37,188 bases of DNA from Sandaracinaceae bacterium (GTDB lineage: Bacteria > Myxococcota_A > Polyangia > Polyangiales > Sandaracinaceae). Positions 1 to 37,188 of this stretch are shown piece after piece. A model generated the notes under the pieces. It searched no databases. It saw nothing but the letters and a program-made list of their open reading frames with translations, and was not told where the DNA came from. How positions within the stretch are numbered: the first letter of the stretch is position 1; every line of letters begins with the position of its first letter. The stretch is taken from positions 1-37,188 of the forward strand of contig JAVJQK010000147.1 of the NCBI GenBank assembly GCA_040218145.1. The letters are read 5' to 3'. Position numbers and translations under genes: made by a program.

Positions 1-125
1 GGCGGAGGCGGAGGCGGAGGCGGAGGCGGAGGCGGAGGCGGAGGCGGAGGCGGAGGCGGAGGCGGAGGCGGAGGCGGAGGCGGAGGCGGAGGCGGAGGCG
101 GAGGCGGAGGCGGAGGCGGAGGCGG
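1..125. repeat. Perfect GGCGGA hexanucleotide tandem repeat
   Basis: Twenty uninterrupted copies of the hexamer GGCGGA fill positions 1-120, plus GGCGG before the pattern breaks at 126. The tract runs off the left edge, so its full length is unknown. The 6-base unit keeps frame when copies are gained or lost. Read on the plus strand in frame 2 it encodes alternating Ala-Glu; on the minus strand one frame gives alternating Ser-Ala, as in the linker of the FecR-like protein near 34.8-35.0 kb. It is probably a coding low-complexity linker, but the sequence alone does not settle the strand. Confidence 0.95.
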
Positions 126-205
126 TTCCAGACGCGGAGGCGCGCGCTGACTCGGCGGGGGCAAGCTTGCGCCGGGAGAAGCCGCGGGGCACACCGGGCG
201 CCTGA
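2..205 (+). CDS. C-terminal end of an unknown protein with an (Ala-Glu)n tail (partial)
   Basis: Frame 2 is open from the left edge to a TGA at 203-205. It encodes about 40 residues of alternating Ala-Glu, then a 27-residue tail ending in GTPGA. The stop codon shares its last base with the ATG of the following transporter gene (TGATG), a common arrangement for translationally coupled genes and the main argument for this reading. Against it, the tail has several rare A- or T-ending codons for this genome (gtt, cca, gct, gca, ttg, aca). A minus-strand Ser-Ala reading starting at a GTG at 194 is also open. No function can be given. Confidence 0.4.
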   Translation, partial: AEAEAEAEAEAEAEAEAEAEAEAEAEAEAEAEAEAEAEAEAVPDAEARADSAGASLRREKPRGTPGA

Positions 206-1407
206 TGCGGCCCATGGCTCTGCTGTTCCTCGCGCTCTTCAACAGCATCCTGGGGCTCTCCGTCTTGTTCCCGGTCCTCGCTCCCCTCGGGCTCGAGCTG
301 GGGCTGCGGCCGTTCGAGATCACCACCCTCTCGACGGCCTACGCGCTCATGCAGCTCGTCATGTCGCGCTTCTGGGGGCGGCGGAGCGACGCGAAGGGGC
401 GCGTCTCGACCCTGCTCATCGGGATCTCGGGCTTCGCGCTGAGCTTCTTCGCCTTCGGGGCCGTGGCGTGGCTGGGACAGCGCGGCGCGTTGACGCACTG
501 GCCGCTCTACGCCGGGCTGCTCGGCACGCGCCTGCTCGGCGGCGCGCTCTCCTCGGCCACCATCCCGACCGCGCAGGCGTACGCGGCGGACATCACCGGG
601 CCCGAAGACCGGACCAAGGCGATGGCGGTCATCGGCGCCGCGTTCGGCTCGGGCATCGTGTTCGGGCCCGCGATCGGCGCGGGGCTGGCCGCCCTCACCG
701 GGAGCCTGCTCGCGCCCGTGTTCTTCAGCGCCTCCATCGCGGTGGTCAACGGGCTCTTCGTCTGGCTCGCCCTGCCGGAGCCCGAGCGGCACACCCCGGA
801 CGAGGAGGCCGTGCCCCGGGAGTCGCGGGACGTGTGGCGCACGATCTGGCCCATCCTCGCGGTCGGCCTGGCCGCGACGCTCTCGTCGGTGGCGATGGAG
901 CAGACCGTGGCGCTCTACTTCCAGGCGCGGCTCGAGCTCGAGGAGGTGGAGACCGCGAAGGCGGTCGGGCTGGCCCTGGTCGGCTACGGCGTCATCGCGG
1001 TGATCACCCAGGGCTTCCTCGTGCGGCGCGTCACCTGGAAGCCCGCCACCCTCGTCCGGCTCGGCGTCCCGATCGCGCTCGCGGGCTTCGTGCTCTTCGT
1101 GCTCGCGGACAGCTACGCGATGCTCACCGCCGCGCTCTGCGTACAAGGGCTCGGGCAAGGACTCGTCCTGCCCGGGGTGACGGCGGCGCTCTCGCTCTCG
1201 GTGGGCCCGGACGAGCAGGGCGCGGTCGCCGGCTGGAACGGCAGCTCGCAGGGCCTCGGCCGCACGCTCGGCCCCATCGTGGGAGGCGCGTTCTTCGAGC
1301 TGAGCCCGGAGCTCCCCTACGTCTTCAGCGGCTGCCTCCTGCTGCTCGTGCTCGCGGTCGTGTGGCTCCGGCCGCTGGGCGCGTCGCGCGGACTGCTAGA
1401 CGCCTGA
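205..1407 (+). CDS. MFS transporter, DHA1/TetA-like drug:proton antiporter family
   Basis: A 400-residue protein with about 12 hydrophobic membrane segments, the usual size for a major facilitator. Motif A lies in the loop after the second helix (WGRRSDAKGR, residues about 57-66). An antiporter motif C is in the fifth helix (GSGIVFGPAIGAG, about 149-161). Motif C is characteristic of proton-coupled exporters, so export of a small hydrophobic compound is the likely role; the substrate cannot be read. The ATG at 205 overlaps the preceding stop; an in-frame ATG at 214 is an alternative start. No clear Shine-Dalgarno lies at normal distance, which fits translational coupling. The next gene begins 42 bases downstream. 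Confidence 0.88.
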   Translation: MRPMALLFLALFNSILGLSVLFPVLAPLGLELGLRPFEITTLSTAYALMQLVMSRFWGRRSDAKGRVSTLLIGISGFALSFFAFGAVAWLGQRGALTHWPLYAGLLGTRLLGGALSSATIPTAQAYAADITGPEDRTKAMAVIGAAFGSGIVFGPAIGAGLAALTGSLLAPVFFSASIAVVNGLFVWLALPEPERHTPDEEAVPRESRDVWRTIWPILAVGLAATLSSVAMEQTVALYFQARLELEEVETAKAVGLALVGYGVIAVITQGFLVRRVTWKPATLVRLGVPIALAGFVLFVLADSYAMLTAALCVQGLGQGLVLPGVTAALSLSVGPDEQGAVAGWNGSSQGLGRTLGPIVGGAFFELSPELPYVFSGCLLLLVLAVVWLRPLGASRGLLDA

Positions 1408-1449
1408 CGCGTTCCTTGTCACCATGCGCCAGTCATGGGGGGACGGGTC

Positions 1450-2814
1450 ATGGGGAGACCTCGCTTCGCGGCGTGGGCATTGGCTGCGTTGCTGGCGACG
1501 GGGTGCACGCTGGATCGCGGCGGCCTGCGCGTCCCGGTCGGTGACGCGGCCGTCCGCGACGCGGCCGTTCGTGACGCGATGACCGACGCCGCCGGCTGCG
1601 TGCCCGCGGAGGAGACCTGCAACGGGCGTGACGACGACTGCGACGGAGTGACCGACGAGGCGCTCGAGCGCGGATGCGGCAGCGACGTCGGGGCGTGCGC
1701 GCCAGGGATCGAGTCGTGCGCGGCGGGACGCTGGGGGGCTTGCGAGGGATCGACCGGGCCCACGGCCGAGACCTGTGACGGTGCGGCGGACGACGACTGC
1801 GACGGCGCGATCGACGAGGGCTGCCCCTGCACGGACGGTGAGATGCGCGCGTGCGGGAGCGACGTCGGCGTGTGTGTCCCCGGCACGCAGACCTGCACCG
1901 GGGGGACGCTCGGCCCGTGTGAGGGAGAGGTCGCGCCTGGCGTCGAGGCGTGCGACGGCGCGCTCGACGAGGACTGTGACGGGCGGGTGGACGAGGGCGT
2001 GCGCGTCATCGTCTACCGCGACGCGGACGGAGACGGACACGGCGACCCGACGATGACCACGACCGATTGCGCCGCGTCGACGGGCTGGTCACTCGACGCC
2101 GACGACTGCGACGACGACTGCGCGGCGTGCCATCCGGCCGGCACCGAGACCTGCGACGCGCGCGACCAGGACTGCGATGGGCGGGTCGACGAGGGCGTGC
2201 GGAGCACCTGGTACCGCGATCGCGACGGGGACGGACATGGCGACCCGACCTCGCCCGCGATGGCCTGCGCGGCGCCCGCGGGCCACGTGGCGACCGGCGA
2301 CGACTGCGACGACGACTGCGCGAGCTGTCGGCCGGGCGGGACCGAGACCTGCGACGCGCGCGACCAGGACTGCGACGGCACGATCGACGAGGCCCCGACC
2401 GGCGGGATGGAGCCCTGCCCCTGCCCACGCCGCACCCACGCCGGCCATTCGTATCTCTTCTGCCGCGGGGCGTACGACCAGGCGATGGGGCAGACCCGCT
2501 GCGGGAGCGTCGGCTACGCGCTCGCGACCATCGGCGACGCGGCCGAGCAGGCCTTCGTGTGGGGGCAGATCTCCTCGGGCACCCCCGACGACTGGTGGAT
2601 CGGGCTCGACGACCGCGCGGTGGAAGGTACGCACGTGTGGCCTGACGGCTCGCCGCTGGGCACCTATCGCGCCTGGGCGACCGACCAGCCGGACAACGGC
2701 GGGCTCGCGCCCGTCGAGGAGGACTGCGTCGAGATGAGCTTCTCCGCGGGCGGGCGCTGGAACGATCTGGGCTGTGAGATCGGCTACCTGAGCGTCGTCT
2801 GCGAGAGCCCCTGA
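1450..2814 (+). CDS. Lipoprotein with MopE-type metal-binding repeats and a C-terminal C-type lectin domain
   Basis: I chose the ATG at 1450 rather than the one at 1435. It gives a clean lipoprotein signal (basic MGRPR, hydrophobic core, lipobox LATGC with Cys19). Five or more Cys-rich units of the form C-(D/N)-x5-DCDG-x-x-DE follow, mixed with two YRDxDGDGHGDP units. This is the putative metal-binding motif seen in MopE-like surface proteins, especially in myxobacteria. From about residue 327 to the end is a C-type lectin fold: WWIGL, QPD at 413-415, a conserved acidic EEDC, WND at 437-439 and a terminal VCE. The QPD and WND residues are those that bind calcium and sugar in lectins, and QPD is the galactose-type signature. 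Likely a surface protein binding glycans and calcium; ligand and partners are inferred. Confidence 0.82.
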   Translation: MGRPRFAAWALAALLATGCTLDRGGLRVPVGDAAVRDAAVRDAMTDAAGCVPAEETCNGRDDDCDGVTDEALERGCGSDVGACAPGIESCAAGRWGACEGSTGPTAETCDGAADDDCDGAIDEGCPCTDGEMRACGSDVGVCVPGTQTCTGGTLGPCEGEVAPGVEACDGALDEDCDGRVDEGVRVIVYRDADGDGHGDPTMTTTDCAASTGWSLDADDCDDDCAACHPAGTETCDARDQDCDGRVDEGVRSTWYRDRDGDGHGDPTSPAMACAAPAGHVATGDDCDDDCASCRPGGTETCDARDQDCDGTIDEAPTGGMEPCPCPRRTHAGHSYLFCRGAYDQAMGQTRCGSVGYALATIGDAAEQAFVWGQISSGTPDDWWIGLDDRAVEGTHVWPDGSPLGTYRAWATDQPDNGGLAPVEEDCVEMSFSAGGRWNDLGCEIGYLSVVCESP

Positions 2815-2821
2815 GCCAGTG

Positions 2822-2838
2822 AGCCCCCGCTGGGGGTT
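2822..2838 (+). terminator. Possible hairpin terminator after the lectin lipoprotein gene
   Basis: Eight bases after the stop is CCCCC-GCT-GGGGG (arms 2824-2828 and 2832-2836), extended by a G-T and an A-T pair and followed by TTCC. It is short and lacks a long U-tract, so it is a weak intrinsic terminator at best. It lies between the lectin gene and the kinase start. Confidence 0.35.
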
Positions 2839-2880
2839 CCGGCGCGGTTCGGCTTGCCCGGAGTCGATCGCCGCACGATC

Positions 2881-4713
2881 ATGAGAGCCGTGTCCTTCCC
2901 CGCTCCGGTGACCTCGCCCGCGGACGACGACGCCGAAGACCCTTCGGGCCTCGTCGGACGCGTCCTCGCGGACCGCTATCGCGTCACCGGCCTGCTCGGC
3001 GTCGGCGGCATCGGACGGGTCTACCGCGCCGTGCACCTCGTCCTGAAGCGCGAGGTCGCGCTGAAGGTGCTGCTCGAGCACTACCAGTGCGTGCCGGAGC
3101 TGCAGCGGCGCTTCGAGCGAGAGGCGATGGCCCTCGCGGCTCTCTCGCACCCGAACATCGTCACCATCACCGACTTCGTCTCGACCCGCGACGCGACCTT
3201 CCTCGTGATGGAGCTGGTGGAGGGGCGCGATCTGGACGAGCTCCTCGAGGCCGAGGGCGCGGTGCCGCCCGTCGCCGCCTTCGCCATCATGGAGCAGACC
3301 CTCTCGTGCCTCGCGTACGCGCACGCGCGCGACGTCATCCACCGCGACCTCAAGCCGCAGAACGTGCTCGTGCGCGAGCTGCCCGGGGATCGCGTGCACG
3401 CGACGGTGCTCGACTTCGGGCTCGCCAAGTTCATGGACGGCTCCGGCCCGGCCGCGAACCTGACCAAGACCGGGCTCGTCGTCGGCACCCCGGCCTACAT
3501 GGCCCCCGAGCAGGCGAGCGGGGGCCGCGCTGATCAGCGCGCGGACGTCTACGCGGCCGGGATCATGTTCTTCGAGATGCTCGCGGGCACCCACCCGTTC
3601 GAGGGCTTCGAGGGCGCCGATCTCCTGCGGCAGCACCTCCTGACCCGCGCCCCCACGCTGGCGTCGGTGTGCCCGGGCGCTCGCATCGCCCCCGAGCTCG
3701 AGTCGTTCGTCGCGCGCGCGCTCGAGAAGGACGGCGCGGACCGCTTCGCCGACGGCGGCGCCATGCTCGACGCGTTCCTCGCGCTGCCGCCGGACGCGTT
3801 CTCACCCGCAGGCGGCGTGACCGGCAAACGCGCCATCCGCTCCGACGCGCCGACCGCCATCGGGCTGAAGCCCACCGCGCCGGCCATGCCCGCCGCGCTG
3901 AGCGCCCACGGAGAGCCGCGACGGGGCGGTGGGCTGGCGTGGATCATGGCCGCGATCATGGCCGCCATCGCCATCGGCGCGATCACGTGGATCTATCTTC
4001 GGGGCCCGAGCGCCCCCACGCCGACGCCGCCTCCGACCGGCGCGGTCGGGCCCTCGCCCGCGACCGAGACGACCGCCGCGACCGCGCCCACCAACGACGC
4101 GCCGACCGACGACGCGCCGGAGGCCGGGGACGGAGACCCGACGGGGGCGGTCGAGGGTGACGACGAGGAGGACCTCGAGGACGAAGCGGAGGGCGAGGAC
4201 ACCCCGCTCGCGGTGGCGGACGACGCCCCCGAGGACGAGCCGGAGGAGGAGATCGCGCCCCCCGCAGAGCGCCCCGCGGCCCGAAACCCGTGGCGAGAGG
4301 GGACGCCCCGGGCGCTGGTCCCGATCCGCCGTCGCGTCGCGCGCGGCCACCCGATCACCACGCGCCACATCCGGGCGGTGCAGCAGTATCGGCGACGAAA
4401 CCCGTCGGACCTCCGCGGGCGACTCGCGCTGGCCCAGGTCTACGTCGCGCGGGGCTGGCTCACGAACGCGCTCCGTCAGTACCGCGGGGCCTACCGCCGG
4501 GACCCGAGCGTGCGTGGCGATCCCCGCATGCGCCGCGATCTCGCGCGCATGACCGGCCTCGCGCCGCTGCACGGGGAGGCGACGGACACGCTCGTGGAGA
4601 TCTACGGCGAAGAGGCCCGCGCCACGCTCGGCCGGCTCCTGCGCCGGGAGCCCGACGCGGAGACGCAGCGTCGATACCGAGCCGCGCTGGATCGCTTGCC
4701 GGCCCCCGACTGA
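2881..4713 (+). CDS. Ser/Thr protein kinase with transmembrane anchor and C-terminal helical region
   Basis: A PknB-type Hanks kinase. Visible landmarks: Gly-rich loop GVGGIGRVY (from residue 41), ATP-binding Lys62 in ALKVL, catalytic loop HRDLKPQN (154-161), DFG at 178-180, and the GTPAYMAPEQ activation/P+1 segment. All catalytic residues are present, so it should be active. A single membrane helix lies at about 352-374. After it comes a Pro/Ala/Asp/Glu-rich linker and then a basic helical section (RLALAQVYVARGWLTNALRQYR) resembling a TPR unit, probably on the periplasmic side. The open frame extends up to a TTG at 2854; I prefer the ATG at 2881. Such kinases are abundant in myxobacteria and regulate development or metabolism; the target is unknown. 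Confidence 0.92.
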   Translation: MRAVSFPAPVTSPADDDAEDPSGLVGRVLADRYRVTGLLGVGGIGRVYRAVHLVLKREVALKVLLEHYQCVPELQRRFEREAMALAALSHPNIVTITDFVSTRDATFLVMELVEGRDLDELLEAEGAVPPVAAFAIMEQTLSCLAYAHARDVIHRDLKPQNVLVRELPGDRVHATVLDFGLAKFMDGSGPAANLTKTGLVVGTPAYMAPEQASGGRADQRADVYAAGIMFFEMLAGTHPFEGFEGADLLRQHLLTRAPTLASVCPGARIAPELESFVARALEKDGADRFADGGAMLDAFLALPPDAFSPAGGVTGKRAIRSDAPTAIGLKPTAPAMPAALSAHGEPRRGGGLAWIMAAIMAAIAIGAITWIYLRGPSAPTPTPPPTGAVGPSPATETTAATAPTNDAPTDDAPEAGDGDPTGAVEGDDEEDLEDEAEGEDTPLAVADDAPEDEPEEEIAPPAERPAARNPWREGTPRALVPIRRRVARGHPITTRHIRAVQQYRRRNPSDLRGRLALAQVYVARGWLTNALRQYRGAYRRDPSVRGDPRMRRDLARMTGLAPLHGEATDTLVEIYGEEARATLGRLLRREPDAETQRRYRAALDRLPAPD

Positions 4714-4739
4714 TCGTCATCGCTCGAAGAGCCGATCAG
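4710..4739. terminator. Inverted repeat spanning the two convergent stop codons
   Basis: CTGATCG (4710-4716) and CGATCAG (4733-4739) are exact reverse complements. Inside them GCTC-GAA-GAGC forms a second short stem that stacks directly on the right arm. The kinase TGA (4711-4713) and the stop of the convergent 79-residue gene (4736-4738) both lie inside the arms. A bidirectional terminator fits, although no strong T-tract follows either side. Confidence 0.45.
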
Positions 4740-4975
4740 CGCGCCTTCGTGAGCTCGCGCGCCATGTCCTCGGCCGTCTTCACCACGGCAAGGTTCGCGC
4801 GAAAGCCCCCGCGCGCCTCGATTCGATCGACGGTCGCGTCCGTGAGCGAGGCGCCGGACAGGGTGACGCGATCCTCCACCGGTCGGACCGCGCGCTCGGT
4901 CTCGGCGGCGGCCTCGGCGAAGCGCTCGCCGTGGCGGATCATCGCCCCCGCGGCGCCGTGAAGAGCTTGGATCAC
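4736..4975 (-). CDS. Small protein resembling flagellar rod/hook proteins (79 aa)
   Basis: The open minus frame runs far into the next gene, but its downstream part is coding-like. I start it at the GTG at 4975, giving VIQALHGAAGAM as the N-terminus. That stretch and its continuation look like the N-terminal helix of flagellar rod proteins. The C-terminal part (RANLAVVKTAEDMARELT) matches the pattern of the rod/hook C-terminal helix (RAYQANAxVIKTADEM). Together it looks like a minimal rod-type protein with the large middle domain missing. No other flagellar gene is in the window, so a flagellar role is uncertain. It is divergent from the GntR regulator and convergent with the kinase. The start is inferred without a clear ribosome site. 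Confidence 0.6.
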   Translation of the reverse strand: MIQALHGAAGAMIRHGERFAEAAAETERAVRPVEDRVTLSGASLTDATVDRIEARGGFRANLAVVKTAEDMARELTKAR

Positions 4976-5048
4976 GACCGTGTCATCGGACGCCGCCCGC
5001 GAATCTGAAGGCCGGATCGAGGCGCTGATGCCGTACTCTCGGGCTCGG

Positions 5049-5774
5049 ATGCCCGAAGGTACGGCGGTCGACACCTGCGAAGCCGCGATCCGTGACTGGA
5101 TCCTCTCCGGCGAGGTGAGCCCGGGCGAGCGGCTGCCCCCCGAGCGCCGGCTCGCCGAGCGGCTCGGCGTGAACCGCACGACGCTGCGGGGCGCGCTCAG
5201 CCGGCTGGCGAGCGCGCGGCTGCTCACCGTGCGGCAGGGCAGCGGCTACGTCGTGCAGGACTATCGTCGCGTGGCCGGCCTCGAGCTGCTCCCGGAGGTC
5301 GTCGCGCTCGCGGAGGCGCGCGGGGACGGGATTGGCCCCATCGTGAAGGACCTGCTCGAGGTCCGGCGCAGGCTCGCCACGATGGCGCTCGAGCGCTTCG
5401 TGGACCACCCACGCCCGGGCGCGGCCGACCGCGTGGAGGCGGCCGTCGATCGCTTCGCGGAGCTGATGGGGTCGAGCCCGACCGAGGAGGAGGTGGTCGA
5501 CGCCGATCTCGCGGTGATCGGGGAGTTCCTGGAGGCGAGCGGCTCGGCGGTGCTGGGGCTCTGCCTCAACCCGATCAGCTTCGTGGTGCAGTCCCTGGCC
5601 CCCCTCCGGGCCGCCCTGTACGTCGACCCCGACACGAACGTCGCCGCCTACCGTCTCCTCGTGCTCTGGATGCGGAGCCCGTCGCGCGACGCGATCGCGC
5701 GGGTGGCCGAGCAGCTCGAGCGACGCGACGCCGAGACCGTGGCGCGGGTGACGCGGGCAGCCGCCGAGGGGTGA
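5049..5774 (+). CDS. GntR-family transcriptional regulator, FadR-like
   Basis: A 241-residue protein. The N-terminal winged helix-turn-helix (residues about 9-72) carries the GntR pattern: IRDWILSGEVSPGERLPPER, then RLAERLGVNRTTLRGALSRL and a QGSGYVV wing. The rest is all helical and long enough for a FadR/FCD-type ligand-binding domain, with acidic DADLAVIGEFLEASG in its middle. FadR relatives bind acyl-CoA or organic acids and repress or activate metabolism genes; the effector here is unknown. The frame is open back to a GTG at 4980, and an ATG at 5028 is also possible. I take the ATG at 5049 because homology starts soon after it and it leaves room for promoters in the divergent gap. Confidence 0.85.
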   Translation: MPEGTAVDTCEAAIRDWILSGEVSPGERLPPERRLAERLGVNRTTLRGALSRLASARLLTVRQGSGYVVQDYRRVAGLELLPEVVALAEARGDGIGPIVKDLLEVRRRLATMALERFVDHPRPGAADRVEAAVDRFAELMGSSPTEEEVVDADLAVIGEFLEASGSAVLGLCLNPISFVVQSLAPLRAALYVDPDTNVAAYRLLVLWMRSPSRDAIARVAEQLERRDAETVARVTRAAAEG

Positions 5775-5802
5775 AGCGGCCGCGCGGGCCTATGCTGGGC
5801 TC

Positions 5803-5921
5803 ATGCGCGGATGGGCGATCGGGCTGGCGATGCTCGGGGCGTGCGGCTCTCAGGGATCCGCCGCCTCCTCTTCACCGAGGAGGCGCACGGGCGCATCTAC
5901 CGCGTCAGCTACGCGGGATGA
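5803..5921 (+). pseudogene. Relic of a glucose/sorbosone dehydrogenase-like lipoprotein gene
   Basis: An ATG at 5803 begins a lipoprotein signal (MRGWAIGLAMLGACGSQ). Soon after, a different frame carries LLFTEEAHGRIYRVSYAG followed by TGA (5919-5921). That ending is typical of PQQ-dependent glucose/sorbosone dehydrogenase-like beta-propellers, whose last blade ends in a GxIYRVxYxG pattern. The signal and the last residues are in different frames and the several hundred residues between them are absent. The simplest reading is a large internal deletion plus frameshift. The TGA directly abuts the stop of the convergent lipoprotein gene at 5922. The identity of the lost enzyme rests on about 18 residues. 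Confidence 0.55.
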
Positions 5922-6677
5922 TCAGCTCTCGCCGACGCCCTCTTCGGGCTCCTCGGTCTCCTCGACCGCGTCGTCGACCGCCTGCTGCTCGTCCTCGGCC
6001 CGCCGCTGCTCGTTCCAGTGGGCGTCCCGGTCCCACCGATCGACGGTGCCGTCGCCGTCGAGGTCGTTGCCGACCCGGACCATGCGGCCGTCCTCGTAGT
6101 ACTCCCAGGTGTCGGGCTGCCAGCGGCTGGCGGTGCTGCGGCCGCCACGGTCGCGCTCGGTGCGCACCATGCGGCCTTCCTCGAAGTAGATCTTCGTGTC
6201 GACGCGGCCGTCCCCGTCGGTGTCCTGCTCCTGGCGGACGATGCGCCCGTCCTGGAAGAACGTGATGATGTCCATCGCGCCGTCGAAGTTGCGGTCGGCC
6301 TCCTCGCGGAGCGGTCGACCCTCTTCGTTGTAGTAGCGCACGACGTCCTTGACGCCGTCGGCGTTCAGGTCGGCCTCGCGGCACGCGAGGATCAGGCGGA
6401 TCAGCGGCGGCGTGCCCACGCGGCGGAACACGCGCCGCACGTCCGGGAAGTCGTCGCCGGAGGTGTCGTACTCGCTCACCTCGCGCTCGGTGCCCGCGGT
6501 CTCGCAGCGCCCCTGATCGTCGTCGGGCCTGGAGGAGCCCTCCATCGCGCGCGCCTGGGTCTGCGTCTGGTTCGCGGCCCGCTCGTTGCCGCCGCCGCAG
6601 CCCGGAGTGACGAGGCCCAGCGCGCCGAGCGCGGCCAGCGCGCCGACCAGTTTGGAGATCCGCGTCGCGCCGCTCAT
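5922..6677 (-). CDS. Lipoprotein with alternating calcium-type loops and MORN-like hairpins (second of pair)
   Basis: A 251-residue protein with a lipoprotein signal ending at Cys27 (LVTPGC). The body repeats two alternating elements. One is an Asp-rich loop: DLNADGVKD, DRNFDGAMD, DTDGDGRVD, DLDGDGTVD. The other is an aromatic-Gly-Arg strand unit: YYNEEGRPLRE, FFQDGRIVRQE, YFEEGRMVRTE, YYEDGRMVRV. The loops match the calcium-binding loop pattern of EF-hand or dockerin proteins; the strand units resemble the MORN-variant repeats of YwqK-like proteins. The acidic C-terminus has no recognised domain. The ATG overlaps the stop of the upstream paralogue by 4 bases (ATGA), so the two are co-translated. 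Probably exported and calcium-binding; actual function unknown. Confidence 0.8.
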   Translation of the reverse strand: MSGATRISKLVGALAALGALGLVTPGCGGGNERAANQTQTQARAMEGSSRPDDDQGRCETAGTEREVSEYDTSGDDFPDVRRVFRRVGTPPLIRLILACREADLNADGVKDVVRYYNEEGRPLREEADRNFDGAMDIITFFQDGRIVRQEQDTDGDGRVDTKIYFEEGRMVRTERDRGGRSTASRWQPDTWEYYEDGRMVRVGNDLDGDGTVDRWDRDAHWNEQRRAEDEQQAVDDAVEETEEPEEGVGES

Positions 6678-7594
6678 TCCGTCTCCTCGCTCGTCTCGCC
6701 CTCGCCGCCGTCCGCGGCCTCCTCGGGCGGCACGTCGGACACGCCCTCCCAGGGCATGCCCTCGCCCGGCGTGGTCTCGGGGGGAGTGTCCCCGCCTTCG
6801 CCTCCGGCGCCCTCTTCGCCGCCCGCGTCGGGGCTCTCACCGCCGCTCGTCGGGGACTGGGGGCGCGGCTCGTCCGGCACGGGAGGCGGCTCGCTGCCAT
6901 CGCAGGTCAGCGCGCTCTCGCGGTCCCCCGCGCTCTCGCGCGGGACGTCCTCCTCCTGGTCGGGCTCGCCGTCCAGGTTGGTGTCGCGCTTGATCTGGAA
7001 GAGCCGGCCGTAGCGGAACATCTCCCAGCGCTCGGGCTGGCCGTCGTTGTTGTCGTCGTACCGCGCCTCGCGCAGCACGCCGCCGTCGAAGAACTCCCAC
7101 GTGTCGACGCGGCCCGTGTGGTGCCGATCGCGCTCCTGGCGCGCGTAGAGCCGGCCCGCGCACCACACCCACGTGTCGATGCGGTTGTCGAAGTTCGTGT
7201 CGAGCTCCTTCCGCGTCAGCACGCCGTCGTTGAAGTACGAGATCATGTCGATGCGCCCGTCGAAGTCGAAGTCGTGCTCTTCCTGCACGATCGTCGTCCC
7301 GTCGGGGCCGAAGAAGCGGGTCACGTCGACGAGGCCGTCGAAGTTCATGTCGAGCTGCGCGCAGGTCTCGCGCTCGCCCTCGAAGACGTGCCGGATGTCC
7401 GGGTTGCCGTCGTTGTTGACGTCCACCGCGCGGACCTCGCGGCCCTGCGCGTTGCACTGCTGGCGGACCTGCTGGTCGCCGCGCGCCCCCTCCGGTGCGT
7501 CCTCGACCGCCGACGGGCCCCCACAGGCCACGGCCAGGGCGGCCAAGAGCAGCCAAGGACGAGCTTCAACTGCCCGAGATCGTTGATTCATCAT
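6674..7594 (-). CDS. Lipoprotein with alternating calcium-type loops and MORN-like hairpins (first of pair)
   Basis: The frame is open to 7789, but the ATG pair at 7594/7591 starts a good lipoprotein signal (MMNQRSR, hydrophobic core, AVAC with Cys24), giving about 306 residues. At least seven Asp-rich loops follow (DVNNDGNPD, DMNFDGLVD, DFDFDGRID, DTNFDNRID, DRHHTGRVD, DDNNDGQPE, DTNLDGEPD). They alternate with hairpin units such as YFNDGVLTRKE and FFDGGVLREA. The C-terminal 80 residues are Pro/Gly/Glu-rich and disordered-looking. The repeat layout matches the downstream gene, so the two are paralogues or a functional pair. It leads a two-gene operon whose likely promoter lies in 7595-7670. 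Confidence 0.8.
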   Translation of the reverse strand: MMNQRSRAVEARPWLLLAALAVACGGPSAVEDAPEGARGDQQVRQQCNAQGREVRAVDVNNDGNPDIRHVFEGERETCAQLDMNFDGLVDVTRFFGPDGTTIVQEEHDFDFDGRIDMISYFNDGVLTRKELDTNFDNRIDTWVWCAGRLYARQERDRHHTGRVDTWEFFDGGVLREARYDDNNDGQPERWEMFRYGRLFQIKRDTNLDGEPDQEEDVPRESAGDRESALTCDGSEPPPVPDEPRPQSPTSGGESPDAGGEEGAGGEGGDTPPETTPGEGMPWEGVSDVPPEEAADGGEGETSEETE

Positions 7595-7627
7595 CGAACG
7601 CGCCAATCTGGTCCCCAGGTCATTCGC

Positions 7628-7665
7628 CGCCGCGAAGCATACGCGGCGTTTCCGCCAGCCCGCAA
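7628..7665 (-). promoter_or_regulatory. Candidate promoter and overlapping inverted repeat for the paired lipoprotein operon
   Basis: On the minus strand TTGCGG (7665-7660) and TATGCT (7641-7636) are 18 bases apart and about 45 bases upstream of the first lipoprotein ATG. The -10-like element sits exactly in the 7-base loop of a perfect inverted repeat, CGCCGCG (7628-7634) and CGCGGCG (7642-7648). A repressor bound there would cover the -10. The -35 match is only moderate and GC-rich repeats arise easily in this genome. Confidence 0.35.
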
Positions 7666-7757
7666 CCCGACGCACGCATGTGAGCAGGCATGTGGACGGC
7701 TGACGCGAAACGTCGCATATCCACCCCGTGCCCGTCCGACTCCGCGCGCGTGATCGA

Positions 7758-7786
7758 TTGACATTATGTGTGGTGCCATGTAACTT
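7758..7786 (+). promoter_or_regulatory. Sigma-70-type promoter for the ribbon-helix-helix gene
   Basis: TTGACA (7758-7763), a perfect -35 hexamer, is followed after exactly 17 bases by TAACTT (7781-7786). This is an acceptable -10 (T, A and the final T conserved) in a locally AT-richer stretch. Transcription would start near 7793, leaving a short leader that includes a strong ribosome-binding site (ggaggtgaggt, ending just before the ATG at 7831). Confidence 0.6.
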
Positions 7787-7830
7787 CACGCCTCTGGATA
7801 CGCAGCGTGCTCACGGAGGTGAGGTGGCGA

Positions 7831-8028
7831 ATGGCCCGTAAGAAGATCTCCACCACCATCTACATCACCCCCGAGCAGAACGATCGGCTCAAGCAGCTGA
7901 ACGCGCGCACGAAGGTGCCCATCGCGGTCTACATCCGCGAGGGCATCGACATGGTTCTGGAGAAGCACCGCGATTCGCTCCCCGGGCAGCTGACGCTCGA
8001 CGCCGCGAGCGACGCGAAGAAGAAGTAG
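7831..8028 (+). CDS. Small ribbon-helix-helix DNA-binding protein
   Basis: A 65-residue basic protein. The ATG at 7831 was chosen over the upstream start at 7768 because a strong GGAGGTGAGG site precedes it and it begins directly at the fold. [13 protein letters not shown] is the beta-strand that pairs in a dimer to enter the DNA major groove. [30 protein letters not shown] supplies the two helices of a CopG/Arc-type ribbon-helix-helix. No toxin gene accompanies it, so it is more likely a stand-alone regulator than an antitoxin. It lies between a divergent lipoprotein operon and lepA, 115 bases downstream. Palindromes in the flanking regions are candidate operators, but this is inference. Confidence 0.8.
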
Positions 8029-8126
8029 CTCCGCGTCCTGCGCAGGCTCGACGCGTGAGGCCCACGAATCGGCTCGCGTCGCCCCAATCGCATGGCCCGC
8101 GCTTGCGCGGACGGGCGACTCCATGC

Positions 8127-8141
8127 ATGCAGCGGCTGCAT
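8127..8141. promoter_or_regulatory. 15-base palindrome directly upstream of lepA
   Basis: ATGCAGC-G-GCTGCAT is a perfect inverted repeat with 7-base arms around one base, ending two bases before the lepA ATG at 8144. With a one-base centre it is a better candidate protein-binding site than an RNA hairpin. It occupies the place where a Shine-Dalgarno would be, and none is seen. Confidence 0.35.
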
Positions 8142-8143
8142 TC

Positions 8144-9952
8144 ATGTCGTTCCCCATCTCGCGCATTCGCAATTTCTCGATCATCGCCCACATCGATCAC
8201 GGCAAGAGCACGCTCGCCGATCGAATCCTCGAGTTCACGGGCGCGATCACCGATCGAGAGAAGCAGGATCAGCTCCTCGACAAGATGGAGCTCGAGCGTG
8301 AGCGCGGCATCACGATCAAGGCGCAGTCCGTCCGCCTGAAATACAAGGCCAAGGACGGCGAGACCTACCAGCTGAACCTCATCGACACGCCCGGGCACGT
8401 CGACTTCTCCTACGAGGTCAGCCGCTCCCTCGCCGCGTGTGAGGGCGCCCTGCTCGTGGTGGACGCCGCTCAGGGCGTCGAGGCCCAGACCCTCGCCAAC
8501 GTCTACCTGGCGCTCGAGCACGATCTCGAGATCATCCCGGTCTTCAACAAGATCGACCTGCCCGGCGCGGACGTCGACCGCACGGCGTTCGAGGTCGAGG
8601 AGGTCATCGGGCTCGACTGCTCGGGCGCGATCCCGGCGAGCGCGAAGGCGGGCATCGGCATCGAGGAGATCCTCGAGGCGATCGTCAAGCGCGTGCCCCC
8701 GCCCAAGACCGAGGCCCCGGACGGCCCCCTGCGCGCCCTCGTGGTCGACAGCTGGTACGACAGCTACCGCGGCGCGATGGTGCTCATCCGCGTCATCGAC
8801 GGGACCATCGAGAAGGGCATGAAGGTCCGGATGATGGCCACCAAGGCCGACTACGAGGTGACGGAGCTCGGCGTCTTCTCGCCCTTCCCGTTCGCCGTCG
8901 ACTCCCTCGGGCCGGGCGAAGCCGGCTTCCTGGCCGCGTCGATCAAGGCGGTCCAAGACACCAAGATCGGCGACACCGTCACCGAGACCCGGCGCAAGGC
9001 CGAGAAGGCGCTCCCCGGCTTCAAGGAAGTCAAGCCGATGGTCTTCTGCGGCATCTTCCCGACCGACTCCAACGAGTACCCGGCGCTCCGCGACGCGCTC
9101 GACAAGCTCCACCTGAACGACAGCGCGCTGACGTACGAGCCCGAGACCAGCGACGCCCTCGGCTTCGGCTTCCGCTGCGGCTTCCTCGGCATGCTCCACA
9201 TGGAGATCGTGCAGGAGCGCCTCGAGCGGGAGTACGACCTGGACCTGGTCACCACCGCGCCGAGCGTCGTCTACCACGTGTACACGAAGGGCGGCACCGA
9301 GCGGGTCGACGTCGAGAACCCCTCGCGCCTGCCCGATCCCGCGCAGATCGATCGCATCGAGGAGCCCTACTTCAACGTGGCCATCCACGTGCCGGCCGAG
9401 TACGTCGGCGCCGTCATCAAGCTCTCCGAGGAGCGCCGCGGCGAGCAGAAGGGCATCCAGTACGCCTCGACCGACCGCGTCATCGTCACCTACGAGCTCC
9501 CCCTCGGAGAGGTGCTCTTCGACTTCTTCGATCGCCTGAAGACGGCCACCAAGGGCTACGCGTCGATGGACTACGAGCTAGCGGGCTACAGGCCGAACAA
9601 GCTCGTGAAGGTCGACATGATGATCAACGGGGATCGCGTCGACGCCCTGAGCGCCATCGTGCACAAGGAGAAGAGCTACTCGCTCGGCCGGAGCCTGGCC
9701 GCCAAGCTCAAGGAGATCGTGCCCCGGCAGCAATACGAGGTCGCCATCCAGGCGGCGATCGGCGGCAAGATCATCGCGCGCGAGACGGTGCGCGCCCTCC
9801 GCAAGGACGTCACGGCGAAGTGCTACGGCGGCGACATCACGCGGAAGCGGAAGCTGCTGGAGAAGCAGAAAGCCGGCAAGAAGCGCATGAAGGCGGTCGG
9901 GAGCGTCGAGATCCCGCAGGCCGCCTTCCACGCGATTCTCAAGGTCGATTGA
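8144..9952 (+). CDS. lepA: Translation elongation factor 4 (LepA)
   Basis: A 602-residue ribosomal GTPase of the usual family length. Nucleotide-binding motifs: G1 AHIDHGKST (15-23), G3 DTPGH (81-85), G4 NKID (135-138), with an SAK-type G5 further on. The EF4-specific C-terminal region is present, ending in the basic [18 protein letters not shown] stretch. EF4 acts on the ribosome during initiation or stalled translocation. I start at the ATG at 8144 ([20 protein letters not shown]) rather than 8123 because the family begins shortly before [14 protein letters not shown] perfect palindrome sits just upstream. No signal peptidase gene follows, unlike the enterobacterial lepA-lepB arrangement. 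Confidence 0.97.
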
Positions 9953-9972
9953 CGGCCAGCGCGGGGCCGCTT
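9953..9972 (+). terminator. Weak hairpin after lepA
   Basis: CGGCC (9953-9957) and GGCCG (9965-9969) pair around a 7-base loop immediately after the lepA stop, followed by CTTCGCT. The stem is short and the T-tract nearly absent, so this is tentative. Confidence 0.25.
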
Positions 9973-10060
9973 CGCTCCGAACGCGCTAAAGAATCCTGCC
10001 CCACTTGCCGTTGGGGACTGCTGACGGGCCGAGGACATTTCCCCGGCCAGTGGAGGCAGG

Positions 10061-11842
10061 ATGGAGTCGATCGAGAACCGACATGATTCCGGCACGTCGG
10101 TGATCCCGGACCCGGAACAACGGCCCCGCGTCCTCGTGATCGAGGACACGGCCGAGGTGAGGCGCGCGGTCAAGCGCAGCCTCAAGAGCCTCGGCATGGA
10201 CGTGGAGGTGGCCGCCAGCGGCGAGGAGGGTTTGCGCCTGGTCGAGGCGCTGCGCCCGAACCTCGTCCTGACGGACGTCAACATGCCCGGGATGGACGGC
10301 TTCGAGGTGCTGGCCGCGATCCGCGAGCACCCCCGCTGCGCGACCATCCCGGTCGTGCTGATGACGGCGCGCGACGACCGCGCCTCCATCCGCCGCGGCA
10401 TGGTGATGGGCGCCGACGACTATCTGACGAAGCCCTTCACGGCCCAGGAGATCCGCGAGACGGTCCAGGCGCGCCTGGCTCACCACTCGCGCCTCACCAC
10501 CGCGTTCGCCTCCCGGCTCCGGAAGACCCAGGCGGCGCTCTGGCAGGCCACGCACCACGACGCGGGGACGGGGCTCCCGAACCGCACCGCGTACCGCACG
10601 CACCTCGAGGCCGCGGAGCTGGGGCCGTCCCCGCTCGCGCTGATGGTGCTGGAGCTGGACCGCTTCGACCGGCTCCAGAGCGCCTTCCACCCGATGCAGC
10701 CCGAGATGGTCGACTCCGTGGTCCGCGAGATCGCCATGCGCGTCCGCCGCGTGGTGGCCGAGGAGGGGCAGGTCTTCCGCCTCGACGGCAGCCGCTTCGC
10801 GATCCTCTACGCCGGGGCGCGCGACGCCATCGGCGCCGAGGCGGTGGCCGACTGCCTCCTCGGAGAGGTGCGCCAGCCCTTCACCATGGACGACCTCGAG
10901 CTCCGGGTGACCGGCAGCATGGGCGTCGCGATGTGGCACACGGGGGGGGACGAGAGCGCGTTCGCGGTCGCCGCCCACGCGGAGGCCGCGGCCTTCAACG
11001 CGAGAGAGAGCGGCGGCAACCACGCCGCGATGTACGACCCGCAGCAGCACGACCGCGCGTACAACCGGCTGGTGCTCGAGAGCTCGATGCACCGCGCGCT
11101 CGAGCGAGAGCAGTTCGAGCTCTACTACCAGCCGCAGGTCGCGGCCGACACGGGCGAGCTGCGCGGGGTCGAGGCGCTCATCCGCTGGCACCACCCCGAG
11201 CTCGGCATGGTCTCGCCCTTCCACTTCATCCCCATCGCGGAGGAGACCGGCCTCATCGTGGAGATCGGTCGCTGGGTCCTCGAAGACGCGTGTCGCCAGA
11301 TCGCGGCGTGGAAGGATGACTTCCCCGGCCTGAAGGTGGCGGTGAACCTCTCGGCCCTCCAGCTGAGGGACGAGGGCATGGCCGACATGATCATCAAGAT
11401 CCTCGCGGACAACGGCGTGCCCGCCAACCAGCTCAAGCTCGAGCTCACCGAGAGCATGATGGTCCAGGCCGGCGAGCAGGCCGCGAAGTCGCTCCGGCGG
11501 CTGCGCGACCACGGCTGCGGCGTGTCCATCGACGACTTCGGCACCGGCTACTCGTCGCTCAAGAACCTCCGGTCCTTCCCGGTCGGTGAGGTGAAGATCG
11601 ACCGCTCGTTCGTCCGACACGTGCCCGAGGACCGCGACAACTGCTCCATCGTGCACGCGGTCATCGACATGGCCCACCAGCTCGGCCTGCGGGTCATCGC
11701 GGAGGGCGTCGAGGAGGTCCCGCAGCTCGAGTTCCTGCGCCAGCAGGGCTGTGACGACATCCAGGGCTACTACTACTCGAAGCCGCTCCCCCCGGCCGAC
11801 TTCGCCGAGTGGGCCCGCGGCTTCGCCGAGAAGGCGGCCTGA
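10061..11842 (+). CDS. Response regulator with degenerate GGDEF and intact EAL domain (c-di-GMP phosphodiesterase)
   Basis: A 593-residue protein with a GGAGG ribosome site just before the ATG. It has three parts. A receiver at about 25-140 with phospho-acceptor Asp72 (LTDVNMPG) and Lys124 (TKPF). A GGDEF-type domain at about 165-335 whose signature reads DGSRF instead of GG(D/E)EF, so it should not make c-di-GMP. An EAL domain at about 340-593 with E371-A-L, NLS, LELTES, DDFGTGYSSL (from 491), KIDRSFV, AEGVE and QGYYYSKPL, all residues needed for c-di-GMP hydrolysis. Phosphorylation by an unseen histidine kinase probably controls turnover of the second messenger. No kinase gene is adjacent. 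An output role in motility or biofilm is general family knowledge. Confidence 0.94.
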   Translation: MESIENRHDSGTSVIPDPEQRPRVLVIEDTAEVRRAVKRSLKSLGMDVEVAASGEEGLRLVEALRPNLVLTDVNMPGMDGFEVLAAIREHPRCATIPVVLMTARDDRASIRRGMVMGADDYLTKPFTAQEIRETVQARLAHHSRLTTAFASRLRKTQAALWQATHHDAGTGLPNRTAYRTHLEAAELGPSPLALMVLELDRFDRLQSAFHPMQPEMVDSVVREIAMRVRRVVAEEGQVFRLDGSRFAILYAGARDAIGAEAVADCLLGEVRQPFTMDDLELRVTGSMGVAMWHTGGDESAFAVAAHAEAAAFNARESGGNHAAMYDPQQHDRAYNRLVLESSMHRALEREQFELYYQPQVAADTGELRGVEALIRWHHPELGMVSPFHFIPIAEETGLIVEIGRWVLEDACRQIAAWKDDFPGLKVAVNLSALQLRDEGMADMIIKILADNGVPANQLKLELTESMMVQAGEQAAKSLRRLRDHGCGVSIDDFGTGYSSLKNLRSFPVGEVKIDRSFVRHVPEDRDNCSIVHAVIDMAHQLGLRVIAEGVEEVPQLEFLRQQGCDDIQGYYYSKPLPPADFAEWARGFAEKAA

Positions 11843-11879
11843 GGGATCATCGTCCGGGCCGTCGTCGTAGAGTGCGGCG

Positions 11880-12545
11880 ATGGCCCACGACGTCGCATCG
11901 GCGATCTGCGCGAGCGCCTGCTGCGTCGGCTCCTGGGCCGCCATGGCGGGCGGCGCCGGCTGGCTCGTCGAGCGACGGCTCCGGGGCGTGGAGGCGCAGC
12001 TGGGGCGGCGCGCCGTTCCGTCCGAGGAGAACGCCCTGCTCTTCTACGCGGGCGCGTCCACGGTCTGGCTCGCCGCGATGGCGCTGGCCGCGTTCGGGCT
12101 CTTCTCACCGGAGCGAGCCCGGCTCGGCCGCAACGCGTACTGGATCCTCGTCGCGCACTTCAGCCTCGCCACGCTCGGCGCGTGCGGCATGGTGGTCACG
12201 GGGAGCGAGAGCGTCGTGCCGATCCTCGTCATGGCGTGCCTCATCGTCGGCGGCTCCGCGGTGATGGCGCTGGCCTTCGCGTGGCGGTGGAGCGGCGCGC
12301 GGCGCGATCGAATCGAAGCCGACGGCCCCGGGAGCGAGCCCGGTCCAGGGCCCGAGCGATTCGCGCTCTACGCGGGGGCGCTCTTGATGTGGCCGGTCGG
12401 GTTGATCGGCGCGTTCGTCTACGCCGAGCCGCACACCGTGCGCGCCGGGACCGTCGCCGCGCGGCTCTCCATGCTGCAGTGCTTCGGGATCGCGCTGGCG
12501 GTCTGCGTCGGCCTCCCGATCCTCGCCGCCGTCTACGCGCCGTGA
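11880..12545 (+). CDS. Uncharacterised six-helix membrane protein
   Basis: A 221-residue protein with about six hydrophobic segments (roughly 9-29, 52-75, 86-107, 111-134, 161-182, 197-219). A charged, Gly/Pro-rich cytoplasmic-type loop lies around 138-160. I recognise no family. It follows the phosphodiesterase by 37 bases on the same strand and may be cotranscribed. It is convergent with the carbonic anhydrase operon, whose end lies 4 bases beyond its stop. Confidence 0.65.
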   Translation: MAHDVASAICASACCVGSWAAMAGGAGWLVERRLRGVEAQLGRRAVPSEENALLFYAGASTVWLAAMALAAFGLFSPERARLGRNAYWILVAHFSLATLGACGMVVTGSESVVPILVMACLIVGGSAVMALAFAWRWSGARRDRIEADGPGSEPGPGPERFALYAGALLMWPVGLIGAFVYAEPHTVRAGTVAARLSMLQCFGIALAVCVGLPILAAVYAP

Positions 12546-12549
12546 GGTG

Positions 12550-13062
12550 TCAGCCGCCGCGGTAGTCCGCGACGAGCAACTGGTAGTGCGCGGCCGCCTC
12601 GCGGATGGAGGCCAGCTCCGCCTCGGTCAGGTCGCGCACCGGCTTGGCGGGTCGACCGAAGGCCATCACGCCGGGCGGGATCTTCGTCCTCGCGGTGACC
12701 AGGGAGCCCGCGCCGAGGATCACGTCCGCGCCGATCTCCGCCGCGTCGAGCACGATCGAGCCCATGCCGACCAGCACGCGGTCGTGCACGTGGCAGCCGT
12801 GGAGGATCACGCCGTGGCCCACCGTGCAGTCGTCGCCGATCGTCGTCTCCAGCCAGTCGTGCGTCGCGTGCACCACGGTGTTGTCCTGGATGGACGTCCG
12901 GGCGCCGACGTGGATGGCCATGACGTCGCCGCGGATGGCGGCCCCGAACCAGACGCTGCTCTGCTCGCCCACGGTGACGTCGCCGATGATCGACGCGGTG
13001 GGCGCGACGTAGGCGCTCGGATGCACGACCGGGGCCCGGCCTCGATAGGGGTAGAGGCTCAC
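12550..13062 (-). CDS. Gamma-class carbonic anhydrase-like hexapeptide-repeat protein (YrdA family)
   Basis: 170 residues beginning at a GTG at 13062 that overlaps the previous gene's stop (GTGA). The protein is a left-handed beta-helix of hexapeptide repeats (IGDVTVG, IGDDCTVGHGVILHG, VLVGMGSIVLD, IGADVILGAGSLV) with a short C-terminal helix. His65/His68, His83 and His88 (HATH and GHGVILHG) sit where gamma carbonic anhydrases hold their metal. Members either hydrate CO2 or act as metal-dependent acyl/transferase-like proteins of uncertain activity, so enzymatic activity is likely but not proven. It is the last gene of the miaB group. Confidence 0.88.
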   Translation of the reverse strand: MSLYPYRGRAPVVHPSAYVAPTASIIGDVTVGEQSSVWFGAAIRGDVMAIHVGARTSIQDNTVVHATHDWLETTIGDDCTVGHGVILHGCHVHDRVLVGMGSIVLDAAEIGADVILGAGSLVTARTKIPPGVMAFGRPAKPVRDLTEAELASIREAAAHYQLLVADYRGG

Positions 13063-13469
13063 CGTTGGCTCTCCTCGGCCGTCGTCCGCGTGGAGGCGCC
13101 GAGGCGGGCCGCGAACCCGATCGCGTGCCTCGCCCCCGCGCCGGTCAGGGCGCCCAGCGTGTCGGCCACCAGGTCGAGCGCCTCCGACGAGCGCCCGGGC
13201 ACGAACGCCTGGTGCACCTCGTCGAGCAGGCCCCAGAGCACGGTGATCCACACCGCGACCGAGAAGGTCCGCCAGGGCGCGCGGCCCGGCCACGTCCGCC
13301 GCGCCGCGTGGGCCACCAGGAAGCCGAGCACACCGTACTCGAGCATGTGCACGCCCTTGTCGCGGAGCGGGAAGTCCTCGATCGGCAGGGCGGTCAGCTC
13401 CATCGAGCTGAGGACCCAGATCAGCCCCATGTAGAAGAGCGCCGGGGCCCAGGCGAAGGCGACCTTCAC
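13059..13469 (-). CDS. VanZ-like family membrane protein
   Basis: A 136-residue protein starting at a GTG at 13469 that overlaps the miaB stop by 4 bases. It has four membrane helices. The family pattern is visible: WVLSSM after the first helix, DKGVHMLEYGVLGFL in the second, and WGLLDEVHQAFVPGRSSEALDLVADTLGALTG in the third and fourth, where the DE-HQ-F-PGR segment is the VanZ-like hallmark. Relatives are often called teicoplanin-resistance-like, but most have no demonstrated resistance role. The position between miaB and a carbonic anhydrase gives no functional hint. Confidence 0.85.
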   Translation of the reverse strand: MKVAFAWAPALFYMGLIWVLSSMELTALPIEDFPLRDKGVHMLEYGVLGFLVAHAARRTWPGRAPWRTFSVAVWITVLWGLLDEVHQAFVPGRSSEALDLVADTLGALTGAGARHAIGFAARLGASTRTTAEESQR

Positions 13470-14926
13470 GCCGCGCCCCCGGCCGCCCCCCCGAGGACCG
13501 GCAGCCTCTTGCGGCGCGGCGCGGGCGCCGCCGGGACGACGCCCTCGGCGAGCCCCATGAGCGAGTGGTTGTTGGCGTGCTCGATGGTGACGTCGACGAG
13601 CTGCCCCGTCAGGTCGACCCCCTCCGGGCCGGCGATGTGCACGATCTCGTTGCGGTGGGTGCGCCCCTGGAAGCGCACCCCGTCCCGGCTGGGGCCCTCG
13701 ACGAGCACGCGCTGCCGCGATCCGACGAGCCCGTCCAGGTGCGCGCGCTGCTGCTCGCCCACCACCGCGAAGAGGCGCTGGAGCCGCTCGTCCTTGACCG
13801 CCTCGGGCACGTCGTCGCCGAGCTTGAGCGCCGGGGTGAAGGGCCGCGGCGAGTACTTGAAGGCGAAGGCCGCCGTGAACCCCGCCGCGCGGACGAGGGA
13901 GAGCGTCTCCTCGAAGTCCTCGTCGGTCTCCCCGGGGAAGCCGACGATCACGTCGGTGCTCAGGGTCAGGGCCGGGACCGCCTCGCGCAGCTTGGCGATG
14001 CGCTCGAGGTAGAGCCCGCGCGTGTAGCGGCGGAGCATGCGCTTGAGCACCCGGTCGCTGCCGGACTGCACCGGCAGGTGGAGGTGATCGGAGAGCACGT
14101 CCAGCTCCGCGTGGGCCTCGATGAGCGCGTCGGTCAGGTGCCGGGGATGCGGCGAGGTGTACCGGAGCCGGGCGAGGGCCGGGACCTCGCGCGCGATGCG
14201 GCGCAGGAGCTCCGCGAACTGGCTCGTCTCGACGACGCTGCCCGCCCACCTGGGCGGCTCGCTGCTCGGTTCGGCGGACGGCTGGGTCTCGCCGCGCGGC
14301 TCGAACCAGGAGTTCACCGTCTGACCGAGCAGGGTCACCTCGCGCACCCCGCCGTCGACCATGGACCCGACCTCGCGCACGATCTCGTCCGCGCTCCGGT
14401 AGCGCTCGGGCCCGCGGGTGTGCGGCACGATGCAGTACGTGCAGCGCTCGTCGCAGCCCTTCATGACCGTGACGAACGCGTTGACCTCGAGGCGCGTGGG
14501 ATCGGGCGTCGCGTCGAGGAAGGCCGGCGCGTGCACGTCGAAGACGGTCCGCGCGATGGGCGCCCCGCCGCTCCGGGCGTGCTCGACCAGCGCGGGCAGC
14601 TCCGGGATGTTGTCCGGCCCGAGCACCACGTCGACGAAGCGGGCCTTCTTCAGGAGGTTCTCGCCCTCCTGCTGGGCCACGCAGCCCGCCACCGCGATCA
14701 CGACGTCCTTGCGGGCGTCCTTGAGCGGCCGGACCGTGCCGAGCGCGCTCATCAGCTTGTGCTCGGCCTTCTCGCGGATGGAGCAGGTGTTGAAGATCAC
14801 CAGATCCGCCAGCGTCGCCTCGTCGGTGGCCTGCCAGCCGGACGCGCGCAGGACCTCCTCGATCCGACGGGAGTCGTGGACGTTCATCTGGCAGCCCATG
14901 GTCTGGACGATGTACCGCTTGGTCAT
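13466..14926 (-). CDS. miaB: tRNA 2-methylthio-N6-(dimethylallyl)adenosine synthase MiaB
   Basis: A 486-residue radical SAM methylthiotransferase that adds the methylthio group to i6A37 of tRNAs reading UNN codons. The N-terminal domain holds the auxiliary cluster ligands Cys12 (TMGCQMN), Cys48 (NTCSIREKA) and Cys82 (AGCVAQQEG). The radical SAM cluster is Cys158/Cys162/Cys165 (GCDERCTYC). The TRAM domain is near the end (RVLVEGPSRDGVRFQGRTHRNEIV). It is longer than most relatives because of a Pro/Ser/Glu-rich insertion at about 208-234, after GQTVNSW, and a Pro/Arg/Gly-rich C-terminal tail. It is followed by a VanZ-like gene in a 4-base overlap, so the three genes down to the carbonic anhydrase are coupled. 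Confidence 0.96.
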   Translation of the reverse strand: MTKRYIVQTMGCQMNVHDSRRIEEVLRASGWQATDEATLADLVIFNTCSIREKAEHKLMSALGTVRPLKDARKDVVIAVAGCVAQQEGENLLKKARFVDVVLGPDNIPELPALVEHARSGGAPIARTVFDVHAPAFLDATPDPTRLEVNAFVTVMKGCDERCTYCIVPHTRGPERYRSADEIVREVGSMVDGGVREVTLLGQTVNSWFEPRGETQPSAEPSSEPPRWAGSVVETSQFAELLRRIAREVPALARLRYTSPHPRHLTDALIEAHAELDVLSDHLHLPVQSGSDRVLKRMLRRYTRGLYLERIAKLREAVPALTLSTDVIVGFPGETDEDFEETLSLVRAAGFTAAFAFKYSPRPFTPALKLGDDVPEAVKDERLQRLFAVVGEQQRAHLDGLVGSRQRVLVEGPSRDGVRFQGRTHRNEIVHIAGPEGVDLTGQLVDVTIEHANNHSLMGLAEGVVPAAPAPRRKRLPVLGGAAGGAA

Positions 14927-14985
14927 GGCGAACGGCGAAACCTAGGAGACGGCCACGGCCGCGGCAAACCGCCGGCCTCGGACGG

Positions 14986-16485
14986 TCAGCGACAGACCCG
15001 GATCGTGTCGACCACCAGGTCGTTGAAGGTCCGGATGGCGACCCCGCCGATGTTCGAGCTCGTGAAGGTGTGGGTCGTGGTGGCCACCACGCTCCCGCCG
15101 GTCGTGTAGACCCGCGCCCGCACCTGGTTGCCGCTGAGGAACTCGACCTCGAGCCGGTACCAGGTCCCGCTGGAGAAGGTCGCCGCCGTCGTGGCCGCGT
15201 CGCTGTATCCGAAGCTCGTGTTCTGCTGGATGATCAGCGCGTTGGTGTTGGGCGCGAACACCGCGCTCCGGGCGCCGGCCGCGTTCGCGTCGAAGCCGAG
15301 GTACACCCGCCCGCCGCCGGTGGCGCTGTGGACCCAGGCCTCGAGGCGGTCCCCGACCGCCCCCACGGAGACGTCGGTGCGGTAGTGCCAGTCCGGGTTC
15401 TGCAGCGCGTAGGTGCCGTCGCGCACGGGGCTGGTCACGATCACCCCGCCGGGGTCCTCCACGATCCACGGGCTGCGGGGCCACGTGGTGCCCGAGCCCT
15501 CGAAGCCGTCGATCAGCGTGCAGCTGGGCCCGATCGGCGTGCAGGTGCGCCCGTCGCCGGTGTAGCCGGAGTTGCAGGCGCAGGACCAGGACCCCGGCGT
15601 GTTGGTGCACGTGGCGTTGACGCTACAATCATCGAGCCCCGAGGCGCACTCGTTGACGTCGGAGCAGCGCGTGCCGCTCCCCGTCCAGCCGGGGTTGCAT
15701 CGACAGCTGAAGGAGCCCGCGGTGTTCGTGCAGCTCGCGTTCGCGTCGCAGCCCGCGGCGCCCGTCGCGCACTCGTTGATGTCCGCGCAGCTGAAGCCGT
15801 CACCCATGTAGCCGGCGATGCACGCGCAGCTGAAGCCGCCCGCGGTGTTCGTGCAGCTGGCGAACGGGTGACAGCCCGCGGCGCCCGTCGCGCACTCGTT
15901 GACGTCCGCGCAGCTGAAGCCGTCCCCGGTGTAGCCCGTGTTGCAGTCGCAGCTGAAGCCGCCCGGGCCGTTGGTGCAGGTGGCGTTCGCGTCGCAGCTC
16001 GCCATGCCCATGGCGCACTCGTCGACGTCGACGCACGTGGTCCCGTCGCCCATGAAGCCCGCGTCGCACGTGCAGCTGAAGCCGCCGTCGCTGTTGGCGC
16101 AGGTCGCGTTCATGTCGCATCCGGCGGCGCCCGTCGCGCACTCGTCGACGTCGGTGCAGACGCTGCCGTCCCCTTCGTAGCCGTCGGGGCAGACGCAGAC
16201 CGGGGCGCCGCTGGAGTCGTCACACGTGGCGAGCGGGTCGCAGGTGACGGTGGCGCAGCTCGGGCCCGCGTCGACGGGACCGCTGTCGCGCGCGACGTCG
16301 CCCGCGTCGCGCGGCCCCGCGTCACCGCCCGCGCCGCCGTCGTCCGTCGGCGTCGTGGCGTCGACCCCTGGCGGGTCGCCCCCCGCGTCGCCTTCTCCTC
16401 CGCCCGACGCGCAGCCCCAGGCGAGGGACGCCGCCCCCAGGGACACCGCGCAACACAGTCCAAGCCATCGCTTCACGGTCACCAT
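14986..16485 (-). CDS. Secreted lipoprotein with six EGF-like domains and a C-terminal beta-sandwich-like domain
   Basis: 499 residues from the ATG at 16485; a GTG at 16482 is possible. A signal sequence ends in SLAWGC, with Cys25 as likely lipid site. After an Asp/Gly/Pro-rich spacer come six tandem EGF-like units of about 41 residues (roughly 77-315). Each has six Cys, and five begin with the calcium-binding signature D-(V/I)-(D/N)-E-C and end in a GY/GW/GF-x-G-D/S-G pattern. The C-terminal 180 residues (DGFEGSGTTWPRSPWIVEDP onward) look like a laminin G/concanavalin-type domain. It is likely a rigid calcium-stabilised surface stalk carrying a binding domain. The gene lies 59 bases upstream of miaB, possibly under its own promoter in the divergent gap 16486-16578. 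Confidence 0.83.
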   Translation of the reverse strand: MVTVKRWLGLCCAVSLGAASLAWGCASGGGEGDAGGDPPGVDATTPTDDGGAGGDAGPRDAGDVARDSGPVDAGPSCATVTCDPLATCDDSSGAPVCVCPDGYEGDGSVCTDVDECATGAAGCDMNATCANSDGGFSCTCDAGFMGDGTTCVDVDECAMGMASCDANATCTNGPGGFSCDCNTGYTGDGFSCADVNECATGAAGCHPFASCTNTAGGFSCACIAGYMGDGFSCADINECATGAAGCDANASCTNTAGSFSCRCNPGWTGSGTRCSDVNECASGLDDCSVNATCTNTPGSWSCACNSGYTGDGRTCTPIGPSCTLIDGFEGSGTTWPRSPWIVEDPGGVIVTSPVRDGTYALQNPDWHYRTDVSVGAVGDRLEAWVHSATGGGRVYLGFDANAAGARSAVFAPNTNALIIQQNTSFGYSDAATTAATFSSGTWYRLEVEFLSGNQVRARVYTTGGSVVATTTHTFTSSNIGGVAIRTFNDLVVDTIRVCR

Positions 16486-16578
16486 CGTAGACGCTCCGGG
16501 CGGAGAATCGAACCCGGACGCGCCGAAGTCGGGGCAGGCGCGGCTGGACACGCCTCGCGCCGATCCTACGCTCGCCCG

Positions 16579-17301
16579 GTGAGCCTCGACGTCGATGCGC
16601 GCGCGCGCGCCCTCTATGGCCAGCCGCTGCAGCCCGCTCACGGGGTCGTGCACGTGGTCGCGGTGGCGCGGGGCGCGGATGGGCGGGGCGACGAGTACGA
16701 GGTGATCCGCATCGGCCCCCACGCGCCGAAGAGCGAGACGGACTTCTTCGCGCTCTCCCTCACGCGGGCCCGGGTCGGCGGCGTGCTGGTGAGCGGCAGC
16801 GTCCTGCGGGCGGAGCCGGAGCTCCGCTACGACCTGCCGGACGCCCTGAAGCGGTGGCGCGCCGCGCAGGGGCAGGACACGCCGCCCGTGGTGCTGGTGC
16901 TGAGCCGTGGCGACCTGCCAGCCGCGCACCCCGTCTGGGAGAGCTGGGCCCGGCCGGTGGTCTTCACCTCGAAGGCCGCCGCCGCGTCGCTCCGTCTGCC
17001 CGCGCGGGTCGAGGTGGTGGGGGTGGACGATCCGAGCCCCCGCGAAGCCGTGGCGTGGCTGCGCGCGCGGGCTGGCTCCGTCTCGATCGAGGCGGGCCCG
17101 TCGATCGCCGTGCCCCTCTACGATCCGCCCCTGGTGATCGACGAGCTCCTGCTGAGCGTGTTCGAGGGCGAGATCGACTCGAGGGCCCGCGGCCGCGCCT
17201 TCCTCGACGCGTCCGCGCTCTCGGACCGGCTGCGGTTGGTGAGCGAGGTGCGGGTCGACGAGCCCAGCGGGCCGTGGCGCTTCACGCGCTGGCTGCGCTG
17301 A
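16579..17301 (+). CDS. RibD C-terminal/dihydrofolate reductase-like protein
   Basis: 240 residues from a GTG at 16579 (VSLDVDARARALYG). The fold pattern is that of the RibD_C/DHFR-like family: an early DFFALSLTRARVGGVLVSGSVLRAEP strand-helix, a PPVVLVLSRGDLP strand, then AGPSIAVPLYDPPLVIDELLLSVF. The last matches the GGPxLxxxLxxxxLVDELxL signature where NADPH and substrate bind. Here the usual Gly-Gly-Pro is Ala-Gly-Pro. Relatives reduce the deaminated riboflavin precursor or unidentified pteridine-like compounds. With no deaminase domain or other riboflavin gene nearby, the substrate is unknown. The gene is divergent from the EGF lipoprotein and convergent with the SRPBCC gene. Confidence 0.75.
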   Translation: MSLDVDARARALYGQPLQPAHGVVHVVAVARGADGRGDEYEVIRIGPHAPKSETDFFALSLTRARVGGVLVSGSVLRAEPELRYDLPDALKRWRAAQGQDTPPVVLVLSRGDLPAAHPVWESWARPVVFTSKAAAASLRLPARVEVVGVDDPSPREAVAWLRARAGSVSIEAGPSIAVPLYDPPLVIDELLLSVFEGEIDSRARGRAFLDASALSDRLRLVSEVRVDEPSGPWRFTRWLR

Positions 17302-17308
17302 CGCGTCT

Positions 17309-17839
17309 TCAGGCCTGATCGTCGAGGAACTGCTGCAAGCTCTCGTTGACCTGCTGCAGGTTGGGCGTGATCAGCCCGACGATGAACTTCTCGATCTTCG
17401 GCTTCAGCCCGCCCGCGAACATGCGCGGCACGCCCGGGATGTTCTTCAGATCGATGTCCAGATCGCCCTCGAGGCGGACCGTGGTCTGGCCGTCGCCGGC
17501 GCGGATGAAGCAGTTGGTGCCGCCGCAGGTGACCTGGTCGGAGAAGACGCGCAGCTTCAGCGTCCAGTGCACGCAGTGCTCGCTGTCGCGCCACTCGGCG
17601 AAGTCGTCCCAGCGCAGCATCTCGGGCTTGATGAACGCCTTCGCGAAGGTCGGAATGTCGCGGTCGGCGATCCAGACGTTGTGGAGCTTCGTCAGCCCCT
17701 CGGACACGGCCTCCCGCTTCTCGACGAGGATCTCCTTCACGTCGGGGATGTAGGCCGCGATCTCCGGCAGCCGGTCGCGGTACGCCTCGTACACGGTCTG
17801 CTGCGGGTGACGGATCAGGGACTCGCTGTGGATGCGCAT
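17309..17839 (-). CDS. SRPBCC (DUF2505-like) ligand-binding protein
   Basis: A 176-residue soluble protein with no signal peptide. An N-terminal strand ([27 protein letters not shown]) leads into alternating strands ([42 protein letters not shown]). A long C-terminal amphipathic helix ([20 protein letters not shown]) follows. This is the helix-grip layout of START/polyketide-cyclase-like proteins, and the ending resembles DUF2505-type members. Such proteins bind hydrophobic ligands in a central cavity; the ligand is unknown. It is divergent from the AlkB gene across 62 bases, which must hold both promoters. Confidence 0.7.
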
Positions 17840-17901
17840 GGCGCGCGAAGATAGCAGACGATCTCGTTGCGCAAAGCGCCCTCCGACGCCAGCCTCCGGG
17901 C

Positions 17902-18497
17902 GTGACGGAGACGCGCTTCGGAGACGGCTGGGTGCGCCTGCGCGAGGGCTTCGTGCCCGACCACGCGGCCCTCATGGAGACGCTGCGCGCGACCCTCCCG
18001 CTCCGCGCCGAGACCCTCGTGCTCTTCGGGCGCGAGGTGACGACCCCGCGGCTGACGAGCTGGCACGGCGACCCGGGCTGCGGCTACCGCTACTCCGGCC
18101 GCCGCTTCGCGCCCGCCCCCTGGACCGACGCGCTGGCCGCCCTGCGCGCGCGGCTGCGCGAGGCGTGCGGCGTCGACTTCAACAGCGTGCTCGCGAACTA
18201 CTACCGCGACGGCGCCGACTCCATGGGCGCGCACGCGGACGACGAGCCCGAGCTGGGGCCGTCCCGCGCCGACGTGCGCATCGCCTCCATCTCGCTCGGA
18301 GCGCGGCGGCGCTTCCTGCTGCGGCCGCGCGCGGGCGGCGCCTCGATCCCCTACTCGCTCGGGGAAGGCTCCTTGCTGGAGATGGGCGGCACCCTGCAGC
18401 GCACCCACACCCACCGCGTCCCGAAGACGAAGCGCGAAGTCGGCCCCCGGCTCAACCTGACCTTCCGGGTCATCCGGATCAGCCCTACAACTGCCCC

Positions 18498-18510
<13 letters not shown>
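17902..18510 (+). CDS. AlkB-like 2-oxoglutarate/Fe(II) dioxygenase (DNA alkylation repair)
   Basis: 202 residues from a GTG at 17902. The ALKBH2/3-type architecture is clear: substrate-lid segment [18 protein letters not shown], core [16 protein letters not shown], Fe(II) ligands His111 and Asp113 (HADDE) and His171 (HTHRVPK), and 2-oxoglutarate-binding Arg189 with Arg183 (PRLNLTFR). The enzyme oxidatively removes methyl groups from 1-methyladenine and 3-methylcytosine in DNA or RNA. Its 3' end overlaps the msrA start by 13 bases in another frame, so the two are likely cotranscribed and both deal with chemical damage. Confidence 0.92.
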
Positions 18511-19142
<632 letters not shown>

Positions 19143-19165
19143 GGCGCGTCGGGCTTTCCCCACCC

Positions 19166-19198
19166 AAGACGGACTGGACACCCGTGTCACACTGTCTT
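19166..19198. promoter_or_regulatory. Nested inverted repeats between msrA and the next gene
   Basis: AAGAC (19166-19170) and GTCTT (19194-19198) flank GACAC-CC-GTGTC (19177-19188). The element ends two bases before the ATG at 19200. It could be an operator or a leader structure covering the ribosome-binding region; no Shine-Dalgarno is visible. Short arms in GC-rich DNA make chance possible. Confidence 0.3.
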
Positions 19199-19199
19199 C

Positions 19200-19826
19200 A
19201 TGGGGTTCCGTGATCAGGTCGTGGCAGCCCAGGCCCAGGTGGACGCCCTGACGGCCGAGCTGACGCAATGGACCAACCGTGCGCGTGAAGCCGAAGCGGA
19301 GGCCGAAGACCTCCGCCGTGAGCTGGACGGGATCAAACGCGGGGCCTCGCTCGAGCAGCGCCTCCGGGACGATCCGCACTTCGCGATCGCCCAGGTCCTG
19401 CTCCCCATCGCCGGGCTGCTCGGGCTCTTCTACGGGGTGCTCCTCCGCGCGACCGTCTTCTACGGCACCTTCCACGGCCACTTCGACCCGACGCCGGCCG
19501 GGCTCGGTCGCTTCCTCCGCCAGCTCGACGGGCCCGAGGCGTGGGGCGCGTTCCTCATGCTCTGCATCACCATGGTGCTCTCGGCGCTCCCGATCGTCGC
19601 GGGCGTGGGGCTCGTTCGGCGGCGCAAGTGGGGCTGGGCGGTCGGCACGCTCACCTACGTGCTCTGGACCCTCGCCTTCCCGCCGCTCGGCCTCTACGGG
19701 CTCTACGCGATGTGCCGCACCAACGTGCTCGGCACGTTCTTCCCGCAGGACCGCACCGAGCCGCTCGTCGGCGGACGCGCGGCCACCTACGTGCCGCCCG
19801 GCGAGCGGGCCTCCCACCCGGCGTGA
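19200..19826 (+). CDS. Membrane protein with N-terminal coiled coil
   Basis: 208 residues. Residues about 5-45 form a heptad-like, highly charged coiled coil (QAQVDALTAELTQWTNRARE onward). Three membrane segments follow at about 61-89, 114-139 and 145-171, then a short C-terminal tail. I recognise no family. A role in protein-protein contact at the inner membrane is only a guess from the shape. It starts 57 bases after msrA. Confidence 0.65.
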   Translation: MGFRDQVVAAQAQVDALTAELTQWTNRAREAEAEAEDLRRELDGIKRGASLEQRLRDDPHFAIAQVLLPIAGLLGLFYGVLLRATVFYGTFHGHFDPTPAGLGRFLRQLDGPEAWGAFLMLCITMVLSALPIVAGVGLVRRRKWGWAVGTLTYVLWTLAFPPLGLYGLYAMCRTNVLGTFFPQDRTEPLVGGRAATYVPPGERASHPA

Positions 19827-19859
19827 CATGAGCCCCGGGCGCCTTAGATTCCCCTCGCC

Positions 19860-20222
19860 GTGACGAAGCCAGCCCCCAAGAAGAGCGCTTCCCCGACCCC
19901 CAGCTCGGACGACGTCGCCCTCGTGTGCGGCGCCACGCCCGACGGCGAGACCCTCGGCGTGCTCCGCAAGCGCGGCGAGAAGGTCGAAGCCGCGCTCCTC
20001 CGGAAGGCCGTCGAAGGGCAGCCGCTGCAGGGGGACCTCGTGCGCCTGAAGCCGCGTGAGGAGCCGATGCTCTTCGACGTCGAGACGCTCTACGAGGCGC
20101 CCGCCCTCCCCCGAGAGGCCGAGCCCAAGGCGGGCCCGTCCCAGGTCGCCAACGACTCCTACCGCAAGGGCTGGGACCGCCTGTTCCGCGCCCGCAAGCG
20201 CGCCGCGTCGACGCTCAACTAG
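19860..20222 (+). CDS. Small hypothetical soluble protein (120 aa)
   Basis: Starts at a GTG at 19860, 33 bases after the previous gene. The N-terminus is Lys/Pro/Ser-rich and disordered-looking. The middle (DVALVCGATPDGETLGVLRK, then VEAALLRKAVEGQPLQGDLVRLKPR) looks like a small beta-rich domain. The C-terminus (SYRKGWDRLFRARKRAAS) is strongly basic and helical, which could suggest nucleic-acid contact. No export signal. I do not recognise the family, but the codon pattern is typical of real genes here. It is convergent with the AAA ATPase, one base apart. Confidence 0.65.
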   Translation: MTKPAPKKSASPTPSSDDVALVCGATPDGETLGVLRKRGEKVEAALLRKAVEGQPLQGDLVRLKPREEPMLFDVETLYEAPALPREAEPKAGPSQVANDSYRKGWDRLFRARKRAASTLN

Positions 20223-20223
20223 A

Positions 20224-22482
20224 CTAGAAGCCGATGCGCTTGGCCTCGGCCGGGCGCTCGCGCTGGAGGTCCTCGGCCATCTTGCGATAGGCGGCGTCCA
20301 TCTCCTCGGTGACCGACGCGCGGGTGTGCTTCAGCGCCTCCTCGAAGATCGGCATGGGCACGTCGCTCACCTCGAGGTCGTGGCGGAGCGCGATCAGGCC
20401 CGCGCGGCGCACGAGGTCCTCGAGGTCGGCCCCGGTGTAGCCCTCGGTCCGCTTCGCGAGCGAGGCGAGGTCGACCCCCGCCGCGAGCGGCATGCCCTGC
20501 GTGTGGATCTTCAAGATCTTCAGGCGGCCCCTCTCGTTGGGGACCGGCACGTAGATCAGCTCGTCGAAGCGACCGGGGCGCAGCAGCGCGGGGTCGATCA
20601 AGGTCGGCTGGTTGGTCGCGCCCACCAGCACCACGCCCTTCAGCTCCTCGAGGCCGTCCATCTCCGCGAGGATGGTGTTGACCACCCGCTCGGTGACGGC
20701 CGGCTCGCCGAGCCCGCCGCCGCGACGCGGGGCGAGGGAGTCGATCTCGTCGAGGAAGATCACCGTGGGCGCGACCTGCCGCGCGCGCTGGAAGAGCCGC
20801 GCCACCTGCTTCTCGGACTCGCCATACCACTTGCTCAGGAGATCGCTCGAGCGCATCGAGATGAAGTTCGCCTCGGCCTCCCGCGCGCACGCCTTGGCGA
20901 GGAGCGTCTTGCCCGTGCCGGGCGGGCCGTAGAGCAAGAAGCCCTTCGCGGGGCGGATGCCCATGCGCTCGAACGCGTCCGGCCGCTTCAGGGGCAGCTC
21001 GATGCCCTCGCGGAGCGACTCCTTCGCCTCGTCGAGCCCGCCCACGTCGTCCCACGAGACGTTCGGCGTCTGGATCATGATCTCGCGCAGCGCCGTCGGC
21101 TGCACCCGCCGGATGGCCGCGTCGAAGTCCGAGCCGAGCACGATGAGCTGCTCGAGCGCCTCCTCCGGGATCTCGTCCGCCTCGAGATCGATGGACGGCA
21201 GCACGCGGCGCAGCGACTCGAGCGCCGCCTCCCGGCAGAGGGCCGCGAGGTCCGCGCCGACGAAGCCGTAGGTCATCTGCGCGAGCCGATCGAGCTCCAC
21301 GTCGTCTCCGAGCGGCATGCCGCGGGTGTGGATCTGCAAGACCTCGCGCCGTCCGTCCTTGTCCGGCACGCCGATGGTGAGCTCGCGGTCGAAGCGCCCC
21401 GGCCGGCGCAGCGCCTCGTCGATGGCGTCGGGCCGGTTGGTGGCGCCGATGACCACGACGTTCTGCCGCGGCTTCAGGCCATCCATCAGGGTCAACAGCT
21501 GCGCGACCAGGCGCTTCTCGCCCTCGCCCGTCACCTCGTCTCGCTTCGGCGCGATGGAGTCGATCTCGTCGAAGAAGACGATGCTCGGCGCGTTCTGCTC
21601 CGCCTCCTCGAAGATCTGCCGCAGCCGCTCCTCCGACTCGCCGACGAGCTTGCCCATGATCTCCGGGCCCGCGACGGAGATGAAGTGCGCGTCGGACTCG
21701 TTCGCGACCGCGCGCGCGAGCAGGGTCTTGCCCGTGCCGGGCGGGCCATAGAGCAGCACGCCCTTCGGCGGGTCGATGCCGAGGCGCTGGAAGAGCTCCG
21801 GGTGCTTCAGCGGCAGCTCGATCATCTCGCGCACTTCGTCGAGCGTGTGGCTGATGCCGCCGACGTCGTCGTAGGTGACGTCGAGCACGCGCTCCTCGGG
21901 CTCGGTGTGCTCCGCGCGGAGCTCGATCTCGGTCTCCGGCGTCACCCGCACGATCCCGCTCGGGTTCCCGGAGACCACGACGAGGCGGATCTCCTGCAGC
22001 CCGTAGGCGCGCTGTGCGTAGAGCGCGTTCATGACGTCGTGCGGGAAGGGGCCGCCGTTCATGCCGGGCGCGCGGCGGTAGACGCTCGTGGAGATCACGC
22101 TGCCGGGCGCGAGCGGCCGCCCGATCAAGGTCGGCTTGAGCGCCTCCCCCGGACCGCTCAATCGTACGTTGTCTTGCGCAGGGGCCAGGACGACCTTGCG
22201 CGCCGGCTTGGCCTCGGCCTTGCGCACCGCGACGCGGTCGCTGATGCCCACCCCTGCGTTGTGCCGCTCGAGCCCGTCGAGGCGGATGATGTCGAGGCCC
22301 GCGTCCTCCTCGTAGGGCGGCAGGGCGAGCGCGGCGCTCCGGCGCTTGCCCTCGATCTCGACGACCTCCCCGCCCCGGAGCTCGAGCGCCTCCATGGCGC
22401 TCTTGCTGAGCCGCGCGACGCCCTTGCCCATGTCCTGGTTCGTGGCCGCCGCCACCTGGAGCACGACCTCGTCTTTCGCCAT
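20224..22482 (-). CDS. CDC48/p97/VAT-like double AAA+ ATPase
   Basis: 752 residues from the ATG at 22482 (MAKDEVVLQVAAATNQDMGKG). The N-terminal region (about 1-195) has the double-psi beta-barrel pattern of VAT/p97 (GKGVARLSKSAMEAL, VGISDRVAVRKAEAKPARKV). D1 has Walker A GPPGTGKT at 246-253, Walker B FFDEIDS and arginine fingers in RRPGRFD. D2 has Walker A at 519-526, FLDEIDS and RPGRFDE. All catalytic elements of both rings are intact. The family unfolds or extracts proteins using ATP. The C-terminus ends in RIGF rather than a hydrophobic-Tyr-X tail, so proteasome docking is not indicated. It lies 31 bases after the glucoamylase-like gene on the same strand. Confidence 0.95.
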   Translation of the reverse strand: MAKDEVVLQVAAATNQDMGKGVARLSKSAMEALELRGGEVVEIEGKRRSAALALPPYEEDAGLDIIRLDGLERHNAGVGISDRVAVRKAEAKPARKVVLAPAQDNVRLSGPGEALKPTLIGRPLAPGSVISTSVYRRAPGMNGGPFPHDVMNALYAQRAYGLQEIRLVVVSGNPSGIVRVTPETEIELRAEHTEPEERVLDVTYDDVGGISHTLDEVREMIELPLKHPELFQRLGIDPPKGVLLYGPPGTGKTLLARAVANESDAHFISVAGPEIMGKLVGESEERLRQIFEEAEQNAPSIVFFDEIDSIAPKRDEVTGEGEKRLVAQLLTLMDGLKPRQNVVVIGATNRPDAIDEALRRPGRFDRELTIGVPDKDGRREVLQIHTRGMPLGDDVELDRLAQMTYGFVGADLAALCREAALESLRRVLPSIDLEADEIPEEALEQLIVLGSDFDAAIRRVQPTALREIMIQTPNVSWDDVGGLDEAKESLREGIELPLKRPDAFERMGIRPAKGFLLYGPPGTGKTLLAKACAREAEANFISMRSSDLLSKWYGESEKQVARLFQRARQVAPTVIFLDEIDSLAPRRGGGLGEPAVTERVVNTILAEMDGLEELKGVVLVGATNQPTLIDPALLRPGRFDELIYVPVPNERGRLKILKIHTQGMPLAAGVDLASLAKRTEGYTGADLEDLVRRAGLIALRHDLEVSDVPMPIFEEALKHTRASVTEEMDAAYRKMAEDLQRERPAEAKRIGF

Positions 22483-22513
22483 GAGCGGGAAACAGTGCCC
22501 GAACCGGGGGCTG

Positions 22514-25096
22514 TCAAGACCCCACACGCCTCCGGCAGACGAGCCACGTCAGGAGGATGGCCAGGAGCGCCGGAGCCGCGAGGCGCCTCCCACCGACCGC
22601 GCATCCCCCGGAGACGGGTGGCGTCGCGGGCGCGGGCGGCGCCAGCTCCACCTCCGGGAGCACCGCGTCGTAGGCCATCAGCGCGTCCGGGTCCTCGAGC
22701 GCCATCGCGCTGAGGTAGAAGAGCACGCCCTCCCAGAGGTGCGGGTTCGCCACCCGCTGGCTCGCGACCGGCCGCCCCGCCTCGCTCACCGTGGCCATCG
22801 CCTCGCCGAAGTGCGCCGTCTCGGTGGCGTGGCCCTCGGCGATGAGCTCCACGAGGTCCGACAGCCCCTCGCGTCGGGACGGGTCGCGCCCGTGCGTGAG
22901 ACCGAAGCTCACGGTGTTCTTCATGAAGTACTGGCCGCCCGCGGTCTCGAGCCGGATCTGCGGCCCGACGAAGGAGAGGTCGCTGTCGAGCTGGGCCGCC
23001 ACGCGCGGATCCGTCCACGGCAGGACGCGCATCGGCCAGACGAGCCACGCCGTGGTCCCCGTCGGGCCGCTCTCGTCCGGCGACGCGCGCGCGCCCACGT
23101 CCCGTACGAAGCGGTCGGCCAAAGGATCATGGAGGTGGGTCACGATGCCCTCGCGCAGCTCCCACGCCCGCGCCGCCCAGCGGGCCGCGGCCTCGTCCTC
23201 GCCCAGCAGCGCGGCGGCGCGCGCCGCCATCTCGAGGCCGCCGAACACGGGGACCGCGCCGTTCAACGTCTGGGTGTAGGCGGCGTGGTCGTCCTCCTGC
23301 GCGGGCCAGTGCAGCCCGGTCTCGGGGTCTCGCCAGCGGACCAGCAGCTCCGCGGCCCGCGTGATGGTCTCCCAGCGCTCCCGGAGATACGCGACCGGGT
23401 CGTCGGCCCAGCCGGCGTGCGCGACGAGAGACCAGAGAACAAACGCCGTGTTGTCGATCTCGAAGCGGAAGACCCCGCCCACGAGTCCGTCTGCGTAGTA
23501 GTTCATCTCCCAGGCGTCCTCGGGGTAGGTGCGCGCTCGGCCCCCTCCCGGCGGCGGCGGCGGATCGGGATCGACGAGCAAGGTGGGCCGCACGGGCGCG
23601 TCCCGCTGCCACGACCCGTAGAGCGCGGTGCGCTCGCGCCGGAGCGCCGTCTGCCCGGAGACGTCGAGCGCGACGTCGAAGAACGCTCCGTCGCGCGGCC
23701 AGTCCAGGCCGTAGGGAGGCTGTCGCGAGATCGACGCGACGATGGCGCCGGTGGCCGCGTCCGTGCCGACCCGCAGGTTGACGAGCGAGCGCCGCGCGAC
23801 CGCCACCACGCGCGGAGCCTGCGACTCGGGGAGGCGGAGCCCGGCCAGGAACGCCTCGAGCGCCGCCTCGCTCGCGGCCACGACCTCTTCTCCCGACAGC
23901 TCGCGCCGCGCCGCGCGCGCCTCGTCCAGCGTCGCGCCCGCGCTGAGCACCACGCTCACCGTCGCCGTGTCCCCGTCGAAGCGGAGCGGCGTGCGGAGCG
24001 CCTCGTTCACCTCGCCCGCCGCGACGTCACTCCCGCCGAGCGCGCCGTCTGCCGCGTCCACGAGCGCGTCCTCGGCCTCGTGCGCCCAGCCGTGCGCGTC
24101 GCGGGGCGAGCGCGCGGTGGGATCGCATCGCAGCGCGTCGAGCAGGTCGGGGTCGAGCGGGAGATCGAAGTCGGGCCAGCGTGCGGCGAGGGAGACCACG
24201 TTGTCCACCAGCGCTCCCACGTCGTCGCAGAGCGGCGTGCCGTCGTAGCCGACCTGGTGCTGATCCGGCGGCGGGTCCGTGCCGAGCACCCACGCGACCC
24301 CGCGCCGAGCCCGCTGCCCCTCGAGCAGGGCCCGCAGCGCCGCGTCCGAAGGCTCGCCCTCCTGGAGCAGCTCGGCGAAGGCGCCGTGGTCGACGGTCGG
24401 CGCCCCGAGCAAGTCGGTCGGCTCGTCGTAGATGCCCTGGTCGGACGGGTGCAGGTGCACGACGACGGACGCGTCCGGATCCCAGGCCGCCGCGAAGTCG
24501 TTGCGACCGTCCACCGCCCAGTCCGCCACCGGGAGCTCCGGGATGCGCGAGCTCGGAGGGACCGGCGAGAGGTTGGCGTAGGTGAGCAGCCACGCCGCCT
24601 CGACCGGGCTGTCCGCGGCGCGGGCGATCTGGACCTGCCTGACGAAGACGTCGCGCTCCGGATGCACCGCGTCGATCACCGTCACCGTCAGGCCGAGCGC
24701 CTCCGACCCGTGCACCGACCAGACGTTCGCGCCGTCGCCCGGGCCGTAGCTCTGGTCCGTCTCGAAGTCGCGCAGCCAGTGCACCGAGCGGACGCCCGCC
24801 CGCTCCACGACCAGCCCGAGGAACAGCCCCGCGCCCTCGGAGGCGCCGAGCCGCGGCCGGCTGCGCGCGTCGTAGGCGTTGCTGCTCACGTAGCCGAGCT
24901 GGTCGGAGTAGCTCGGGCTCGGCCAGGTCAGCACGGTGACGTCGCCGTCGGCCGAGACCCCGACGCTGATCCGGCCATGCCCGCAGATCGCGTTCACGTT
25001 CGTGGCCCCGAAGATGTGCTCGATGGCGTCGATGCGGCGGTCCGCGCGGGCAGCGGCGGGCCAGGCGAGGAGGAGCGCGAGGAGAGCGACACGCAT
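22514..25096 (-). CDS. Secreted GH15/glucoamylase-like protein with MYXO-CTERM-like tail
   Basis: 860 residues. The N-terminus is a classic signal peptide (MRVALLALLLAWPAAARA). A large beta-rich N-domain follows, with sugar-enzyme-like stretches such as WLRDFETDQSYGPGDGANVW. The C-terminal half has the alpha/alpha-barrel pattern of glucoamylase-like enzymes (PPYGLDWPRDGAFFDVALD, FEIDNTAFVLWSLVAHAGW, DPETGLHWPAQEDD, ANPHLWEGVLFYLSAMAL). The last 33 residues are Gly-Gly-Cys, a hydrophobic helix and CRRRVGS, which fits the MYXO-CTERM sorting signal that anchors proteins at the myxobacterial surface. Likely hydrolyses an alpha-glucan or related glycoside outside the cell; catalytic acids were not assigned. 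Divergent from a pseudo-receiver gene. Confidence 0.78.
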   Translation of the reverse strand: MRVALLALLLAWPAAARADRRIDAIEHIFGATNVNAICGHGRISVGVSADGDVTVLTWPSPSYSDQLGYVSSNAYDARSRPRLGASEGAGLFLGLVVERAGVRSVHWLRDFETDQSYGPGDGANVWSVHGSEALGLTVTVIDAVHPERDVFVRQVQIARAADSPVEAAWLLTYANLSPVPPSSRIPELPVADWAVDGRNDFAAAWDPDASVVVHLHPSDQGIYDEPTDLLGAPTVDHGAFAELLQEGEPSDAALRALLEGQRARRGVAWVLGTDPPPDQHQVGYDGTPLCDDVGALVDNVVSLAARWPDFDLPLDPDLLDALRCDPTARSPRDAHGWAHEAEDALVDAADGALGGSDVAAGEVNEALRTPLRFDGDTATVSVVLSAGATLDEARAARRELSGEEVVAASEAALEAFLAGLRLPESQAPRVVAVARRSLVNLRVGTDAATGAIVASISRQPPYGLDWPRDGAFFDVALDVSGQTALRRERTALYGSWQRDAPVRPTLLVDPDPPPPPGGGRARTYPEDAWEMNYYADGLVGGVFRFEIDNTAFVLWSLVAHAGWADDPVAYLRERWETITRAAELLVRWRDPETGLHWPAQEDDHAAYTQTLNGAVPVFGGLEMAARAAALLGEDEAAARWAARAWELREGIVTHLHDPLADRFVRDVGARASPDESGPTGTTAWLVWPMRVLPWTDPRVAAQLDSDLSFVGPQIRLETAGGQYFMKNTVSFGLTHGRDPSRREGLSDLVELIAEGHATETAHFGEAMATVSEAGRPVASQRVANPHLWEGVLFYLSAMALEDPDALMAYDAVLPEVELAPPAPATPPVSGGCAVGGRRLAAPALLAILLTWLVCRRRVGS

Positions 25097-25131
25097 CGGG
25101 AGATGCTGACCCCGAGAGGTCCACTCGTCAA

Positions 25132-25144
25132 CTGGTCAGACCAG
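25132..25144. promoter_or_regulatory. Operator-like palindrome in a divergent control region
   Basis: CTGGTC-A-GACCAG is a perfect inverted repeat with 6-base arms, 36 bases upstream of the glucoamylase-like gene. It is well placed for regulator binding near that promoter. The cognate regulator is unknown. Confidence 0.4.
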
Positions 25145-25158
25145 AAGTCCGCGATCTT

Positions 25159-25196
25159 TCTGACGCAGCGCCCATCCTCTGACGCACTTCTGACGC
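25159..25196. repeat. Three direct repeats of TCTGACGC
   Basis: Exact copies of TCTGACGC lie at 25159-25166, 25178-25185 and 25189-25196, spaced 19 and 11 bases apart. They sit in the 162-base gap between the divergent glucoamylase-like and pseudo-receiver genes. Tandem direct repeats in a promoter gap often bind response regulators or other dimeric activators. The irregular spacing weakens a strict helical-phase argument. Confidence 0.6.
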
Positions 25197-25258
25197 GCGG
25201 ATCTCCCGATCGGGGCGTCCCGACTCATGAGCACGAATTCTGCACAGCGATCGGAGCG

Positions 25259-25678
25259 ATGAAGCCGCTTCGGAGCCGACTGGTGTTCGTCGACGACCGC
25301 GCCCACTGGCTGCGCTCGATGGGCCGGGTGTTCGAGGCGTCGGCCAGCCGCGTCTACCTCTACACGAACCCGCTCGAGGCGCTGGAGCAGATCCCGCTGC
25401 GCCGCCCGGACGCGGTGGTCCTCGCGAGCCGCATGGCGCACGCGAGCGGGGCGCAGCTGGCGCGCGCGCTGAGGCGACGGCTCGGGACCGCGTGTCCTCG
25501 ACTCGTGCTGCTCATCGAGGCGGACGAGCACCCGAGCGAGGCCGACCGAGCGCTCTTCGCCGAGGTCCACGTCAAGCCGGTGAGCGCCGAGACGCTGTGC
25601 GAGATCCTCGGGCACGCGGCCCGGTCCGCGCGCCTCGAGCGCCTCGGGTCGCGTCGCGTCGAGCGCGCCGCGGGCTGA
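25259..25678 (+). CDS. Pseudo-receiver domain protein (CheY-like fold without phosphoacceptor)
   Basis: 139 residues from the ATG at 25259. The receiver pattern is visible: RLVFVDD (acidic pair Asp12-Asp13), YTNPLEALEQIPLRRPDAVVLASRM, RLVLLIEADE, and HVKPVSAETLCEIL with the conserved Lys106. At the position of the phosphorylated Asp (PDxVLLD in normal receivers) there is Ala56, and the Thr/Ser after the fourth strand is missing. It therefore cannot be phosphorylated normally and probably works as a constitutive or ligand-sensing adaptor. An Arg-rich tail follows (ERLGSRRVERAAG). It is a single-domain protein with no adjacent kinase. Confidence 0.75.
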   Translation: MKPLRSRLVFVDDRAHWLRSMGRVFEASASRVYLYTNPLEALEQIPLRRPDAVVLASRMAHASGAQLARALRRRLGTACPRLVLLIEADEHPSEADRALFAEVHVKPVSAETLCEILGHAARSARLERLGSRRVERAAG

Positions 25679-25684
25679 GGCGGC

Positions 25685-26536
25685 TCACCCGAGCACGACC
25701 GCGACGGTGCCCGCGATCATGAGGGCGACCGCGACGAGCTTGCTCGGGTGGATCGTCTCCTCGAACGCGATCCGCCCCACCACGACCGAGGAGGTCATGC
25801 CCACCGCGCGCTTGATCGTCTCGACGATGCCGACGAAGAGCAGCTGGATGGCCCACAGCTGGAGCGCGAGCGCGCCCGCCGCGAACGCGACCGAGCCGCC
25901 GAGCGCAGGCCAGGCGCGCCTGGGGACGGAGAGCGGCGCGCGCCGGAGGAGCAGCCACGCCAGGAGCGCCACCGCCACCCCGCCCGTCTGCACGAGCGCG
26001 TGCGCGGGCTTGGACGCGTGTTCGAGCGCGAGCTTGTCGAGGGTGGTGCTGAGCGCCCAGCACGCCGAGACGCCGACCATCATGGCCGAGCCCGCGTCGA
26101 GCCGACGCCAGAGCGGCGCGTCCCCGCGCGCGTGCAGGCTGACCGCGCCGACCACCACCAGCGCGATCCCCGCCCACTGCCAGCGCGACGGCAGCTCGCC
26201 GAGGAGCGGGATGGCGACGAACGCGGCGAAGACGGGCGTGAACGAGAGGAACGGGATCGTCGCGCTCAGGGCCGAGATGTGGATGGCCTTCATGAAGAGC
26301 AGGTTGGCCACCACCTGGAGCCCGAGCGCGCTCAGGCCGGGCGGCCAGTAGCCCGGCTGGAGCTGGGCGTCGAAGGCGAGCGCGACGGCGAAGAACGGGA
26401 CCTGCCCGACGCTCAGCCACATCGCGGCCAGCGCGGGCGGCACGTCCCTGACGAGCGCCTTGCGCGTGGCGTCGAGCCCGGCCCAGCAGGCCGCGCCGCC
26501 GAGGGCCACCGCGAGGCCGAGCGCAGAGAGCGTCAC
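25685..26536 (-). CDS. EamA/DMT-family transporter
   Basis: 283 residues from a GTG at 26536, only 15 bases after the TonB-receptor stop. About ten membrane helices in two EamA halves. The first half ends in a PVFAAFVAIPLLGELPSRWQWAGIALVVVGA helix pair; the second ends in TSSVVVGRIAFEETIHPSKLVAVALMIAGTVAVVLG. These repeats, including the Glu after each eighth-type helix, are typical drug/metabolite exporters. As last gene of the metal-uptake-like operon it could move a siderophore, chelate or metabolite across the inner membrane, but that is inferred only from position. Confidence 0.83.
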   Translation of the reverse strand: MTLSALGLAVALGGAACWAGLDATRKALVRDVPPALAAMWLSVGQVPFFAVALAFDAQLQPGYWPPGLSALGLQVVANLLFMKAIHISALSATIPFLSFTPVFAAFVAIPLLGELPSRWQWAGIALVVVGAVSLHARGDAPLWRRLDAGSAMMVGVSACWALSTTLDKLALEHASKPAHALVQTGGVAVALLAWLLLRRAPLSVPRRAWPALGGSVAFAAGALALQLWAIQLLFVGIVETIKRAVGMTSSVVVGRIAFEETIHPSKLVAVALMIAGTVAVVLG

Positions 26537-26551
26537 GAGCGCTCCATGGGG

Positions 26552-29113
26552 TCAGAACTCGAGCTTCACCCCGCCCTGGATCTGGAACGGGCGGACCGGG
26601 CGCGCGCCGAAGGGCCGGCGGGAGGCGACGGCCTGGCTGAAGGTGAGGTTCTCGCCCCGCACGTAGATCCGGAGGTGCTCCAGCACGCCGAGGTAGAACG
26701 TCGCGTCCAGCAGGAAGACCGCGTCGGTCCGAGGCAGGTCGTCCCCGGGCGCCGCGACCTGCTCCCACATCTCGCTCACCCAGCTCGCGGACACGTTGAG
26801 CCCGATGTCCTCGTGCTCGACCCCCGCCTGGGCGGAGATCTGGTGCTCGGGGATGTACGGGAGGCGGTCGCCGGGCTGCCCACCCGCGTAGAGCGGGCTC
26901 GGCGAGTCACCCACGGCCTCGCGCAGCTCGGTGTAGGTGAAGGTGTAGGTCGCGCGCAGGGGGACGCGCACCTCGTCGAAGCGCAGGCTCGCGCCGAGCC
27001 GCACGTCGAGCCCCGCCACGATGGGGCGGCCGCCGTTCGCTTCGCGGTCGAGCTCCATGTCGGCGCAGCCCGCGGCGAAGGAGCAGCGCTGGAGGAAGTT
27101 GGTGTAGTCGTTGACGAAGCCGGTGATCTGTCCGCCGAGGCCGCTGCCCTCGTGCGACGCCCGCACCCCCGCCTCGTAGAGCACGCTGTCCTCGGGCTGC
27201 ACGCCCTCGGCCTGCCCGGGCGCGACGGGCGCGAAGCCGCGCATCACCCCGCCGAAGACGGCCAGCTCGTCGATGATCTGCCACTCCAGGCCCGCCCCCG
27301 GGAGGACGGCGGCGCGGAACGCGGCGTTCGTCATGCCGCTCTCGCGGTCGTCGTAGCTGGTCCAGATGAGCTCGGTGCGCACGCCGGGCGTGACGGTGAC
27401 CGCGTCCCAGAGCTCCACCGACCACGCGGCGTGCGCGCTCAACGCGAGCGCCTGCGCCTCGGTCCGCAGCAGGGTGTAGCGCTGCTCGGTCACCTCGATG
27501 AGCTCCCCCCCCGCGACCCCGAACGCGCCCTCGGTGTGATGGCGGAACACGTCGTCGTGGTGGAGGCGCGCGCCCACCCGGACGCGGTGCGACAGGGGCC
27601 CGGTCTCGAAGGTGCCGACGCCCTCCGTCTGGACGCCCGTGCTGCCGAAGACGCGGCCGTTGTTGCCGATGAGCACGTAGTCGTTGGACGCGGGGCCGAG
27701 CTCCCCGTCCTCCTCGCCGCGCAGGACCGCGCCCAGCACGGCGTTGGCGCCGCTCGGGTTGAGGAGCACGTCGAACAGCTCGGTGCGCGTCTGGCCGCCG
27801 CCCTCGCGCGGCAGCCCGCCCATCGCGTTGACCTTGAACCAGTTCCGCGTGAGGTCGTGACGGTAGGCCGCGCTGCGCAGCACGAAGCCGTCGCCCACCT
27901 CGAGGGTGTGCCGGAGCTGCACCTGCGTCCGCCACCACTCCATGCGGTCGAGCTGCGAGGCGAAGTAGCGCTGGTAGGGGTCGGCCGCGAAGTCCGTATC
28001 GGTCAGGCCGAGGTAACTCTCGTTGCTCCCCTCCGCGCTGAAGCCGAGCCGCAGCTCGAGCCGCTGGTAGGCGTCGTCCCCGACCGCCCCGCGCAGCTCG
28101 CCGCGCAGCACGAGCTCGCCTCGGTCGAAGCCCGTGTTGGGCGACGCCTCGAACCCCTGCAGCGACTTGAAGCCGTCGCTCCGGAGGAACACGCCCTCCG
28201 CGACGAACCCGCCCCAGTCGTTGCTCGCCCCGGCCCACGCGTGCGCGCGTCCGTAGAGATAGGTGCCGAGCGCGAGGTCCACGCCTCCGCTCGCTTCACG
28301 GGGGATCTCCCGGTTGTGGAGATCGATCGCGCCGCCGACCGTGGTCGGGCCGAAGGGGATGGTGGCCGCGCCCATGTAGACGTCCACGCCGGTCATGCGG
28401 AGCATGAGCGGGAAGTAGTAGGCGGCGGGGGCGGCGTACGGCGCGGGCCCGAAAAGGACCCCGTCCTCCATGAGCGTGATGCGACTCGAGCGCTCGCTGC
28501 TCACGCCCCGGAGGCCGATGTTGGGTCGCAGCCCGAAGCCGTCCTCCTGCCGCACGTAGGCGCCGGGGACCTGCTGCACGACCGCGTCCGGGTTGTCGTA
28601 GGAGAAGCGCTCCAGCTCCTCCTCTCCGAGGCGCTGCACCGCGCCGCCCGTGGGCCGCTGCTCGGTCTCGTCGATCGCGGGCGCGGTCACGACCACGTCC
28701 GGGACGGTGAGGTCCTCCTCGGACTCGACCACGTCGTCGAGGTCGGGATCCACGAGCACGTCGTCGTCGGAGAGGATCAGATCGTCGGGGTATTCGGCCT
28801 CCTCGGGCTCGGGCTCGGGGGCCGGCGCGGGCTCGACGTCCGACTCCTCTTCTACCTCCGGAGCCGCGTCGGCCGGAGGCGGGCCAGCGTCGCGCGCGTC
28901 GGTGCCGCCAGCATCGGGGCCGCCGCCATCGGGCGCGCCAGCGTCAGGGCCACCTGCGGCGGGCGGACCGGCGTCGGGCGGACCGGCGTCAGGGCGGCCG
29001 GCGTCCTGGGCGGCGGCGGGAGAGGCGAGCGCGAGCAACAGCAGGATCGGAGCGAGGGTGCGCACGGGGGCGCAACATGCCCGCGCGGGGGGCGGACGCA
29101 AGCCATTCCTCAT
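26552..29113 (-). CDS. TonB-dependent outer-membrane receptor (FecA-like plug and barrel)
   Basis: 853 residues. The ATG at 29113 overlaps the previous stop by 4 bases (ATGA); a GTG at 29065 is an alternative. A signal peptide ends in SPAAAQ near residue 36. Next is a roughly 100-residue Pro/Ala/Gly/Asp spacer, then a TonB-box-like DVVVTA (139-144). The plug domain reads NPDAVVQQVPGAYVRQEDGFGLRPNIGLRG and DGVLFGPAPYAAPAAYYFP, closest in pattern to ferric-citrate-type receptors. The 22-strand-type barrel ends in GVKLEF with the terminal Phe. There is no N-terminal STN signalling domain, so it is a transporter rather than a FecA-style transcription sensor. Substrate likely an iron or metal chelate, supported by the imelysin neighbours. 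Confidence 0.92.
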   Translation of the reverse strand: MRNGLRPPPARACCAPVRTLAPILLLLALASPAAAQDAGRPDAGPPDAGPPAAGGPDAGAPDGGGPDAGGTDARDAGPPPADAAPEVEEESDVEPAPAPEPEPEEAEYPDDLILSDDDVLVDPDLDDVVESEEDLTVPDVVVTAPAIDETEQRPTGGAVQRLGEEELERFSYDNPDAVVQQVPGAYVRQEDGFGLRPNIGLRGVSSERSSRITLMEDGVLFGPAPYAAPAAYYFPLMLRMTGVDVYMGAATIPFGPTTVGGAIDLHNREIPREASGGVDLALGTYLYGRAHAWAGASNDWGGFVAEGVFLRSDGFKSLQGFEASPNTGFDRGELVLRGELRGAVGDDAYQRLELRLGFSAEGSNESYLGLTDTDFAADPYQRYFASQLDRMEWWRTQVQLRHTLEVGDGFVLRSAAYRHDLTRNWFKVNAMGGLPREGGGQTRTELFDVLLNPSGANAVLGAVLRGEEDGELGPASNDYVLIGNNGRVFGSTGVQTEGVGTFETGPLSHRVRVGARLHHDDVFRHHTEGAFGVAGGELIEVTEQRYTLLRTEAQALALSAHAAWSVELWDAVTVTPGVRTELIWTSYDDRESGMTNAAFRAAVLPGAGLEWQIIDELAVFGGVMRGFAPVAPGQAEGVQPEDSVLYEAGVRASHEGSGLGGQITGFVNDYTNFLQRCSFAAGCADMELDREANGGRPIVAGLDVRLGASLRFDEVRVPLRATYTFTYTELREAVGDSPSPLYAGGQPGDRLPYIPEHQISAQAGVEHEDIGLNVSASWVSEMWEQVAAPGDDLPRTDAVFLLDATFYLGVLEHLRIYVRGENLTFSQAVASRRPFGARPVRPFQIQGGVKLEF

Positions 29114-30477
29114 CGGCGCACCATCGCGGCGCCGCGCGGGCGCATGCGGAGGGGCGCGGTGTCGGGCCGCGGGAGGATCCAGTCGGCGGGCGCGAAGCCG
29201 TCCTCCACCGCCGCGAGGTCGACGTTCGGGTCGATCAGCCGCGCCGAGGGTCGGCCGTTGAGCGACGCCCAGGCGTCGGCCCGGACCTCCACCCGCGCGT
29301 GGCCGCGCGCGCGCAGGTCGTCGCGGATGTGATGGGCGAGCTGCAGGATGAGGTCGGGTTGCCCGGCGAACTCCGCCTCCTGTCGCCCGTCGAGGTAGCG
29401 GCTCGGGCGCACCTCGCGCTCACGCGCCTCGCCGTCGAGTCGCACGCGGTAGGTGACGTCGCCGTTCTTCTCCCGCACCTTCACGCGCCAGCTCCACCGC
29501 ATGCCCTGCTCGTGCCACAGCACGTCTCCGCCGTAGAGGTGCCCACGCAGCGGCGCCGCGATCATCACCAGCGCCCAGAGGCCGAGCGCCACCACGCCGG
29601 CCCGACCGACGCGTGATCGATCGTCCGGCTCGATCTCCACCCGTCGGAGGCGCGCATGCAGCTTGCGTGGCCAGTCCGGCGCGAAGAAGAGCGTCGCGGC
29701 CGCGGTCATGATCACCGGGAAGATGCCGATGAAGAAGAAGTACGCGGTGAGGCCGTGGAAGACGCAGACGGCGGCGAAGGCGAACGGCCGTGTCCGGCGC
29801 CAGCTCAGCCAGAAGACGATGGTCAGGTCGTAGAGGAAGCCCGCCCAGCTCATCGCCAGGGCCACCCAAGGCTCGCCCAGGAGCGGCCCGATGAGCGGCG
29901 TCTCGGTGCGCGCGTGCAGCCAGATGCCGAGCGGCTGCCCGTGAAGGAGCCAGTCCGGCCCGATCTTGGCGACGGCGGCGAAGACGTAGACGAGCCCGAC
30001 CTGGAAGCGGAGCAGGTAGAGCACCCACGCCGGGATCGTCTCGCGACGGAGCGCGGGCCGACGGCGCGCGTCGAGCGACCACGTGCCGTGCAGCGGCAGC
30101 ACGCAGAAGAGCGCCGCGAGGAGCGTGACCAGCCAGTAGTGGTTCAGGTAATTGGTCACGTCGATCAGGTGCAGGTAGGTGAAGATCACCAGCACCAGCG
30201 CGGACGCGATCCGGGAGAAGAGGCCGAGGGCCACGCAGAGCCCCGCGAGCCCGAGCAGCGCGAACGCCGCGCTCATCCACGGCTCGGGCAGCGGCCGCAC
30301 CCAGTCGAAGCCGAGGTAGTGGAAGTGGAACGTCGGCTCGACGTAGAAGCGCGCGATCCAGCCGCTCCAGAAGTAGCGGATCACGCCGCCCGCGATCACG
30401 AGGCCGAACATGACGCGAAACGCAGCCGCGGAGGCGGCGTCGCGGGGCTCGTTCAGGCGCGCTCGCAGCCCGCCCAT
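29110..30477 (-). CDS. HTTM / vitamin K-dependent gamma-carboxylase-like membrane protein
   Basis: 455 residues. The N-terminal 290 hold many membrane helices with family landmarks: FRVMFGLVIAGGVIRYFWSGW, VEPTFHFHYLGFDWVRPLP, LNHYWLVTLLAALFCVLP. The segment FAAVAKIGPDWLLHG places Lys171 where human gamma-glutamyl carboxylase has its catalytic base. A soluble C-terminal part (WHEQGMRWSWRVKV, then DLILQLAHHIRDDL) matches bacterial carboxylase homologues. Human VKGC carboxylates Glu using reduced vitamin K; bacterial relatives have largely unknown substrates. It sits 4 bases after the imelysin gene and overlaps the TonB-receptor gene, so it belongs to the same operon. Confidence 0.87.
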   Translation of the reverse strand: MGGLRARLNEPRDAASAAAFRVMFGLVIAGGVIRYFWSGWIARFYVEPTFHFHYLGFDWVRPLPEPWMSAAFALLGLAGLCVALGLFSRIASALVLVIFTYLHLIDVTNYLNHYWLVTLLAALFCVLPLHGTWSLDARRRPALRRETIPAWVLYLLRFQVGLVYVFAAVAKIGPDWLLHGQPLGIWLHARTETPLIGPLLGEPWVALAMSWAGFLYDLTIVFWLSWRRTRPFAFAAVCVFHGLTAYFFFIGIFPVIMTAAATLFFAPDWPRKLHARLRRVEIEPDDRSRVGRAGVVALGLWALVMIAAPLRGHLYGGDVLWHEQGMRWSWRVKVREKNGDVTYRVRLDGEAREREVRPSRYLDGRQEAEFAGQPDLILQLAHHIRDDLRARGHARVEVRADAWASLNGRPSARLIDPNVDLAAVEDGFAPADWILPRPDTAPLRMRPRGAAMVRR

Positions 30478-30481
30478 GTCC

Positions 30482-31720
30482 TCAGTCGTTGTCGCCCGGC
30501 GTGCAGGACTGGACGTCGATGTCGAGGGCGGTCACCACGTCCACCTTGAACAGGCGCTGCGCGGTGCCGAGCGCGGCGTAGGCGGCCATGACCTCGGGCG
30601 CGTCCGCCTCGATGGCCTCGCGGAGCGTCCCCGGGATCGCCTCGACCGCCTCCGTCGCGGCGGTGAGGGCGGCGCCGAGGTCCGCCACGAGCGCGTCGGC
30701 CCCGATGGCGAGGAGCAGGTCGTCGATCCCGAGCCCCATCGAGTCGGGGGACTCGCCGTGGAAGAGCCGCCCGAACGCCTCGAGGTTGGCGAGGACGGCC
30801 TCCTTGTCGTGGTTGGCGAACGGCGTCTCGAGCGAGTCGATGCAGCTCGCGTCCATGCAGGTGATCCCCGCCGGGTCGCCCACCTTCATGTCTCGCGTCG
30901 CGTTGTCCAGGTAGAGCATCGCGGTGGCGAGGTCGTCGAGGGCGCGCTGCGAGGTGTCATAGGCGGAGCCATCGGTCCCCGCGCCGCGCCAGTCGGCGAG
31001 GAAGTCGCCCCCGCTCGGCTCCCACGCGTCCCTCAGGCCGCGCGCCTCCTCGAGCACGAGCTGCGCGGCGGTGTGGGCGTAGGTCGCGCGGCGCTGACGG
31101 ATGTTCGCCCGCTCGGCCTCCCAGGTCCCCGCGTCGTTGATCGGCGAGAGCGCCCCGCAGGTGTTGTCGTCGGTCTCCACGAAGAGCAGGTACTCCATCG
31201 CGTCGAGCCCGCGCACGTTCACCAGCTCCGCGTCGAGGAGCGCAGGGTCCGCGTGCGTCTCGGCGACCGTCTCCTGATCGATGCGACAGGTGCTCGTGAG
31301 GCTCCACGAGTAGATCTCGTCCCGGAGCTCCATCGCCCCCACCACGCCGCAGCCGGTGCCGGCCATGCCCGCCGGGCCGACCTGCATGAGCTCCGCCTGC
31401 TGCCACGAGGCCGCCGCGTCGCGCCACGCGGCCTGCGCGGCGGCGCGGTTCTCGTCCGAGGGATCGGCCGCGTACGCGCCGGCGGCGGCCTCGAGCGCCT
31501 CCGCCTGCGCCGCGAACTCCCGCAGGGTCGGGAGGATGACGTTCTCTCCGAGCGCCCCCAGCACCTCGCGCCGCAGCGCCGACGGATCCCCCGAGCCGCC
31601 TTCGCCCGGATCGGACGCGTCGAGTGGCGCCTCCGTGCCGTCACAGCCCACGAAGCACGTGAGCAAGGACAGGAGCAGCGCGAGCGAGTGGCGCGCGGTC
31701 GGCGAGGTGCGGGACGTCAT
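30482..31720 (-). CDS. Imelysin-like lipoprotein (M75 family-related)
   Basis: 412 residues with a lipoprotein signal (LALLLSLLTCFVGC). The body is helical and Ala-rich with family landmarks: LREFAAQAEALEAAAGAY, AWRDAAASWQQAELMQVGPAG, VRGLDAMEYLLFVE, TSQRALDDLATAMLYLDN and LGTAQRLFKVDVVTALDI. The last two thirds match the imelysin/insulin-cleaving-peptidase-like fold used in periplasmic iron handling. The usual GxHxxE motif reads GLDAME, so His is replaced by Asp; the protein is more likely an iron or ligand-binding component than a peptidase. It lies 4 bases from each neighbour, between the DUF4856-like and HTTM genes. Confidence 0.85.
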   Translation of the reverse strand: MTSRTSPTARHSLALLLSLLTCFVGCDGTEAPLDASDPGEGGSGDPSALRREVLGALGENVILPTLREFAAQAEALEAAAGAYAADPSDENRAAAQAAWRDAAASWQQAELMQVGPAGMAGTGCGVVGAMELRDEIYSWSLTSTCRIDQETVAETHADPALLDAELVNVRGLDAMEYLLFVETDDNTCGALSPINDAGTWEAERANIRQRRATYAHTAAQLVLEEARGLRDAWEPSGGDFLADWRGAGTDGSAYDTSQRALDDLATAMLYLDNATRDMKVGDPAGITCMDASCIDSLETPFANHDKEAVLANLEAFGRLFHGESPDSMGLGIDDLLLAIGADALVADLGAALTAATEAVEAIPGTLREAIEADAPEVMAAYAALGTAQRLFKVDVVTALDIDVQSCTPGDND

Positions 31721-31724
31721 GGGA

Positions 31725-33248
31725 TCACCAGCCCCCGTTGCCGTCGTCGTCGCCGAGGTTGGCGGCGTCGAAGCCGTAGGCCGCGCCGAGGAGCGCGCGC
31801 GCCGTGCGGAGGTTCTCGCGATACTCGTCCGCGGCGAGCGGCCCCGCGGCCGGGAGCACCGGCGCGTCCCCCATGAGGGTGTGGAGCTGCGTGAACTGCT
31901 CGCGGGTCAGGGGCGAGCGCGGGTTGAACTGGAACATCAGCGCGAAGCCCTTCATCTCCGACCAGGCCTTGGCGTGATCGAGGAAGCGGTCGTGGTCGTA
32001 GGCGGGGGTCCCGAAGTCGCCCATCACCTGCAGGGTGTCGTTGATGTAGTGCACGACCGTCGCCGCGATCGCCTGCTCCCAGGCCTGGATGGCGAGGTCA
32101 CGCTGCTCGGTCAGCGCGGCGCGCTCGTCGACGTCCAGCTCTCCGTGGTGCGCGATCATCGCGCGCCCGGTGCGGAAGGCGAGGAAGGCCTGGCCCATGA
32201 AGTCGGTGGCCACGGCGGCGCCGTCGTCCCGCTTCGCGGCGTTGACCGACGCGCCCCAGTTGTACTCGGTGCCGAGATCGATGGCGCCGTCGCCGCTGAC
32301 GTCCATGTAACGCGGGCCGGACGAGAGGCTCTCCGCGGTCCACGAGCCGTAGGCCTCGGCGGCGCCGAAGTAGCCCCACGCCTCGTCCCACACGTGCTCG
32401 AGCGCGGTGTACGGCGATCCGTCGGACGCGGGCATGGTGTTGTCGACGAGCAGGCCCTTGCCGTCCACGTCGTCGTCCGTGTAGTCGTCCGCGCCCTGCG
32501 AGAAGGTTAGCGCGCCGAGGAGGAACTTCTCGGTGAGCTGCTGCAGATCCAGGCCGCTCGCGGTCACGTGGACCGGCAGCGGCTGGAGGGCCGGGCTGAG
32601 CCGGTCGACGCCGGCCGCGCGATCGATCGCGTTCTGCTCGAGGGTCTCGAAGAAGGCGCGCACGAGGTCGGTCGGGCTGTCGACCCCGCCGCCGTTGGCG
32701 GCGATGGCCGGGTCGCTCCAGCCCACGAACTCGGTCGACCAGTCGCGGTGGTCGGTCGAGGTGTCGTTGCCCGCCAGCTTGTCGATGAGGTTGGCGCTCG
32801 AGATGTCGCCGTAGCTCGTCTGGAGCGGCGCGGGATCCGTGCTGAGCCGGAACGGGTCCGCGGCGCGGTCGGCGCCGTCGAGGCTGAAGAAGTACTCGAG
32901 GCGCGCGGTCACGTCACCGTCGGCCGCGGGCGAGAAGCCCCCGTCGACCTCGTCCGTGAGGCCGCCGATGTAGTCCTTCAGGTCGGAGATGAGCAGGTGC
33001 CGCGCGGTCTGACCGGTGTGCACGATGCTGCTCTCGCCGGCGTTGAAGCGGCTCTCGAAGGTGTAGGTGTCGGGCACCACCAGCTCGCCCGGGCCCGCGT
33101 CGGGGCCGGAGTCCGCGGGCGGGACCTCGGCGTCCTCCGTCATGACGCCCGTGTCGGCGACGCCCGAGTCCGCGGGATCCACCTCGCCGTCGTCGCAGGC
33201 CACCAGGGAGAGCGCGCTCAGGGCGCAGAGGACGTTCAGGGTACGCAT
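31725..33248 (-). CDS. DUF4856-like lipoprotein, first gene of the uptake operon
   Basis: 507 residues from the ATG at 33248, chosen over the frame start at 33326 because it begins a lipoprotein signal (MRTLNVLCALSALSLVAC). An Asp/Pro-rich spacer leads to the domain, starting TYTFESRFNAGESSIVHTGQ, then TARHLLISDLKDYIGGL. Other stretches are EHVWDEAWGYFGAAEAYG, FRTGRAMIAHHGELDVDERA and HYINDTLQVMGDFG. I recognise this as the DUF4856 family, which in Bacteroidetes also precedes imelysin, HTTM and TonB-receptor genes. A periplasmic or surface iron-handling role is inferred from the operon. Transcription likely starts near the Fur-like site at 33272-33286. Confidence 0.78.
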   Translation of the reverse strand: MRTLNVLCALSALSLVACDDGEVDPADSGVADTGVMTEDAEVPPADSGPDAGPGELVVPDTYTFESRFNAGESSIVHTGQTARHLLISDLKDYIGGLTDEVDGGFSPAADGDVTARLEYFFSLDGADRAADPFRLSTDPAPLQTSYGDISSANLIDKLAGNDTSTDHRDWSTEFVGWSDPAIAANGGGVDSPTDLVRAFFETLEQNAIDRAAGVDRLSPALQPLPVHVTASGLDLQQLTEKFLLGALTFSQGADDYTDDDVDGKGLLVDNTMPASDGSPYTALEHVWDEAWGYFGAAEAYGSWTAESLSSGPRYMDVSGDGAIDLGTEYNWGASVNAAKRDDGAAVATDFMGQAFLAFRTGRAMIAHHGELDVDERAALTEQRDLAIQAWEQAIAATVVHYINDTLQVMGDFGTPAYDHDRFLDHAKAWSEMKGFALMFQFNPRSPLTREQFTQLHTLMGDAPVLPAAGPLAADEYRENLRTARALLGAAYGFDAANLGDDDGNGGW

Positions 33249-33271
33249 GCGTAGGAACCTCGAAGTAAGGA

Positions 33272-33286
33272 TGACTCTGATTCTCA
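33272..33286 (-). promoter_or_regulatory. Fur-box-like operator before the DUF4856-imelysin-HTTM-TonB operon
   Basis: Read on the minus strand, TGAGAAT-C-AGAGTCA has the 7-1-7 layout of a Fur box (consensus TGATAAT-N-ATTATCA). The left half matches at 6 of 7 positions and the right at 4 of 7. It is centred about 31 bases upstream of the first ATG, in a short AT-rich island of an otherwise GC-rich region. A second inverted repeat TTCTC-ACTTTC-GAGAA overlaps it at 33281-33296. Iron-dependent repression is inferred. Confidence 0.45.
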
Positions 33287-33336
33287 CTTTCGAGAACGGG
33301 GTACGCCGCGTTCGGGGACATGTCAAGGCGGTGGAC

Positions 33337-34362
33337 TCAGCGGAACCCGAGGCCGACGTCGAGGCCCCAGTAGGCGCCGAGGAACCCGGTGCGCCCGGCC
33401 GGGCCCGACAGCTCCAGCCCGTGCAGGTTGGTCCCGACCTCCCCTTCGAGCAAAAGGTCGATCCCCGGGGTGAGCGCGAGGTCGACCCCGACCCGGAGGC
33501 CGAAGCCCACCTGCACGTCGTCGCTCTGGCGCGTCGCGCCCGGCGCCTCGAGCGCGGCCGCGTGCCCCAGCCAGAGGCGCGGACCGAAGCGCACGGCGAC
33601 CCCCTGGGCCGCCTGCGCCGCGATCGCGAGCGCGAGGCCGCCGTCGAACGCCGATAGCACCGCGCCGTGGTCGGCGGGTCCGAAGGCGGCCGCGGCGTCC
33701 AGGCGCAGGGTCAGCGGGAGCCCCAGCGCGAGCGGCAGCTCCAGGCCGACGCGGGGGCCGAAGAGGAGAGCCGAGGAGTCGGGGGTGTTCCGGAGGTGCC
33801 CGAGCACGACGAAGCGCACGCCCGGCTCCGCGTGCGTCTCCGGGCTCGCCGGGTCGGCATCGGAGACCGTGTCGGCATCGGAGACCGCGACAGTGTCGGC
33901 GTTCGCCTCCGCGCTCGGCGCCCCCATCGTCGCGGTGGTCGGGTCCGCGCGCGCGGCAGCTGCCGGCCGTTCAGCGGCGTCGACCGGATCCGCCCCCGCC
34001 GGCCTCCCGCGCTCGCGAAACAGCCCCACCAGCTCCAGCGCCAGCGCCCTCGGCAGCGTGCCCAGCGGCACCTCGGCCAGGTCCACCCGCGCCTCCGTGA
34101 CGCGACCCTCCGCGTCCCGGAGCGCGATCCGGTATCGCGTCACCCCTGGCTCGCACGGCTCGGGCGCCCACGACAGCGCCGCGTCCGACTCCCCCTGCGT
34201 GAGCTCCCAGCCGTCGACCTCCAGCTCGAGCTCGAGGATCGTGCGCATCGACCGCTGATCGAACGGCAGGGACGCGCAGGCGGGATCCTCGAGCCCGACC
34301 GTCTGCGCCGCCGCGGGCGACGCGAGGGCGAGCGAGAAGAGCGCGGCGGCGATCGGGCGCAC
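33337..34362 (-). CDS. Exported outer-membrane-type beta-barrel-like protein
   Basis: 341 residues from a GTG at 34362, chosen because it begins a signal peptide (VRPIAAALFSLALASPAAAQ). The N-terminal 110 residues form a periplasmic domain (DQRSMRTILELELEVDGWEL, YRIALRDAEGRVTEARVDLAEV). A flexible Ala/Asp/Thr-rich linker follows. The C-terminal 170 residues are amphipathic strands (VRFVVLGHLRN, FGPRVGLELPLALGLPLTLRLDAAAAF, VGFGLRVGVDLALTPGIDLLLEGEV) ending in LDVGLGFR. The C-terminal aromatic plus Arg ending is not a perfect outer-membrane signal. It is the last gene of the sigma-FecR operon, 4 bases from the FecR gene. Family unknown. Confidence 0.65.
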   Translation of the reverse strand: MRPIAAALFSLALASPAAAQTVGLEDPACASLPFDQRSMRTILELELEVDGWELTQGESDAALSWAPEPCEPGVTRYRIALRDAEGRVTEARVDLAEVPLGTLPRALALELVGLFRERGRPAGADPVDAAERPAAAARADPTTATMGAPSAEANADTVAVSDADTVSDADPASPETHAEPGVRFVVLGHLRNTPDSSALLFGPRVGLELPLALGLPLTLRLDAAAAFGPADHGAVLSAFDGGLALAIAAQAAQGVAVRFGPRLWLGHAAALEAPGATRQSDDVQVGFGLRVGVDLALTPGIDLLLEGEVGTNLHGLELSGPAGRTGFLGAYWGLDVGLGFR

Positions 34363-34366
34363 GCTG

Positions 34367-35608
34367 TCAGGGTCTCGCGTGGGGCCGCACGCGCTCGAGG
34401 TGTCGGCCGTTCGGGTAGTCGCGGAGATAGGCGTCGGCGGCGGCCCCGGCCGCGCGTGTGTCTCCCGCCGCGACGTGCGCCTCCACCAGCCGCGCGGCCG
34501 CGTCCTCACGGAGGCGCGGTGGCAGGCGCAGATCGAGCGCGAGAGAGAAGGCCCGCGCCGCCCGCGCCGGCCGCCGCAGCGCGTCCAGCTCGAGCCGCCC
34601 GAGCGTGAACGCGGCCAGCCCGGCCGCCGGATCCCCCCGCAGCGCGCTCGCCCGCTCCAGGATCACCGCCGCCTCCTGGTCCCTTCCTTCTCTCCGCGCC
34701 TCGTCCGCCGCCGCCATCGCAGCCTCGGCCGAGCCAAGCGACCCAGCCTCTGCCCCTGCCCCTGCCCCTGCCCCGGAAGCGGGAGCGGAAGCGGGAGCGG
34801 AGGCGGAGGCGGAAGCGGAAGCGGACGCGGAATCGGAGGCGGACGCGGAAGCGGAAGCGGAAGCGGAAGCTGAGGCGGAAGCGGAAGCGGGAGCGGAATC
34901 GGAGGCGGAATCGGACGCGGAATCGGAAGCGGAAGCGGAAGCGGAAGCGGAAGCGGAATCGGACGCGGAAGCGGAAGCGGAATCGGACGCGGAAGCGGCA
35001 GCGGAATCGGAAGCGGACTCGGAATCGGAAGACTCCGAACCGCCCCCCGCGAGTCGCGCCCCGACGTCGACGCTGACCGACTCGCCAGCCCGGACTACGT
35101 GTCGCCCTTCGGGCTCCGTCACCTCGACCTGCCCACGCCGCACCCGCACCGTCACCGCGGTCGCGTCACGCTCGACCTCGAAGATCGTCCCCACCACACG
35201 CACCTCGACCTCGCCCGCGCGTACCCGCCAGGTGCGCGGCCCACCGGGCGTCACCGAGAAGCGAGCGCGCCCCGCGTCGAGGCCCCACGTGATGCCCTCG
35301 GGTTCGTTCCGGAGCAGCGTCAGTCGCGCGCCGACCGAAGCCGTCACGACGGAGCCGTCGTCGAGCGTGATCGCGCCACCGAGCTCCGCGGGGATCGGGC
35401 CTCCTCCTTCGAGGGCGAGCGGCGCGAGGGGGCGCGGCCACAGCCAGAAGAGGAGGACCGCCGCCGCCGCGAGGGCGCCCGTCGCCACCATCGGCGTCAA
35501 CCGTCGACGCGGTCGGCGACCCTCGATGCCGCGCCAGAGGCGCTGCACCCGCGCCTCGTCGACCGTGTCCTTCAGGGTCTCGCCCACCGGATCGGGGAGC
35601 CGGCTCAT
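34367..35608 (-). CDS. FecR-domain membrane protein with Ser/Ala/Asp linker and helical C-terminus
   Basis: 413 residues from the ATG at 35608, overlapping the sigma-factor stop by 4 bases. A short cytoplasmic N-terminus (about 1-37) precedes one membrane helix (about 38-58). A FecR-type beta domain follows at about 76-180 (LDDGSVVTASVGARLTLL, VEVRVVGTIFEVE, RGQVEV, VRAGESVSV). Residues 191-280 are almost only Ser, Ala and Asp. The last 120 residues look like tetratricopeptide helices (EAAVILERASALRGDPAAG, AYLRDYPNGRH). Such proteins act as membrane anti-sigma or regulator partners. The cytoplasmic part here is small, so direct sigma binding is possible but unproven. Confidence 0.8.
   Translation of the reverse strand: MSRLPDPVGETLKDTVDEARVQRLWRGIEGRRPRRRLTPMVATGALAAAAVLLFWLWPRPLAPLALEGGGPIPAELGGAITLDDGSVVTASVGARLTLLRNEPEGITWGLDAGRARFSVTPGGPRTWRVRAGEVEVRVVGTIFEVERDATAVTVRVRRGQVEVTEPEGRHVVRAGESVSVDVGARLAGGGSESSDSESASDSAAASASDSASASASDSASASASASASDSASDSASDSAPASASASASASASASASASDSASASASASASAPASAPASGAGAGAGAEAGSLGSAEAAMAAADEARREGRDQEAAVILERASALRGDPAAGLAAFTLGRLELDALRRPARAARAFSLALDLRLPPRLREDAAARLVEAHVAAGDTRAAGAAADAYLRDYPNGRHLERVRPHARP
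34769..35038 (-). repeat. Imperfect hexanucleotide tandem repeats encoding the Ser/Ala/Asp linker
   Basis: About 270 bases built mostly from GGAAGC, GGAGGC and GGACGC-like hexamers (plus-strand spelling), coding for residues 191-280 of the FecR-domain protein. The unit size matches the perfect GGCGGA tract at the left edge of the window, but this one has diverged. Being in-frame multiples of three, copy-number changes would alter linker length without breaking the gene. Confidence 0.85.
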
Positions 35609-36231
35609 CGGACACCTCCCACGTGCGCGTCGACCCGCTCCCGGGCCGCCTTGATCCGGCGCTTCGCGGTCGCGAGCGAGACGTCGAGCGCCGCGGCGAC
35701 CTCGGTCAGCTCCCAGCCCTCGACGAAGCGGAGCATCCAGGCGATGCGGAGCTGGGGGTCGAGCTCGCCGAGCACGCGATCGAGCTTGGCCAGCTCGGCC
35801 CGGACCTCGGGCGACGCGTCGTCGGTCGCCAGCGCCTCGAGGCTCGCGTCGTCCTCCTCGCGATCGAGCGCGAGCCGGCGGAGCCACCGCCGCTTGCGCA
35901 GCCGGCCCCGCACCTCGTTGACCGCGATGCGGCAGAGCCAGCCTCTGAACGCGGCGGGCTCGCGCAGGGATCCGAGCCGCTCCATCGCGAGCAAGAAGGT
36001 CTGCTGCACGACGTCGTCCGCCTCCGCGGTGCGGCCCACCATGCGGGTCACGGCGTTGGTCACGCGCCGCACGTGCCGCCGGTAGAGCGCCTCGAAGGCC
36101 CAGCGATCCCCCTCGAGGGCGCGCACCACGAGCGACCCGTCGTCGCTCTCCTCCGCGGACGGGATCGCGCGCACGACCGGTTCTCGAATCGCCAGTGCCA
36201 GCATGCGGAGGGGATGCGCCTCGTCGATCAT
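35605..36231 (-). CDS. ECF-type RNA polymerase sigma factor
   Basis: 208 residues from the ATG at 36231; a GTG at 36240 in frame is also possible. Region 2 is visible (AFEALYRRHVRRVTNAVTRM, ADDVVQQTFLLAMERLGSLR, PAAFRGWLCRIAVNEVRGRL). Region 4 carries the helix-turn-helix (LDPQLRIAWMLRFVEGWELT, EVAAALDVSLATAKRRIKAARERV). Regions 1.1 and 3 are absent, as in extracytoplasmic-function factors. Its stop overlaps the FecR gene start (ATGA), so it is the first gene of a coupled three-gene operon and probably regulated by it. No recognisable matching promoter was found near the operon. Confidence 0.93.
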   Translation of the reverse strand: MIDEAHPLRMLALAIREPVVRAIPSAEESDDGSLVVRALEGDRWAFEALYRRHVRRVTNAVTRMVGRTAEADDVVQQTFLLAMERLGSLREPAAFRGWLCRIAVNEVRGRLRKRRWLRRLALDREEDDASLEALATDDASPEVRAELAKLDRVLGELDPQLRIAWMLRFVEGWELTEVAAALDVSLATAKRRIKAARERVDAHVGGVR

Positions 36232-36301
36232 ACGGCTCACGAAAAGAGAAACGCCGCGAGCCGGTCTCCAGAGGAGCGGCGCGCGGCGTGTCTCGCGAAG
36301 G

Positions 36302-36315
36302 GACGAGCGCTCGTC
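36302..36315. promoter_or_regulatory. 14-base perfect palindrome between the VWA gene and the sigma operon
   Basis: GACGAGCGCTCGTC is a perfect palindrome, 3 bases beyond the VWA gene stop and about 70 bases upstream of the sigma-factor start. With no loop it is a candidate operator for the sigma operon. It might also act as part of a terminator for the VWA gene. Confidence 0.4.
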
Positions 36316-36318
36316 AGC

Positions 36319-37188
36319 TCACTCGGGGCCGCCGGGCAGCTCGATGGTCGGCGGGATGAGGAAGAAGACGATGCGCGCGTCGAGGGGCGAGCCGTCGCCG
36401 CTCACCGTGAGGCGAGCCCGGAAGACCTGCGGCTCGGTGGTGGGCATGACGGTCGTGTTGTCGCGCGGCACCACGTCCCAGCAGACCGGCGTGCCGGGCA
36501 GCAGCGACGGGAACGCGTCCGGCCGGCCGTCGTCGTCGGTGTCCTGCACGGGGCTGACCGCGCTGCACGCGCCGCCGCTGGTGTTGACCTCGACGTAGTC
36601 GATGAACTGGAGCGCGTCGCCGGCGTCCGAGGGCTCGTCGGTCGCCTCGATGGTCACGCGGAGCGGCACGCCCTCGACGATCTCGTTGATGGCCGAGGTC
36701 ACGACCGGCACCACGCCCGCGCCGGTGCCGTCGAAGACGAGCGGCGAGCCGGTGCGATCGACCGAGTTGGTCAGCGTCGCGATGTCCACGAGGTCCTGCC
36801 GCGAGCTCGAGCCGGCCGAGCCGGCCCAGACGCCGATGAAGGTGATGCCCGCCGCGTTGAGCGCGTCGGCCGCCTGCATCGCGGTCTCGGATCCGTCGCT
36901 GTCCTCGTCGGTGAAGGCGACGAGGATCTTCACCGCCTCCTCACGGAAGTTCGGGCAGCCCACGCGGCCCATGGTCGGGCTGGCGCACATCTCTTCCGCC
37001 CCCGGCGCGGCCATCGGGTTGGCCACACCCCACACGGCGCGGTGGAGCTGCTCGGTGCCGCCGAAGGTCGAGAACGAGAGCGCGGCCGACGTCATGCCCG
37101 GGTCGGGCTGGAGCGACAGCAGGTTGCGGTACTCGGTCTCGTAGTACGCGGCGCCGGTCCACGGCGAGGCGAGGCAGTTGCTCATCGA
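36319..37188 (-). CDS. Von Willebrand A-like extracellular protein, 5' partial
   Basis: At least 289 residues, ending with stop at 36319-36321; the frame is open through the right edge, so the start lies outside. The visible part begins within a VWA-like fold. VKILVAFTDEDSDGSET gives a central strand followed by acidic residues, and ALNAAGITFIGVWAGSAG resembles the next strand-helix. A beta-rich tail follows with DTDDDGRPDAFPSLLPGTPV (calcium-type loop) and a RARLTVSGDGSPLDARIVFFLIPP strand pair. Proteins of this form are frequent secreted or lipoprotein surface proteins in myxobacteria. The metal-coordinating DxSxS motif would be upstream and is not visible. Function unknown. Confidence 0.7.
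   Translation of the reverse strand, partial: SMSNCLASPWTGAAYYETEYRNLLSLQPDPGMTSAALSFSTFGGTEQLHRAVWGVANPMAAPGAEEMCASPTMGRVGCPNFREEAVKILVAFTDEDSDGSETAMQAADALNAAGITFIGVWAGSAGSSSRQDLVDIATLTNSVDRTGSPLVFDGTGAGVVPVVTSAINEIVEGVPLRVTIEATDEPSDAGDALQFIDYVEVNTSGGACSAVSPVQDTDDDGRPDAFPSLLPGTPVCWDVVPRDNTTVMPTTEPQVFRARLTVSGDGSPLDARIVFFLIPPTIELPGGPE

Follow-up and report, generated by a model that had tools for sequence, protein, structure and literature searches.

A predicted Fur-controlled iron-uptake operon of a Sandaracinaceae bacterium contains a vitamin K carboxylase homologue that is replaced by FA_hydroxylase in related operons

The window, a stretch of 37,188 nucleotides of DNA from a Sandaracinaceae bacterium, carries an operon that is best read as a predicted Fur-controlled operon for the uptake of an iron chelate. 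Sequence comparison suggests that in this Fur-repressed iron(-chelate) acquisition operon a membrane enzyme of the vitamin K carboxylase (VKGC) family would act, with quinol and O2, on an acceptor other than a Gla-domain protein, a reading to which we give a probability of about 0.45. We also found that unrelated O2-dependent membrane enzymes swap one-for-one in the same slot of this operon, which is a new observation.

Operon organisation and the Fur-like site

The features of the operon are as follows.

33272..33286, minus strand: Fur-like operator TGAGAATCAGAGTCA, 10/14 to TGATAATNATTATCA, lying 38 bases ahead of the first ATG
31725..33248, minus strand: DUF4856 lipoprotein, 507 aa (Pfam PF16148, 45 bits, cut-off 22.3, E 7e-12)
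30482..31720, minus strand: imelysin lipoprotein (PF09375, Peptidase_M75/imelysin, 106 bits, E 3e-30)
29110..30477, minus strand: VKGC-family HTTM membrane enzyme, 455 aa (PF05090 and PF22777; match to human GGCX)
26552..29113, minus strand: TonB-dependent receptor, 853 aa (PF00593 barrel, 97 bits, and PF07715 Plug, 38 bits)
25685..26536, minus strand: EamA-family transporter (PF00892, 81 bits)

The ORF calls confirmed the five minus-strand genes described in the sequence-only reading (DUF4856 lipoprotein, imelysin lipoprotein, HTTM protein, TonB receptor and EamA) as well as their junctions of 4, 4, -4 and 15 bases, in gene order. Terminator-like sites were absent from the coding strand within the operon, and a sigma-70 promoter search gave no match. 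The operon had been called a complete uptake system, which did not hold because no inner-membrane permease is encoded in it.

The four-gene core DUF4856-imelysin-VKGC-TonB was found, always in this single order, in 28 further distinct loci, mostly of Myxococcota and from many families, which supports the gene order given in the sequence-only reading. The EamA gene is co-directional with the operon, and it had been proposed as the last gene of the system; we rejected it as a component, since the only other locus where it adjoins the operon is L032, which belongs to this same species and is 99% identical. The upstream ECF sigma/FecR genes were likewise rejected as part of the system, a FecR-like neighbour being found only in L058 and a weak sigma match in L072.

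The operator TGAGAATCAGAGTCA scored 10/14 against the 7-1-7 Fur consensus TGATAATNATTATCA, a score reached by 0/60 shuffles of its own upstream region. Across 49 upstream regions of the family, 59% had a Fur-like box scoring at least 11/14, vs 0.6% of the shuffles, and the perfect Fur-type sequence TGATAATCATTATCA was present in three of them; the Fur-like site said to open the operon was thus borne out by box conservation throughout the family. A counterpart is found in Riemerella anatipestifer, where RAYM_09794 (hypothetical), RAYM_09789 (imelysin), RAYM_09784 (annotated as 'vitamin K-dependent gamma-carboxylase') and RAYM_09779 (TonB receptor) are consecutive and all appear in Table 4 of iron- and Fur-regulated genes, being up under iron restriction and in the fur mutant with modest ratios (PMC5609570). 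The resemblance lies in this run of annotated products; the organism belongs to the Bacteroidota and the comparison is one of annotations in that paper, which leaves the carboxylase itself undiscussed (PMC5609570). This table was the only literature that we found linking imelysin with HTTM or a carboxylase. Together, the conserved boxes and the Riemerella counterpart support the iron control of Fur type and the occurrence of the same order in Bacteroidota, both of which had been put forward from the sequence alone.

Lipoproteins, receptor and the VKGC homologue

The DUF4856 lipoprotein has the lipobox LVAC at C18 and a conserved C-terminal Trp. Its AF2 model (pLDDT 85.8) gave no PDB match above common helical arrangements with Foldseek and VIA-align 2. 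The imelysin lipoprotein has the lipobox FVGC with cysteine C26, and its AF2 model (pLDDT 87.9; tail 407-412, ending in DND, under 50) showed the two four-helix-bundle imelysin fold, with Foldseek matches to 4ecg (E 7e-9), to ICMP and to 3pf0 (E 7e-7). The motif GLDAME at 171-176 corresponds to GxxxxE with the His lost, and no His is found there, which places this protein in the His-less IPPA (GxxxxE) family. All 61 slot imelysins end in D-x-D; nevertheless, this Asp-x-Asp tail was rejected as a VKGC-specific tag, because imelysins beside DUF1513 in P. aeruginosa and in the same genome also have it. The TonB receptor carries an acidic (Glu/Asp-rich) N-terminal extension, and its plug is most like that of FecA (PDB FecA, E 7e-13).

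The HTTM protein contains both domains of human gamma-glutamyl carboxylase (GGCX), the vitamin K-dependent enzyme of blood clotting, HTTM at 9-269 (273 bits) and VKGC_lumenal_dom at 295-438 (136 bits) in Pfam, so that its kinship to vitamin K carboxylase, already proposed, proved stronger than had been known; it also matched the human GGCX PDB chains with E 7e-37. Its K171 corresponds to the catalytic K218 of GGCX and is 100% conserved, and the residue-by-residue comparison, in which the roles of the GGCX residues were taken from PMC12589487, showed that K218, N159, H160, D222, W223, F286, F294, F299 and G259 are all kept. The equivalents of the vitamin-K pocket in the two operon types described below (A and B) are conserved at 100% for W223, F286, F299 and G259 and at 98-100% for F294. 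In contrast, only N159 and H160 are retained among the residues of the Glu/Gla-domain pocket (N159, H160, Y395, R436 and M401); in type A, R436 is replaced by E (91%), Y395 by M (95%) and M401 by V (100%). The HTTM protein further differs from GGCX in lacking the C99-C450 disulphide (F/H at these positions in type A), in having Y425 (propeptide) replaced and Ala at K217, and in lacking the long C-terminal part (455 vs 758 residues). H160 is invariant and is important for Glu carboxylation in GGCX, so that a carboxyl-bearing acceptor, even a protein, would be possible.

Leptospira has another bacterial member of the VKGC family (PMC4555120). No co-occurrence was detected between VKGC and VKOR, the epoxide-recycling partner in animals, which was found in 46 of 68 VKGC genomes vs 148 of 216 others (Fisher p 0.88). 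The Leptospira homologue reportedly shows epoxidase activity, with its carboxylase activity altered.

Operon types and replacement of the VKGC by FA_hydroxylase

A survey of 284 Myxococcota genomes gave 91 matches to the VKGC lumenal domain, of which 26 lie no more than 6 kb from DUF4856 (type A) and 24 equally close to a di-haem oxidoreductase. None is near both, so that 50 of the 91 adjoin one of two imelysin operon markers. The second kind of operon (type B) has the order imelysin, di-haem oxidoreductase, imelysin, VKGC. In a tree, the VKGCs of types A and B form one group (54 rows, SH-aLRT 99), and most orphan copies fall outside it; neither this grouping of the imelysin-linked VKGCs nor the second operon type had been noted before. 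Among the Bacteroidota of the plasmid collection, Persicobacter (L084) has the type B order and the other VKGC copies are orphan. Orphan copies were seen next to formate dehydrogenase (L069) and alone (L085). While such copies could be taken to favour the view that an unrelated membrane gene came to lie inside an iron operon by chance, this is contradicted by the order found in the 28 further loci and by the share of VKGC matches beside imelysin operon markers, and its probability appears negligible.

The neighbours of VKGC in type B, two imelysins and a di-haem oxidoreductase, together with the known EfeB-type redox partners of imelysins (PMC3143127), could point to a quinol-linked ferric reductase or iron-redox role, in which electrons from menaquinol would pass to imelysin-held iron, as the di-haem oxidoreductases of PA4370-type clusters may do. 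This seems very unlikely, because VKGC chemistry oxygenates quinol and does not transfer electrons, the FA_hydroxylase that replaces it has no known quinol site, and the HTTM protein showed no metal or haem ligands of its own.

The window operon resembles the PA4370-PA4373-type cluster of Pseudomonas (ICMP, di-haem oxidoreductase, GxxxxE imelysin and DUF1513) in its His-less imelysin with a D-x-D tail and in its predicted Fur control and role in iron uptake (PMC3143127). However, it lacks the ICMP imelysin and the di-haem oxidoreductase, both of which L151 and the type B loci possess, as well as DUF1513, and has DUF4856, VKGC and a TonB receptor instead. L151 is a separate PA4370-type cluster in the same genome. 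With EfeUOB the operon shares an imelysin-domain iron protein, the EfeO and EfeM structures matching the imelysin model weakly, but it has neither the EfeU permease nor EfeB.

In 21 DUF4856-imelysin operons (13 + 8 loci), FA_hydroxylase, a diiron membrane enzyme with its His boxes intact, replaces VKGC; the two enzymes were never found together, and the tree of DUF4856 and TonB implied at least two to three exchanges, two being the lower figure. Neighbourhoods lacking the HTTM gene, which the sequence-only reading had named as evidence against itself, thus exist at these 21 loci, but there the slot is filled by an O2-dependent membrane enzyme instead. Pairs of DUF4856 and TonB also exist with neither imelysin nor slot enzyme (L093 and L095), suggesting that the last two were gained or lost jointly.

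This replacement bears on the idea that VKGC carboxylates protein, which the sequence-only reading had raised for a lipoprotein. Glu (or Asp) residues of the imelysin, of the DUF4856 protein or of the acidic receptor N-terminus would then become metal ligands of the Gla kind. The full GGCX domain set with the K218, N159 and H160 equivalents, the Glu/Asp-rich extension of the receptor and the invariant, disordered D-x-D C-terminus of the imelysins are in favour of this idea. Nevertheless, when the conserved Glu columns of the operon-encoded lipoproteins and receptor were compared between VKGC and FA_hydroxylase operons, those of both lipoproteins were kept equally, no well-conserved lipoprotein Glu tracked the presence of VKGC, and the sole such column was position 784 of the receptor, in the C-terminal barrel. 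The Glu content of the linkers and the receptor N-terminus differed little (9.5 Glu per 70 residues of the latter in VKGC loci vs 7.8 in FA_hydroxylase loci). As Y395, R436, M401 and Y425 are not retained either, and the D-x-D tail is found too on imelysins adjoining DUF1513, Gla-type modification of the lipoproteins was not supported, and protein gamma-carboxylation in general seems rather unlikely, although it could still involve sites that are not conserved or substrates encoded elsewhere.

Proposed function of the slot enzyme

The uptake machinery could also depend on a modified lipid or on menaquinone epoxide supplied by the slot enzyme, which itself would touch neither the iron ligand nor a lipoprotein. 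Lipids are the classical substrates of FA_hydroxylases, quinone epoxide is still formed when VKGC is uncoupled from carboxylation, as is known for these families, and the epoxidation residues are kept better than the acceptor residues. However, the His-less imelysin is strictly adjacent in two operon types and with both versions of the enzyme, which argues for a step shared with imelysin, and we consider such a role of low probability.

From these comparisons, the slot enzyme more probably acts together with imelysin on the incoming ligand than in the making of Gla. In the acquisition operon that we propose, the core would consist of a FecA-like TonB receptor, the periplasmic DUF4856 and His-less imelysin lipoproteins, and the VKGC enzyme in the inner membrane. 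At the periplasmic face, VKGC would draw on menaquinol and O2 to generate the strong base typical of its family, which would deprotonate, and perhaps carboxylate, an acceptor other than a Gla-domain protein, most likely a small ligand imported by the receptor and held by imelysin. Such a modification may help the release or re-chelation of iron, and in operons with FA_hydroxylase that enzyme would oxidise the same acceptor to equivalent effect. The missing permease gene, the modest Riemerella ratios, the invariant H160 and the lack of association with VKOR weigh against this reading.

A more specific proposal, which we put forward as a long shot, is that VKGC and FA_hydroxylase are interchangeable because both would convert a simple carboxylate to a chelating group, bearing a second carboxyl (malonate type) in one case and an alpha-hydroxyl in the other, on the flexible Asp-x-Asp C-terminus of imelysin or on an imported chelator. 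If true, bacteria would have their own version of Gla chemistry for iron uptake, driven by quinol or based on a diiron enzyme.

A bacterial VKGC homologue is now tied to a predicted iron-responsive operon, to a specific imelysin partner and to a natural replacement experiment with FA_hydroxylase, which, by taking the exact place of VKGC, makes the job of the bacterial enzyme testable. If its acceptor is not a protein Glu, the view of what the VKGC family evolved for would change.

Operon organisation and Fur-like sites

Open reading frames and Pfam domains bore out exactly the five-gene layout proposed in the sequence-only reading, with minus-strand genes for a DUF4856 lipoprotein, an imelysin lipoprotein, an HTTM protein, a TonB receptor and EamA (33248-25685). 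The HTTM protein (VKGC, 30477-29110), described there as carboxylase-like, was indeed related to the carboxylase and was more than HTTM-like: Pfam recognised PF05090 (273 bits), which is the transmembrane domain, as well as PF22777 (136 bits), the lumenal domain of vitamin K carboxylase, and solved chains of human GGCX were matched at E 7e-37. The Fur-like site said to open the operon was also present:

33286-33272, Fur-like site at the operon start, TGAGAATCAGAGTCA

Among 49 DUF4856 upstream regions, 59% had a site matching 11 or more of the 14 Fur positions, vs 0.6% of shuffles, and in three regions the box was perfect. The identical four-gene order DUF4856, imelysin, VKGC and receptor lies within the Fur- and iron-regulated genes of Riemerella anatipestifer (PMC5609570 Table 4), where one gene is annotated as vitamin K-dependent gamma-carboxylase; that paper treats the receptor in its discussion and leaves the carboxylase undiscussed. 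From the upstream boxes and the Riemerella data we infer Fur-type regulation of the operon.

Just upstream, also on the minus strand, an ECF sigma factor (35608-36240) and then a FecR-domain protein (~34376-35617) are encoded; of the relatives, only the close one L058 had FecR in the corresponding position. The operon's receptor has a FecA-like plug, and Pfam detected no signalling domain in it.

A conserved operon in which FA_hydroxylase replaces VKGC

The 31 relatives of the HTTM protein found by scanning genome contigs were compared together with loci from Myxococcota genomes. The four-gene order (type A) occurred in 28 distinct loci besides the window; EamA, earlier counted as the last operon gene, was, among the loci compared, present only in the same species (L032). 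A contig labelled Candidatus Binatia (L061) was close to an unclassified bacterium MAG contig (L041) and grouped among Myxococcota operons, so that it may be misbinned.

DUF4856 was also found in genomes or loci without an adjoining VKGC. In 13 complete DUF4856 operons of this kind, as well as in eight further loci, the slot between imelysin and receptor was held by FA_hydroxylase (PF04116), a diiron membrane enzyme unrelated to VKGC, with its histidine boxes intact; none of the loci compared had both enzymes. The exchange amounted to three changes on the DUF4856 and receptor tree, two of them forced by strongly supported branches. In L093 and L095 DUF4856 adjoins the receptor and both imelysin and slot enzyme are absent, indicating that these two are gained or lost as a pair.

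All imelysins adjoining a slot enzyme (61/61) had Asp-x-Asp at the very last residue, vs none of nine GxHxxE imelysins of the type B clusters described below. In the AlphaFold model (pLDDT 88) this tail, residues 407-412, was disordered. Because it is shared by imelysins with DUF1513 partners, the tail is a property of the His-less (GxxxxE) imelysin family. DUF1513 takes the place of VKGC beside the His-less imelysin in Pseudomonas, and also partners one in the window's own genome, where a classical cluster of ICMP, di-haem oxidoreductase, DUF1513 and His-less imelysin (G000:C98, L151:2566-7704) has the imelysin after DUF1513, with the C-terminus NDGD.

Type B clusters, ordered GxHxxE imelysin, di-haem oxidoreductase (PF06537), His-less imelysin and VKGC, were found in many Myxococcota and on one Persicobacter plasmid (Bacteroidota, L084). 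Among 91 VKGC lumenal-domain matches in 284 genomes, 26 were near DUF4856, 24 near the di-haem oxidoreductase and none near both. Types A and B formed one supported set in the VKGC tree (54 rows, SH-aLRT 99), separate from most orphan copies and including two other rows, L066 (at a contig end) and L038; the deepest part of the tree is unsure because of long branches. The second, orphan copy of the window's genome (G000:C67:525-962, L063), which adjoins a proton-pumping pyrophosphatase-like gene, fell outside the imelysin-linked group. Other orphans adjoin formate dehydrogenase (L069:6463-10649), a small membrane protein (L079:5296-7103) and a DUF393 protein (L083:8473-10341), neighbours which suggest further roles of the family.

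VKGC residues and possible substrates

Residues were compared with the GGCX structure paper (PMC12589487), in which K218 is the base activating vitamin K hydroquinone, and Y395, R436 and M401 bind the substrate Glu or its Gla domain. K218, N159, H160, W223, F286, F299 and G259 were common to GGCX and all imelysin-linked VKGCs, whereas the latter lacked both the Y425 propeptide contact and the disulphide between C99 and C450, and type A had M, E and V at 395, 436 and 401 (orphan copies H, K and M). The retention of the first set together with the changed pocket suggests that quinol oxidation is probably intact and that the acceptor is probably other than a Gla-domain protein.

It had been proposed that a lipoprotein receives a Gla-like modification, in which case a Glu should be conserved in VKGC loci and under no such constraint in loci with FA_hydroxylase in the slot. 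No highly conserved Glu column tracked VKGC in the imelysins (39 vs 21) or DUF4856 proteins (32 vs 21). A few weakly conserved Glu columns (50-56%) dropped in the FA_hydroxylase set, and the window protein is non-Glu there. This pattern argues against Gla in either lipoprotein, although non-conserved positions could be modified. In the receptor barrel, one Glu column (784) did track VKGC.

The DUF4856 protein (31725-33248) ends in a conserved Trp and gave a confident helical model (pLDDT 86), for which the PDB offered nothing better than generic helical bundles. Some 12 kb away from the VKGC gene, and not evidently linked to it, is the gene (14989-16929, minus strand) for a lipoprotein-like secreted protein that has roughly six EGF repeats of the calcium-binding kind (EGF_CA, cEGF), the domain accompanying Gla domains in clotting factors. 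Elsewhere in the window (20230-22530, minus strand) is a double AAA ATPase of the CDC48/p97 type, which includes a CDC48 N-domain and is of a kind uncommon among bacteria.

A proposed ligand-modifying uptake operon

Already known were VKGC homologues in bacteria, operons that combine imelysins with redox partners and, as an annotation in Riemerella, the four-gene order; in the open-access literature, to which the search was limited, no description of the VKGC-imelysin connection or of the FA_hydroxylase exchange was found. The reading we favour, with acceptor and reaction as its conjectural parts, is a ligand-modifying uptake operon: under Fur control, the receptor with its FecA-like plug would import an iron chelate, the DUF4856 and imelysin lipoproteins would handle it in the periplasm, and an exchangeable O2-dependent membrane enzyme would modify the ligand, with a partner protein or a lipid as less probable targets.
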